Positions 1 to 64,000 of a stretch of 64,000 bases of DNA are shown here, in pieces. The notes beneath the pieces were generated by a model, which worked only from the letters and a program-made list of their open reading frames with translations, was not told where the DNA came from and made no database searches. Source of the DNA: Berberis thunbergii. Its lineage: Eukaryota > Streptophyta > Magnoliopsida > Ranunculales > Berberidaceae. Numbering within the stretch: position 1 is the stretch's first letter; every line of letters begins with the position of its first letter. The stretch lies in the NCBI GenBank assembly GCA_003290165.1, contig QNQO01009168.1:1-64000 (forward strand), written 5' to 3'. The position numbers were made by a program, and so were the translations under genes.

Positions 1-224
1 TGTTAAGATGTTTGTGTTTGTGAGTTCATGCGGATATTACCCGGCCCAAAGGAAGGATAATATTTGGCCAAATTGTATACACACCTGTAATGATAAATAT
101 GTGACAATTATAAGGTTTCCATGTGAATAATAAGCCGATCCAAATATTGACTTATAATAAGCGATCCAAATATTGACTTATTGTTTGACAGGATTTATTG
201 TCAATATTTGATCACCACACCAAA
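1..224. repeat. End of mosaic repeat block B (partial copy)
   Basis: This stretch is a near-copy of 16051-16260, 24560-24766, 5700-5910, 28848-29050 and 56379-56585. It is the right-hand end of a longer mosaic block that I call block B. A short tandem duplication of the phrase around 'gatccaaatattgacttat' (about 139-182) is unique to this copy. No coding sequence is visible. Around 225 the block joins abruptly to a 5'-truncated R1 LTR; the same junction is seen at 24766. Confidence 0.8.
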
Positions 225-1279
225 GAGTATCACTTACAGGATTTATCGTTCCCAGCATGACAGCGCATGCTACTCCTTCTTCCTCGCGAGCTTCCTCCTG
301 CTCCAACCTAGTTCTAAACCTGCAAAAGAGAGAGAGAAAGTGAGGAAACAATGAGATAAGAAAACAGACAGAAAAATAAAACAGAGAACGGAGTGGCAGA
401 GCCATGTTTCTCCTGTCACGGTGGTTTGTGCCTTTGCGACGGTGGTCGTGAGAGAGGGAGCAGGAAGGAGGTCGAGACGAAGAAGACCAAGAGAGGGGAG
501 GAAGGTCTGTGGGAGAGGGCGGACGTAAGAGTCGCGGTGCAGGCTTTGTTATTCGCGGCGGAGGCGGTTGATGGCGTGGTGGCAGTGGTCTGGTTCGTAA
601 CCGGTGGTCGTGAGAGAGAGTAGAAACACTGAGAAACGAAAAGAGGTTAAACAGGAAGGAGGGCTTGACGAGAAGGGAGAAAACAGGGGGCGGTTGACGA
701 TTCGTGAAGCGAGGAGAAACAGGGGTTGTCCTATCATGAATGGTAGGTTTGTGGGGGTGCTCGGTTTGGCGACAGGTGACAACAGCGGTGGTTGTGCAAA
801 ACAGTGAGGTGACGGCTGATGGTGGAGGATGAGGAGGAGGTGGTGAATGGCGAAATTATCGCACTGTTTGGCTCTCCTATGGAGCGAGGATCATCGGCAG
901 GGTGAATTAGCTTGGTGGCTGGAAAAGAGAGGAGTGGAGAAGGGATTTGGAAGAAGAGAGAAAGGGTTTTCTCTAAAGATGGGGAGAGCTAAATAGGGTT
1001 CCCTATTTCTTGGGCTTGGGTTTTTAGGTTAGCATTTTGGGTTTTGGGCTTTAGGTTAAATTAGGTGGACCTAGGTTTATTAGGGTAGGTTTAGATATGT
1101 GACCTCTACTTTGTACCACCGCTAGAAGTGACCAATTGTCGCCCTTAATATGATTTCATCGTTCACGCTCAAATTCTTGCAAAGACATGAAAACGAAATA
1201 ATTATTATAAAAATATAATATCAAAACACTAACATATATAATTAAGGGACATATTATGGTAATAATTACGTGAATATCA
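225..1279 (+). repeat. R1-family LTR, 5'-truncated
   Basis: This is collinear with 20860-21895, 24767-25807 and the second half of the solo LTR at 54443-55901. It contains a GA-rich tract (about 300-700), a run of telomere-like 'ttaggtt' words (about 1015-1090), and ends at the family's terminal 'gaatatca'. The 5' part of the LTR is missing. Open frames inside it on both strands are low-complexity shadows of the GA/CT-rich sequence and resemble no protein. Confidence 0.75.
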
Positions 1280-2354
1280 AATACCCCCAAAACCTATATT
1301 TTGTTATTCCTCAAGCAAAACAATAAAAATAAAATTCTAACTCACTTTCGGCAGGAATCATCGGTTTGCACTTACCTTAAACGTGTAACAAGGCTTTAAC
1401 CCCTAGATTACTTCTGTGGACGAGTTATAGTCTCGTGAGGGTTTCCAGAAAATGTTACCCACAAACATCATCATTCATAAATTTTTAAAAACATGGTAAC
1501 TCAATCTATTATCCTCAGAGTAAGAGTCCTAATTTGCCAAAAAATTTTTGAAAATAACTAACAGTCTGACAATAATATATCAAAGAGTCTCACAACAATT
1601 TAATAATACCCAAAGGTTAATAAATTTCATCAATTATCCCCAACTCAAAGTAATGTGTGTGCATGGGCTTATCAACATAATTTTTATTTTTCTCAGCAAA
1701 GATACGACTAGATAACCTTTGAATTGTACGTTTCGACTACAAATCTCTCGTCACTCAGAAATGAATCACTCAGAGATTGGTTTAATTATCACTCAGTTTT
1801 ATATGTGAGAAAGAGAATAAATTATGGAAAGACAAACATCTCACATATAATAATCATGAAAAAACAGACTTTCAAATAATGAAATGAATATGATCTCATG
1901 GATAGGAATACTAATTACTTTGAGAATATTGAATCACACGCCATAGTTTTTGTTTATTTAATCTCCACGTCTAGGAACCAAACTTTTACGCAAGGTCAAT
2001 TAGGTTGTCAAATGAGGCTAAGATTTGGCTAACAAGAATGGGAAAAGGATATGAGAAAATTCTCTTGAGAATGGATACACCCTTTAATAAGCACGTGAGG
2101 CTCTGAAGAATAAACAAATGTTGTACACCATTAATTTATCTTCCTTCGAAATTCTTCTTTATAATTTTTTTTTTTTGTATACATGTTTCCCCTTCTGCAC
2201 AATAACACATTTCAGTCCTGAGGATTCATGGAATATTTAATTTCAATTCTTTTTATTTGCCCATTTCAAAAATACATCAATCATACACATTCTCAGAGAC
2301 ATTGGGTAAGGATAAAAATAATATGGGATATTACTCTCTAGCTGGAGTAGGAGC
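1280..2354 (+). repeat. R1 internal, non-coding sequence
   Basis: This follows the LTR end directly and is shared with 21896-22958 and 25808-26872; part also occurs at 13778-14438. It begins with the phrase 'aatacccccaaaac'. No tRNA primer site that I recognise follows the LTR, and no protein is visible. It may be the leader of a large non-autonomous retrotransposon. Confidence 0.6.
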
Positions 2355-2480
2355 CACTACAAGAAAACAGGTGTTTTAGCGACGGTTTCCAAAGTGTGTA
2401 GCGACGGTTTCCAAAAGGTGTATTAGCCAACCGCGTTAATAAATGCGTCACAAGAGCATTCGACGACGATTTTTGACATT
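2355..2480 (+). mobile_element. CACTA element end, remnant
   Basis: The sequence starts with 'cactacaagaaaacagg', the usual terminus of plant CACTA (En/Spm) elements. Two or three subterminal 'tagcgacggtttcc' repeats follow. No matching inverted end lies nearby, so only one end or a deletion derivative survives. Sister remnants are at 14439, 22959 and 26873. Confidence 0.75.
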
Positions 2481-2689
2481 TAGGGGATTACATAAAATTC
2501 ATAAATGTCAAAAAAAAAAAACATTCAAAAATGCCAAAAAAAAAAAGTCACTGCCTTGCTGAAATGCAAAGAAATTTTTGACATTTACAGGATTACATAA
2601 AATTCAAAGAAATATTGTCCAAGTCCAAGAGGTCTCCAAATTTGTATGACAAAATGGTCTCCAAATTCCAACTTCTGAATTGTTTCAAA
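2481..2689. other. A-rich spacer of the duplicated mosaic
   Basis: This contains poly-A runs, two related phrases based on 'tttgacattta', and 'gtcactgccttgctgaaatg', also found at 14490, 23010 and 27063. No gene is visible. At about 2663 the copy-2 counterpart (27190) continues differently, because a gypsy fragment replaces about 33 bp here. Confidence 0.5.
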
Positions 2690-3360
2690 TAGGGATAAAA
2701 TATTCTTGAACACATTTTGGCAAGACTTATTCACAGCATTGGGTACCACTCTCAGCTTGAGTTTAGCGTATCATCTGCAAACAGACGGGCAAACGGAAAG
2801 GACTAACTTCTGCTTGGAAACGTATCTTCGTTGTATGATTGGCGATGCTCCCACTCATTGGTCCAAATGGCTATATTTGGCTGAATATTGGTTCAATACC
2901 TCATACCATACCAACTTGCAATCGACCCCTTTTCAAGCTCTGTATGGGTATCAACCACCCCTGTTTGTCTTCCCTTCCACTCCAACTCCTGAGGTTCATC
3001 AATTTTTAATGGACAGAGAACACATGCTGACCATTGTTAAGGTGAAGCTACAACGGGCTCAGGAACGTATGAAAATGTACGCTGACAAACATCGTACAGA
3101 GAGAGAATTCACCGTTGGCGACTGGGTCTATTTAAAGCTCCAACTGTGTCGACAAACATTAGTTCAGCTTCGCCGAAATCTCAAACTTTCGGCTTGATTC
3201 TATGGCCCTTTCATGATTATCAAACGAATAGGACCGATTGCATACATGTTACAGCTTCCCCCAAATTCCAAAATGCACCCTGTTTTTCACACGTCCTAAC
3301 TGAAGATGAAACTGGGCGACACTATGATTCCATCCCCATTGCTACCACTGGTTGACAAGT
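2690..3360 (+). pseudogene. Ty3/gypsy integrase C-terminal fragment, broken
   Basis: An open frame of 163 codons (2706-3197) matches the end of a Ty3/gypsy integrase core: 'QTDGQTERTN' contains the catalytic glutamate of the D,D35E triad. 'CLETYLRCM', 'WLYLAEYWFNTSYH' and 'TPFQALYG' follow, and then the C-terminal 'VGDWVYLKLQ' of the GPY/F-type region. The frame breaks after 'KLQLCRQ'. More pol-like sequence continues in other frames to about 3540, so there are several frameshifts. Protease, reverse transcriptase and RNase H are absent: this is only the 3' end of an element, followed by its 3' LTR. It would have acted in the cytoplasmic particle and inserted cDNA. It is absent from duplicon copy 2. 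Confidence 0.88.
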
Positions 3361-3560
3361 TTGGTAAATTTTGAGCTGAACCAACGGTTGTGTTAGCTCG
3401 CAGATTGATTCCCCGCCACAACCGCGCTGTCACTCAGGTCCTCATCCACTGGTCCAATTCGTTTCCTCAAAACACAATATGGGAGGACTGGACAAATATT
3501 CACGCAATGTTCACTGACTTTCATCCTTGAGGACAAGGATGCTTTCACAGGGGAAGGTAA
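3361..3560 (+). pseudogene. End of gypsy pol and polypurine tract
   Basis: The frame is degenerate but ends with 'LEDKDAFTG'-like coding just before a purine-rich tract 'caggggaagg' at about 3548-3557. This is the usual plus-strand primer site directly upstream of a 3' LTR. Confidence 0.6.
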
Positions 3561-4070
3561 TGTCACATCCCCAAATCGAAAGGTGGGAATGAAGATCAGT
3601 AGTAAAAGTGGCTTGCAAAAGATTCAAATAGAAGGGTAAAATTGTAATAATGTAATTTTGGGTTGTTATTAGCACATGGGACCAACACGTGTTATAAGTT
3701 GATTGATCCCATTTGAAATTCTATTGTTGCGTGTGTGTTTAAATAGATAAGGAGAAGATGAAATGAAAGGTAGAGAAGAAAATTGTAGTAGGAGACTTAT
3801 ATGCGTGAACCCAAAGCAACGAATGTTATTTCCCTTTTTCAAGTTCAATCAAGTTCTTTCCTCTTCACTTTTTCATCTCTTGAATCCAGAAGTCACGTCT
3901 GTGACAGTCAATTACAAATAGATAAATTTAGAGAGTGTGAGATAGATTATTCACTTTATTTTGATCGTTGGCTGGCTCTCAGTCTCAGTCTCTCTCTGAC
4001 TAGTGAGTTTGGTTTTTGAAAGAAAGTTATACTTGGATTTCGATGGGTCACGCCTGAGGGAAATTCATGT
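3561..4070 (+). repeat. Gypsy 3' LTR, probably truncated
   Basis: The LTR begins 'tgtcacatcccc' right after the polypurine tract. It shares its TGTCAC start with the gypsy LTR at 41241. It holds a promoter-like stretch ('gtttaaatagataagg' near 3735) and ends indistinctly near 4070, where block B resumes ('aatttccaacacataaac'). The 3' boundary is uncertain because no clear CA end or target duplication was found. The 72-codon open frame inside is not a recognisable gene. Confidence 0.65.
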
Positions 4071-4509
4071 TGCAACCAATAATTTCCAACACATAAACAT
4101 AACAACTAATTAAATAAGTCTTATTTTAATTATGTCCCACCATAATTTTCAATTTTCTTGGGCCATACTATATGACTAAATAATCGGATCAACATCCAAC
4201 ATATATATCATGGGGGTTATGTGAACACCAACAAAGTCAACTAAAATGTCTTCTTCATCCTACCAATGTTGAATTTTAAATTTGGTTACATGATGTGGAC
4301 AATATTACAAGCACAACCCTAAATCGACTAAAACCTTGAAACCAATATTTAATAATTCTATTATGTTCTTATAAAATTGAATTGATAGTGTGAAACAAAA
4401 ATAAACCCATTGAGACCCACTTGCAATTTATGTTTATGAATTAGTCCAATTTGGATGCAAAAACATTGATCATTTCAACGAACTAGACAATTTATTTAGT
4501 TGGCAAAAT

Positions 4510-4684
4510 GAGTTGTTCTAGCTGTCGAAGAAAGGGGCGAGGAAATGAGCGAGGGGGTGGGTATTACCACTCATCTCCTCGATATTTGCACAATTGTGCA
4601 TCTCAAGGGAACATGCACGCATCTCAAGTAGATGGGCAGTCACACTCACCCCCTCGCCCATTTCCTCGCCATTTAGAATTTTCC
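4510..4684. mobile_element. Mutator-like MITE with 9-bp target duplication
   Basis: A 175-bp foldback sequence is flanked by the 9-bp direct repeat 'tggcaaaat' (4501-4509 and 4685-4693). Inside, a 24-bp arm at 4536-4559 is complementary to 4647-4670 with one mismatch. The outer ends (gttctagctgtcgaagaaa / rc aattctaaatggcgaggaaa) are a looser continuation of the inverted repeat. A 9-bp duplication with long inverted ends fits Mutator-like elements. The overlapping open frames on both strands come from the palindrome and are not genes. A second copy is at 27654-27828. Confidence 0.75.
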
Positions 4685-4912
4685 TGGCAAAATATGAAGT
4701 CCATCCCTCATTAGCAATATTCAATTTAGGATCTACAATACAACTTATAATTGCATTCGATCAACCAAATAAGATAACAATAACTCATTAAAAAAAAAAA
4801 GATAACAACAAGAGAAATTCTAACTGTATTCTTCTACTTTATTCTTGATTATTATTCTTCTCAATGAATCAATATGGAGCATAACTATAACGATAGAATA
4901 AAGAACTAACAA

Positions 4913-4928
4913 TTGGTATCATAGCAGA
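4913..4928 (+). other. Retrotransposon primer-binding-like site
   Basis: 'ttggtatcatagcaga' resembles the initiator-Met tRNA primer site (TGGTATCAGAGC) that follows the 5' LTR of plant retrotransposons, with one change. The sequence before it looks like an LTR end. The counterpart in copy 2 is near 28057. Confidence 0.55.
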
Positions 4929-5910
4929 TGGTTCGACGGGGACTAACTGAATGTGTTCGAACTGAATCAGATCTTGATTAACTAATTAATCTGATGATTA
5001 GCATATTAATACTGTTCGAACTGAATGTGTTGTATTATTCAGAAGATTAGCAAATTATCTATTCATTTCATTACGTGCAACAGTATGATATGCTAGTTCT
5101 ATTTGTTTCATTACAAAGCAGCTAATTCAGATATTGATTAAAGTTTCTAAGGTTTAGTTTAACTTGTTGGGCCTGCATTCGGCCCTTGTTAAGGCCCATG
5201 TGTATAACAAGTTTTATTAAGGCCTGAATCATATCTTGATCTGTTAGGTTGTTAGACCAGAATTAGGCCCATTTGTATAAGAAGTTTTATTTGAAATTTT
5301 TCATTGGGCCACAACTTAATTGAAAGAGATTTGGGTTGTTGGGCTGGGTCTGATGGGTTGCTGGGATATGGTTAGACCCTGTTAGTTCAGATGGATCACC
5401 CTGGTCCAGTTCAGAAAACTAGTTCATCTGTTTTGGCTATTTGCACCCAGCAGAATGTGTCTAAGCCACCCTGATAAAAAAAATTCAGGAAATTAAATAA
5501 TGGACCTTACATCAAGTAAATCCAGTACATTACTTAGGTCCATTATTTATTTATTTATTTTATTTTTCTCAAGGCAATTTATTTGAGATTTTAAATTTAA
5601 ATATTTTGGGATGCATCTGATGACTTATTTAGTTTGTCTAACATTTGATTAAACTTATTGAAATAAGATGTCACCCTTATGTAAATTAATTTATTGAGAA
5701 TATTAAGATGTTTGTGTTTGTGAGTTCGTGCGGATATTACCGGGCCCAAAGGAAGGATAATATTTGGCCGAATTGCATACACACCTGTAGTGATAAATAT
5801 GTGACAATCATTAGGTTTCCATGTGAATAATAAGCTGATCCAAATATAGACTTATTGTTTGACAGGATTTATTATCAATATTTGATCACCACACCAAAGA
5901 GTATCAATTA

Positions 5911-6324
5911 CAAGTTAATATTACTGTCAAAAGACTTATATTAATGTTGTGTTAGGTATCTTGAGATGTATTCCATAATTGTCTACAACACAAGTGATTA
6001 ACAATAGCACATGTCCATAGCGTTTTTTGGACTTGTGCTATCAAAACCAATATAAATTCAAAAGATAGTGTTTTGAATACACAGTGAAGCAGAGCGGGAG
6101 ACAAAAAAATTACGCGCGCGCATTTTTGATCGATTTCATCTCCCCCCTCGCGAGTTCTCCCTCACAAGAACTCCCTGCTGCATCGCCTGAGAGATGAACA
6201 TCTCCTCACTAATAAACACCTCGCTCTCCACTTCACATCACATCTCCTCTCCTTCTCCTCTCCCCCCAACCCAAACAACCAAAACACAGTGCAGTGTCTG
6301 TGTTTGTACAAGCAACAAAACGTG
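5911..6324 (+). promoter_or_regulatory. Upstream region of NDUFS1 copy 1
   Basis: This is shared by all three NDUFS1 copies. It contains a stem-loop (6005-6017 pairs with 6028-6040; 'tagcaca.gtcca' / 'tggac.tgtgcta') and a GC-alternating 'acgcgcgcgc' tract near 6112. A CT-rich 5' leader runs to the ATG at 6325. It is probably the original NDUFS1 promoter and leader carried along. No TATA box is obvious. Confidence 0.5.
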
Positions 6325-7095
6325 ATGGGGTTTGGCCATCTAGCCATTCGAGCTTCGAGATCCTCCTCCTCCTTCGCAGCCTTCAATCGGTTCTCCTCTA
6401 GGGTTCTCGCATCCTCATCCAATTTCAGAGGAATCGTCTCCACCCCAGAGCTTTAAAACCCTGAAGCAGCCGCAGCGGAGCCAGCCCCTGAAATTCACCC
6501 TCCACGAATCCCTGTAGCTGGAGCTAGGGTTCATCTCCCCAACCCTGATGAAGCAATTGAGGTTTTCGTCAATGGGTACCCAGTCAAAATTCCTAAGGGA
6601 TTCACTGTCCTTCAGGTTTGTGAAGTCGCCGGGGTCAACATTCCTCGGTTCTGCTACCACAGTCGCCTCTCCATTGCTGGGAATTGCAGGATGTGTTTGG
6701 TATATGTTGAGAAATCGCCCAAGCCGATCGCTTCCTGCGCCATGCCCGCTCTCCCAGGTCAGATTTCATCAACGCTGATCACAATCTTTTTTTTTTTTTT
6801 GCTGGTCTAACTTGTTTGGGTTGTTTTTTTTATTCTTCTTCATGTCAGGTATGAAAATTAAGATGGATACTCCTATTGTAAAGAAGGCTCGTGAAGGAGC
6901 TATGGAGTTTTTGATGATGAATCACATACTGGATTGCCTCATTTGTGATCAGGGTGGAGAATGTGATTTGCAGGATCCGTCTATGGCATTTGGATCTAAT
7001 CGTGGGCGGTTCATTGACGTTAAGAGATCTGTTGTTGAAAAGAATTTGGGGCCGTTGGTGAAGACAGTGACGACTCGTTGTATCCAGTGCACAAG
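6325..7095 (+). pseudogene. NDUFS1: NDUFS1 (complex I 75-kDa) 5' fragment, copy 1
   Basis: NDUFS1 is the mitochondrial complex I subunit that carries three Fe-S clusters in the NADH-oxidising arm. Two exons remain: 6325-6757 and 6849-7095, with sound GT-AG borders. The N-terminus 'MGFGHLAIRASRSSSSFAAF' is an Arg/Ser-rich mitochondrial presequence. Exon 1 holds the 2Fe-2S ligands ('[15 protein letters not shown]', then 'SCAMPALPG'). Exon 2 holds the His/Cys motif of an N-terminal 4Fe-4S site ('[19 protein letters not shown]') and ends at 'RCIQCTR'. Everything after that, about 500 residues in the family, is missing. A TAA stop after 'GIVSTPEL' (about codon 44) is present in all three copies, so decay preceded the duplication. 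This copy also has E-to-Y in 'CLVYVEK'. Confidence 0.93.
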
Positions 7096-7370
7096 GTTTG
7101 CACCTTCCTTTCTATTCTTTGAATGCTTGAAATTTATGTAACCAAGGACACTTCACACACGAAAATGGTTACTTTCTAATGGGTGTTAACCTATAAGTCG
7201 ACCAATTGATAGGTTATGAGATTCTTAAAAATTCATCACGCTTTTCAAAAAAAAAAGTAAAGTACGATGTAGTGTACAATCATAAAATATAGACCTTATA
7301 ATTCATTTTCCCTTTATTTACTGTGCGGCGTGATTCCTGGTAAAACATGGGGCGAAAAAAAACAAAAGAG
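7096..7370 (+). other. Intron remnant after NDUFS1 exon 2
   Basis: The sequence starts with a donor-like 'gtttgc' and is A/T-rich. It is shared with 30260-30520 and 57762-58010. No exon 3 is found, so the parent gene is cut within this intron. Confidence 0.5.
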
Positions 7371-8650
7371 TTGGGTTCTCTAAACCCAATTAGGTCGAAC
7401 GAAAATGTACGATTTATCCATGCCGAGTCTTGCTTCCGCTCCGAATTCTCCTTCAACTCTTAGGTACGATTTTCTCCCACATGTTCAGTCATATTTTCAG
7501 ATTTCCGATTATTTGATCAAGATTAGCGTTTCCTTCTTGATACGTTACTGATCTTGTTTCTTGATGAGATTAAAATTAGAATTGTAATTAGTAGAGATTT
7601 GGTATAGTTTTATCAGAATTGCTAGAAATTTGTGAAGCGGCAAATGTTGTGGTGGTGTGGTATGTTTTAATTGACCAACAGGCTTTTGATCCAAAAACAG
7701 GGTTTTTTTTTTAATACAATTTTATCCATGCTTGTTGAGATCAAATTTGCAGACTAGTTTTGCCCGAATAGCGAGAAATCTGTCAAGTAGTAGGTTTTGA
7801 TTAAGATTGGATGGATACTTTTCAAGTATAGTTTTCAGTGTAATTTTGTAGTTTAGCGTAGCTAAATTTACAATGAAGAAAAAAAAAAGCTTTATGAGGT
7901 ATGCATTTATGATTTTCCATTTTCAAGTGAAGCTTTAAAATTTATGAGAAACAACAATTTTTGTACTGGTATATGGATCAAATAAGAAGGGAAAAATTCG
8001 TCGGGAAATTTGGATGACTGAGTGGCTCCTACCACTTTGAAACTGTGTTAGGATGGGGATGGGTGGCTGCCTAAACATCTTAGTAGTCCCTATGTAATGA
8101 AAGGCGACCTCTAGGTACTCAGTGTAATTTACATTGGCTCCTTTTGAATAGGGGCACCACCAAAGGCTGTCGTCAAAGGCGCTCACTTAGGCATCGTCCA
8201 AATTACCTACCCCTGTACTACGCTAAGAACATGCACAACACATTTTTGTTTTTGTGAAACTTCGTTACCAATAACAGGTCTCATTTGAAGGAAAGGAGTT
8301 GATCCTATAGTATTGAAGACATTTGCAGAGTGTGAAGAGTAGCTAGCTTTACATGTTGCGGGCAATGATGTTGTTGGGACTTGGACATAGGTCATTTATA
8401 GAGATGTTAGAGGAGCTTTTGGGAGATGGGCATGAAGGTTCTTGCCATGGCACAAGGCAGTACAAGTGGCAATGACTATCAACCAGTCAAGCTTCTGGCC
8501 GAGGAATAAGTCAGCACAAACACTTGTAGATAAAGCCGTTGAAAGTGACACAGATCATGACGTTGGGGATTTTGCATATCCTCCACAATACTCGGATGAT
8601 GGGTTCAACTTTGGGGATGAAGAACATCTAGAGTCCCGAGTCTAAAACAT
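7371..8650 (+). pseudogene. Unidentified gene remnant, copy 1
   Basis: I do not recognise the gene. At 7405 an ATG opens 'MYDLSMPSLASAPNSPSTLR', followed by a donor-like GTACGA, which looks like a first exon. About 800 bp of intron-like sequence follows. A broken coding stretch starts near 8270 after 'ttaccaataacag'; frames with stops give 'VLKTFAECEE.LALHVAGND' and then 'VVGTWT'. An acidic open tail of 67 codons (8442-8645) ends 'DDGFNFGDEEHLESRV'. Stops interrupt every reconstruction, so it is dead. The same block is at 30540-31800 and, with an internal deletion, at 58030-59240. Confidence 0.5.
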
Positions 8651-9378
8651 ATTTAATTACTTGATTTTGTTTTCTAATTTTTTGATTGGTTTGGATGTTT
8701 AAATTGCTTGATAAGTAAGGCCTTATGTTACTGTGTGGACATATGCGGCATTTTTATCTCTGTATTACCATCATCTATTTCTTTGTATTATGCCATTTCA
8801 GGTTATTGCAAAATTTGAGCCAAGTGAGCGTTGTATGCTTCTAAAGTTTGTCACGAGCTGTTCTAGAGCTCCATAACTTGGGTTCAAACATCTCCAACTA
8901 GCCTTTACTATTCATAAGGTATGGTCTAACCTACACTATTTTTTTGTAAATTTGTATTTTATTTTATTTTTTTGTAACACGACTAGAATGTATCGAAATA
9001 AGCAATCTTGATTTTATCTTCTCCCACCAAACATCCCTCTATCTTCTGAGCACAAACACAACTCGACAGGAGGAACAAACTATAGTGTAAGGTTATATTG
9101 GTCTGTTTGGAAGATTACCTTAAAGGATCTGTGATTACTATCTAATTGGAAAATATATGGAAGTTCTAAATTGCCTTAAAAGATGGAAGGGTCATACCAT
9201 TTCCCACCTAATGTTCTTGACGTTTCTAAACCAAAACAGTTGTGATAGGTGATAGCCCCTGCAGCATTTTTCAAGTGACTCTGAACTTCCAAGTATTTGT
9301 CATAAAATGAAGTTCGATTACGTTAAGTTTTTTATTTATTGAAGCACGAAATAGATAACATTGGTTGCATGGATCCAG
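8651..9378. other. A/T-rich intergenic or intron sequence, copy 1
   Basis: No coding sequence is recognisable. It is shared almost base for base with 31800-32531 in copy 2 and is largely deleted in copy 3. It may be intron sequence of the flanking remnants. Confidence 0.4.
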
Positions 9379-9811
9379 GCATATGCTTTTCAAGGGAAAT
9401 CAGGAGATTGTGCTGCATTTCTTGTAAATAGTAATGATAAACAAGAAGCCACTGTGCAATTTCAAGATGCATTGTATGACTTGCCTCGACAATCAATTAG
9501 TATCTTACTCAAGCATCTGATGCTCAACCTAAATTTCATGTTGACACTCTTGGGCATGTTGTGCATGTTTATGTCAACAACGTGTATGTAGGTGAGTTTC
9601 TGTTCTTGTTCTCAACAGGCTGAAGAAAATTTGATAATCAATTAAGTTGTCCATGTTTTATCAATTTAAATTGCTGATAATTTCCTTCGCCATGATCCTA
9701 GGAAATGCTCATGGGAGTCATGACAATCCGGGATGCACAATCGAGCAACCCGTCCAATTAAACAATGGAATGAACAATGTTTCAATAGTTAGTGTCATGG
9801 TTGGGTTACCG
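9379..9811 (+). pseudogene. Beta-galactosidase (GH35) fragment, copy 1
   Basis: Plant beta-galactosidases of family GH35 are secreted enzymes that trim galactose from cell-wall polymers. Exon 9379-9591 begins after 'ggatccag' with 'AYAFQGKSGDCAAFLVNSND' and 'QDALYDLPRQSISIL', the beta-rich region after the catalytic barrel. It then needs a frame change to read 'ASDAQPKFHVDTLGHVVHVY'. This shows that intermediate exons were lost and fused. A GT donor at 9592 leads to a second exon (9702-9811) 'NAHGSHDNPGCTIEQPVQLN' to 'VSVMVGLP'. The catalytic barrel and the C-terminus are absent. Copies lie at 32532 and 59387. Confidence 0.87.
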
Positions 9812-10329
9812 GTACTAATTCTAACGAATGTCCTGCTGTAATTTCTTTAGTTTTCAGGGGTCTACGTAAATGACATATTGCATGATGAGTACTTACATAT
9901 CCTATTATCGGGAAGAAATCTGCAAGATACACAGACAAGCAGCTGTTTTTCTATGAAGAAATCTGAAATTCTCAATTTGGGTTTGATTTTAAACAGTATT
10001 GTTGAGTTCCTTCCATAATGTAACTCTGCATGATGAGTACTTACATATCCTGTTATCGGGATTTACAACTTTCATACTTGTTTTTCTCAGTTTTAATGAA
10101 AAGTTTTGTTCCACCGAAAAAAAAAATCCTTCCCATACATTGATTGAGACATACCCTGGAATTTCTTATTTACACTTGGACAAAGTTGCTGAACACGCTA
10201 ATATGCACAACTGCATGGTGCAAAAAACACAATTTTTTGGAAAATGGAGTACCATTATGCTTAGCTACTCTGAAAATAAAAGATAATGTAACTGAGTTCC
10301 AAAGGAATTTGTAGTTTTAATTAGCAAAA
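9812..10329 (+). other. Sequence downstream of beta-galactosidase fragment
   Basis: 'ttttcaggggtctacgtaa' at about 9851 may start a further degenerate beta-galactosidase exon. A phrase around 'gcatgatgagtacttacata' occurs twice (9879 and 10029). The rest is A/T-rich and shared with copies 2 and 3. This copy carries about 60 extra bases near 10201-10262. No intact gene is present. Confidence 0.45.
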
Positions 10330-11520
10330 ATTATTTATTTTGGTGTCATATAGTTGGAAAAAGTTGTCGTTGAATCTTATGCGGAGGTGGACTGGAGACG
10401 TTCGCTTTACTTGAACTTAATATGTCATACTTCATTTTCAGTGATAGTTGCAATTTGCAGGTATCTCTTTCCTTTTACGCTATGGTTTACTTTATGTTTT
10501 ATGTATTGTGGTATGCTAGGATAGCTTTGTTTGCTCAAACTGGGCATGGATGGATATTGTTCAATTTGCAGGTATCCCTTTCCTTGTTGCAGGGAGGAGG
10601 TTGATCTCCTTTTTGGTTGCTTTTGGTGAAAGAAGAGGCGTGAAGAAGTTTGTTCTTCTTCCTGGCTGACTGTGATCTCTTGCTTTCCTGGCTGCGATCA
10701 GACTCTCATCGAGATCTCTGGCTGCTGATTCCTTCAGCAATTAGATCAAGTGCTTCTAACAAGCTCTCAAGCTGGTATTTGCTTATTGGCTCAACGATTG
10801 TTCTGATGGGTTGATGTTGATATTGATGATGTTGTGTTCGATGGTGTTGTTGATGATTTTGTGTTTGGCGGTGCCGATGGTGCAATGTTTGGCAGTGTTT
10901 GTGTGTTGTGTGTGTGGAAGCTAAGCAAGGTGATGACTTGATTTCCCCTTCCCACCTCTCGATCAAAGTGCGCAGTTGTTGGAGGCGGGGAAGAGCTTGA
11001 GTCCCCGTAATTGTTTTATGTCATCAAAGAACTTTGCACTCTGATACCATGTAAATAATTGAATTGTAATAATATTGAATTTTTTTGTAAAAACATTAAA
11101 TAGAATACAAACTTATATACAACTAACTTTGACATAACCTAATAGAAATAGGAAACCTAAGACTTCTATATTCTGACTTTCCTAACCTATTTTGTAACAC
11201 TTTTCTATTTTATAATATAGGCATATTTCTATTATGTAACATTTTCCTATTTTGTAACATAGTTAGACTTCTATTCTTTAATCGAAGGGAAAAACCTTAT
11301 CTCTCTACTTGAATATGTTTTAATGACGACTAAATACGACAAGGGTAACGAATTCCTGATGAAATACAACTAGAAATTAAAGAACGTGGCATGGAAGACT
11401 TTAAGAAAGACTACATGTGGTTAAAAAAAGTATGAGAAGAGCACAAGAACCACACAGACAATAGGTTGAGACAAGAAAGTTGTCAAGATTCTAAAGAAGA
11501 ACATGAGTCAGACCCCTCTA
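10330..11520 (-). mobile_element. LTR-retroelement scrap, minus strand, copy 1 only
   Basis: This stretch interrupts sequence that is continuous in copies 2 and 3 (33405-33415 and 60262-60272). On the minus strand 'tggtatcagag' (rc of 11040-11050) is a primer-binding site for initiator-Met tRNA. A possible LTR end ('attattta..ca') lies at its higher-coordinate side, and an A/T-rich LTR-like tract covers 11052-11330. Downstream on the minus strand is an 86-codon open frame (10706-10966) rich in His/Gln repeats that may be the start of a gag. It lacks any conserved domain, so the class is unresolved. Confidence 0.5.
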
Positions 11521-11831
11521 GTGATGATTTGGATTATAGAATCGACTGCAATCGCCTACACCAAAGACTTTAGTCTTTGCCTCGAAAATCCTAAAGAACT
11601 AAGAAAGCAAACAAAAGGTACAAAAATTGACTTTTGTACACTATTTAGGCTTGTAATGGTGAATCCTCTCTCTTGTGTGAGATTGTTTTTGTATTTGTTT
11701 TTTGTTTCATTAATATAAAGGTTAAGGAGTTCTTAAAACCCTGTTTGTTTTTCAAAAAAAAAAAACACATGTTTATATCCACATCCGTAGATAAAAAAGA
11801 AGTCAAGTGTTGACACGTGAAATAAGAAAAA
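11521..11831. other. Shared 3'-flank of EH-A
   Basis: This is shared with 33415-33715 and 60270-60570. It begins with 'ttatagaatcgactgcaatcgc'. No gene is recognisable; the open frames are short and not conserved in length. Confidence 0.35.
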
Positions 11832-11874
11832 TTCTAGAGAGCCAGGTCCCTAGCGCTAGGGGAGCTCTCTAGAA
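11832..11874. repeat. Palindrome downstream of EH-A
   Basis: A 43-bp near-perfect palindrome: 'ttctagagagc' pairs with 'gctctctagaa', around a core 'cctagcgctagg'. It is conserved at 33716-33756 and 60571-60613 with changes only in the left arm. A related 'ctagagagcatggcc' / 'ctggctctcta' pair lies 80-150 bp further on. It could be a tiny foldback element or an mRNA 3'-end structure of EH. Confidence 0.65.
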
Positions 11875-12179
11875 CATGATTATATGATAGAGTGAAAAAA
11901 AAAAAAAAAAAACACAGATGAATAACAAAAGAACTGATGAAAAAAAAAAAAATGCTAGAGAGCATGGCCTTAAGCTCTCGTGGCACCATGGGTCTGGCTC
12001 TCTAAAAAAAACTGCTAAAGATGGTAGTTTAAAAAACGACCACAGGTAATGGTACCTTTAATTTGAACAATATAGGCTTACAATCATGCTGATTCAGAGA
12101 CTAATCTGAACATACCGAAGTTCTTAAATGCATTCTTCAACACTTGATATGAACTTGCTTCATAAGATGAATGAGCAGA

Positions 12180-13419
12180 TCAGTAATTCTTTATGAAATC
12201 ATAAATATGTTTACTAATTTCCTCCGCCTTTTCTTGGTTGATGAAGTGCGCAACTCCTTCCATTACGACTACTTCCTCCAGGAGTGGTACGTCCTTCTTG
12301 AATCCACCGCCGTGTATGTATTCCCGCATGCCTGGAATATTATAGACCAGGTCCTGGTCACCAACAATGAACTTTGTTGGCACCTTCACTTGTGCCCCAG
12401 TCCATGGTGCTGTGAGTTCCCATGTTCTGCAGAAAATAAAGAAAATGAACACCATGGACAAATGAAACTATGAAATGAAATCAAGTGGAAACCGAATAAG
12501 AAGAAACTCTGCAATATACGTACAAGTCCAAAGCTCGATAATAGTCCACTGGTCCAGTGAAGCCTTTTTGTTCAAATTTGCTTGCGTAATAACTAATATC
12601 TTCCTCAGACAACCAAGATGGCAAGGTAATAGGATCTGATGAATATAGAAGCCCTGATCCTTTGGGTAAGCACAGCGCACCAGGATCACGTAGGGTCAGA
12701 ACTTTTTTCATCAGTGTTTTCACATCAAGTCGAGCAAACTCTGCTTCAATTTCTCCGGGCTCCTAACATATCAGAATTAATAAACATTGTCAATTTGAAT
12801 AGGTTGTACCTTGTCAACTTTTACTCTTTATTTTTTGTGATTAAATACTTAAGACCATCACAACAATTTACCTGAAATCGAACGATATAATGATCATCAC
12901 CAAAAAGAGCATGAAAAAATTCAACTGTCTTCACCAATGGATCGCGTCTTAAAAAATGGACACTCAGATTCACCAAAGCCTTAACACGATTCGGCCTAAA
13001 CAAACAGAGGTTCCAAGCTATTATTGCACCCCAATCATGGCCAACGACAAACACCTGTCAGAGCAAATAAAATCATCAGTATACTACTTTAATCAATCAA
13101 ACCCAATGAATTCGAAGAAAGGAGCATTGCTTTTTACCTGATCTAAGCCAAGGGAGTCAATGAGGGCAATCAGGTCCCCTACAAGATGATGAATGGTGTA
13201 GTTCTGGAAGGAAGGTGGTACATCAGTATCACCGTATCCACGGAGATCAGGAGCTATTGCTCGGTAACCCCACGAAGCAAGTGAGTGTATTTGGTGCCTC
13301 CATGAGTACCAAAGCTCAGGGAAGCCATGAAGTAGAAGCACCACAGGGCCTTCACCCTTCTCTGCTATGTGCATGTTTATGCCATTCACAGCTACTGTTT
13401 TATGATTAATTCCCTCCAT
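12180..13419 (-). CDS. Soluble epoxide hydrolase EH-A, 4 exons, intact
   Basis: This alpha/beta-hydrolase opens epoxides, in plants mainly epoxy fatty acids for cutin and oxylipin pathways, to diols in the cytosol. Exons: 13138-13419, 12872-13054, 12524-12762, 12180-12426. All borders are GT-AG and the sum is 951 nt (316 residues plus stop), the usual plant length. Motifs in order: oxyanion 'HGFPELW' (His about 31), nucleophile Asp about 101 in 'GHDWGA', cap tyrosines in 'ISYYASKF' and 'VDYYR', acid Asp about 260 in 'VGDQDLVY', and catalytic His about 295 in 'EGVAHFINQE'. There is no signal peptide. I chose the start at 13419 because EH-B and EH-C begin there; an in-frame ATG five codons upstream (13434) exists only here. 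Differences from its sisters include Asn for Asp in 'FRPNRVK' and 'GMREYI' for 'GAQEYI'. Confidence 0.95.
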
Positions 13420-13461
13420 AACTAATTCCCTCACTCTTTACAATTCAGTACAAGCTACTAA

Positions 13462-13480
13462 GCTAGTATATATAATGCAC
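13462..13480 (-). promoter_or_regulatory. TATA box of EH-A
   Basis: 'tatatataatg' lies on the plus strand about 50 bp before the ATG; read on the minus strand it gives TATATATA. The position fits a TATA box with a very short leader. Sequence upstream of the ATG differs from EH-B and EH-C, although they also have a TATA box at about the same distance. Confidence 0.55.
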
Positions 13481-13777
13481 TTATTGAAATGCAGGATCTA
13501 AAATTCATGCATTATTATATGTTTGAAAGGAATCTCTTCTATTCGGTAGAGCATTTATACTACAGATTAAAAAAAATTGCTTGAAATGAGGCGAAAACAA
13601 AAGGTTGTTTTTTTTGCTTTGGGTTTTTGGAGCAATTAAATTTTTTTTTCGGAAATTGAAACAGACGATCCAGACATCGACATGAGAATGTTGGTTAGTG
13701 GTTACCCTTATTTCAGAGCACTTCCGTTGTCCATGTGTCAAATACTTGCCAAGTACAATTGCTACGGCATTTTAAAA
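13481..13777. other. Unique upstream region of EH-A
   Basis: About 300 bp are not shared with the EH-B and EH-C promoters. At 13778 the sequence joins R1 internal repeat ('atacgactagataacctc'), so EH-A has at most about 360 bp of non-repeat promoter. No clear regulatory motif beyond the TATA box is seen. Confidence 0.5.
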
Positions 13778-14438
13778 ATACGACTAGATAACCTCTAAAT
13801 TGTACGCTTCGACTACAAATCTCTCTTGTCACTCAGAAATGAATCACTCAGAGATTGGTTAGTTATCACTAAGTTTATATGTGAAAAAGAGAATAAATTA
13901 TGGAAAGACAAACAATGAAAAAACAGACTTTTCAAATAATGAAATGAATATGATCTCATGGATAGGAATACCAATTACTTTGAGAATATTGAATCACACG
14001 TCATAGTTCTTGTTTATTTAATCTCCACGTCTAGGAACCAAACTTTTACATAAGGTCAATTAGGTCTTTATTAGGTTGTATTGAGGCTAAGATTTTGGCT
14101 AACAAGAATGGAAAAGGATATGAGAAAATTCTCTGAGAATGGATACACCCTTTAATAAGCATGTGGGCCTTTGAAGAATAAACAAATGTTGTACACCATT
14201 AATTTATCTTCCTTCGAAATTCTTCTTCATAAATCTTTTTTTTTTTTTTTTTTTTTTTAGTATACATGTTTTCCCCTTCTGCACAATAACACATTTCAGT
14301 CCCGAGGATTCATGGAATACTTAATTTTAACTCCTTTTATTTGCCCATTTCAAAAATACATCAATCATACAGATTTTCAGTGACATTGGGTAAGGATAAA
14401 AATAATATGGGATATTACTCTCTAAATGGGGTAGGTAC
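13778..14438 (+). repeat. R1 internal sequence, second mosaic
   Basis: This is nearly identical to 22311-22958 and similar to 1704-2354 and 26222-26872. It includes a long poly-T tract (14235-14258) that is much shorter in the other copies. It is non-coding. Confidence 0.65.
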
Positions 14439-14492
14439 CACTACAAGAAAACATGTATTTAGCGACGGTTTCCAAAAGTGTGTAGCGACGGT
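14439..14492 (+). mobile_element. CACTA end remnant, short form
   Basis: 'cactacaagaaaac' is followed by two 'tagcgacgg' subterminal repeats, and then by 'tcactgccttgctgaaatg'. The middle part seen at 2400-2480 is deleted here and at 22959. Confidence 0.7.
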
Positions 14493-16330
14493 CACTGCCT
14501 TGCTGAAATGCAAAGAAATTTTTGACATTTAGGGGATTACATAAAATTCAAAGAAATATTGTCCACGTCCAAGAGCTGGTTAATTAGTAAAGGATGATGG
14601 ATCTCATGTTTGTTTGTTTGTTTTATTTGTTGACTCATTAATTCATTCATAAATTTCATAATTTGTATGACAAAATGGTGTCCAAATGCCAACTTAAAAA
14701 GAGAAGTTTCTACAACTTCAACTTCAAAATTTCCAACACATAAAACATAACATACATACTCTTGGTCGGTCAGTTAAGACAATAATTGACCAACTAATTA
14801 AATAAATCTTATTTTAATTATGTCCCACCATAATTTTCAATTTTCTTGGGCCATATTATATGACTAAATAATCGGATCAACAACAACATATACTCCAAGC
14901 CGCTTGTTTTTTCTTTACGATTTTATTTTTATTTTATTTTTTTAACTGCTTTCAACTTTAGAAGATGTTCCAATCCCCTTAAATTGTTTTTTCTTTACGA
15001 CTTCTATATATATTAAACCAGTCAAGTTTTTCTTTTTGTTTAAAAAATATATATATATATATATTCATTCGATCTGATATGGTTCGTTCAGATCGAAGTA
15101 TTTCAGATCTGCATGGTCTGGATCTTTCTGATCTGCTTATTTCAGATCTGCTTATTTCAAGATCTTCTTATTAAATCCAGATCTGCTTATTTCCTCATAT
15201 TTCAAGATCTGCTTATTAAATCCAGATTGCTTATTTCCTCATGATCTGCTTATTAAATCCAATGGTGTAGCTCACATGTTTGATCCCAACGAGGTACTAG
15301 CTAAATCAAATTTTGATTAACTGATTAATCTGATGATTAGCATATTAATACTGTTCAAACTGAACGTATTGTATTAATCAGATGATTAGCAAATTATATA
15401 TTCCTTTCGTTACGTGCAACAGTATGATATGCCAGATCTATTTGTTTCATTACAAAGCAGTTAATTCAGATATTGATTAAAGTTTCTAGGGTTTAGTTTA
15501 ACTTGTTGGGCCTGCATTCGACCCTTTTTAAGGCCCATGTGTATAACAAGTTTTATTAAGGCCTGAATCATATCTTGATCTGTTAGGTTGTTATACTAGA
15601 ATTAGGCCCATGTGTATAACAAGTTTTATTTGAAAATTTTCATTGGGCCACAACTTAATTGAAAGACATTTGGGTTGTTGGGCTGGGTCTGATGGGTTGC
15701 TGGGATATGGTTAGACCCTGTTAGTTCAGATGGATCACCCTGGTCCAGTTCAGAAAACTGGTTCATCTGTTTTGGCTATTTGCACCATGCAAAATTTGTC
15801 TAAGCAACCCTGATAAAAAAATTTCAGGAAATTAAATAATTGACCTTACATCAAGTAAATCCAGTACATTATTTAGGTCCGTTATTTATTTATTTATTTT
15901 ATTTTTACCAAGGCAATTTATTTGAGATTTTAAATTTAAATATTTTGGGATGCATCTAATGACTTATTTAGTTTGTCTAACATTTTATTAAAATAATTGA
16001 AATAAGATGTCACCAAAGTGACATCTCTTATGTAAATTAATTTATTGAGAATGTTAAGATGTTTGTGTTTATGAGTTCATGCGGATATTACCCGGCCCAA
16101 AGGAAGGATAATATTTGGCCAAATTGTATACACACCTGTAATGATAAATATGTGACAATTATAAGGTTTCCATGTGAATGATAAGCCGATCCAAATATTG
16201 ACTTATTGTTTGACAGAATTTATTGTCAATATTTGATCACCACACCAAAGAGTATCAGTTACAAGTTAATATTACTGTCCAAAGACTTGATATTAATGTT
16301 GTGTTAGGTATCTTGAGATGTATTCCATAA
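14493..16330. repeat. Mosaic repeat block B, second mosaic
   Basis: This is collinear with 23013-24766 and similar to parts of 4071-5910. It includes an (AT)n run and a 'gatctgcttattt' minisatellite. No gene is visible. It stops at 16330, where the copia element begins. Confidence 0.65.
15046..15265. repeat. AT microsatellite and GATCTGCTTATT minisatellite
   Basis: An (AT) run at 15046-15063 is followed by eight or so imperfect copies of 'agatctgcttatttc' spaced 15-40 bp apart. The same array is at about 23570-23790, so the array predates the tandem duplication. Confidence 0.75.
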
Positions 16331-16432
16331 CTGTTCAAATTTAAAGATTGTTTATTAAGATTATGATGTGAATATGCATGATCATTAGGTTCATTCTCTG
16401 TACAAAGGCAAGGAAAACAAAGGGAGTACATA

Positions 16433-16740
16433 ATGGAGATGTCTCACATTGCTTCCAAACTTAAGGCACTAAAGCTCGAGTTGTCTAACGACTTGCTCGT
16501 GCATTTGGTATTGATATCTCTTCCTGCACATTTCAGTCAGTTATAACTGTCAAAAGGAGAAATGGACTCTTAACAATCTCATTTCATATTGTGTGCAAGA
16601 AGAGCAAAGGTTGAAGCAATAGAGATTTGAAAGTACTCATCTGGCAAGTACCTCTAAGGATAAGGGCAAGAAAAAAAAAATAATAAAGCTGCTAATGGTC
16701 CAGAGCAAAAGAAACCTAAAGAAAATTAAGGATTTTTTTT
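16433..16740 (+). pseudogene. Copia gag (UBN2-type) remnant
   Basis: From the ATG at 16433 the reading is 'MEMSHIASKLKALKLELSND', then 'LLVHLVLISLPAHFSQ' and a stop. After a frame change 'CVQEEQRLK'-like sequence follows. This is the capsid-like gag domain of plant copia elements. A degenerate zinc-knuckle coding region may lie at 16740-16800 ('GHEK', 'YHAW'). Confidence 0.75.
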
Positions 16741-16819
16741 TTGTAGAAAGCTAGGACATGAAAAGAAATAATGTAATAAGTACCATGCTTGGCGTGCCAA
16801 GAAATGTACATTCTTTACT

Positions 16820-17460
16820 TTGGTCTGTTCTGAGGTTAATTTAGCTTCAGTATATAGAAGCACCTGGAGGTTAGATTCTGGTGCTACCACTCACATAAGT
16901 GTTTCTATGCAGGGTTGCCTGAGCTACCGAAAGCCAAATGATATTGAAAGATATATATTTGTGGGCGATGGAAAGTCGGTGGATGTTGAGGCAATAAGTC
17001 ATTTTAGGTTATTGTTGAGAACTGGTTTTTATTTGGATTTGAAAGACATTTTTGTTGTACCATCCTTTAGACGGAATTTAGTTTTTGTTTCTTTATTGGA
17101 CAAATCTGGTTATAATTGTTCATTTGGAATCTATTAGTTTAGTCTTTCATTGAATTCAAAAATTGTTGGTCATGGTTCATTAAGTATGTTTGATAACCTA
17201 TTTTTGTTTGATACTATTGCATCATATAATGAAACCTTGCATGTGAATTCACGGGGTACTAAACGCAAGCTAAACATAGAAAATTCAGCAAAATTATGGC
17301 ACAAGCGTTTGGGTCATATATCCAAATCTAGAATTGAACGACTTGTGTCAGAAGGCATTTTGGATTCACTTGACTTTTCAGACTTAGATGTCTGTGTTGA
17401 GTGCATCAAGGGAAAACAGACTAAACATAAGAGATTGGGTGCTAATAGATCTTCATACGT
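16820..17460 (+). pseudogene. Copia protease and GAG-pre-integrase domains, broken
   Basis: 'WRLDSGATTHIS' (about 16865) contains the aspartic protease active site (DSGA). A stop at 17137 interrupts the frame. The next open stretch (17150-17467) contains 'LWHKRLGHISKSRIERL' and 'CVECIKGKQT', the zinc-binding GAG-pre-integrase domain (HHCC). Confidence 0.88.
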
Positions 17461-18150
17461 CTTATAATTGATACATATATACGGATATCTGTGGATCATT
17501 CCCTACGACTTCTTGGAATGGTCAACGATACTTTATATCATTCATAGACAACTACTCACATTATGGGTACCTTTATCTCATTCATGACAAATCAGAGTCA
17601 CTGGATGTATTCAAGTCTTTTAAAACTGAAGTTGAAAACCAACTCAGTAAGAAAATTAAGTGCGTTAGATCTTATCGTGGTGGAGAGTACTACAGTAGAT
17701 ATGTCGGTTCAGGATAACAACGTCCAGGGCCATTTGCTAAATTCCTAGAGGAATGTGGAATCGTCCCACAGTACACCATGCCAGGTTCACCTAGCATGAA
17801 TGGTGTCGCTGAAAGACGAAACAAAACTCTTAAGGATATGGTAAGGAGTGTGATTAGTAATTCTACCTTACCAAAATCACTATGGGGAGAATCAATAAAG
17901 ACAGTAGCTTATATCCTAAATAGAGTATCAACTAAAGCAGCTGCCAAGCCTCTTTATGAACTTTGGATAGGCCGAAGGCCTAGTTTAAAGCACTATCACA
18001 TTTGGGGATGTCCATCTGAGGCTAGGCCATATAGGCCAAATGAAAATAAATTGGACTCCAAGACGGTAAGCAACTACTTTATGGGTTATTTAGAGCGATC
18101 TATGGGCTGCAAATTTTATGATCCCACAATTAGGTCTATTTTTTAAACGG
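17461..18150 (+). pseudogene. Copia integrase core, frameshifted
   Basis: Core pieces in several frames: 'FISFMTNQSHWMY' (first open part from 17563), 'CGIVPQYTMPGSPSMNGVAE' around 17756-17815 with the catalytic Glu in 'NGVAERRNKTL', and 'LWIGRRPSLKHYHIWGC' towards the end. At least two frameshifts break it. Confidence 0.85.
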
Positions 18151-18386
18151 GAGCTGCGACATTTTTTTGAAGATGTTGAGTTTGGGAGGAGAAATAAGGT
18201 AAGAGACATTGTCTTTGAGGAGGAATCATTTTCGACCCCTACTACTGTTTTTTGACAATGTATATTTCTGTACCTGTCATTGATCAAGAAACAGATATGA
18301 AACCTCAACAAGGCAATGTTGAACAACTCCCTGTTCAAATTGAAGTAAATGTTTCATAGGAACAAACTCAACAACCTCAAAGACAA

Positions 18387-19373
18387 ATGTCATTAAGGAG
18401 ATCCACGAGAGAAAGGAGAAATTTTATTTCGGATGATTACATAGTTTTTCTCCAAGAACATGAGGAAAATGATGGATTGGTGGAAAATGATTCAATCAAC
18501 TTCCATCAAGCCATGCAAGATTTTAACTCTCAACAGTGGATAGATGCTATTAATGAGGAGTACAAGTCTATGCAAGGCAATCAAGTTTGGGATCTTGTCC
18601 CATTACCTAAAAATACAAAGCCCATTGGTTGTAAATGGATATTCAAAATCAAAAGGGATTCAAAAGGTAATGTGGAGAGATATAAGGTTCGTCTTGTAGC
18701 TAAAGGCTTCACTCAAAGGGAAGGCATCGACTATAAAGAGACTTTCTCTCCGATTTCAAAGAAAGTCTCATTTAGGACAATGATGACACTTGTTGCGCAC
18801 TTTGACCTTGAGCTGCATCAGATGGATGTTAAAACAACATTTTTCAATGGCGACATTGATGAAACAATTTATATGGTGCAACCAGAAAACTTAGTGTGTG
18901 TAGACCCAAAGAATATGGTTTGCAAACTAAAGAAATCCATCTATCGGCTAAAGAAAGCTTTCCGTCAATGGTACCACAAATTTCATCAAGTAATTGTCTC
19001 ATTTGGTTTCGAGACAAATGCAATTGATAATTGTGTGTATCATAAGTTCAGTGGGAGTAAGCATATCTTCTTGGTTTTGTATGTTGATGACATACTGTTT
19101 GCCACTAATAACAAAGACATGTTGCATGAAACTAAGAGATTTCTATCAAATAAATTTGATATGAAATATCTTAATGAAGCTTATTTTGTTTTAGGGATTC
19201 AGATACGCCAAGATCGCTCTCGGGGTATTTTTGGATTATTGCAAAAGAGCTATATAGAAAATGTGCTTAAAAGATTTGACATGCAAAATTGTAAACCAGG
19301 AGACACCCCTGTAGCTAAAGGAGACAAATTCAGTCTTAAACAATGTCTTAAGAATAAACTTGAAGTTAAATAA
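18387..19373 (+). pseudogene. Copia reverse transcriptase, long open part
   Basis: A 328-codon open frame is the best-preserved part of the element. It contains 'WIDAINEEYKSMQGNQVWDL', 'GCKWIFKIKRDSKGNVERYK', 'RLVAKGFTQREGIDY', 'HQMDVKTTFFNGDIDETIYM' and the catalytic 'LYVDDILFA'. Substitutions (KTTFFNG for the usual KTAFLNG, KKAFRQW for KQASRQW) suggest decay. The frame stops at 19373, shortly before the RNase H part. Confidence 0.92.
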
Positions 19374-20070
19374 ATGCAAGATATTCCCTATGCATCAGCT
19401 GTTGGGAGTCTAATGTACGCTCTGGTTTGTACACGTCCAGATATAGTATTCATTGTTGGCATGCTAGGCAAATATTTAGACAACCCTTGGATGGATCACT
19501 GGAAAGTAGCCAAACAGGTTATGAGATATTTACAGTGAACTAAGGATTACATGCTCACATATAAGAAATCAGAACAGTTGGAGATCATAGGGTATTCTGA
19601 TTCTAATTTTGATGGATGCCAAGATAGTAAGAAATCCACGTAAGGCTAGATTTATCTGTTAGCTGGAGGAACTATTTTTTGGAGGAGTGCCAAACAGACT
19701 CTCATAGCCTCTTCCACTATGGAAGCAGAATATGTAGCATGTTTTGAGGCATCCAATCATGAATTATGGCTGCCAAATTTTGTCACCGGGCTGCGCATTC
19801 TGAGGAGTATTGAAGGACCACTAAAGTTATATTGTGACAATAACTCAGCAATTCTATATGTCAACAACAACAGGAGCTCATCTAGGTCAGATCCTATTGA
19901 CATAAAGTTTCTGGTTGTGAAAGAGAGAGTATAGAATAAACATATTTCCATAGAGCACATTGGGACAAACGCCATGGTTGCAGATCTTTTTACTAAGGAA
20001 TTACCACCCAGGGTCTTTCATGAGCACACTGCTCATATGGGTGTTATATCATTTGAGGATATTTTGGTTT
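19374..20070 (+). pseudogene. Copia RNase H and pol C-terminus, broken
   Basis: 'YASAVGSLMYAL.CTRPDI' at about 19390, 'EAEYVACFEASNHELWL' (19719 on) and 'LYCDNNSAILYVNNN' are the usual final segments. A TGA after 'MRYLQ' and a stop in 'SKKST' break the frame. The usual 'HIEHIGTNAMVADLFTKELP' region (about 19945-20005) is readable in another frame. Confidence 0.85.
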
Positions 20071-20101
20071 AGTGGGAGTTTGTATATTTGATTGCTCTAT
20101 A

Positions 20102-21895
20102 TTTAGACAATGGCAAGTACAGGTTGATCCCACAAGGACTGTGGTTGCAATTAAATTTCCAGAGTTGACTTAAACTGTTACAACAATTAAAATATTTAAA
20201 CTAAAAATCAATTTAAAAAGCAAAATAAGAAGTTTTTAAGAATATGAGAAGGGAAACCAAGGCATTGACTCCACCACAGGTTCTTTGAGATTTGTGTGAT
20301 CCAAATTATGTTTTCAAGAATTAACATAACTAACCTAAAGATTAATCTAAGTTTGCAATTGATTTCAACAAAGGTATAAACCCCTAGCATTGCGTGTCTT
20401 CTTACGGCACACACAATCACATGTTTATTTTAACTAATCTTAAACCCCTAGCATTGCATGTCTTCTTACGGCACACACAATCACAGATTCAGATTAATTG
20501 ATTAAATCAGACTTTGAATTTTAACAAAGGGTACTTCTAACAACCGACTATTCTAGATAATTAATCAGGATATAATCGGTGAAAGCAAATTATTGAAATT
20601 CAGAAATCAAATGTGTTTAACGTTCAAGCATAAGAAACAATAAATTTAAATTAAACAAACTCTAGGAAACCCTGCGATTTCATCTTTGCCTTGGCGAAGG
20701 GTTTAGCTCTCCATGGTAGCAGTGGTCACAACATCAATGGAAGTGGAAGTCATCTATGCATGGACACGAATCCCGAGAAAATGAACTACACAAGCTCTAT
20801 GGTGTTACAGAGCAGAAATCGGGGGTGCAAATAACCTAACTGTTTGAAAAACAGTTATTCCCGCCCGAATTTGCTCTCTGTGTCTTCGTTCCAAGTGCAT
20901 GCTGCTCCTTCTTCCTCGCGAGCTTCCTCCTGCTCCAACCTGGTTCTGAACCTGCAAAAAGAGAGAGAGAAAGTGAGGAAACAATGAGATAAGAAAACAG
21001 ACAGAAAAACAAAACAGATAACAGAGTGGCAGAGCCATGTTTCTCCTATCACGGTGGTTTGTGCCGCTTTCGACGGGGGTCGTGAGAGAGGGGGCAGGAA
21101 GGAGGTCGAGACAAAGAGAGACCGAGAGAGGGGAGGAAGGTCTGTGGCCAGGCGGAGCAGAGTCGCGGTGAGGTTCTGTTTCGCGGCGGAGGCGGTTGAT
21201 GGCGTGGTGGCGTGGTCTGTTCGTAACGGTGTTCGTGAGAGAGAGAGAGATAAATACTGAGAAAGAGAGAGGTAAACAAGAAGGAGGGCTAAGAGAGGGG
21301 AGAAACAGGGGCGGCGACGGTTTGTGAAGGAGGAGAAACAGGGGTTGTCCTGTCGCGATGGTGGTTGTGGTGGCGCTGGTGACAGGGGCGGTGGTTGTGC
21401 AAAACAATGATGTGACGGCTGATGGTGGAGGATGAGGAGGTGGTGGTGATGGCTGAATTATCGCAATGTCGGCTCTCTTATCGAGCAAGGATCGTCGGCA
21501 GGGTGAATTAGCGTGGTGGCTGGAAAAAAGAGGAGTGGAGAAGGGATGTGGAAGAAGAGAGAAAGAGCTTTCTTTAAGATGGGGAGAGCTAAATAGGGTT
21601 CTCCTATTTTCATGGGTTTGGGTTTTTAGGTTAGCATTTTGGGTTTGGGCTTAGGTTAAATTAGGTGGACCTAGGTTTATTAGGGTTAGGTTTAGATATG
21701 TGATCCTCTACTTTGTATCATCGCTAGAATTGACCAATTGTCATTCCTTAAATTGTCGCCTTAATATGATTTCATCGTTCACGCTCAAATTCTTGCAAAG
21801 ACATGAAAACGAAATAATTATTATAAAATATAATAATCGAAACACTAACATATATAAATTAAGGGACATATTATGTAATAATTACGTGAATATCA
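20102..21895 (+). repeat. R1 LTR, nearly full-length, 5' start replaced
   Basis: This is collinear with the solo LTR (45084-55901 without its insert) from 'tagacaatggcaagtacagg' onward and ends 'gaatatca' at 21895. The first about 80 bp of the LTR are missing at the junction with the copia end. It contains a short direct repeat ('cccctagcattgc', twice, 20380 and 20447), a GA-rich tract (21060-21300) and a ggtt-rich tract (21600-21690). A 227-codon minus-strand open frame inside (20805-21488) is Pro/Ser/Thr low complexity and is not a gene. Confidence 0.75.
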
Positions 21896-22958
21896 AATAC
21901 CCCCAAACCTATATTTTGCTAGTCCTCGAGCAAAACAATAAAAATAAAATTCTAACTCACTTTCGCAGGAATCATCGGTTGCACTTACCTTAAACGTGCA
22001 ACAAGGCTTTAAACCCCTAGATTACCTCTAGTGGACGAATTATAGTCTCGTGAGGGTTTCCAGAAATGTTACCCACAAACATCATCATTCATAAATTTCT
22101 AAAACATGGTAACTCAGTCTATTATCCTCAGAGTAAGAATCTAATTGCCAAAAGTTTTTGAAAACAACTAACAGTCTGACAATAATATATCAAAGAGTCT
22201 CACAACAATTTAATAATACCCAATGGTTAAATAAATTTCATCAATTATCCCCAACTCGAAGTATGTGTGTGCTTGGGCTTATCAACATAATTTTATTTTT
22301 CTCAGCAAAGATACGACTAGATAACCTCTAAATTGTACGCTTCGACTACAAATCTCTCTTGTCACTCAGAAATGAATCACTCAGAGATTGGTTAGTTATC
22401 ACTCGGTTTATATGTGAAAAAGAGAATAAATTATGGAAAGACAAACAATGAAAAAACAGACTTTTCAAATAATGAAATGAATATGATCTCATAGATAGGA
22501 ATACCAATTACTTTGAGAATATTGAATCACACGCCATAGTTCTTGTTTATTTAATCTCCACGTCTAGGAACCAAACTTTTACATAAGGTCAATTAGGTCT
22601 TTATGAGGTTGTATTGAGGCTAAGATTTTGGCTAACAAGAATGGAAAAGGATATGAGAAAATTCTCTGAGAATGGATACACCCTTTAATAAGCACGTGGG
22701 GATTTGAAGAATAAACAAATGTTGTACACCATTAATTTATCTTCCTTCGAAATTCTTCTTCATAAATCTTTTTTTTTTAGTATACATGTTTTCCCCTTCT
22801 GCACAATAACACATTTCAGTCCCGAGGATTCATGGAATACTTAATTTTAACTCCTTTTATTTGCCCATTTCAAAAATACATCAATAATACAGATTTTCAG
22901 TGACATTGGGTAAGGATAAAAATAATATGGGATATTACTCTCTAGATGGAGTAGGTAC
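21896..22958 (+). repeat. R1 internal sequence
   Basis: This directly follows the LTR and is shared with 1280-2354 and 25808-26872. It contains no domain that I can recognise. Confidence 0.6.
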
Positions 22959-23012
22959 CACTACAAGAAAACAAGTATTTAGCGACGGTTTCCAAAAGTG
23001 TGTAGCGACGGT
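22959..23012 (+). mobile_element. CACTA end remnant, short form
   Basis: This matches 14439-14492 closely, including the same internal deletion after the second 'tagcgacgg'. The two are therefore duplicates of one event. Confidence 0.7.
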
Positions 23013-24766
23013 CACTGCCTTGCTGAAATGCAAAGAAATTTTTGACATTTAGGGGATTACATAAAATTCAAAGAAATATTGTCCACGTCCAAGAGCTGGT
23101 TAATTAGTAAAGGATGATGGATCTCATGTTTGTTTGTTTGTTTTATTTGTTGACTCATTAATTCATTCATAAATTTCTGTAATTTGTATGACAAAATGGT
23201 CTCCAAAATCCAACTTAAAAAGAGAAGTTTCTACAACTTCAACTTCAAAATTTCCAACACATAAAACATAACATACATACTCTTGGTCGGTCAGTTACGA
23301 CAATAATTGACCAACTAATTAAATAAATCTTATTTTAATTATGTCCCATCATAATTTTCAATTTTCTTGGGCCATACTATATGACTAAATAATCGGATCA
23401 ACAGCAACATATACTCCAAGCCGCTTGTTTTTTCTTTACGATTTTATTTTTATTTTATTTTTTAACTGCTTTCTACTTTAGAACATGTTCCAATCCCCTT
23501 AAATTGTTTTTTCTTTACGACTTCTATATATATTAAACCAGTCAAGTTATTCTTTTTGTTTAAAAATTTAAATATATATATATATATTCATTCGATCTGA
23601 TATGGTTCGTTCAGATCGAAGTATTTCAGATCTGCATGGTCTGGATCTTTCTGATCTGCTTATTTCAGATCTGCTTATTTCAAGATCTTCTTATTAAATC
23701 CAGATCTGCTTATTTCCTCATATTTCAAGATCTGCTTATTAAATCTAGATTGCTTATTTCCTCATGATCTGCTTATTAAATTCAATGGTGTAGCTCACAT
23801 GTTTGATCCCAATGGTGTACTAGCTAAATCAGATCTTGATTAACTGATTAATCTGATGATTAGCATATTAATACTGTTCAAACTGAACGTATTGTATTAA
23901 TCAGATGATTAGCAAATTATATATTCCTTTAGTTACGTGCAACAGTATGATATGCCAGTTCTATTTGTTTCATTACAAAGCAGTTAATTCAGATATTGAT
24001 TAAAGTTTCTAGGGTTTAGTTTAACTGGTTGGGCCTGCATTCGACCCTTTCTAAGGCCCATGTGTATAACAAGTTTTATTAAGGCCTGAATCATATCTTG
24101 ATATGTTAGGTTGTTAGACTAGAATTAGGCCCATGTGTATAACAAGTTTTATTTGAAAATTTTCATTGGGCCACAACTTAATTGAAAGACATTTGGGTTG
24201 TTGGGCTGGGTCTGATGGGTTGCTGGGATATGGTTAGACCCTGTTAGTTCAGATGGATCACCCTGGTCTAGTTCAGAAAACGGGTTCATCTGTTTTGGCT
24301 ATTTGCACCCTGCAAAATTTGTCTAGTTCACCCTGATAAAAAAATTTCAGGGAATTAAATAATGGACCTTACATCAAGTAAATCTAGTACATTACTTAGG
24401 TCCGTTATTTATTTATTTATTTATTTTTTCCCAAGGCAATTTATTTGAGATTTTAAATTTAAATATTTTGAGATGCATCTAATGAGTTATTTAGTTTGTC
24501 TAACATTTTATTAAACTAATTGAAATAAGATGTCACCCTTATGTAAATTAATTTATTGAAAATGTTAAGATGTTTGTGTTTGTGAGTTCATGCGGATATT
24601 ACCCGGCCCAAAGGAAGGATAATATTTGGCCAAATTGTATACACACCTGTAATGATAAATATGTGACAATTATAAGGTTTCCATGTGAATAATAAGCCGA
24701 TCCAAATATTGACTTATTGTTTGACAGGATTTATTGTCAATATTTGATCACCACACCAAAGAGTAT
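23013..24766. repeat. Mosaic repeat block B, third copy
   Basis: This is near-identical to 14493-16260. It includes the AT run and the 'gatctgcttattt' array (about 23570-23790) and ends with 'accaaagagtatca' before the next R1 LTR. There is no gene. Confidence 0.65.
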
Positions 24767-25807
24767 CACTTACAGGATTTATCGTTCCCAGCATGACAGC
24801 GCCTGCTGCTCCTTCTTCCTCGCGAGCTTCCTCCTGCTCCAACCTGGTTCTAAACCTGCAAAAAGAGAGAGAGAAAGTGAGGAAACAATGAGATAAGAAA
24901 ACAGACAGAAAAATAAAACAGAGAACGGAGTGGCAGAGCCATGTTTCTCCTGTCACGATGGTTTGTGCCGTTTGCGACGGTGGTCGTGAGAGAGGGAGGC
25001 AGGAAGGAGGTCGAGACGAAGAGAGACCAAGAGAGGGGGGAAGGTCTGTGGAGAGGCGGAGTAGAGTCGCGGTGAGGCTTTGTTTCGCGGCGGAGGCGGT
25101 TGATGGCGTGGTGGCGTGGTCTGTTCGTAACGGTGGTCGTGAGAGAGAGAGAGAAACACTGAGAAAGAAAGAGGTAAACAGGAAGGAGGGCTGAGAGAAG
25201 GGAGAAACAGGGGCGGTGACGATTCGTGAAGGAGGAGAAACAGGGGTTGTCCTATCATGATGGTGGTTGTGGTGGTGCTGGTTTGCGACAGGGACAACAA
25301 CGGTGGTTGTGCAAAACAGTGAGGTGACGGCTGATGGTGGAGGATGAGGAGGAGGTGGTGATGGAGAAATTATCACACTGTTGGCTCTCCTATGGAGCGA
25401 GGATCGTCGGCAGGGTGAATTAGCTTGGTGGCTGGAAAAGAGAGGAGTGGAGAAGGGATGTGGAAGAAGAGAGAAAGAGTTTTATCTAAGATGGGGAGAG
25501 CTAAATAGGGTTCTCCTATTTTCTTGGGCTTGGGTTTTTAGGTTAGCATTTTGGGTTTGGGCTTAGGTTAAATTAGGTGGACCTAGGTTTATTAGGGTTA
25601 GGTTTAGATATGTGACCCTCTACTTTGTACCACCGCTAGAATTGACCAATTGTCATTCCTTAAATTGTCGCCTTAATATGATTTCATCGTTCACGCTCAA
25701 ATTCTTGCAAAGACATGAAAACGAAATAATTATTATAAAATATAATAATCGAAACACTAACATATATAAATTAAGGGACATATTATGTAATAATTACGTG
25801 AATATCA
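24767..25807 (+). repeat. R1 LTR, 5'-truncated
   Basis: This has the same 5' truncation point as 225-1279, so both derive from one truncated ancestor. It ends 'gaatatca'. Long open frames on the minus strand (24714-25376, 24953-25300) are Ser/Pro/His-rich shadows of the GA-rich tract. Confidence 0.75.
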
Positions 25808-26872
25808 AATACCCCAAAACCTATATTTTGCTATTCCTCAAGCAAAACAATAAAAATAAAATTCTAACTCACTTTCGCAGGAATCATCGGTTGCACTTAC
25901 CTTAAACGTGTAACAAGGCTTTAAACCCCTAGATTACTTTAGTGGACGAGTTATAGTCTCGTGAGGGTTTCCAGAAATGTTACCCACAAACATCATCATT
26001 TATAAATTTTTAAAACATGGTAACTCAATCTATTATCCTCAGAGTAAGAATCTAATTGCCAAAATTTTTTGAAAATAACTAACAGTCTGACAATAATATA
26101 TCAAAGAGTCTCACAACAATTTAATAATACCCAAAGGTTAACTAAATTTCATCAATTATCCCCAACTCAAAGTATGTGTGTGCATGGGCTTATCAACATA
26201 ATTTTATTTTTCTCAGCAAAGATACGACTAGATAACCTTTGAATTGTACGTTTCGACTACAAATCTCTCGTCACTCAGAAATGAATCACTCAGAGATTTG
26301 TTAATTATCACTCAGTTTATATGTGAGAAAGAGAATAAATTATGGAAAGACAAACATCTCACATATAATAATCATGAAAAAATAGACTTTTCAAAGAATG
26401 AAATGAATATGATCTCATGGATAGGAATACCAATTACTTTGAGAATATTGAATCACACGCCATAGTTTTTGTTTATTTAATCTCCACGTCTAGAAACCAA
26501 ACTTTTACGTAAGGTCAATTAGGTTGTAATGAGGCTAAGATTTTGGCTAACAAGAATGGAAAAGGATATGAGAAAATTCTCTGAGAATGGATACACCCTT
26601 TAATAAGCACGTGAGGCTCTGAAGAATAAACAAATGTTGTACACCATTAATTTATCTTCCTTCGAAATTCTTCTTTATAATTTTTTTTTTTTTTGTATAC
26701 ATGTTTTCCCCTTCTGCACAATAACAAATTTCAGTCTTGAGGATTCATGGAATATTTAATTTCAATTCTTTTTATTTGCCCATTTCAAAAATACATCAAT
26801 CATACACATTCTCAGAGACATTGGGTAAGGATAAAATAATATAGGATATTACTCTCTAGCTGGAGTAGGAGC
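25808..26872 (+). repeat. R1 internal sequence, duplicon 2
   Basis: This is the counterpart of 1280-2354. It is non-coding as far as I can see. Confidence 0.6.
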
Positions 26873-27000
26873 CACTACAAGAAAACAGGTGTTTAACGAC
26901 AGTTTCCAAAAGTGTGTAGCGACGGTTTCCAAAAGGTGTATTAGCCAACCGCCGTTAATAAATGCGTCACAAGAGCATTCGGCGACGATTTTTGACATTT
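26873..27000 (+). mobile_element. CACTA end remnant, longer form
   Basis: This is the counterpart of 2355-2480, with 'cactacaagaaaacagg', repeats of 'gcgacggtttcc' and a 'gccaaccgccgttaa' phrase. No opposite end is found. Confidence 0.72.
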
Positions 27001-29050
27001 AGGGGATTACATAAAATTCATAAATGTCAAAAAAAAAACATTCAAAAATGCCAAAAAAAAAAGTCACTGCCTTGCTGAAATGCAAAGAAATTTTTGACAT
27101 TTACGGGATTACATAAAATTCAAAGAAATATTGTCCAAGTCCAAGAGGTCTCCAAATTTGTATGACAAAATGGTCTCCAAATTCCAACTTAAAAGGAGAA
27201 GTTTCTACAACTTCAACTTCAAAATTTCCAACACATAAAACATAACAACTAATTAAATAAATCTTATTTTAATTATGTCCCACCATAATTTTCAATTTTC
27301 TTGGGCCATACTATATGACTAAATAATCGGATCAACATCCAACATATATATCATGGGGGGTTATGTGAACACCAACAAAGTCAACTAAAATGTCTTCTTC
27401 ATCCTACGAATGTTGAATTTTAAATTTGGTTACATGATGTGGACAATATTACAAGCACAACCCTAAATCGACTAAAACCTTGAAACCAATATTTAATAAT
27501 TCTATTATGTTCTTATAAAATTGAATTGATAGTGTGAAACAAAAATAAACCCATTGAGACCCACTTGCAATTTATGTTTATGAATTAGTCCAATTTGGAT
27601 GCAAAAACATTGATCATTTCAACCAACTAGACAATTTATTTAGTTGGCAAAATGAGTTGTTCTAGCTGTCGAAGAAAGGGGCGAGGAAATGAGCGAGGGG
27701 GTGGGTATTACCACTCATCTCCTCGATATTTGCACAATTGTGCATCTCAAGGGAACATGCACGCATCTCAAGTAGATGGGCAGTCACACTCACCCCCTCG
27801 CCCATTTCCTCGCCATTTAGAATTTTCCTGGCAAAATATGAAGTCCATCCCTCATTAGCAATATTCAATTTAGGATCTACAATACAACTTATAATTGCAT
27901 TCGATCAACCAAACAAGATAACAATAACTCATTAAAAAAAAAAAGATAACAACAAGAGAAATTCTAACTGTATTCTTCTACTTTATTCTTGATTATTCTT
28001 CTTCTCAATGAATCAATATGGAGCATAACTATAACGGTAGAATAAAGAACTAACAATTGGTATCATAGCTGATGGTTCGACGGGGACTAACTGAATGTGT
28101 TCGAACTGAATCAGATCTTGATTAACTAATTAATCTGATGATTAGCATATTAATACTGTTCGAATTGAATGTGTTGTATTATTCAAAAGATTAGCAAATT
28201 ATCTAATCATTTCATTACGTGCAACAGTATGATATGCTAGTTCTATTTGTTTCATTACAAAGCAGCTAATTCAGATATTGATTAAAGTTTCTAAGGTTTA
28301 GTTTAACTTGTTGGGCCTGCATTCGGCCCTTGTTAAGGTCCATGTGTGTAACAAGTTTTATTAAGGCCTGAATCATATCTTGATCTGTTAGGTTGTTAGA
28401 CCAGAATTAGGCCCATGTATATAAGAAGTTTTATTTGAAATTTTTCATTGGGCCACAACTTAATTGAAAGACATTTGGGTTGATGGGCTGGGTCTGATGG
28501 GTTGCTGGGATATGGTTAGACCCTGTTAGTTCAGATGGATCACCCTGGTCCAGTTCAGAAAACTGGTTCATCTGTTTTGGCTATTTGCACCCAGCAGAAT
28601 GTGTCTAAGCCACCCTGATAAAAAAATTCAGGAAATTAAATAATGAACCTTACATCAAGTAAATCCAGTACATTACTTAGGTCCATTATTTATTTATTTA
28701 TTTTATTTTTCTCAAGGCAATTTATTTGAGATTTTAAATTTAAATATTTTGGGATGCATCTAATGACTTATTTAGTTTGTCTAACATTTGATTAAACTTA
28801 TTGAAATAAGATGTCACCCTTATGTAAATTAATTTATTGAGAATATTAAGATGTTTGTGTTTGTGAGTTCGTGCGGATATTACCGGGCCCAAAGGAAGGA
28901 TAATATTTGGCCGAATTGCATACACACCTGTAGTGATAAATATGTGACAATCATTAGGTTTCCATGTGAATAATAAGCTGATCAAAATATAGACTTATTG
29001 TTTGACAGGATTTATTGTCAATATTTGATCACCACACCAAAGAGTATCAA
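27001..29050. repeat. Mosaic repeat block B, duplicon 2
   Basis: This is collinear with 2481-2663 and 4071-5910 but without the gypsy fragment of copy 1. It keeps 'aaaaggagaagtttctac' (27190-27207), which is lost in copy 1. It contains a retro-type primer site near 28057 and no gene. Confidence 0.65.
27654..27828. mobile_element. Mutator-like MITE, duplicon 2 copy
   Basis: This is identical in structure and 9-bp target duplication (27645-27653 and 27829-27837, 'tggcaaaat') to the element at 4510-4684. It was therefore present before the duplication. Confidence 0.75.
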
Positions 29051-29490
29051 TTACAAGTTAATATTACTGTCAAAAGACTTATATTAATGTTGTGTTAGGT
29101 ATCTTGAGATGTATTCCATAATTGTCTACAACACAAGTGATTAACAATAGCACATGTCCATAGCGTTTTTTGGACTTTGTGCTATCAAAACCAATATAAA
29201 TTCAAAAGATAGTGTTTTGAATACACAGTGAAGCAGAGCGGGAGACAAAAAAAATTTACGCGCGCGCATTTTTGATCGATTTCATCTCCCCCCTCGCGAG
29301 TTCTCCCTCACAAGAACTCCCTGCTGCATCACTCTCTGCTCTGCTGCATCGCCTGAGAGATGAACATCTCCTCACTAATAAACACCTCGCTCTCAACTTC
29401 ACATCACATCTCCTCTCCTTCTCCTCTCCCCCCAACCCAAACAACCAAAACACAGTGCAGTGTCTGTGTTTGTACAAGCAACAAAACGCG
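29051..29490 (+). promoter_or_regulatory. Upstream region of NDUFS1 copy 2
   Basis: This holds the same stem-loop as copy 1 (about 29149-29185, one base longer in the right arm), the 'acgcgcgcgc' tract and the CT-rich leader. Copy 2 has about 19 extra bases ('atcactctctgctctgctgc') in the leader near 29328 compared with copy 1. Confidence 0.5.
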
Positions 29491-30259
29491 ATGGGGTTTG
29501 GCCATCTAGCTATTCGAGCTTCGAGATCCTCCTCCTCCTTCGCAGCCTTCAATCGGTTCTCCTCTAGGGTTCTCGCATCCTCATCCAATTTCAGAGGAAT
29601 CGTCTCCACCCCAGAGCTTTAAAACCCTGAAGCAGCCGCAGCGGAGCCAGCCCCTGAAATTCACCCTCCACGAATCCCTGTAGCTGGAGCTAGGGTTCAT
29701 CTCCCCAACCCTGATGAAGCAATTGAGGTTTTCGTCGATGGGTACCCAGTCAAAATTCATAAGGGATGCACTATCCTTCAGGCTTGTGAAGTCGCCGGGG
29801 TCAACATTCCTCGGTTCTGCTACCACAGTCGCCTCTCCATTGCTGGGAATTGCAGGATGTGTTTGGTAGATGTTGAGAAATCGCCCAAGCCGATCGCTTC
29901 CTGCGCCATGCCCGCTCTCCCAGGTCAGATTTCATCAACGTTGATCACAATCTTTTTTTTTTTTGTTGGTCTAACTTGTTTGGGTTGTTTTTTTTATTCT
30001 TCTTCATGTCAGGTATGAAAATTAAGACGGATACTCCTATTGTAAAGAAGGCTCGTGAAGGGGCTATGGAGTTTTTGCTGATGAATCACCTACTGGATTG
30101 CCTCATTTGTGATCAGGGTGGAGAATGTGATTTGCAGGATCCGTCTATGGCATTTGGATCTGATCGTGGGCGGTTCATTGACGTTAAGAGATCTGTTGTT
30201 GAGAAGAATTTGGGGCCGTTGGTGAAGACAGTGACGACTCGTTGTATCCAGTGCACAAG
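29491..30259 (+). pseudogene. NDUFS1: NDUFS1 5' fragment, copy 2
   Basis: Two exons (29491-29923 and 30013-30259) have intact splice borders. It carries the same TAA after 'GIVSTPEL' as copies 1 and 3. The 2Fe-2S cysteines and the '[19 protein letters not shown]' ligands are kept. It has 'CLVDVEK' where copy 1 has 'CLVYVEK', and 'FGSDRGRF' where copy 1 has 'FGSNRGRF'. The rest of the gene is absent, so it is a dead 5' fragment. Confidence 0.93.
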
Positions 30260-30520
30260 GTTTGCACCTTCCTTTCTATTCTTTGAATGCTTGAAATTTA
30301 TGTAACCAAGGACACTTCACACACGAAAATGGTTACTTTCTAATGGGTGTTAACCTATAAGTCGACCAATTGATAGGTTATGAGATTCTTAAAAATTCAG
30401 CACGCTTTTCAAAAAAAAAGAAGTAAAAGTACGATGTAGTGTACAATCATAAAATATAGACCTAATAATTCATTTTCCCTTTATTTACTGTGCGGCGTGA
30501 TTCCTGGTAAACATGGGGCG
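30260..30520 (+). other. Intron remnant after NDUFS1 copy 2
   Basis: This is shared with copies 1 and 3. No exon follows. Confidence 0.45.
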
Positions 30521-31800
30521 AAAAAAAACAAAAGAGTTGGGTTCTCTAAACCCAATTAGGTCGAACGAAAATGTATGATTTATCCATGCCGAGTCTTGCT
30601 TCCGCTCCGAATTCTCCTTCAACTCTTAGGTACGATTTTCTCCCACATGTTCAGTCATATTTTCAGATTTCCGATTATTTGATCAGATTAGCGTTTCCTT
30701 CTTCATACGTTACTGATCTTGTTTCTTGATGAGATTAAAATTGGAATTGTAATTAGTAGAGATTTGGTATAGTTTTATCAGAATTGCTAGAAATTTGTGA
30801 AGCGGCAAATGTTGTGGTGTGGTGTGGTATGTTTTGATTGACCAACATGCTTTTGATCCAAAAACAGGGTTTTTTTTTAATACAATTTTATCCATGCTTG
30901 TTGAGATCAAATTTGCAGACTAGTTTTGCCCGAATAGCGAGAAATCTGTCAAGTAGTAGGTTTTGATTAAGATTGGATGAATAGTTTTCAGTGTAATTTT
31001 GTAGTTTAGCGTAGCTAAATTTACAATGAAGAAAAAAAAAGCTTTATGAGGTATGCATTTATGATTTTCCATTTTCAAGTGAAGCTTTAAAATTTATGAG
31101 AAACAACAATTTTTGTACTGGTATATGGATCAAATAAGAAGGGAAAAATTCGTCGGGAAATTTGGATGACTGAGTGGCTCCTACCACTTTGAAACTGTGT
31201 TAGGATGGGGATGGGTGGCTGCCTAAACATCTTAGTAGTCCCTATGTAATGAAAGGCGACCTCTAGGTACTCAGTGTAATTTACATTGGCTCCTTTTGAA
31301 TAGGGGCACCACCAAAGGCTGTCGTCAAAGGCGCTCACTTAGGCATCGTCCAAATTACCTACCCCTGTACTACGCTAAGCACATGCACAACACATTTTTG
31401 TTTTTGTGAAACTTCGTTACCAATAACAGGTCTCATTTGAAGGAAAGGAGTTGATCCTATAGTATTGAAGACATTTGCAGAGTGTGAAGAGTAGCTAGCT
31501 TTACATGTTGCGGGCAATGATGTTGTTGGGACTTGGACATAGGTCATTTATAGAGATGTTAGAGGAGCTTTTGGGAGATGGGCATGAAGGTTCTTGCCAT
31601 GGCACAAGGCAGTACAAGTGGCAATGACTATCAACCAGTCAAGCTTCTGGCCGAGGAATAAGTTAGCACAAACACTTGTAGATAAAGCCGTTGAAAGTGA
31701 CACAAATCATGACTTTGGGGATTTTGCATATCCTCCACAATACTCGGATGATGGGTTCAACTTTGGGGATGAAGAACATCTAGAGTCCCGAGTCTAAAAC
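30521..31800 (+). pseudogene. Unidentified gene remnant, copy 2
   Basis: This is a near-copy of 7371-8650: a first-exon-like 'MYDLSMPSLASAPNSPSTLR' near 30571 and an acidic tail frame 31594-31797. Changes against copy 1 include Asp to Asn in 'DTNHD'. Function is unknown and it is broken by stops. Confidence 0.5.
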
Positions 31801-32531
31801 ATATTTAATTACTTGATTTTGTTTTCTAATTTTTTGATTGGTTTGGATGTTTAAATTGCTTGATAAGTAAGGCCTTATATTACTGTGTGGACATATGCGG
31901 CATTTTTATCTCTGTATTACCATCATCTATTTCTTTGTATTATGCCATTTCAGGTTATTGCAAAATTTGAGCCAAGTGAGCGTTGTATGCTTCTAAAGTT
32001 TAGTCACGAGTTGTTCTAGAGCTCCATAACTTGGGTTCAAACATCTCCAACTAGCCTTTACTATTCATAAGGTATGGTCTAACCTACACTATTTTTTTGT
32101 AAATTTGTATTTTATTTTATTTTTTTGTAACACGACTAGAATGTATCGAAATAAGCAATCTTGATTTTATCTTCTCCCACCAAACATCCCTCTATCTTCT
32201 GAGAACAAACACAACTCGACAAGAGGAACAAACTATAGTGTAAGGTTATATTGGTCTGTTTGGAAGATTACCTTAAAGGATCTGTGATTACTATCTAATT
32301 GGAAAATATATGGAAGTTCTAAATTGCCTTAAAAGATGGAAGGGTCATACCATTTCCCACCTAATGTTCTTGACGTTTCTAAACCAAAACAGTTGTGATA
32401 GGTGATAGCCCCTGCAGCATTTTTCAAGTGACTCTGAACTTCCAAGTATTTGTCATAAAATGAAGTTCGATTACGTTAAGTTTTTTATTTATTGGAGCAC
32501 GAAATAGATAACATTGGTTGCATGGATCCAG
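31801..32531. other. A/T-rich spacer, copy 2
   Basis: This is the counterpart of 8651-9378. No feature is recognised. Confidence 0.4.
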
Positions 32532-32964
32532 GCATATGTTTTTCAAGGGAAATCAGGAGATTGTGCTGCATTTCTTGTAAATAGTAATGATAAACAAGAA
32601 GCCACTGTGCAATTTCAAGATGCATTGTATGACTTGCCTCGACAATCAATTAGTATCTTACTCAAGCATCTGATGCTCAACCTAAATTTCATGTCGACAC
32701 TCTTGGGCATGTTGTGCATGTTTATGTCAACAACGTGTATGTAGGTGAGTTTCTGTTCTTGTTCTCAATAGGCTGAAGAAAATTTGATAATCAATTAAGT
32801 TGTCCACGTTTTATCAATTTAAATTGCTGATAATTTCCTTTGCTATGATCCTAGGAAATGCTCATGGGAATCATGACAATCCGGGATGCACAATCGAGTA
32901 ACCCGTCCAACTAAACAATGGAATGAACAATGTTTCAATAGTTAGTGTCATGGTTGGGTTACCG
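32532..32964 (+). pseudogene. Beta-galactosidase (GH35) fragment, copy 2
   Basis: Exons 32532-32744 and 32855-32964, as in copy 1. Besides the shared exon fusion and frame change near 'SISIL', this copy has a private stop. CAA of 'TIEQPV' is TAA at about 32899. It is therefore decaying independently of copies 1 and 3. Confidence 0.87.
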
Positions 32965-33715
32965 GTACTAATTCTAACAAATGTCCTGCTGTAATTTCTT
33001 TAGTTTTCAGGGGTCTACGTAAATAACATATTGCATGATGAGTACTTACATATCCTATCATCGGGAAGAAATCTGCAAGATACACAGACAAGTAGTTGTT
33101 TTTCTATGAAGAAATCTGAAATTCTCAATTTGGGTTTGATTTTAAACAGTGTTGTTGAGTTCCTTCCATAATGTAACTCTGCATGATGAGTACTTACATA
33201 TCCTGTTGTTGGGATTTACAACTTCCATACTTGTTTTTCTCAGTTTTAATGAAAAGTTTTGTTCCACCAAAGAAAAAAAAATCCTTCCCATACATTGATT
33301 GAGACAAACCCTGGAATTTCTTATTTACACTTGGATAAAGTTGTTGAACACGCTAAAATAAAAGATAATGTAACTGAGTTCCAAAGGAATTTGTAGTTTT
33401 AATTAGCAAAAGATGTGATTATAGAATCGACTGCAATCGCATACACCAAAGACTTTAGTCTTTACCTCGAAAATCCAAAAGAACTAAAAAAACTAACAAA
33501 AGGTACGAAGATTGACTTTTGTACACTATTTAGGCTTGTAATGGTGAATCCTCTCTCTCGTGTGAGATTGTTTCTGTATTTGTTTTTGTTTCATTAATAT
33601 AAAGGTTAAAGAGTCCTTAAAACCCTGTTTGCTTTAAGAAAAAAAAACACATGTTTATATCCACATCCGTAGATAAAAAAGAAGTCAAGTGTTGACAAGT
33701 GAAATAAGAAAATTT
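32965..33715. other. Region between beta-galactosidase and EH-B, copy 2
   Basis: This is collinear with copy 3 (59820-60570). Compared with copy 1 it lacks the retroelement scrap. No gene is seen. Confidence 0.4.
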
Positions 33716-33756
33716 TTGGAGAGCCAGGTCCCTAGCGCTAGGGGAGCTCTCTAGAA
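33716..33756. repeat. Palindrome downstream of EH-B
   Basis: The counterpart of 11832-11874, with the left arm mutated to 'tttggagagcc'. The core 'cctagcgctagg' is intact. Confidence 0.6.
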
Positions 33757-33774
33757 CATGATTATAAGAGAAAG

Positions 33775-33775
<1 letters not shown>

Positions 33776-33814
<39 letters not shown>
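33776..33814. repeat. (AAT)n microsatellite
   Basis: About 13 ATA/AAT units. A similar array lies in copy 3 (60635-60680). Copy 1 has a poly-A run here instead, which supports a closer relation of copies 2 and 3. Confidence 0.9.
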
Positions 33815-33817
<3 letters not shown>

Positions 33818-33888
33818 CAGATGAATATCAGAAGAAGAATTGATGAAAAAAAAGTGATAGAGAGCATGGCCTTACGCTCTCCTGGCAC

Positions 33889-35233
33889 TAGGGGTGGGCA
33901 CGGTCCGGATCGGTTCCAAATTTGGAGGAACCTAACTCGAACCGTTTAAAAATAACGGATCCGGTCCGGTCCGGATCCCCTCATTTTAAACATTGGAACC
34001 GAACCAAACTCGAACCGTTTGGAACGGTCCGGTTCCTACGGTTCCAAACGGTTCCTAGCAGTATTTTCTTTGATGTCATCTACTAGATGATATTCTTTTC
34101 TAAAACTGCTTGGTAACTCCCTGAAAAAAGCTTTTGATCTCTACTGACTAGTTCTATGTTGAATGTGCAATTACTGGCTTGTTTGCATATATATTCAGCA
34201 CAGATCATGCACACCTCAACATAAATTTCAACCCCCTTTTAATCTAATATTGGTTCTTCATGAAATTCACATAGTTAAATCTACATTCTCACGGTTTAAT
34301 CTACATCTAAATACAAATTAACAATATACTAAAATTCAACAGATAGAGAAAATTAATGAAAGAAACAAAAAAAAAAAACTGACCTGGGTTTGGAGAGGAA
34401 CAATGGGTTCGATGGTAATACCGTCATCAAAGGCATAAGACCCTTCTACGATTATTGAATCCTACAATGGGGAAGAAGGTCAAAACAAGGGTAGCTGTTG
34501 ATGAAAGCAAGACTAAATTTTTGTAAAAAAAGAAGAACCAAAGACTGAAAATTTACCTCCATTGAAGGTGTGGGGAGGCTTCAAAACTACAGAATTCGAA
34601 GAATTACCGCATAAGAAGAAGAGGGTATGTGTGTCTTCGATGAAGAAGAAGTGGAGGTGCGTTTAGGGTCCCTGAAATTAATGAGAGATGAGACGGAGAT
34701 CTTCTTCTCGAGACAGAGACCGAGAGAAAGAGGAGACGGAGATCTCCTCCTGCTGCTTCTTCTCGAGACAGAGATCGAGAGAGAGAGGAGAGGGAGATCT
34801 CCAATCGTCTCTTCCTTTTCTTCTGCTCCTCTTCTTCTTGGTCTCGCTTCTGCAGCCTGCTGCTACTTATTCTTCTCGAGCTAGAGAGTGAGAGGGAGAG
34901 GAGAGAAAGCCAGAGAGTGAGAGGGAGACGAGAGAAAGACAGAGAGACAGAGGAGGGAAGGACCGAAGGACAGAGAGAGAGACAGAGGTCTTCTCTTGGT
35001 GCTAAATAGGGGTAGATTGGTGATTTGGTGGTAGATTTTTAATAAATGCAATTTGAAACGGGTCCGATCCGGACCGTTTCGTTTTTAAAAATATAAATCG
35101 GAACCGGACCGTTTTATAATGGATCCGGACCGATCCGAACCGTTTGTAAAAATTTATAATTGAAATCCGGACCGTTTAGAGCAAAACGGTCCGGTTCGAG
35201 TTGAATCCGCGGATCGACGACCCGTTTGCCCTA
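33889..35233. mobile_element. Non-autonomous hAT element with 8-bp target duplication
   Basis: A 1345-bp insert is flanked by the 8-bp direct repeat 'cctggcac' (33881-33888 and 35234-35241). Copies 1 and 3 have the uninterrupted empty site ('tggcaccatgggtctggc'). The ends are 'taggggtgggcacgg' and, inverted, 'tagggcaaacgggtc', typical of hAT. Subterminal zones (33904-34060 and 35055-35205) are packed with 'ggtccgg', 'ggatccgg' and 'aaccgttt' words. The middle has an A/T-rich part and a GA/CT-rich part (34680-34990) with low-complexity open frames. No transposase domain is visible, so it depends on a partner element. Confidence 0.92.
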
Positions 35234-35417
35234 CCTGGCACCATGGGTCTGGCTCTCTAAAAAAAAGTGCTAAAGATGGTAGTTTAAAATACGACCACAG
35301 GTAATGGTAACTTTTAATTTGAACAATATAGGCTTACATTCATGCTGATTCAGAGACTAATCTGAACATACCGAAGCTCTTAAATGCATTTTTGAAGACT
35401 TGATATGAATGAGCATA

Positions 35418-36667
35418 TCAGTACTTCTTTATGAAATCATAAATATGTTTACTAATTTCCTCCGCCTTTTCTTGGTTGATGAAGTGCGCAACTCCTTCCA
35501 TTACGACTACTTCCTCCAGTAGTGGTACGTCCTTCTTGAATCCAACGCCGTGTATGTATTCCTGCGCGCCTGGAATATTATAGACCAGGTCCTGGTCTCC
35601 AACAATGAACTTTGTTGGCACCTTCACTTGTGCCCCAGTCCATGGTGCTGTGAGTTCCCATGTTCTGCAGAAAACAAAGAAAATGAACACCATGGACAAA
35701 TGAAACTATGAAATGAAATCAAGTGGAAACCGAATAAGAAGAAACTCTGCAATACACGTACAAGTCAAAAGCTCGATAATAGTCCACTGGTCCAGTGAAG
35801 CCTTTCTGTTCAAATTTGCTTGCGTAATAACTAATATCTTCCTCAGACAACCAAGATGGCAAGGTAATAGGATCTGATGAATATAGAAGCCCTGATCCTT
35901 TGGGTAAGAACAGCGCACCAGGACCACGTAGAGTCAGAAATTTTTTCATCAGTGTTTTCACATCAAGTCGAGCAAACTCTGCTTCAATTTCTCCGGGCTC
36001 CTAACATATCAGAATTAATAAACATTGTCAATTTGAATAGGTTGTACCTTGTCAAGTTTTACTCTTTATTTTTCAGTGATTAAATACTTAAGCCCATCAC
36101 AACAATTTACCTGAAATCGAACGATATAATGATCATCACCAAAAAGAGCATGAAAAAATTCAACTGTCTTCACCAATGGATCGCGTCTTAAAAAATGGAC
36201 ACTCAGATTCACCAAAGCCTTAACACGATCCGGCCTAAACAAACAGAGGTTCCAAGCTATTATTGCACCCCAATCATGGCCAACGACAAACACCTGTCAG
36301 AGAAAATAACATCATCAGTATACTACTTTAATCAATCAAAACCAATGAATTGGAAGAAACAGAAGAATGGAGCATTGCTTTTTACCTGATCTAGGCCAAG
36401 GGAGTCAATGAGGGCAATCAGGTCCCCTACAAGATGATGAATGGTGTAGTTCTGGAAGGAAGGTGGTACATCAGTATCACCGTATCCACGGAGATCAGGA
36501 GCTATTGCTCGGTAACCCCACGAAGCAAGTGAGTGTATTTGGTGCCTCCATGAGTACCAAAGCTCAGGGAAGCCATGAAGTAGAAGCACCACAGGGCCTT
36601 CACCCTTCTCTGCTATGTGCATGTTGATACCATTCACAGCTACTATTTTATGAGAAATTCCCTCCAT
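35418..36667 (-). CDS. Soluble epoxide hydrolase EH-B, 4 exons, intact
   Basis: Same enzyme family and structure as EH-A. Exons: 36386-36667, 36111-36293, 35762-36000, 35418-35664; lengths 282, 183, 239 and 247 nt match the other copies exactly and give 316 residues. 'HGFPELW', 'GHDWGA', 'ISYYASKF', 'VDYYR', 'VGDQDLVY' and 'EGVAHFINQE' are all present, so the triad and lid tyrosines are intact. The start 'MEGISHKIVAV' is the first ATG. Small differences: 'HGVGF' for 'HGGGF' and 'GALFLPKGSG' for 'GALCLPKGSG'. It lies tail-to-tail with the beta-galactosidase remnant, with the hAT insertion about 180 bp beyond its stop. Expression cannot be judged from sequence. Confidence 0.95.
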
Positions 36668-36722
36668 CGCGAACTCGCTTATCTCTCTCCCTCCTTATCC
36701 TTCTCTACAACTTAATACCGAG

Positions 36723-36735
36723 TTATATATATAAT
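36723..36735 (-). promoter_or_regulatory. TATA box of EH-B
   Basis: 'ttatatatataatg' lies about 57-68 bp upstream of the ATG and reads as TATATATAA on the minus strand. A CT-rich leader ('ctctctccctcc' on the plus strand) lies between. Confidence 0.6.
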
Positions 36736-36877
36736 GTTGTCATTAATTGTACTGTAAGGTCTGAACGATAGGCAATTACATTTTTGTGGATAACATGAAG
36801 AAGCCATCGAAGTTGACTGGTGCAGATGTCAGATATACATATTGGAGAAAGACTATAATTTATTATTAAAAGTGGAA

Positions 36878-37022
36878 TTCTAAAGGTCGAGGAAACTAGC
36901 ACGGAGAGGGAGGTGGCGGAGTGGAAGCCATCCATCTTGCTCGAAATGTGCACACAAAAATTGTGGACGACTCTTACCCCGCCACCTCCCTCCCCTAGCT
37001 CGTTTCCTCGCTCTCTAGCCTC
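36878..37022. repeat. Foldback element upstream of EH-B (first)
   Basis: 'ggaattctaaaggtcgagga' opens an arm with 'gagagggaggtggcgg', complementary to 'ccgccacctccctccc' near 36981-36997; 'tcgtttcctcgctctctag' closes it. The ends resemble the Mutator-like MITE at 4510, so it belongs to the same family. The loop sequence differs. Confidence 0.6.
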
Positions 37023-37104
37023 ACTCTTATTAAAAAAAACAGCTACCGCCCGTCTCTCAACATTATTGAAGTGCTCATCTATGACGCATCATGTCATCAT
37101 CATT

Positions 37105-37256
37105 GATGCATCTAGCTGTCGAGGAAAACAATGAGGGGAGGGCCGTGGAGGGAGTGGGACCATCTATTTTCTTGAAATGCGGGCACAAAAAATAATGGCA
37201 GACATCCTAACAATATAAACGATCCCACCCTGTCTTTCCCCGCATTTAGAATTTCT
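37105..37256. repeat. Foldback element upstream of EH-B (second, truncated)
   Basis: 'tctagctgtcgaggaaaac' begins the left arm. The right arm ends 'ccccgcatttagaatttct' but lacks the 'cgctgttttcctcgcc' part that is present in copy 3 (62735-62760). It was therefore damaged by a small deletion. Confidence 0.55.
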
Positions 37257-38400
37257 TATAGAGATTGAAATGAAAAAGTCCAGACAGTGAAATGAATAAA
37301 AAAAAATGCTTCAATTGTCCAAATTAGAGATACCCATTTTAAAATTTAAAATCAATCCTGAACTCCTGATCATGTAAATTACTAAGGAGTTATCTTTACC
37401 CTTTCTCCTTACAAGCAACACTGTGTATGTAACGGACCAAAATCAAGTTTTCAACAATAACAATACAACTGGATTCATTAGGATACAAATAAGTTTGAAG
37501 TGATACTGGTGTATATTGTGGAATATGTTTAAAAGAGATACATTCGTAGGGTATGTGGACACCTACGATATGAGACACTTACGTAGAAATTTTTATGATT
37601 TCGACTTTATTGTCGGAGGCTATGTAGGCTTATAATATTGTCTTTGTCTTCATCACTTGATATTTACCATGTTTGAATCATCCGTAATGATCGGCATATC
37701 TCGTAAACTTGTAGTTATTGTTAAATATGAAATGTTTGTGTTAGTGCTTGAACTTAGAAATTTTATGAAATTTTAAATATGAAATTTTAGAACCTGTATA
37801 AGGACACCTCTTCCATTTTATGGATCATGTATCTAGGATTACTCACTTATTTATTATTGTGTGGCATAAATTTATCCTGTATATTATTTTGTTATTTGTA
37901 TTTGGTTCACTCGCACCAACTAGCTTTGTGTTTTTCTGACCTCGTAAGGGGTGTACTTCTATTGGAGTGCAAGCAGTGCTAGTGTTCCTGCTGATCGTGA
38001 CGCTTAAGCTCAATTTTCAGGTGTAAACTTGTGTTGTGTTGTTTAGTCGTGTCCACCCTGTACGGGTATATTTTGCTTCTTTTATATTACCTTGCTAAAT
38101 ACTAGATGTTTGTATAGATTGATTTTGTCGCTATGACTCTAGCGGAGCGAATCGAATACTTTTATTTTGTTCAAATTTTATCACAGTTGTTATTTCCGTT
38201 TTTCAAGAATATATTATATTATGATATTGTGTTCGATTACGATGCCACGATTCCCATGGCGGGTCGGGACATGACAGTTAACCTCTTGTTGGTGAAGAAC
38301 CTTAAATTCATTTCGTGGTGAGTGCATGAATGCGTTTTAATGTAAAAACTCCACAATGTTAATATATATATGTCATCACTGGATATGTCATCAATGGATA
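37257..38400. other. Conserved upstream region of EH-B
   Basis: This is collinear with 62775-63910. It contains 'gcgggtcgggacatgacag' near 38259, a phrase often found near plant LTR ends, so it may be an old retroelement. An open frame of 62 codons (38133-38321, 'MTLAERIEYFYFVQILSQLL') is conserved in length in copy 3 with few changes, but I do not recognise it. No other gene is seen. Confidence 0.4.
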
Positions 38401-38800
38401 GCGTTGGAGAAACTGAACACTGAGATTTACCAAAGCCATAACCCGGTCAGGCCTGAACACTGAGATCACCACCACATCAATCAATGAAAACCAACAATTT
38501 GAAGAAAGGCAGAGCATTATTTTAACTTGACCTAGACCAAGGGAGTCAATGAGAGTGCTAGATCAACCAACAAGATGATGAATGCTGTAGTTATGACTGG
38601 AAGGTGGTGCATCGAGTGTCACCATATCCATGGAGGTCAGGAGCTATTGCTCGGTAACCTACGAAGGGAGTGAGAGTATTTGGTGTCTCCATGAGTACCA
38701 AAGCTCAGGGAAGGCATGAAAGGAGAAGCACCACTGGACGTTAACTCTTCTTCGCTTGATACCATTCTCAGCTACTATTTTACGATCAATTCTCTTCATC
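38401..38800 (-). pseudogene. Epoxide hydrolase pseudogene D1, exons 1-2 remains
   Basis: On the minus strand 38530-38790 resembles EH exon 1. 'FPELWYSWRHQ'-like coding is readable ('ctttggtactcatggagaca'), with deletions, and 'DSLGLGQ' marks the end. Pieces around 38410-38460 resemble exon 2 ('NRVMALVNLSV'-like) in duplicate. Frames are broken throughout. The same sequence restarts at 63920 in copy 3. Confidence 0.75.
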
Positions 38801-39175
38801 ACTAATTTAGTCAAATATCACACCCTTAATCCTCCTCTACAATCTATAATATAATGTACTAATTGGTACTGTAAGGTCTCAAGCTCATGAATTTTTTTTA
38901 GAGCGCATTACATAATGAGAAGCCATCAGATTTGTCCTAGACAATAAAAAAATTGCTCCAATAAAAGATGTTAGGTTCGTATAATGATTTAAATTTGGAG
39001 ATCATCACAAACCTTGAAATCAATCCAAAACACCTAATCATGTAATCTATTCAGGAGCGAGGTAAGATGTCGCAAATATATGATCTCATTCTCTTTAGAT
39101 GCACCGCTTTTTATGTACACGTATGTGCATGGAGTGTAATAGACTAAGAATGAGGACTTCAACAATAAGAACAAC
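38801..39175. other. Sequence between EH pseudogene pieces
   Basis: A/T-rich sequence without recognisable coding. It may hold decayed introns or flanks of D1. Confidence 0.35.
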
Positions 39176-39500
39176 CCTTCTCTGAAGTTTCATTTGTGCT
39201 CCAGTACGTCCATGGTGCAATTGGCTACCAGATTCTGCTAAAACCCAAAAACATCTTAAAATCCCATTCTTACACAAAAGGAAACTATGAAATTCAAAAC
39301 ATGACATCTCAGTTTGAAGCACATTCGGAATATAATTGTTAGCAGGGCAAGCGCAACCCGAATCTTACAGAATGTAAGATGCGAATTCAGCTGGAATAGA
39401 TAAACTTTGCAGGTAACACTGGTCAAATCTCTTGATAATAGTTCAGTCCTACAGTGAAGCCTCTCTTTTCGAATTTCTCAGGTAAACAACTAACAAGAGA
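39176..39500 (-). pseudogene. Epoxide hydrolase pseudogene D1, exon 3-4 scraps
   Basis: Minus-strand 'WTYWSTNET'-like sequence near 39190-39230 matches the 'APWTGAQVK' start of exon 4 with frame changes. 39410-39480 reads like 'KFEKRGFTVGLNYYQEI' of exon 3. Order and frames are disturbed, and it is non-functional. Confidence 0.6.
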
Positions 39501-39772
39501 ATGAAAATGGGAAATGCACAGGCTCATGTACCACATTGGCGAATAACCAAACAATGTCAAGGATAATTACCAATGAAAGCAAATTCCTAAAACATATATA
39601 TGTGTGTCAAACCACAAGATGAAATTTGCAAATATACAAATTTTCTTGACAAAAAATGAAGCTATGAAACCAGTTCTGGTGGAATAGATAGTATGAACCG
39701 TTGTTAACATAGAGGTCATAGATCGAATGAACCGTTGTTAATATGAAGCTGATTCATGAGATAATGAACAGA
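39501..39772. other. Spacer between EH pseudogenes D1 and D2
   Basis: No feature is recognised apart from short AT repeats. The two related phrases 'gaaccgttgtta' at about 39697 and 39728 form a small direct repeat. Confidence 0.35.
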
Positions 39773-39775
39773 TTA

Positions 39776-40300
39776 ATACTTCTTTATGAAATCATAAATA
39801 TGTTTACTAATTTCCTCTGCTTTTTCCTGGTTGATGAAGTGAGCAACTCCTTCCATTACAACTACTTCCTCCAGGAGTGGTACATTCTCCTTAAATCCAC
39901 CGCCGTTTATGTATTCCTTTGCGCCTGGAATATTATAGACCAGGTCTTGGTCTCCGACGATAAACTTTGCTGGTACATTCACTCGTGCTCCAGTCCAAGG
40001 TGCTGTGAGCTCCCATGTTCTACAAAAACCCAGGAAAGTCAACTCAGAGGCTTAGACAAAGCATTGAAACAAAATCAAGTAAGAGTATATCAAACTTTTG
40101 CAGCAAACATACACGTCGAAAGCCCTATAATAGTTCAGGCCTCCAGTGAAGCCTTTTTGCTCGAATTTGCTCACGTAATACTCAACATCTTCTTCAGACA
40201 ACCAAGAGGGTAAGGTAATCGGACCAGAAGGATATAGAAACCCTGTTCCTTTGGGTAACTTGAGTGGACCTGGATCACGAAGAGTCAGAAACTAGTGTTT
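39776..40300 (-). pseudogene. Epoxide hydrolase pseudogene D2, exons 3-4
   Basis: Exon 4 is open and well kept (39776-40019: 'TWELTAPWTGARVNVPAKFI', acid 'GDQDLVY', His in 'EGVAHFINQE'). Exon 3 is at about 40108-40296 ('LKLPKGTGFLYPSGPI', 'EEDVEYYVSKFEQKGFTGGL'). Upstream of that, at 40297, the gene ends abruptly in unrelated sequence, so exons 1-2 with the nucleophile are gone. It is more divergent from EH-A/B/C than they are from one another, so it marks an older duplication. Confidence 0.9.
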
Positions 40301-40432
40301 TCTTGATGAAATGTGAAGGTTTGTTGAGTGCTAATGATTTATTTGTGTTTGTTTTGTAAGTGAAGAAGATGTTCGGATTTTCGCAGGGACAAGTTAATAT
40401 GAGTTTTTAGTTTTGACATGACACAACTCATT

Positions 40433-40610
40433 TAGGGATGGCAACGGGGTGGATTTGGGCAAATCCATCCCTGCCCCGCTGGAGATAACGGATCCCCCGA
40501 ATCCACCTCATATATCCATTTATACAAAATTACAAAAATCGTCCCCGACCCAGACGGATTGAACAATATCTGCCCTGCCTGAATATCTGTTTAAAAAAAA
40601 AAGTCTTCTT
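40433..40610 (+). mobile_element. hAT-type end, remnant
   Basis: 'tagggatggcaacgggg' is a typical hAT terminus, followed by subterminal 'ggatttgggc', 'cggatccccc' and 'gaatccacc' words. No inverted partner is visible in the next kilobase, so it is a one-ended remnant. Confidence 0.55.
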
Positions 40611-41240
40611 CTCAACATCAAAACTAGTAAAAAAAACCATACAAAAATTACACTACATCTGAGCATAAACATAACTTAAAACATACAGATTCAAATGCAA
40701 CACCTAATAATACACCTGTCTATTCATTTGACTAAAGTCCACAACTCCTCACATAAATTGCGAAAAAAAAACCCCCATCACGATCAACATTACAGATCTA
40801 ATATGAGATAAATTGTTTTGCGATTTTTTGCAATTGATGAAGTTGTACAAAATATGAAAACAACATAGGCTGAATTATGAAGGTCACCATCATGTTCACT
40901 CGCTCATTTTTAATGTAGCAACCACATGACAAACAAAGTATATATTTAAAAGAGATATAAGTGTTTTTCACTATTGATGTCATGTGGAAGCCTTATCTTC
41001 CCACCGTAGTCCAGGGTGACAACTCACAAGGCTAACACTAATAATAAACAACAAATCTCCTTTCAATCAACATGAGCAATATATAAACTTTGGTTGCAAC
41101 CCTATTCTAGTGAAGAATCCCCACCGCGAAGAACCCCCAACAAAAGATACTGCATGTTACACATTGATGATGTTGTTGTGCTGAATATCAGATCTAAAGA
41201 TATACAAATATTAGAATCTACAAGTCCTCGCCATATAACA
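40611..41240. other. A/T-rich sequence, no gene
   Basis: No gene is recognisable. It may be the interior of the truncated hAT-like element or a separate decayed repeat. Confidence 0.35.
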
Positions 41241-41594
41241 TGTCACGATCTGGATTACAGAGATGAATTATTGGCTGGAAGATTGAATTAGTTTAATTAA
41301 GGAATAAGGGTAGATTGATAATTAAAGTCCAATTTGTTAGTTGGGACCACAATTTGCTACGACACGTGTAAGAAGATAATAGGATAGATTGAATTTATGT
41401 TAGCTTCATCCCTTTATAAGGGGAAAGGAACCTAGAATCAGTAAAATGATTGTAATAGAAGAATATGTTCAATTGCTTCAATTGAGAGGTGTGTTGTAAT
41501 CCTTCCTTGGAATTGAATACAATATCTTTCGAATTTCGATTTTTATATTCCATTGTCTCCGATTAGAGTTCTTCAGCTTGTCAAGTAAGTGACA
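41241..41594 (+). repeat. Ty3/gypsy 5' LTR
   Basis: 354 bp with inverted ends TGTCAC ... GTGACA. It contains a TATA-like 'ctttataagg' (about 41411) followed by a run to 'aatacaatatctttcg', consistent with a promoter and R region. A primer-binding site follows directly. Confidence 0.85.
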
Positions 41595-41595
41595 A

Positions 41596-41610
41596 TTGGT
41601 ATCAAGAGCC
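41596..41610 (+). other. Gypsy primer-binding site
   Basis: 'ttggtatcaagagcc' directly after the LTR matches the initiator-Met tRNA primer site with one extra A. Confidence 0.8.
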
Positions 41611-41631
41611 ACAAATCCTCATACCTGCAAC

Positions 41632-43409
41632 ATGGCAACGAGGGCTCGAGAAGTCGAGGCATTTATGAAGGAAACAAAAAAGCAATTGATGGAATCATCC
41701 AGTCAAATGGATTGGGTGAAAGCTGAACTCCAAAAGATCTCTGCAAGTCAAGAACACAGTGAACAAAGATTAGATGCAAAAATGGACAAATTAATTTAGT
41801 TGTTTCAGAACACCAAGGTGAACAATACATGAGGAGAATCTAGCAACACGCATGCATCCACCAGCACTGGAAATCAAGCACGAGCACCCACCCTCCCTCC
41901 CGCTGAAATTGGAGGTAACATGTTTCGTTTTCCCAAAATCGATTTTCCTCGTTTTGATGGGTCTAACCCTAGGTCGTGGGTAAAGAAATGTGAGTGTTTC
42001 TTCCATTTGCATAGTATTCTTGATTATTGCAATGTTTTCATAGCCTCTATACATTTGGATGACAAAACATACAATTGGTTTCTCGATTATTAGATTTCTA
42101 AACTTAATGTCTCTTGGCCTGAGCTTATTCATAATTTATGTCTTCGTTTCGAGGACCCTATCACAGACAACTACGTCGATGCCTTTAACAAAATCTTTCA
42201 GGACCAATCAGTAGAGCTATACTATGATCGATTTGAGGAATTAAAATCGCTTATGTTATTGCACACCCCTTATTGACAGAACCCTATTTTGTGCTCAATT
42301 TTCTTAGTGGGTTGAGACCTGATATCAGTTGTGCAAATGTTCAAACCTATTACGGTATCTCAAGCTTTCTCTTTAGCCAGAATGCAAGAATCTTGCACTC
42401 CCACACCATCTCCGGCTTCATCATCTTCTAGTGTTCATAGAAAACAATACAATAACACCTTACAAACCACAAATTGGACTTGGTATAACACAATGTCCAA
42501 TCCACAAATACAACCATCCTCACAATCAGTTCCATTTTCAGGACAGAAACCACCTCTTCCCATTACAAATCAGTCCTTCACGCCCCTCAAATTTTCTTTT
42601 CCCAACCCACCAATCAAAAGGCTTACACCATTTCAAATGAAACTTCACAGCGATAAGGGTTTATGTTATAACTGCAACGAAATATACAAATCGGGCCATT
42701 TATGCAAAACCCAACACTTATACATGTTAATTTCTGACTCTTATCCACAAGAGGAACCACCTCCCTTACTAGCTGATACTGAAAATTTAATAAAAGAAAT
42801 CTCCTCTGATATGGAACTTTCTCTCCATGCCCTTCATGGGAACCCTTCCTCAAATACAATCCTACTCAAAGGCTTCATCAATAAACATCCTATTTCCATT
42901 CTTATAGACACAGGGAGTACCCATTCCTTTGTTGACCCAAAGGTGATTAAAACCACCAATTGGCCTACCATGATTACTTCACAAATGGTTGTCAAAGTGG
43001 CCAATGGCCAACATCTCATTAGCAATGCCATTTGCCAACCTTTGAAATGGTCTATGCAACACCACCAATTTGAAGGTTTGGTTAGAGTGTTACCTCTAGG
43101 GGGTTATGACATGATTTTGGGTGGAGATTGGCTTAAGCCTCTTGGAGACATCATAATCAACCTTCAATCTCTTCAACTAACCATATCCCACCAAGGCCAA
43201 ACCATCACTCTCCAAGGTGTCCATGACACAACCTCTTTGTTCCTCATTGGCCCATTTAAAATCTCCAAATTTCTAAAAAAACACTCCTTTTCATTCATTG
43301 GCCATCTCTTTTCAATAACCCCATCTCATGCTCAACCTCCATATCCACCTCAAGTTGCTTCCCTATCACAAACTTACCAAGATGTTTTTCAATCCCCATC
43401 ATCCATCCC
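41632..43409 (+). pseudogene. Gypsy gag and protease, truncated
   Basis: Gag starts 'MATRAREVEAFMKETKKQLM' (41632) and stops after 56 codons. It continues in other frames through 'FPKIDFPRFDGSNPRSWVKK' (about 41931-41990), the gag core. A long frame (42331-43434) contains a zinc knuckle 'CYNCNEIYKSGHLC' and the retropepsin 'LIDTGSTHSFVD', and ends with 'MILGGDWLKPLGDI' and 'LFLIGPFKISKFLKK'. The element is cut at 43409 by a minus-strand R1 LTR; RT, RNase H and integrase are missing. The last codons of the open frame belong to the R1 end. Confidence 0.9.
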
Positions 43410-45083
43410 TGATATTCACATAATTATTACATAATATATCCCTTAATTTATACATGTTAGTGTTTCGATTATTATATTTTATAGTAATTATTTCGTTTTC
43501 ATGTCTTTGTAGGAATTTGAGCGTAAACGATGAAATCACATTAAAGCGACAAGTTAAGGAACGACAATTAGTCGATTCCAACAGTGGTATAAAGCAGTCA
43601 CAAACCTAAACCCGAAACCTAATTCATAACCTAGTCCATAACCTAAACCCGAAACCTAATTCATAACCTAAACCCAAAACCTAATTCATAACCTAAACCC
43701 AATCCATACCCTAAACCCAAACCAAGCCCAATCCTTCTCCTACCCTCATTGATGAATCATTCCCTCATTTCATCCCTATTATTTTCTATAAATAGAGGAG
43801 AATAGGGTGAGAAGGGAAGAGGAGGAAGAGAAGGGAAAAGAAGAGAATTAGAAATCAAAACTTCTTCCTCAATGGAGATTTCCTCAAAGGAGTTCCTCTC
43901 TCAAAGGTGATTCTCACAAGGTCACCCTCACCACTCATCCATCTCTCACTCACTCCACTCACTCAGCAATCACCACCTCGCCACCACCATCACCCTAGCA
44001 CCATCTCCACCGCCAGACAGCACAACCGCCATCGTCACCACCGTGAAACAGGGGTGTGACAACCCTGTTTCACGTCCAATTTTCACCCCACCACCACTCT
44101 CTGCTCCCCTCCCTTGTCCACCACCTCCGCACGAGTCCCACCACCACAACCTCCGCACGAATTGCTGCGACAAAGCCACCAACCACGCCACGAAACAGAG
44201 CCGCACCGCGACTCTGTTTCGCCTCGCAGACCCTGTTTCCCCTCATTTCTCAGCCTCTCTTAGTCTCGAGCTTCTTCCTGACTCCCTCTCTCGCGACCAC
44301 CGTCACGACCAGACCAAGCACCATCACCGCCACCTCGCGAGACAGAGCTCGCAGCCACAGAAACAGGGAGCCCTGTTCCTCGCCCTCCTTTGCGTTTTTA
44401 TTGATATCTAGCTGTTTTCTCACCCTCTATTTCTCTTTTTCAGGTTCTGGAGATGATTTGAAGACGAGGAAGGCCGCGAGAACAAGCGCTGTCGCGCTGG
44501 AGAAGACGACCGGGCGAGGCAGTACTGTAGCGAGGGCGGGAGAAAGAGTCAAAATTTGTTTTTTGGCTATTCACACCCCCGGTTTTGCTCTGTAGCATTT
44601 TGGGACCATTTCCTCGGGATTCATGCACAACCACCTGCTAATCTGCTGAGTGCCACCACATCGAGTTTGTGACAAACTAAATGGGTTGTATAAGTAATTT
44701 TGATTTATTTTACTGAATTGTGTGCTTAATTGTTAATTACAATTTATTTCTGAATTTTGATAAATTGCTTTCACCTTGCATGTTCGAGAAATTAAACTTG
44801 ATATGTTTGGTAGTTAGAATTACCCTTTATTAATATTCAAAGCATGTGTTAAAAATATTAAGCTTAAACTTTGATTAAGTGTGCCCTAAAAAGACACTTA
44901 ATACTTTGTAAGAGCGTATTTGCTTGAAATAATTTGTTAATGTTTGATAGAAACATGGTATAAGTTTAATTGGATTTTAACGATCACATATTCGGTGTAA
45001 GCAAGGGATTCTCATCCCTAACGCTTCTCGTTTTTAAATTCAGTAATTTAGATTTCAATAATTTTACTAACTCATTGGTGACT
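43410..45083 (-). repeat. R1 LTR on the minus strand, part 1
   Basis: It begins on the plus strand with 'tgatattcac', the complement of the R1 terminus 'gtgaatatca'. It is the inverted counterpart of 54443-55901 and 45360-45482. It carries degenerate 'cctaaaccc' repeats (43605-43720). It is interrupted after 45083 by the plus-strand R1 solo LTR and resumes at 55902. Confidence 0.8.
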
Positions 45084-45499
45084 TGATGCGGGTTTAACTA
45101 ACCTAAATTAATAGGTTAATTTAACCCACTTGTAATAACCGCAAGTGCACGGTGCCTAACTGGTAGACAACAGCAAGTACGGGTCGATCCCACGAGGAAG
45201 GTGGATGCAATTGAATTTTAGAATTTAATTAAACTAATTTATAGGAAATGGGGTTACAGTGTTTTTTAAAACTAAACTAAAAATAAATTAAAGATAAGAA
45301 AAATAAAACAAAATAAAATGATAAGATGGATGGAATGGATTTTGTGTGGTTTGGATTCACCGATGAGCTAACAAAAATATATTTAAATCTAAATTACTGA
45401 ACGAGAAGCTTTAGGGATGAGAATCCCTTGCTTACACCGAAGATGTGATCATTAAAATTTCAATTTCAATCATATCAAGTTTCACTACACCAAAAGGGC

Positions 45500-45695
45500 T
45501 GATTAGCTACACAGGGGTGGCCACGGTTCTAAGCCGTTGGTGTGTTTGCCACGGCTAAAAACCGTGGCTATAGTTCCCAACGGCTTAAAACCGTGGCTAA
45601 AAAAGGCTTGGCCACGGTTCTAAACCGTTGGTGTGTTTGCCACGGCTAAAAACCGTGGCTATAGTGACCCACGGCTTAAAACCGTTGCAAACGTG
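45500..45695. repeat. CACTA left subterminal repeats
   Basis: About ten direct and inverted copies of 'ccacgg.taaaaccgtggc'-type words, for example 'gccacggctaaaaaccgtgg' at about 45550 and 45640. Subterminal repeats are the known transposase-binding sites in CACTA elements. Confidence 0.85.
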
Positions 45696-46608
45696 CACGT
45701 GCGTTGCACGTGAAGGTGTGGAGAATTAGGTCGATTTCAGGCGGCTGAAATTTTGCGAAATTTTTTTTCTTCCCGCGCGTTCCCGCTGCATCTCCCCCTT
45801 TTCTCAACCCTTTGCTTCTCCATCTCCCGCTCCATCTCCCCCTTTTCAACCCTTTGTGAAAAAACCCTAACCTTTCACGTGATTCTATCAAGAAGTCCTC
45901 ACAAATGGAAGACAGAAAAAATAGGGATTTAGAAGTTATTTGCAGATGCAGAAGGATACTTAAAGAGAGAGAATGAGGCTACTAAAGGAGGGTCGATTTG
46001 GGGTTGATTCAGGGTATGATTCGAGGTTGATTCAAGGTTGTTTTAGGGTCTGATTTAGGTTTGTTTCAGGGTTTGATTTGGGGTTGATTCAGGATCTGAT
46101 TCGGGGTTGATTTATGGGTCTGATTCAGGGCTTATTCTGGTTTGTTTGATGGTTGTTTCAGAGCGTGATTCAGGGTTGTTTTAGGGCGTGAAAAATGATG
46201 TTTCGAAGGGGTATTGAAGGGTTGTTCCAGGGGGTTTTCAAGGGTTGTAACAGGATTTTTAAGGAGCTGTTGCATGCAGTTTAAGGGGATGTTGCAGGGG
46301 GTGTGAAGGAGCACTTCCAGGGGCATGAAAAGAGTAGATGCTGCTTGTTGCGTTCCTGTGTTACAGAGGAGGAAAGAAGTCAGATTACTTTTTTCATGCT
46401 CTGTAAGATTTTATTGTTTTTGGAGGAGATTAATATGAATTTAATATCTGGCTAAACCCTCCAACTAATGTTGAGGAAGAAGCCATTGTTATAGAATCCA
46501 TTAAATAAATTGTTGCTAAAAAAAAAAAAAAACCCTAAAATTTCAAGGAGAGGGAAACAGAGAAGGAGAAGGAGAAGGAAAGAGAGAGGGAGAAGTCGAG
46601 CAACCCAA
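45696..46608 (+). other. CACTA interior: unidentified sequence and minisatellite
   Basis: 45696-45990 is unrecognised, with a possible 5' leader ('ctccccctttt' repeated). 46000-46320 is a degenerate minisatellite of words such as 'gggttgattcagggtctgat'. 46515-46605 is a GA-rich stretch with 'aaaccctaaa', possibly the leader of a captured gene. Confidence 0.5.
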
Positions 46609-46707
46609 GCAGTGTCTGTGTTTGTACAAGCAACAAAACGCGATGGGGTTTGGCCATCTAGCCATTCGAGCTTCGAGATCCTCCTCCTCCTTCGCAGCCT
46701 TCAATCG
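46609..46707 (+). pseudogene. NDUFS1: Captured NDUFS1 start (99 bp)
   Basis: This matches the leader and first 22 codons of the NDUFS1 copies in this window (6290-6390, 29456-29554 and 56996-57094). It starts at 'gcagtgtctgtg', includes the ATG and 'MGFGHLAIRASRSSSSFAAF', and stops sharply after 'ttcaatcg'. The near-identity points to recent capture from NDUFS1 or one of its copies. Confidence 0.92.
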
Positions 46708-46839
46708 AGGAGTTTCTCTTCATCTTCCAATCACCATTGGGTTTGGCCATCTCTAAACTTTTTCCTTCAATTTAGGTTTTTATTCGTCAACTATGATTTC
46801 CTTTCTTGTTATTGATTTGAGCCATCTTTTAATTCAATT

Positions 46840-46888
46840 TTTTATTTTATTTTATTTTATTTTATTTTATTTTATTTTATTTTATTTT
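46840..46888. repeat. (TTTTA)n microsatellite
   Basis: About ten units of 'tttta' lie in the intron-like sequence before the COX6A exon. Confidence 0.9.
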
Positions 46889-46923
46889 TTCAACTGTGAA
46901 ATGATGGAATTGGTTTTGATCAG

Positions 46924-47195
46924 ATGAGACGGCGAAATGGGAAAAGATAACATATCTGGGAATCGGTTCTTGCACCATCTTGGCATTCTACAATTTGTCC
47001 AAGGGTCATCCCCACTTTGAAGAGCCTCCGGTAAGTCTTTTACTAATTATTTTCAATTGTATGACTGTGTTTCTTATTTTGGAAATGTAGCTAGCTCGTC
47101 TCTTTAACTTTGTATATTAATCATGACGTCGTCCGTTTGATGAATCTTGCAGGCATACCCTTATTTGCACATCAGGAACAAGGAGTTCCCCTGGG
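46924..47195 (+). pseudogene. COX6A: Captured COX6A exons
   Basis: Cytochrome c oxidase subunit 6a is a small inner-membrane subunit of respiratory complex IV. Exon 46924-47030 reads 'ETAKWEKITYLGIGSCTILA' then 'FYNLSKGHPHFEEPP', the membrane helix and loop. Exon 47153-47195 reads 'AYPYLHIRNKEFPWG', the family hallmark. GT-AG borders are intact. The presequence exon and the C-terminal exon are missing. A 46-bp (TTTTA)n repeat precedes it. Confidence 0.93.
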
Positions 47196-48311
47196 GTAAG
47201 TTTAGATTTCTATATATATATATTTTTTAATGTTTTAAGCTCATTGAAAATTGAAAACTTTTCATCTATTAAGCTTAATATTGTAATGGCCTACTGAGAA
47301 TAAAATCTATTGAATTTGGGTACATGGTTGGTGCACTAAGTAGTATGATATGATAGAATTTTAAGTTAGATATCCAAAGTTTTGTGCTCCCAATTCTGCA
47401 TGAATTCCTTCATTTCAATAATCTTGTGAATAAAGCACCATTTCATGCTTTCATATTTTTTTTCTTTTCTTTAATATTACTTGTCCCCCATCTTCCCATA
47501 GATCGTCGAAGTACCTCCAAAACAAATTAAGTGAAAGATTATATAAAGTTAATATTTGCGGTTTGTTTGACCCAGTGTCATCATTATCACCTGTGTAACA
47601 ATGATATGCGTAGTCGGCTACACCTACATGTGTCCTTGTTGGACTCGTGTATGAATGTCAAAAACATCAACACTCAGAATTCTCACTACTTGGGATCCAT
47701 GCAAATGGAGTGCATAGTTTTCAAATGTACGATCATTCTACTATTTATATTGGAATTGAAAAGGCACCCCAGGTCTTCTTCTTCTCCTTCTCTATTACCC
47801 CTTTCTCTGTCTCTCTATTGCTTGGTTTGGTTTGGGTTCCATTTCTCTGTAAGTCGCAAATTGGGTGATTTGATCGAATGGGTTAATTGGAATGTTGGAA
47901 GAGATGCAAACCCAGTGCTGGAAAGAAGGTTAGATCTTCTCTATTTATTTATTTTCAAGTTTTAATTTTTTTAGGACTATTTGGGTATAATATTTTTGTT
48001 CTAATTGTTGTTCTTTGTTTCAGATTTTGGAGAAGTTGTTGAAGAGGGGTGGAAAGCTTAAAGGTTTTGTCCTTGTCTCTCTCTCTCTTGTTCTTTCTCC
48101 ACTGAATGTTTGTTTTCATGCTTTGTGCATTGCTTTTTGTTTAAAATTAGAATTTGGGTATATTTCAATTTGTAAAATTGATCAATCTGTACCCTTGGTT
48201 TTTTGGGGTTCTGTTTAGTTGTTAAAGCTTAATGGGTTTTTTTTTTTTTTTTTTTTTTTTTTTGTATGAAAGTGATTTGATCTTGTTTGGGTTGTTTGTT
48301 TTTGTGATTAG
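47196..48311 (+). other. CACTA interior: introns and unidentified exon-like pieces
   Basis: Exon-like stretches at about 47860-47928 ('EWVNWNVGRDANPVLER' in one frame) and 48024-48060 ('ILEKLLKRGGKLK' or, in another frame, 'DFGEVVEEGGKLK') have splice-like borders, but I cannot assign a gene. A segment from 'attgaaaaggcaccccaggt' on (47755-47808) is a duplicate of 48401-48452, the end of the next exon plus its intron. A poly-T tract is at 48237-48263. Confidence 0.5.
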
Positions 48312-48416
48312 AAGACCAAGCCATTCTCCCTCATTCGCCAAGTCTATGATGATATTGCTGGGCATCGATGTTTTGGCGAAAACTATGTGCAGGAGTTAAT
48401 TGAAAAGGCACCCCAG
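48312..48416 (+). pseudogene. Captured PLP homeostasis protein (YggS/PROSC) exon
   Basis: One 35-codon exon reads 'KTKPFSLIRQVYDDIAGHRC' and then 'FGENYVQELIEKAPQ'. This is a signature of the pyridoxal-phosphate homeostasis protein, a single-domain TIM barrel that binds PLP. AG and GT borders are present. An extra 'DI' in 'YDDIAGHRCFG' may be a small insertion. The lysine that holds PLP lies in the preceding residues and is not fully covered. Confidence 0.9.
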
Positions 48417-48479
48417 GTCTTCTTCTTCTCCTTCTCTATTACCCCTTTCTCTTGTCTAAAACCAAATGCATGGTTTCAT

Positions 48480-50070
48480 TGATTTTATTAGGGTCAAGGT
48501 TCATTCCCATAATTCTTCATCATCTTCAAATGGTCGAATCATGTTAGCATGATAAAGTAGAAATAGATCTTCATCCCACTCACATAAAGCCCTTCATTTT
48601 TATTTGTTACTTATATCAATAGGACACATGTTAGCATGATAGAGTAGCATCGATACAATTGGAATATATTAAATGGTTGAGGATCCGCATGTACTTCCTC
48701 AATATTTTTTCTCCTTTCTTATCAGAACTAAAAATTTTCAATGCATAGAGTACAAAATACATATATTAGCATGAATCCAATCTCTGCCTAATAAAGTTAT
48801 AAAATTAAGTGCACCATCTATGACAAAGAATGTTTTCTCTGAATGGTTTACTCCTAACTATTATTTCTAATGGCACAATTTTTTTGGCCATCGTTTTATC
48901 TTTCCAATAATCCAGAGATAGTAATCCTGGTTGTCACTAACTCAACATCTTGTTTATTTATTTTCTTCGAAGTATTAGTAATAATGACTGATGCATCATT
49001 GTCTACTAATGCCATGTTTTAAAAGTTTTCCATTAAACCCTTTGATAAATAGTGGTTTTACATTTAACCATTTCTTGAGTTGGTTCTTCATAAGTATAAG
49101 GCAAGTTGGCAGAAGTTGAATAAAACTGTGGAGTAGTCACCTCTTCACTCTCATTCAATCAAATCTCTAAATAATCTGAACCAGCAGGAATGTTCTCCAT
49201 TTCCTTAATTCTCCTTTGCAGCAAATGTCTAGCTAATGTGGTAGCCATGCTTTTCCAAGTCAATGAGCATATCTAGCAACAAATCATTTTGTAAACCTGT
49301 GTTGACATCTTCCTTTATTTTTCCAAGTTCCATGTACTCCTCCATGTCATCTCTAATAAACCTCGGATTTGGTTTATTAGAAACAGTTTGCACATAAAGT
49401 ATTTTTTTTTTTTATATTCCTCTTGTAAGTCCATGTCAGTGCTGAACTGGGAGTAGGAGATTTCAACTCAGTGACACTCCATTTTGTTTAGGCTTCACAA
49501 ACTTGTGTTTATCCTTAATAGATAATGCTTGCTTGCTTTGGACTATCATTGGATCCTGCAAAATAAATCAGTCAGGTACACCAGTATTAATCCTTTGGGT
49601 GGATGTTTTGTAGTTCCAGGCCTGTTTATTAAGGTTTTTTGCCTTTGATTTTGCTCTAATTTGACTTCATGCAATCTAGGCCAGCAATGAAGCCCATGCT
49701 CAGTCTTTCAAAAATAGGTTTGTTGAACTTAGTTTCCCTAGGTAGGACTAATTGTGGTTCATTAACTTTCATTTTCTTGTGACTTTCTTCACCTGGGAAT
49801 TCACTGCCACAAGCTACACATTAGTGTTGAACACAAATGTTGGTTCCTTTAAATACTCCCTTGTTGGACTCGTGATTTACATTACCAAGATTCACACGCA
49901 TTTCATTGGCCGTTTGGAATGTATCCTTGACAATTCCCATTGTTGAGTCTGAAAACTTGAGTTTTTCCTTTTTTCAGCAACTCTTGAATTTTGTTTCTAG
50001 AATCAAAACATTCATTTGCAGTGTGAGACCAGGAATCATATCATATCATACACACAGTCACTGACACCCA
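48480..50070 (-). pseudogene. Gypsy gag scrap inside the CACTA element, minus strand
   Basis: The minus strand near 49960-50040 reads 'YDSWSHTANECFDSRNKIQE' then 'LLKKGK', resembling the zinc-knuckle and linker of a Ty3/gypsy gag ('HTTNECFQLR'-type). Upstream pieces look like degenerate gag, with frames heavily broken. I see no LTR. The extent is uncertain; only the 49960-50040 part is well supported. Confidence 0.55.
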
Positions 50071-50467
50071 TAATTGGTATGATAGGCTGGTGGTCAAATT
50101 TGATTCATATTGGTATATGTATGTCATATTTGATTCAAGTTTAGCACTAACTATAGATATGTAATTGCTACATGCATGTTGTTCTGGTTCTCATTTTCCT
50201 CCCTTGTCTTTGCACACAGTTAAGCAACTTCCCATCTATCTATTTAAACATTTATGCCATTTGACATGTTTTTGAGAGTTTACATATTTGCATTGTAATA
50301 GAAATCTTTCCACCTCAATGTTTACCAATATAAATGATCATATCTTTCCACCATTTGACCTATACACCATATTTTGGATTCGAAAGCAAATTTTCTTGTA
50401 AATTAAATTTTATTTTACTTCTTTTCTTTATTTTTATTTTACCATTTGACCTAATGCTGCACTTTCC
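50071..50467. other. CACTA interior: intron-like A/T-rich sequence
   Basis: No coding signal beyond chance open frames. It ends with 'tttccag' before an exon-like stretch. Confidence 0.35.
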
Positions 50468-50635
50468 AGAGTGCTCAAGGATTTTGAAGAGCATCCTATG
50501 GTTAGATCTTCATGCTCTTGATGCATGCAGCTGTACTGTGGAGTTGCTGCAGGCTTGCACGCTGTCTCTTTGGACAGATTTGTGGGGCTTCTTGTATTAT
50601 GTAGCACCTGGAATATTCAGGACAGCAGGAACGTT
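50468..50635 (+). pseudogene. Unidentified captured exon-like fragment
   Basis: One frame reads 'VLKDFEEHPMVRSS' and, after a stop, 'QLYCGVAAGLHAVSLDRFVG' then 'LLVLCSTWNIQDSRN'. Another frame is open across 143 codons (50334-50765). I cannot assign a family. AG and GT-like borders and the codon-like composition suggest a real captured exon. Confidence 0.45.
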
Positions 50636-50695
50636 AAGTCCTTCTTCTTTTCTAATTTTCCCTGTCTTGATTTGTATATTTTATTTCTTATGCAG

Positions 50696-50803
50696 TCCCA
50701 TATTCGCGTACTTGAATCAACTCCAGAAAATAAGTCTTTACTTCTCTTGGGACTTGAATATTTGATTGGTATCTCATATGTTGACGATACCGAGGTTTTC
50801 AAG
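50696..50803 (+). pseudogene. XPO1: Captured exportin-1 (XPO1/CRM1) exon
   Basis: A 36-codon exon with AG/GT borders reads 'SHIRVLESTPENKSLLLLGL' then 'EYLIGISYVDDTEVFK', a conserved HEAT-repeat segment of the nuclear export receptor CRM1. Only this exon is recognised; the remaining about 1000 residues are absent. Confidence 0.9.
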
Positions 50804-51441
50804 GTGATTATTCATATTCTTTCCTTGCTGCTTCTTGTTCTACTTTGGAAATTGTTACAAAGTAAAATTTATCTACTTTTATCTGATACACAGGTATGAA
50901 CCAATTCCATTTCCGAAATTTATCTACGTTTATCTGATTTTGGGATGATACAGTAACATGAACCGACTTTTCTTTTTCCTTAGGTATGTGTTTGGAACAC
51001 CATAGATCAGCAACAGTGGTGGAAAGAGTGCAGTGCCTCATTGCCTACTCCCACTAGCCACTAGGCGAGACTCAGCTCCACCTGCGGGGATTTATTATTA
51101 TTATTATCATTGTTGTTTCTGTCATTACTTGAGTTTTGGCAATAAAAATGATTTTTACACAACCATACACTTGATCACTCTAATGTGTTATCATTTGAGT
51201 TTCAACTGTTTTTGTTAGTATTATACCATTGACTTGATAAAGTTCAGTATGAAAGTTTTTGTTTCAGTGCATTGGAAGACAATGTCTTTCTGCACTTTGT
51301 CATCTTGTTGAATGGGATCAAAGATAGTTGGACTTGTCAATTGCTAACCTGCACATTATTAGTGATGTTACCTGAGTTTGTTTTTGGTCTATTTATAGAT
51401 TACCTTGAGTCTAACCATGTGCATGATCTGGTATTGAACAG
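50804..51441 (+). other. CACTA interior: introns, no assigned gene
   Basis: A possible exon near 50985-51050 ('VCVWNTIDQQQWWKE') has an AG before it but is not assigned. The rest is A/T-rich. Confidence 0.4.
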
Positions 51442-51990
51442 GGTTCCAAGACTAACAAGTGGAAATTGATTGTCAGAAATCTCCCTTTCAAGGTTATTGA
51501 TTAAAGCTTCTGTTAGTTCACTTACCTTTCCTCTTCTTGTTATAAGCCTCCTTAAAAATATTTCCAACTATAATGCAGGCTGGAGTTAATGAGATCAAAG
51601 ATATGTTTTCGTCAGTGGGTTTTGTGTGGGATGTTTTTATTCCAAAAAGTTTGAGACAGGGTATATGTCAAAGACCTCTGACTGCTTTCTTCTTTAAAAC
51701 ATGGTTGGCTAATGTCTAAATGTAGTTTCTTTATCCTTTTGCTTTGCAGATTATCTAAGGGTTTTGCATTTGTTAAATTCACGTCCAAGCAGGATGCAGA
51801 AAATGTATAATCTGTAACCCACAAACTTTATTCACACTAGTGAATCACTGTTATCTTTTTTCATTCTGTTAATATTCTATTTCAGGCCATCCAAAAGGTT
51901 AATGGACGGATATTTCATAAAAGAACCGTTGCTGTTGATTGGGCAGTTTCGAAAAAGTTATATACGGCTGGTACAAATGCTAACAAAAAC
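51442..51990 (+). pseudogene. Captured RBM28-like RNA-binding protein exons
   Basis: Four consecutive exons encode one RNA recognition motif. 51442-51492 'KWKLIVRNLPFK' (RNP2 region); 51579-about 51660 'AGVNEIKDMFSSVGFVWDVF'; 51750-51804 'LSKGFAFVKFTSKQDAEN' (RNP1 KGFAFVKF); 51886-about 51980 'AIQKVNGRIFHKRTVAVDWA'. This layout and the 'AVDWA.SKK.Y' tail fit RBM28/Nop4-like nucleolar proteins that act in 60S ribosome assembly. The join of exons 2 and 3 is one base out of frame, so the copy is not simply translatable. Confidence 0.88.
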
Positions 51991-52974
51991 TTGATCACTC
52001 TAATGCCTTTTTGTTTTTTTTTCCTGAAGTATGAAAGTTTGGAGTTGAATATTTCATTACCCCTTTTTTGTTTTTTTTTGTTTTCGTTGTATATGCTTCT
52101 GTTTTAACTCAGCAAATGATGTTGCACACAAGAATTTGTTTGGAAAGTTTACATTGACGTATGTCGGCATATAATATTGAATTAATGTCAAGTTAGTTTC
52201 TTGGCCTCAAAATAATCAGATGTGGCATATTTTGCAATGAAACTTTCTTTGAACCTTGCACTTGAGTCGTATCAATAATTTTGCAATGAAGTCATCTAGG
52301 ATTGTGATTCCGTTAAAGTTCAGTATCACTTTCCTCAATCAGTTCACATAAATGTTCGTTGTTATAACTTATGATCCTTGTTGATCTGATCAGGATTTTT
52401 CATAACTTGCGATTACTTTTCTAAGTGTAAAATATGTGTTACACAACTTTCTTCTAGTTTAGGTAGAATTAAAGTTGGTAGACTTGTTTAGTTACAACTT
52501 TTTTTGTTTTCATACGTTTCTGGTAATGTTGAAATGGGATAAGTATATGACAAAAGAATTGATACAACTGTATAAAATGGATAAGGTTGTGCTTGTTAGG
52601 GTTTGTAACCCTTGTCCCTTGTTGTGACCAATGCCTACCTGAAGGATTTTTATATGTCAATTGATTTTATCTTTGTAAAAGAATCAATTTCAGCTGAATC
52701 ATGCTAGGTTAACAAAACATTTTGCGATGCCATTTTTTTTTTTTGATTCTCGCTTTCAAAGATGTGCCCTTTGTCCACAGTTTTGCTGATTCTAAGGTTC
52801 CTTGTAAAACCTTGTGATGTAGTTACTGATAGATCGAGGATTGCAGATTTCAGTGATGCATATTGGAGAAACTTCTAGCACAGTGAGAAAGTTGACAAAC
52901 GTTGTTTATAAAGGATTGTTGGATAAGTGAGGATTGCAGATTTCAGTGATGCACATCTCTTGGTCAGATTTCAG
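51991..52974. other. CACTA interior: A/T-rich, no gene
   Basis: No exon is recognised. 'attgcagatttcagtgatgca' occurs twice (52842 and 52933), a local duplication just before the kinesin exon. Confidence 0.4.
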
Positions 52975-53132
52975 AAAGCGCAAAGATCAATCAATCGCTA
53001 TTTGCATTGTCAAATGTAATCTATGCTCTCAATAACAATCAACCACGAGTGCCTTATCGAGAAAGCAAATTGACTCGGATATTGCAAGATTCTCTTGGAG
53101 GAAACAGTCATGCTCTGATGATTGCTTGTTTG
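52975..53132 (+). pseudogene. Captured kinesin motor exon (KIN-10-like)
   Basis: The exon reads '[20 protein letters not shown]' then '[20 protein letters not shown]' and '[11 protein letters not shown]', the switch II helix and the '[15 protein letters not shown]' signature of kinesin motors. AG and GT borders are present. The ALNNN.PRVPYR variant resembles plant KIN-10/KIF22-type kinesins. The ATP-binding P-loop and the rest are missing. Confidence 0.9.
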
Positions 53133-53626
53133 GTACGAGTTTATAATCATTCTTTTTAACTATCACTGTACATTTATTTAGTTATTTTCCATGGAAAAAA
53201 AAGTCAAACACACCCTTAAAAGGGTCTTATTTTGAAATCATTTGTTGGGGTTATTTTGGAGTGAACGAAGAGGAACAGAGTCTATTTGCAAAGAACAAGT
53301 CTATTTGCAAAGACATACCTTCCATCCAAACAGAGTCTGTTTTGAAAGTATACAGCTGCTCTGTTTTTTTATTCCAGAACTGGAAGAAGAAGAAGTGAGC
53401 TTCATTGCTCTCTCTCTGTTTTTCGTTTCGAAGAAGCAATCACACTGATCAGAGATTTACTCTCATCTGCTCTGTTTCTCTGTTTTTCAGGTTCAAAAAG
53501 GTATGTCATTGGATGACTTTCTGATATTTGCAAAGAACAAGTCTATTTGCAAGGTATGTCTTTGTTTCCATTTTCTTTCCCAGTTATGGTAAATATGATT
53601 CTAAACTGCAATTCTATACTTTGCAG
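53133..53626 (+). other. CACTA interior: intron and duplicated segment
   Basis: The phrase 'tttgcaaagaacaagtctat' occurs at 53286 and 53528, so a segment has been duplicated. A possible small exon 'VQKGMSLDDFLIFAKNKSIC' (53490-53555) is not assigned. Confidence 0.45.
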
Positions 53627-53760
53627 ATCACTATCTCCTGTTCGATTTTCCTGGCCAAGTTGAACTGTTTTTCCTTCACTCAAATGCCAAGAGCGTTATC
53701 AGTAAACTCATAAAGAATGCCGGAGCAGCAGGATTTTGTTTTGGTGCTGGAAACCAATAA
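53627..53760 (+). pseudogene. Captured GPN-loop GTPase exon with new end
   Basis: This reads 'DHYLLFDFPGQVELFFLHSN' then 'AKSVISKLIK', the switch region (DFPGQ.E) of GPN-loop GTPases of GPN2 type, which help to assemble RNA polymerase II. After 'LIK' the frame runs into 'NAGAAGFCFGAGNQ' and a stop at 53760, unlike the family. This suggests a junction with other sequence. The P-loop exon is missing. Confidence 0.9.
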
Positions 53761-54034
53761 ATACGGTTTCAGTTGAAGCTGCTCGATGTTTACTGTTTAT
53801 GCTTCTACATTTTTTCCTTTTTTTTTACAAATTGTATCGCTGATGAGCAAACACAGCGAAGACAATGGGTCTTACAAAACCAAGTTTAGTATGGAAAAAG
53901 ATCTTTAGGTTGGATCTAGCAATATTTGAATTACATTACTTTGCCTCCATTATTTGATAGATTTTGACTCAACAACTCAAAGTCATTTGATAGCAAAAAA
54001 AAAAAAAAATTAAAAAAATTAAAAATAAAAATTT
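53761..54034. other. CACTA interior: A/T-rich 3' part
   Basis: No gene is recognisable. It includes poly-A near 53996-54025. Confidence 0.4.
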
Positions 54035-54420
54035 TTGCCACGGTTTTAAACCGTGGCTAACTATTGCAACGGCTAAAAACCGTGGCTACCTTGCCACGGC
54101 TTAAAACCGTGGCTATGATTAGCCACGGCTTAAAACCGTTGCTACTTAATTAGACACGGTTTAAAACCGTTGCTAGTGCTTTATCACGGCTTAAAACCGT
54201 GGCTATTTTTGCTACGGCTAAAAACCGTTGCTATGCTTATTGCCACGGTTTAAAACCGTGGCTAAATGTTGAAAATCATCGCCCCTGTTCAAGCATAAAA
54301 CCGTTGCTAAAATTTAGCAACGGTTTTTAAGCCGTTACAAAGAATTTCGCGACGCTTCTGTAGCCCACGGCTCTTAGCCGTGGCAATGGGTTACGCCCAC
54401 GGTATAGAACCGTTGCTAAT
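54035..54420. repeat. CACTA right subterminal repeats
   Basis: At least fourteen inverted or direct copies of 'gccacggtttaaaaccgtgg'-type words, often each palindromic in itself. They are denser than on the left side. Near the end the words change to 'cccacggctcttagccgtgg'. Confidence 0.88.
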
Positions 54421-55901
54421 GGGGGTTTTTGGTGTAGTGTTTCTTTTAAACATTAACAATTTATCTCAAGCAATTGAACTTTCACCAAGCATTAAGTGTC
54501 TTTTTAGGGCACACTTAATCAAAGTTCAAGTTTAAAACTTTTTAGCATATGCTTTGAATATTAATCAAAGGTAAATCTAACTACCAAACATATCAATTTT
54601 TAATTGAACATGAAAGGTGAAAGCAATTAATCAATATTCAGAATAAATTGTTGTTGAACAATAAAACCTTAATTCAGTAAAATAAATTTAAAATAATTCA
54701 AACCCAAGTAGTTTATCACAAGCTTGAGATGGTGGCACTCAGCAAATCAGCAGGTGGATGTGCACGAATCCCGAAGAAATGACCCAAAACCCGCTCTGTG
54801 GTGGTACAGAGCAAATTCGGGGTGGAAATAGCCAAAAACTGAATTAACTAAATCCCGCCCTCGCTACAGTGCTGCTACAGTAGCAGCGAGGTCCGGTCTT
54901 CTTCTCCAGCGAGACGGCGGCTCTCGCGGCCTTGTTCTCGCTCCTCGCGGCCTCCCTCGTCCTCGAATTGATGCTAGTACCTGCAAAAGACTAGAAAACC
55001 ATGAAAAACCATGAAAAACAGCAAACAAAATAGAGAGAAACAGGGAGGAAACTCCCTATTTTTGCTTCCTGTCGCGACTGTTCCCGCGGAGTTCCTTCGT
55101 TCCTCGCGGCCTCCCTCGTCCTCAGAGTGATCCTAGAACCTGCAAAGATGAAAGAAGTGAAGAAAGACCAAATAAACAGAGCAAATTCGGGAGAGGAAAC
55201 TCCCTGTTTTCGCTCCGTTTCCGCTCGGTTGCGAGCTCTGTCGCGGCTGTTCCCGCGGCCTGTTGTGGTGGTTGGACTCGTGCGGAGGTGGTGATGAAGG
55301 TGATGGATGATGTGGGTTGAAGGACGGTGAAGATTCGGGTGTGAAACAGGACTGTCACGTCCCTGTTTCACGGTGGTGGCGGTTGTGGGTCTGTTGCGGG
55401 GTGGCTGATCGTGGTGGAGGCGGAGCTTAGTGGTGGCGAGGTGATGATGCTGGGTGGTCTGAACAGAGAATGAGTGAGAGATGGATAGGTGGTGTTTTGT
55501 GATGAGAATCACCTTGAGAGGAGGAAGAGGTTTTGATCTTCAATTCTAATCTTTTCCCTTCTCTTCCTCCTCCTCCTTTCTTACCCTATCGTATTCTATT
55601 ATAGAGAATAATTAATGAGGGTAGGAGAAGGATTAGGTTTGGATTTGGTTTTAGGGTATGAATTAGGTTTTGGGTTTTAGGGTATGAATTAGGTTTAGGT
55701 TTAGGTTTTGTGATTGCTTTATATCACCATTGGAATCGACTAATTGTCGTTCCTTAACTTGCCGCTTTAATCTGATTTCGTCGTTTACGCTCAAATTCCT
55801 CTAAAAATATGAAAACAAAATAATTACTATAAATATAATAATCGAAACACTAACATGTATAAATTAAGAGGTATATTATGTAATAATTATGTGACTATCA
55901 T

Positions 55902-56061
55902 GACTCCAAGCCACAAAAACCCATTTCATCTATCTCTTATTTTATTTTTCTTATTTTTAATTTATTTTTAGTTTAGTTTTAAAAATGATGTAACCCCATT
56001 TTCCATTTAAATTAGTTTAATTAAATTCTAAAATTCAATTTAATCCACCTTCCTCGTGGGC
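55902..56061 (-). repeat. R1 LTR on the minus strand, part 2 (5'-truncated)
   Basis: This is the complement of the 5' region of R1 (matches 45195-45355 inverted) and continues the copy at 43410-45083. It stops at 'cctcgtggg' (56061), where duplicon 3 begins. The R1 5' end is therefore missing at the junction. Confidence 0.8.
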
Positions 56062-57030
56062 CAGATTGGTCACCCTGGTCCAGTTCAGAAAACTGGTCCA
56101 TCTGTTTTTGGCTATTTGCACCCAGCAGAATGTGTCTAAGCCACCCTGATAAAAAATTCAGAAAATTAAATAATGGACCTTACATCAAGTAAATCCAGTA
56201 CATTACTATGGTCCATTATTTATTTATTTATTTATTTTATTTTTCTCCAGGCAATTTATTTGAGATTTTAAATTTAAATATTTTGGGATGCATCTAATGA
56301 CTTATTTAGTTTGTCTAACATTTGATTAAACTTATTGAAATAAGATGTCACCCTTATGTAAATTAATTTATTGAGAATGTTAAGATGTTTGTGTTTGTGA
56401 GTTCATGCGGATATTACTCGGCCCAAAGGAATGATAATATTTGGCCGAATTGCATACACACCTGTAGTGATAAATATGTGACAATTATTAGGGTTTCATG
56501 TGAATAATAAGCCGATCCAAATATAAACTTATTGTTTGACGTGATTTATTGTCAATATTTGATCACCGCACCAAAGAGTATCATTTACAAGTTAATATTA
56601 CTGTCAAAAGACTTGATATTAATGTTGTGTTAGGTATCTTGAGATATATTCTATAATTGTCTACAACACAAGTGATTAACAATAGCACATGTCCATAGCG
56701 TTTTTTGGACTTGTGCTGTCAAAACCAATCTAACTTCAAAAGATAGCGTTTTGAATACACAGTGAAGCAGAGAGGGAGACAAAAAAAATTTACGCGCGCG
56801 CGTTTTTGATTGATTTCATCTCCTCCCTCGCGAGTTCTCCCTCACAAGAACTCCCTGGTGCATCGCTCTCTGCTCTTTGGTCTACTGCATCGCCTAAGAG
56901 ATGAACATCTCCTCACTAATAAACACCTCGCTCTCCACTTCACATCACATCTCATCTCCTTCTCCTCTCCCCCAACCCAAACAACCAAAACACAGTGCAG
57001 TGTCTGTGTTTGTACAAGCAACAAAACGCG
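56062..57030 (+). repeat. Duplicon 3 start: block B end and NDUFS1 upstream region
   Basis: This is collinear with 5385-6324 and 28535-29490: the 'caccctggtccagttcagaa' phrase, the tail of block B, the stem-loop (about 56685-56720), the 'acgcgcgcgcg' tract and the CT-rich leader. The abrupt start within the R1 LTR suggests a recombination breakpoint. Confidence 0.65.
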
Positions 57031-57761
57031 ATGGGGTTTGGCCATCTAGCCATTCGAGCTTCGAGATCCTCCTCCTCCTTCGCAACCTTCAATCGGTTCT
57101 CCTCTAGGGTTCTCGCATCCTCATCCAATTTCAGAGGAATCCTCTCCACCCTAGAGGTTTAAAACCCTGAAGCAAACGCAGCGGAGCCAACCCCTGAAAT
57201 TCACCCTCCACGAATCCCTGTAGCTGGAGCTAGGGTTCATCTCCCCAACCCCGATGAAGTAATAGAGGTTTTCGTCGATGGGTACCCAGTCAAAATTCCT
57301 AAGGGATTGACTGTCTTCCAGGCTTGCGAAGTCGCCGGGGTCGACATTCCTCGGTTCTGCTACCACAGCCGCCTCTCCATTGCTGGGAATTGCAGGATGT
57401 GTTTGGTAGAGGTTGAGAAATCGCCCAAGCCGATCGCTTCCTGCGCCATGCCCGCTCTCCCAGGTCAGATTTCATCAACGTTGATCACAATCTTTTTTTT
57501 TTTTTTTGTTGGTCTAACTTGTTTGGGTTGTTTTTTTTATTATTCTTCATGTCAGGTATGAAAATTATGACGGATACTCCTATTGTGAAGAAGGCTCGTG
57601 AAGGGGTTATTGTGAAGATTTCCCATTTGTGATCACGGTAGAGAATGTGATTTGCAGGATCTGTCTATGGCATTTGGATCTGATCGTGGGCGGTTCATTG
57701 ACGTTAAGAATTTGGGGCTGTTGGTGAAGACAGTGACGACTCGTTGTATCCAGTGCACAAG
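57031..57761 (+). pseudogene. NDUFS1: NDUFS1 5' fragment, copy 3
   Basis: Exons 57031-57463 and 57556-57761. Exon 1 carries the shared TAA (here after 'LSTLEV') and keeps '[20 protein letters not shown]'. Exon 2 is more damaged than in copies 1 and 2: after 'KKAREGV' a deletion and frameshift remove the His/Cys cluster ligands and bring in 'IVKISHL' and a stop. A further deletion drops 'RSVVEK'. It is non-functional. Confidence 0.92.
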
Positions 57762-58025
57762 GTTTACACCTTCCTTTCTATTCTTTGAATGCTTGAAATT
57801 TATGTAACCAAGGACACTTCACACATGAAAATGGTTACTTTCTAATGGGTGTTAACCTGTAAGTCGCTCAATTGATAGGTTATGAGATTCTTAAAAATTC
57901 AGCATGCTTTTAAAAAAAAAAAAAGTAAAAGTACAATGTAGTGTACAATCATAAAATATAGACCTCATAATTCATTTTCCCTTTATTTACTGTGCGGGGT
58001 GATTCCTGGTAAACATGGGGCGAAA
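57762..58025 (+). other. Intron remnant after NDUFS1 copy 3
   Basis: The counterpart of 7096-7370. No exon is present. Confidence 0.45.
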
Positions 58026-59240
58026 AAAGACAAAAGAGTTGGGTTCTCTAAACCCAATTAGGTCGAACGAAAATGTACGATTTATCCATGCCGAGTCTTT
58101 CTTCCGCTCCGAATTCTCCTTCAACTCTTAGGTACGATTTTCTCCCACATCTTCAGTCATATTTTCAGATTTCCGATTATTTGATCAAGATTAGCGTTTC
58201 CTTCTTGATACGTTACTGATCTTGTTTCTTGATGAGATTAAAATTGGAATTGTAATTAGTAGAGATTTGGTATAGTTTTATCAGAATTGCTAGAAATTTG
58301 TGAAGCGGCAAATGTTGTGGTGTGGTGTGGCTTTTGATCCAAAAACATGGTTTCTTTCTTAATACAATTTTATCCATGCTTGTTGAGATCAAATTTGCAG
58401 ACTAGTTTTGCCCGAATAGCGAGAAATTTGTCAAGTAGTAGGTTTTGATTAAGATTGGATGGATACTTTTCAAGTATAGTTTTCAGTGTAATTTCGTAGT
58501 TTAGCATAGCTAAATTTACAATGAAGAAAAAAAAGCTTTATGAGGTATGCATTTATGATTTTCCATTTTCAGGTGAAGCTTTAAAATTTAAGAGAAACAA
58601 CAATTTTTGTACTGGTATATGGATCACATAAGAAGGGAAAAATTCGTCGGGAAATTTGGATGACTGAGTGGCTCCTACCACTTTGAAACTGTGTTAGGAT
58701 GGGGATGGGTGGCTGCCTAAACATCTTAGTAGTCCCTATGTAATGAAAGGCGACCTCTAGGTACTCAGTGTAATTTACATTGGCTCCTTTTGAATAGGGG
58801 CACCACCAAAGGCTGTCGTCAAAGGCGCTCACTTAGGCATCGTCCAAATTACCTACCCCTGTACTACGCTAAGCACATGCACAACACATTTTTGTTTTTG
58901 TGAAACTTCGTTACCAAGAACAGGTCTCATTTTAAGGAAAGGAGTTGATCCTACGGTATTGAAGACATTTGCAGAGTGTGAAAAGTGGCTAGCTTTACAT
59001 GTTGCGGGCAATGATGTTGTTGGGACTTGGACATAGGTCATTTATAGAGATGTTGAAGAGCTTTGGGAGATGGGCATGAAGGTTCCTGCAGCATTTTTCA
59101 AGTGACTCTGAACTTCCAAGTATTTGTCATAAAATGAAGTTCGTCATCAACTAAAGCTGTACTTGACCAATTCCAGCTGGAAATTGGTGTTGGATCAAAG
59201 TTTTCCTGGAATTTTGGATTAGAATGAAAGTTGACAATAC
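58026..59240 (+). pseudogene. Unidentified gene remnant, copy 3 (deleted, with extra part)
   Basis: This is collinear with copies 1 and 2 up to about 59080. It then joins, at 'cctgcagcatttttcaag', to sequence that lies about 820 bp further on in the other copies. The copy reads 'TVLKTFAECEKWLALHVAGN' (tryptophan codon intact where others have a stop) and then 'VIYRDVEELWEMGMKVPAAF'. A piece missing from copies 1 and 2 follows, reading 'VRHQLKLYLTNSSWKLVLDQ' (about 59140-59202). The copy therefore preserves more of the lost gene. I do not recognise the family. Confidence 0.5.
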
Positions 59241-59386
59241 CATTTAAACACTTGCTTGTTTTTTTTTTTTTTTTTTCTGGTTTTCTGTCATGACAGGAGA
59301 AATTTTTTTTTACTAACAGACTGTCATTACGTTAAGTTTTTATTTATAGAAGCATGAAATAGATAACATTGGTTGCATGGATCCAG

Positions 59387-59819
59387 GCATATGTTTTTCA
59401 AGGGAAATCAGGAGATTGTGCTGCATTTCTTGTAAATAGTAATGATAAACAAGAAGCCACTGTGCAATTTCAAGATGCATTGTATGACTTGCCTCGACAA
59501 TCAATTAGTATCTTACTCAAGCATCTGATGCTCAACCTAAATTTCATGTCGACACTCTTGGGCATGTTGTGCATGTTTATGTCAACAACGTGTATGTAGG
59601 TGAGTTTCTGTTCTTGTTCTCAACAGGCTGAAGAAAATTTGATAATCAATTAAGTTGTCCACGTTTTATCAATTTAAATTGATGATAATTTCCTTTGCCA
59701 TGATCCTAGGAAATGCTCATGGGAATCATGACAATCCGGGATGCACAATCGAGCAACCCGTCCAACTAAACAATGGAATGAACAATGTTTCAATAGTTAG
59801 TGTCATGGTTGGGTTACCG
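59387..59819 (+). pseudogene. Beta-galactosidase (GH35) fragment, copy 3
   Basis: Exons 59387-59599 and 59710-59819, as in copies 1 and 2. The same exon fusion and frame change follows 'SISIL'. 'NAHGNHDNPGCTIEQPVQLN' keeps the CAA codon that is a stop in copy 2. Confidence 0.87.
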
Positions 59820-60570
59820 GTACTAATTCTAACGAATGTCCTGCTGTAATTTCTTTAGTTTTCAGGGGTCTACGTAAATAACATATTGCATGATGAGTAC
59901 TTACATATCCTATCATCGGGAAGAAATCTGCAAGATACACAGACAAGTAGTTGTTTTTCTATGAAGAAATCTGAAATTCTCAATTTGGGTTTGATTTTAA
60001 ACAGTGTTGTTGAGTTCCTTCCATAATGTAACTCTGCATGATGAATACTTACATATCCTGTTATTGGGATTTACAACTTCCATACTTGTTTTTCTCAGTT
60101 TTAATGAAAAGTTTTGTTCCACCAAAGAAAAAAAAAATCCTTCCCATACATTGATTGAGACAAACCCTGGAATTTCTTATTTACACTTGGATAAAGTTGC
60201 TGAACACGCTAAAATAAAAGATAATGTAACTGAGTTCCAAGGGAATTTGTAGTTTTAATTAGCAAAAGATGTGATTATAGAATCGACTGCAATCACATAC
60301 ACCAAAGACTTTAGTCTTTACCTCGAAAATCCAAAAGAACTAAAAAAGCAAACAAAAGGTACGAAGATTGACTTTTGTACACTATTTAGGCTTGTAATGG
60401 TGAATCCTCTCTCTCGTGTGAGATTGTTTCTGTATTTGTTTTGTTTCATTAACATAAAGGTTAAGGAGTCCTTAAAACCCGGTTTGCTTTTAAAAAAAAA
60501 AAAACACATGTTTATATCCACATCCGTAGATAAAAAAGAAGTCAAGTGTTGACAAGTGAAATAAGAAAAA
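59820..60570. other. Region between beta-galactosidase and EH-C
   Basis: This is near-identical to 32965-33715. There is no gene. Confidence 0.4.
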
Positions 60571-60613
60571 TTCTGGAGAGCCAGGTGCCTAGCGCTAGGG
60601 GAGCTCTCTAGAA
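60571..60613. repeat. Palindrome downstream of EH-C
   Basis: 'ttctggagagcc' and 'gctctctagaa' flank 'cctagcgctagg'. The counterpart of 11832 and 33716. Confidence 0.6.
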
Positions 60614-60634
60614 AATGATTATAAGTGAGAGTGA

Positions 60635-60640
60635 ATAATA

Positions 60641-60680
<40 letters not shown>
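60635..60680. repeat. (AAT)n microsatellite
   Basis: About 15 units with one interruption. It is shared with copy 2, with a different unit number. Confidence 0.9.
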
Positions 60681-60927
60681 CAGATGAATATCAGAAGAAG
60701 AATTGATGAAAAAAAAGTGATAGAGAGCATGGCCTTACGCTCTCCTGGCACCATGGGTCTGGCTCTCTAAAAAAAAGTGCTAAAGATGGTAGTTTAAAAT
60801 ACGACCACAGGTAATGGTAGCTTTTAATTTGAACAATATAGGCTTACATTCATGCTGATTCAGAGACTAATCTGAACATACCGAAGCTCTTAAATGCATT
60901 TTTGAAGACTTGATATGAATGAGCAGA

Positions 60928-62137
60928 TCAGTAGTTCTTTATGAAATCATAAATATGTTTACTAATTTCCTCCACCTTTTCTTGGTTGATAAAGTGCGCA
61001 ACTCCTTCCATTACGACTACTTCCTCCAGTAGTGGTACGTCCTTCTTGAATCCACCGCCGTGTATATATTCCTGCGCGCCTGGAATATTATAGACCAGGT
61101 CCTGGTCTCCAACAATGAACTTTGTTGGCACCTTCACTTGTGCCCCAGTCCATGGTGCTGTGAGTTCCCATGTTCTGCAGAAAACAAAGAAAATGAACAC
61201 CATGGACAAATGAAACTATGAAATGAAATCAAGTGGAAACCGAATAAGAAGAAACTCTGCAATACACGTACAAGTCAAAAGCTCGATAATAGTCCACTGG
61301 TCCAGTGAAGCCTTTTTCTTCAAATTTGCTTGCGTAATAACTAATATCTTCCTCAGACAACCAAGATGGCAAGGTAATAGGATCTGATGAATATAGAAGC
61401 CCTGATCCTTTGGGTAAGAACAGCGCACCAGGACCACGTGGAGTCAGAAATTTTTTCATCAGTGTTTTCACATCAAGTCGAGCAAACTCTGCTTCAATTT
61501 CTCCGGACTCCTAAAATATCAGAAAGTTTTACTCTTTATTTTTCAGTGATTAAATACTTAAGCCCATCACAACAATTTACCTGAAATCGAACGATATAAT
61601 GATCATCACCAAAAAGAGCATGAAAACCTTCAACTGTCTTCACCAATGGATCGCGTCTAGAAAAATGGACACTCAGATTCACCAAAGCCTTAACACGATC
61701 CGGCCTAAACAAACAGAGGTTCCAAGCTATTATTGCACCCCAATCATGGCCAACGACAAACACCTGTCAGAGAAAATAACATCATCAGTATACTACTTTA
61801 ATCAATCAAAACCAATGAATTGGAAGAAACAGAAGAATGGAGCATTGCTTTTTACCTGATCTAGGCCAAGGGAGTCAATGAGGGCAATCAGGTCCCCTAC
61901 AAGATGATGAATGGTGTAGTTCTGGAAGGAAGGTGGTACATCAGTATCACCGTATCCACGGAGATCAGGAGCTATTGCTCGGTAACCCCACGAAGCAAGT
62001 GAGTGTATTTGGTGCCTCCATGAGTACCAAAGCTCAGGGAAGCCATGAAGTAGAAGCACCACAGGGCCTTCACCCTTCTCTGCTATGTGCATGTTGATAC
62101 CATTCACAGCTACTATTTTATGAGAAATTCCCTCCAT
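60928..62137 (-). CDS. Soluble epoxide hydrolase EH-C, 4 exons, intact
   Basis: Exons: 61856-62137, 61581-61763, 61272-61510, 60928-61174; again 951 nt and 316 residues with all splice borders kept. Intron 2 is shorter than in EH-A and EH-B (70 against about 110 bp). The catalytic motifs 'HGFPELW', 'GHDWGA', 'VGDQDLVY' and 'EGVAHFINQE' and the lid tyrosines are intact. Differences from EH-B include 'HFSRRDPL' for 'HFLRRDPL', 'TVEGFHAL' for 'TVEFFHAL', 'SKFEEKGF' for 'SKFEQKGF' and 'EKVEEIS' for 'EKAEEIS'. The Phe-to-Gly change in 'TVEGFHAL', shortly after the nucleophile domain, is the most likely to matter for substrate fit (inference). Confidence 0.95.
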
Positions 62138-62192
62138 CGCGAACTCGCTTATCTCTCTCCCTCCTTATCCTTCTCTACAACTTAATACTGAG

Positions 62193-62205
62193 TTATATAT
62201 ATAAT
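62193..62205 (-). promoter_or_regulatory. TATA box of EH-C
   Basis: 'ttatatatataatg' at the same distance from the ATG as in EH-B; the surrounding leader is identical except for one base. Confidence 0.6.
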
Positions 62206-62345
62206 GTTGTCATTAATTGTACTGTAAGGTCTGAACGATAGGCAATTACATTTTTGTGGATAACATGAAGAAGCCATCGAAGTTGACTGGTGCAGATGTC
62301 AGATATACATATTGGAGAAAGACTATAATTTATTATTAAAAGTGG

Positions 62346-62516
62346 AATTCCAAATGTCGAGGAAACTAGCACGGAGAGGGAGGTGGTGGAGTGGGAGCCA
62401 TCCATCTTGCTCGAAATGCGCATACAAAAATTGTGACACACATTTCAAGTGAGGTGGACGACTCTCACCCCGCCACCTCCCTCCCCTCGCTCGTTTCCTC
62501 GCTCTCTAGCCTCACT
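62346..62516. repeat. Foldback element upstream of EH-C (first)
   Basis: Counterpart of 36878-37022. 'gagagggaggtggtggagtg' pairs with 'ccgccacctccctccc'. This copy keeps about 25 bp in the loop ('gacacacatttcaagtgagg') that copy 2 has lost. Confidence 0.6.
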
Positions 62517-62597
62517 TTTATTAAAAAAACAGCTACCGCCCGTCTCTCAACATTATTGAAGTGCTCATCTATGACGCATCATGTCATCATCATTGAT

Positions 62598-62780
62598 GCA
62601 TCTAGCTGTCGAGGAAAACAATGAGGGGAGGGCCGTGGAGGGGTGAGACCATTTATTTTCTTGAGGTGCGGGCACAAAAAATAATGGCACACATCCTAAC
62701 AATATGAACGATCCCACCCTGTCTATCGCCCTTCCCTCGCTGTTTTCCTCGCCCCCTTTCCCCGCATTTAGAATTTCTTA
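62598..62780. repeat. Foldback element upstream of EH-C (second, full)
   Basis: 'tctagctgtcgaggaaaac' and 'cgctgttttcctcgcc' are facing arms, with outer 'atttagaatttct'. This is the complete form of the element truncated at 37105-37256. Confidence 0.6.
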
Positions 62781-63919
62781 TAGAGATTGAAATGAAAAAG
62801 TCCGGACAGTGAAATGAATAAAAAAAATGCTTCAATTGTCCAAATTAGAGATACCCATTTTAAAATTTAAAATCAATCCTGAACTCCTGATCATGTAAAT
62901 TACTAAGGAGTTATCTTTACCCTTTCTCCTTAAAAGCAACACTGTGTATGTAACAGACCAAAATCAAGTTTTCAACAATAACAATACAACAGGATTCATT
63001 AGGATACAAATAAGTTCGAAGTGATACTGGTGTATATTGTGGAATATGTTTAAAAGAGATACATTCGTAGGGTATGTGGACATCTACGATATGAGACACT
63101 TACGTAGAAATTTTTATGATTTCGACTTTATTGTCATACCTAGGAGGCTATGTAGGCTTATAATATTGTCCTTGTCTTCATCACTTGATATTTACCATGT
63201 TTGAATCATCCGTAATGATCGGCATATCTCGTAAACTTGTAGTTATTGTTAAATATGAAATGTTTGTGTTAGTGCTTGAACTTAGAAATTTTAAATATGA
63301 AATTTTAGAACCTGTATAGGGACACCTCTTCCATTTTATGGATCATGTATCTAGGATTACTCACTTATTTATTATTGTGTAGCATAAATTTATCCTGTAT
63401 ATTATTTTGTTATATGTATTTAGTTCACTCGTACCAACTAGCTTTGTGTTTTTTGACCTCGTAAGGGATGTACTTCTATTGGAGTGCAAGCAGTGCTAGT
63501 GTTCCTGCTGATCGTGACGCTTAAGCTCAATTTTCAGGTGTAAACTTGTTTTGTGTTGTTTAGTCGTGTCCACCCTGTACGGGTATATTTTGCTTCTTTT
63601 ATATTACCTTGCTAAATACTAGATGTTTGTATAGATTGATTTTGTCGCTATGACTCTAGCGGAGCGAATCGAATACTTTTATTTTGTTCAAATTTTATCA
63701 CAGTTGTTATTTCCGTTTTTCAAGAATATATTATATTATGATATTGTGTTCGATTACGATACCACGGTTCCCGTGGCAGGTCGGGACATGACAGTTAACC
63801 TCTTGTTGGTGAAGAACCTTAAATTCATTTCGTGGTGAGTGCAAGAATGCATTTTAACGTAAAAACTCCACAATGTTAATATATATATGTCATCACTGGA
63901 TATGTCATCAATGGATTGC
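62781..63919. other. Conserved upstream region of EH-C
   Basis: This is collinear with 37257-38400, including the 62-codon frame (63650-63838) of unknown meaning. It ends as the EH pseudogene sequence begins. Confidence 0.4.
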
Positions 63920-64000
63920 GTTGGAGAAACTGAACACTGAGATTTACCAAAGCCTTAACCCGGTCAGGCCTGAACACTGAGATCACCACCACATCAATCA
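63920..64000 (-). pseudogene. Start of EH pseudogene D1 counterpart, cut by window end
   Basis: 'gaaactgaacactgagattt' and 'aacccggtcaggcctgaaca' match 38410-38460 of copy 2. The duplicon therefore continues beyond the window. Confidence 0.7.

Follow-up and report, generated by a model that had tools for sequence, protein, structure and literature searches.

The 64-kb window analysed here (positions 1 to 64,000 of Berberis thunbergii contig QNQO01009168.1) contains, at 45483-54439, a stretch of ~9.0 kb in which exons and introns of several host genes lie between CACTA-type ends; features are listed in Table 1. The preliminary description of this DNA had reported matched CACTA ends, a TTT target duplication and dense subterminal repeats, and each of these was recovered. 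The terminal inverted repeats are exact inverses of one another, and the only two perfect matches to CACTACACCAAAA in the 64 kb are these ends themselves. The subterminal unit of 24 nt is present in 14 copies, and the subterminal motif is matched 11 times in one 500-bp end bin and 20 times in the other, with 0-2 matches in each of the remaining bins. Helitrons have neither a target-site duplication nor terminal inverted repeats and insert between A and T, and the inverted repeats and TTT duplication found here do not fit that description. No match was obtained when viral contigs were scanned with a single 20-base subterminal pattern, and an Rfam search of the element at gathering scores produced no match.

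The window abounds in repeats and duplications, and the element lies in repetitive DNA.

When the flanks at 45357-45482 and 54443-54933 are joined, they can be aligned, straight through the joint, with the inverse strand of the segment at 44470-45081. In this paralogous empty site 506 of 587 aligned positions are identical, a single TTT is present and the element is absent. Past insertion of the element is shown by this paralogous site. A window so full of repeats and duplications might suggest that a stretch rich in gene fragments is flanked by two unrelated CACTA ends by chance, or that the arrangement is an assembly artefact. Given exactly inverse ends with the same TTT, subterminal zones that are alike and an empty site whose joint falls at precisely these ends, we consider this exceedingly improbable.

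Table 1. Coordinates of the element, its captured pieces and related sequences in the window.
Feature	Position	Strand	Remarks
Inverted paralogue of insertion site without element (empty site)	44470-45081	-	Flank alignment
Target-site duplication TTT, left copy	45480-45482
Left terminal inverted repeat CACTACACCAAAA	45483-45495	+	13 bp
Left subterminal repeat zone	45520-45693		5 of 14 copies of 24-nt unit, at 45550-45693
Degenerate 11/23-bp tandem repeat close to left end	45989-46186	none
NDUFS1 piece	46609-46707	+	99 bp; 5' leader, first 21 codons and 2 bases; DNA match to window copies
COX6A exon-1 end	46708-46737	+	Encodes RSFSSSSNHH; abuts NDUFS1 piece directly
Second NDUFS1 sequence copy, between COX6A pieces	46739-46752	+	14 bp
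COX6A exon 2	46924-47030	+	AG/GT sites
COX6A exon 3	47153-47195	+	AG/GT sites
55-bp perfect duplicate (PLP-protein exon end and intron start), first copy	47754-47808	+
PLP homeostasis protein exon (YggS family)	48312-48416	+	2-residue insertion relative to YggS and its yeast relative
55-bp perfect duplicate, second copy	48398-48452	+	In place at PLP exon/intron border
Exportin-1 (XPO1/CRM1) exon	50696-50803	+	AG/GT sites
RBM28, four consecutive exons with introns	51442-51970	+	Exons b and c one base out of frame at canonical sites
Kinesin motor exon	52968-53132	+	Pfam Kinesin 5.1e-22; closest solved relative KIF22
Exon-like piece without named donor	53491-53553	+	Open frame, AG/GT
GPN-type GTPase exon (ATP_bind_1)	53627-53715	+	AG acceptor retained; GT absent where homology ends
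Right subterminal repeat zone	54037-54421		9 of 14 copies of 24-nt unit, at 54039-54421
Right terminal inverted repeat, exact inverse of CACTACACCAAAA	54427-54439	-	13 bp
Target-site duplication TTT, right copy	54440-54442
Nearest NDUFS1 pseudogene copy	56997-57762	+	2.6 kb from element; candidate donor, or closely related to the donor

Host-gene pieces and coding capacity

Seven donors had been named for the interior, and support was found for all of them: for NDUFS1 by DNA comparison, for COX6A, XPO1, RBM28 and the kinesin by good protein evidence, and for the PLP homeostasis protein and the GPN-type GTPase more weakly. The pieces range from ~30 to 530 bp and derive from unrelated genes. As had been claimed, all gene pieces are on one strand (7/7 donors on the plus strand; two-sided sign test, 0.016), and the donors read from the shorter, left subterminal zone toward the longer, right one.

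The COX6A pieces gave a best protein match at E 1e-29 with 86% identity, the 30-bp exon-1 piece being weak when taken alone (best E 0.045); the top relatives among the 120 matches listed are Bauhinia and Lupinus, none above 86% identity. For RBM28, translated exon by exon across the frame break between exons b and c, the best match was at E 2.3e-50 (79%), and among the 120 matches listed Capsicum was the top relative and no identity exceeded 86%. That query also included the XPO1 exon, and the matches listed reflect RBM28 and are uninformative on XPO1. The XPO1 exon itself matched the Pfam CRM1_repeat (1.5e-8); against PDB it had no match at E 0.001, the best match to CRM1 there being at E 0.41. 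The PLP exon matched the YggS family TIGR00044 at E 2.3e-7, a score far under the full-length cut-off, and its peptide had no match in Pfam. The GPN exon matched ATP_bind_1 at 5.9e-6, its 26.7 bits falling just below the cut-off of 27, while in PDB its peptide scored best against epoxide hydrolases (E 0.05-0.08), ahead of a GTPase (0.24) and of GPN3 (0.55). At least two further exon-like pieces without a donor had been proposed; one was recovered, at 53491-53553, and a second was not established.

The absence of a transposase domain was upheld within the set scanned: comparison with Pfam gave no transposase match for nine exon peptides or for 26 whole ORFs (20 + 6), out of 81 stop-to-stop ORFs of at least 45 aa. 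The other 55 lay outside the whole-ORF scan, and all but one of them are shorter than 70 aa. Of the 18 ORFs of at least 70 aa, 17 were scanned whole, and the remaining one contains an RBM28 exon. The longest ORF in the element is 144 aa, and the element is presumably mobilized in trans by a transposase encoded elsewhere. Gag-like motifs on the minus strand at ~48500-50300 had raised the idea of a decayed Ty3/gypsy gag; this candidate was dropped when seven peptides from the region gave no retroelement match in Pfam.

Taken together, the matched ends, the 3-bp target-site duplication, the empty site, the subterminal repeats, the failure to find a transposase and the seven donors in one orientation back the original reading of 45483-54439 as a non-autonomous CACTA (Pack-CACTA) transposon carrying the seven named host-gene donors, to which we assign a probability of about 0.9.

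The NDUFS1-COX6A patchwork and the acquisition of the pieces

The NDUFS1 piece was identified by its DNA. The window holds three NDUFS1 pseudogene copies, and with every one of them the 99 bp agree at 98 of 99 bases. Each mismatch is private to a single window copy, and the element piece carries none of them. Protein searches were uninformative for this piece: the peptide from 46643 had no match in Pfam, NCBIfam or PDB, and tblastn with 120 NDUFS1 proteins gave one chance match at the piece, at E 8. The best NDUFS1 relatives among the 120 matches listed are Thalictrum, Macadamia and Ranunculus, with identity never above 86%. An interpretation of this stretch as a COX6A transit peptide in another frame was overturned by the comparison of DNA within the window.

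Because three pseudogene copies with the same sequence surround the element, at least the NDUFS1 jump was probably recent and local, or else the element later moved only a short distance. The piece could instead derive from a functional NDUFS1 gene elsewhere, the nearby pseudogene copies being coincidental. The element lacks every change that is private to one of the window copies, as such an origin would allow. We nonetheless hold this origin to be the less probable one, given that the region occurs three times in the 64 kb, at its closest 2.6 kb from the element.

From 46609 to COX6A exon 2 at 46924 the order of pieces is NDUFS1-COX6A-NDUFS1-COX6A, with the NDUFS1 and COX6A pieces joined in different frames. 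Perfect repeats of 55, 28 and 17 bp, spaced 242-820 bp apart, also lie inside the element; such long-range repeats number three in 8.3 kb inside as against one in 55 kb outside. Short-range direct repeats (at most 148 bp apart) account for five of the element's eight repeats and are about as common in the controls, with 2-7 in each of five control stretches of the window, so that only the long-range repeats argue for template switching.

This patchwork, the long-range perfect repeats and the absence of internal relics of element ends lead us to favor, short of proof, template-switching DNA synthesis over fusion of neighboring elements. Synthesis of this kind would have stitched the pieces in by jumping between donors and back, and may have been triggered by repair of a gap or of a stalled fork within the element. 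In the end-fusion model, attributed to Catoni et al. 2019 by PMC8903248 and PMC13317346, neighboring Pack-CACTA insertions are mobilized through the outermost of their ends and take along the chromosomal DNA that separates them. These sources suggest it for Pack-CACTA and other Pack-TYPE elements on the basis of local insertions in the same orientation, and the NDUFS1 donor-like sequence close to the element would suit it. We think it unlikely here, since the interior consists of ~30-530-bp pieces from genes unrelated to one another and not of a stretch of a single locus; moreover, inside the element there is no match to the terminal inverted repeat with fewer than three mismatches and one match to the subterminal motif (within 46001-54000), and the DNA beside the NDUFS1 piece is, on both sides, unlike that at the three window copies.

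More specifically, NDUFS1 may have been captured in place from the surrounding duplicated pseudogene block, through repair-coupled template switching that shuttled among NDUFS1, COX6A and other genes, a scenario that we put forward tentatively and regard as rather doubtful. If true, it would make this a Pack-CACTA "caught in the act", with donor, capture border and empty site all readable in 64 kb, and seven donors all sense to the element's own transcript would amount to a mobile exon cassette.

Splice sites and reading frames

The captured interior is genomic DNA, introns included. AG/GT borders are present in 10 of 10 complete exons, the borders having been placed at the nearest such sites. 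The PLP, XPO1 and RBM28 a-b exons join in frame. An in-frame PLP-XPO1-RBM28 chimera was considered and rejected, as canonical sites break the frame between RBM28 exons b and c. With a one-base frame offset between these two exons, nothing in the sequence indicates a chimeric protein under selection. Were the element transcribed from its left end, the precursor RNA could be spliced into chimeric RNAs, by analogy with soybean Tgm-Express1.

A selected exon cassette, in which the single orientation and the kept splice sites were maintained for a benefit to the element or the host, would draw on the strand bias, the intact AG/GT sites and the in-frame joins, and has a precedent in wheat 3B, where 19 CACTA-captured genes (13%) are reported to be expressed with dN/dS <0.4 (PMC4290129). 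We judge it very unlikely, as RBM28 exons b and c do not join in frame, NDUFS1 and COX6A join in different frames, and recent capture without selection would account for the intact sites.

Relation to known gene-capturing elements

Elements of this kind are already known, and the Berberis element is a rich new example. The view that so many donors in one copy is unusual holds in part, with multi-donor Pack-CACTAs described from soybean (PMC1947982) and maize (PMC8903248). The soybean element Tgm-Express1, found in the wp allele of F3H, is described as a CACTA transposon that holds exonic and intronic fragments from several host genes unrelated to one another, with splice sites of the canonical type, and its pieces are spliced into chimeric transcripts (PMC1947982). 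It is 5.7 kb long and has five donors, whereas the element here measures 9.0 kb and has seven, and the donors themselves are different. It sits in a host intron, whereas the Berberis element lies among repeats; the two are alike in kind rather than in family. In Japanese morning glory, the Tpn1 family likewise comprises non-autonomous CACTA elements with conserved ends, subterminal repeats, captured host genic interiors and 3-bp target-site duplications, with one exception reported for the last (PMC5105172). According to that account, 339 copies of the family are catalogued, the average length is 7,081 bp and chimeric transcripts are known; its terminal inverted repeats are 28 bp, compared with 13 bp exactly matched here, and its tandem repeats are longer (122/104-bp).

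In Arabidopsis, rice and maize, Pack-CACTAs and the other Pack-TYPE elements are also non-autonomous and carry gene fragments between terminal inverted repeats (PMC8903248). In that report, maize Pack-CACTAs contain the most distinct loci among Pack-TYPE groups, with donor number growing with element width, and in rice multi-locus elements are given as significant only for Pack-Mariners. The origin it proposes is tandem insertion and re-mobilization, whereas the signs inside the Berberis element are more in line with template switching. Animal Pack-TIRs, for which gap filling or FoSTeST is described (PMC8277862), resemble the Berberis element in small captured pieces and in the template switching proposed here, and differ in belonging to animal and not plant genomes; microhomology and a bias toward nearby (cis) duplication are reported for them. 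Two models have thus far been put forward for the acquisition of several donors, end fusion in plants and template switching for animal Pack-TIRs. To the multi-donor Pack-CACTAs already dissected, the Berberis element adds one with seven donors in a single orientation, and its DNA-level donor match with readable borders, its empty site and its patchwork within a few hundred bases provide a concrete test case for both models.

Element ends and insertion site

The element at 45483-54439, a non-autonomous CACTA transposon (Pack-CACTA), has CACTACACCAAAA at its left end and the exact inverse of this sequence at its right end; the 64-kb window contains no other perfect match to CACTACACCAAAA, and TTT stands on either side of the element. 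A 24-nt unit occurs 14 times in the element (nine at the right end, five at the left), and 500-bp bins outside the end bins contain 0-2 subterminal motifs each. Host sequence here forms an inverted repeat, and the element is inserted in one of the two arms. The insertion is directly demonstrable from the empty site: 45357-45482 and 54443-54933, when joined, match 44470-45081 in reverse complement, in an alignment that runs through the joint with 506 of 587 aligned positions identical and one TTT at the joint. Given the inverse ends, the TTT on both flanks and the alignment of the joined flanks with a single TTT, the coordinates, CACTA ends and TTT target duplication proposed in the preliminary description are right.

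The inverted repeat arms around the Pack-CACTA, at 43410-45483 and 54438-56060, are 70-83% alike. The element is thus inserted into an older repeat, and parts of that older repeat recur near 1016, 21614 and 25530. A second CACTA-like family is represented by four left ends (CACTACAAGAAAA at 2355, 14439, 22959 and 26873), each followed by a GCGACGGTTTCCAAAAG-like repeat, with one reading ACGACAGTTT; its inverse end, TTTTCTTGTAGTG, was not found within the window. Retrotransposon remains were observed at 17718-19373 and 42316-43434, comprising RVT_2 with a retroviral SH3-like domain, presumably Copia-like, and an RVP_2 protease, presumably Gypsy-like.

Captured exons and the remaining interior

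Pieces of NDUFS1, COX6A, a PLP homeostasis protein, exportin-1, RBM28, a kinesin and a GPN-type GTPase were all recovered on one strand, in agreement with the seven donor genes described previously.

Gene pieces and exon-like pieces within the element
Feature	Position	Strand	Evidence
NDUFS1 piece	46609-46707	+	98/99 bases identical to each of 6291-6389, 29457-29555 and 56997-57095
COX6A exon-1 end	from 46708	+	short, weak alone; best E 0.045
COX6A exon 2	46924-47030	+	tblastn match (E <= 10) by 120/120 fetched COX6A proteins
COX6A exon 3	47153-47195	+	tblastn match (E <= 10) by 117/120 fetched COX6A proteins
PLP homeostasis protein piece	48312-48416	+	TIGR00044, 2.3e-7
Exportin-1 (XPO1/CRM1) piece	50696-50803	+	CRM1_repeat, 1.5e-8, above cut-off
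RBM28, four consecutive exons	in 51442-51970	+	best E 2.3e-50, 79%
Kinesin piece	52968-53132	+	PF00225, 5.1e-22
Additional exon-like piece	53491-53553	+	no gene assigned; open frame, AG/GT
GPN-type GTPase piece	53627-53715	+	ATP_bind_1, 5.9e-6; 26.7 bits vs cut-off 27

The COX6A protein search gave a best E of 1e-29 at 86% identity; 303 of its 305 candidates reached E <= 0.001, and PF02046 matched above cut-off (6.8e-6). For RBM28, 481 of 673 candidates reached E <= 0.001, and many among the best 120 matches listed bear the name RNA-binding protein 28. The PLP piece, which scores 30.6 bits on TIGR00044 against a full-length cut-off of 106, matched a yeast homologue (E 0.0004) and YggS (E 0.002), and its Pfam search returned no match. 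In PDB comparisons the exportin-1 piece matched CRM1 alone, weakly (E 0.41), the search with the GTPase piece was uninformative, and the closest solved sequence to the kinesin piece among the 120 matches listed was KIF22, a kinesin-10.

With borders placed at the nearest AG/GT sites, all ten complete exons, the piece at 53491-53553 included, are preceded by AG and followed by GT; the GPN exon has its acceptor AG and no GT at the end of homology. Since introns are present, the captured material was genomic DNA rather than cDNA. The shared direction of the donors (7/7; two-sided sign test, 0.016) is suggestive, not more. The NDUFS1 and COX6A pieces are in different frames at their junction, and the second and third RBM28 exons, despite canonical sites, are one base out of frame; with frames broken at both places, nothing in the sequence points to selection for a chimeric protein.

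Six-frame translation of the element gives 81 stop-to-stop ORFs that reach 45 aa or more, the longest of 144 aa. No transposase was matched in Pfam among the 26 ORFs scanned whole or the nine exon peptides, consistent with the earlier statement that a transposase domain is lacking. The whole-ORF scan covered 17 of the 18 ORFs of at least 70 aa, the remaining one containing an RBM28 exon; the other 54 outside it are all shorter than 70 aa. About 2.2 kb of the interior (48453-50690) holds no assigned gene. Minus-strand peptides near 49906-50040, which we take to resemble a Ty3/gypsy gag zinc finger, had no Pfam match.

NDUFS1 copies and the duplicated block

Three partial copies of a duplicated block occupy 1-13419, 24563-38483 and 56062-64000, mostly 90-98% alike over long matches, each with an NDUFS1 fragment. 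By Pfam, the middle copy also carries a minus-strand alpha/beta-hydrolase gene, presumably epoxide-hydrolase-like, and a beta-galactosidase domain. The NDUFS1 copies (6325-7096, 29491-30260 and 57031-57762) represent the start of the gene, matching only residues 1-234 with the Thalictrum protein as query. All three stop at one common place, before NPEA, and are therefore pseudogene fragments; the third has additional indels. NADH-G_4Fe-4S_3 was detected in the second copy and Fer2_4 in the third, both being closest among solved structures to the complex I NDUS1 chain of 6x89, presumably from a plant; the top protein match of the second was Thalictrum (80%). Within the 800-bp NDUFS1 part the copies differ at 16/804, 44/765 and 39/763 positions. 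The pseudogene probably predates the block duplications.

The element sits between two block copies and includes a piece of the NDUFS1 region that they contain. The single mismatch of each copy to this piece is private to that copy, and the element carries none of the three. Either the piece was captured here, or the element shifted a short way after capture, or a functional gene elsewhere was the donor. As donor-like copies lie close to the element, we somewhat favor a local link with them.

Route of capture and known systems

Two routes of capture were considered. In end fusion, neighboring Pack-CACTAs enclose chromosomal DNA, as outlined in the available text of PMC8903248 and PMC13317346. 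This route appears unlikely, as no end relics were found inside the element (46001-54000), where the subterminal motif matched once; the six matches to the terminal inverted repeat there each have 3 mismatches. At <=3 mismatches the whole window has 46 such matches against 28.8 expected, an excess due partly to repeats outside the element. Alternatively, the pieces would enter by template switching, with repair synthesis or a stalled fork jumping between templates, as the available text of PMC8277862 describes for animals. At the NDUFS1/COX6A alternation, 99 bp of NDUFS1 is followed by ~30 bp of COX6A, a 14-bp second NDUFS1 copy and the lead-in DNA to COX6A exons 2 and 3, and a perfect 55-bp copy of the PLP exon/intron border lies 644 bp upstream of that border. 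Counting exact repeats of 14 bp or longer whose copies lie no more than 1 kb apart, the interior has eight, whereas 200 dinucleotide shuffles average 0.07; five control stretches from elsewhere in the window have 2-7 each, all <=148 bp apart. Because the controls also contain short-range repeats, only the three long-range repeats (242-820 bp) are special, three in 8.3 kb inside the element against one in 55 kb outside. The absence of internal end relics, the alternation, the 55-bp copy and these three repeats lead us to prefer template switching, with a probability of about 0.6.

Like the element, Tpn1 of morning glory has 3-bp target duplications and elements whose interiors are replaced by captured genic DNA, according to the available text of PMC5105172. 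In maize, Pack-CACTAs are the Pack-TYPE group with the most distinct loci, and the number of loci correlates with element width (available text of PMC8903248), and 140 CACTA capture events are reported for wheat chromosome 3B (available text of PMC4290129). The element thus belongs to an already known kind, the CACTA with captured genes. We found no CACTA with a higher donor count per element in the literature as available, the maize counts being given in the supplementary tables of PMC8903248. Beside the Tpn1, maize and wheat cases, a content of seven donors within 9 kb looks high.
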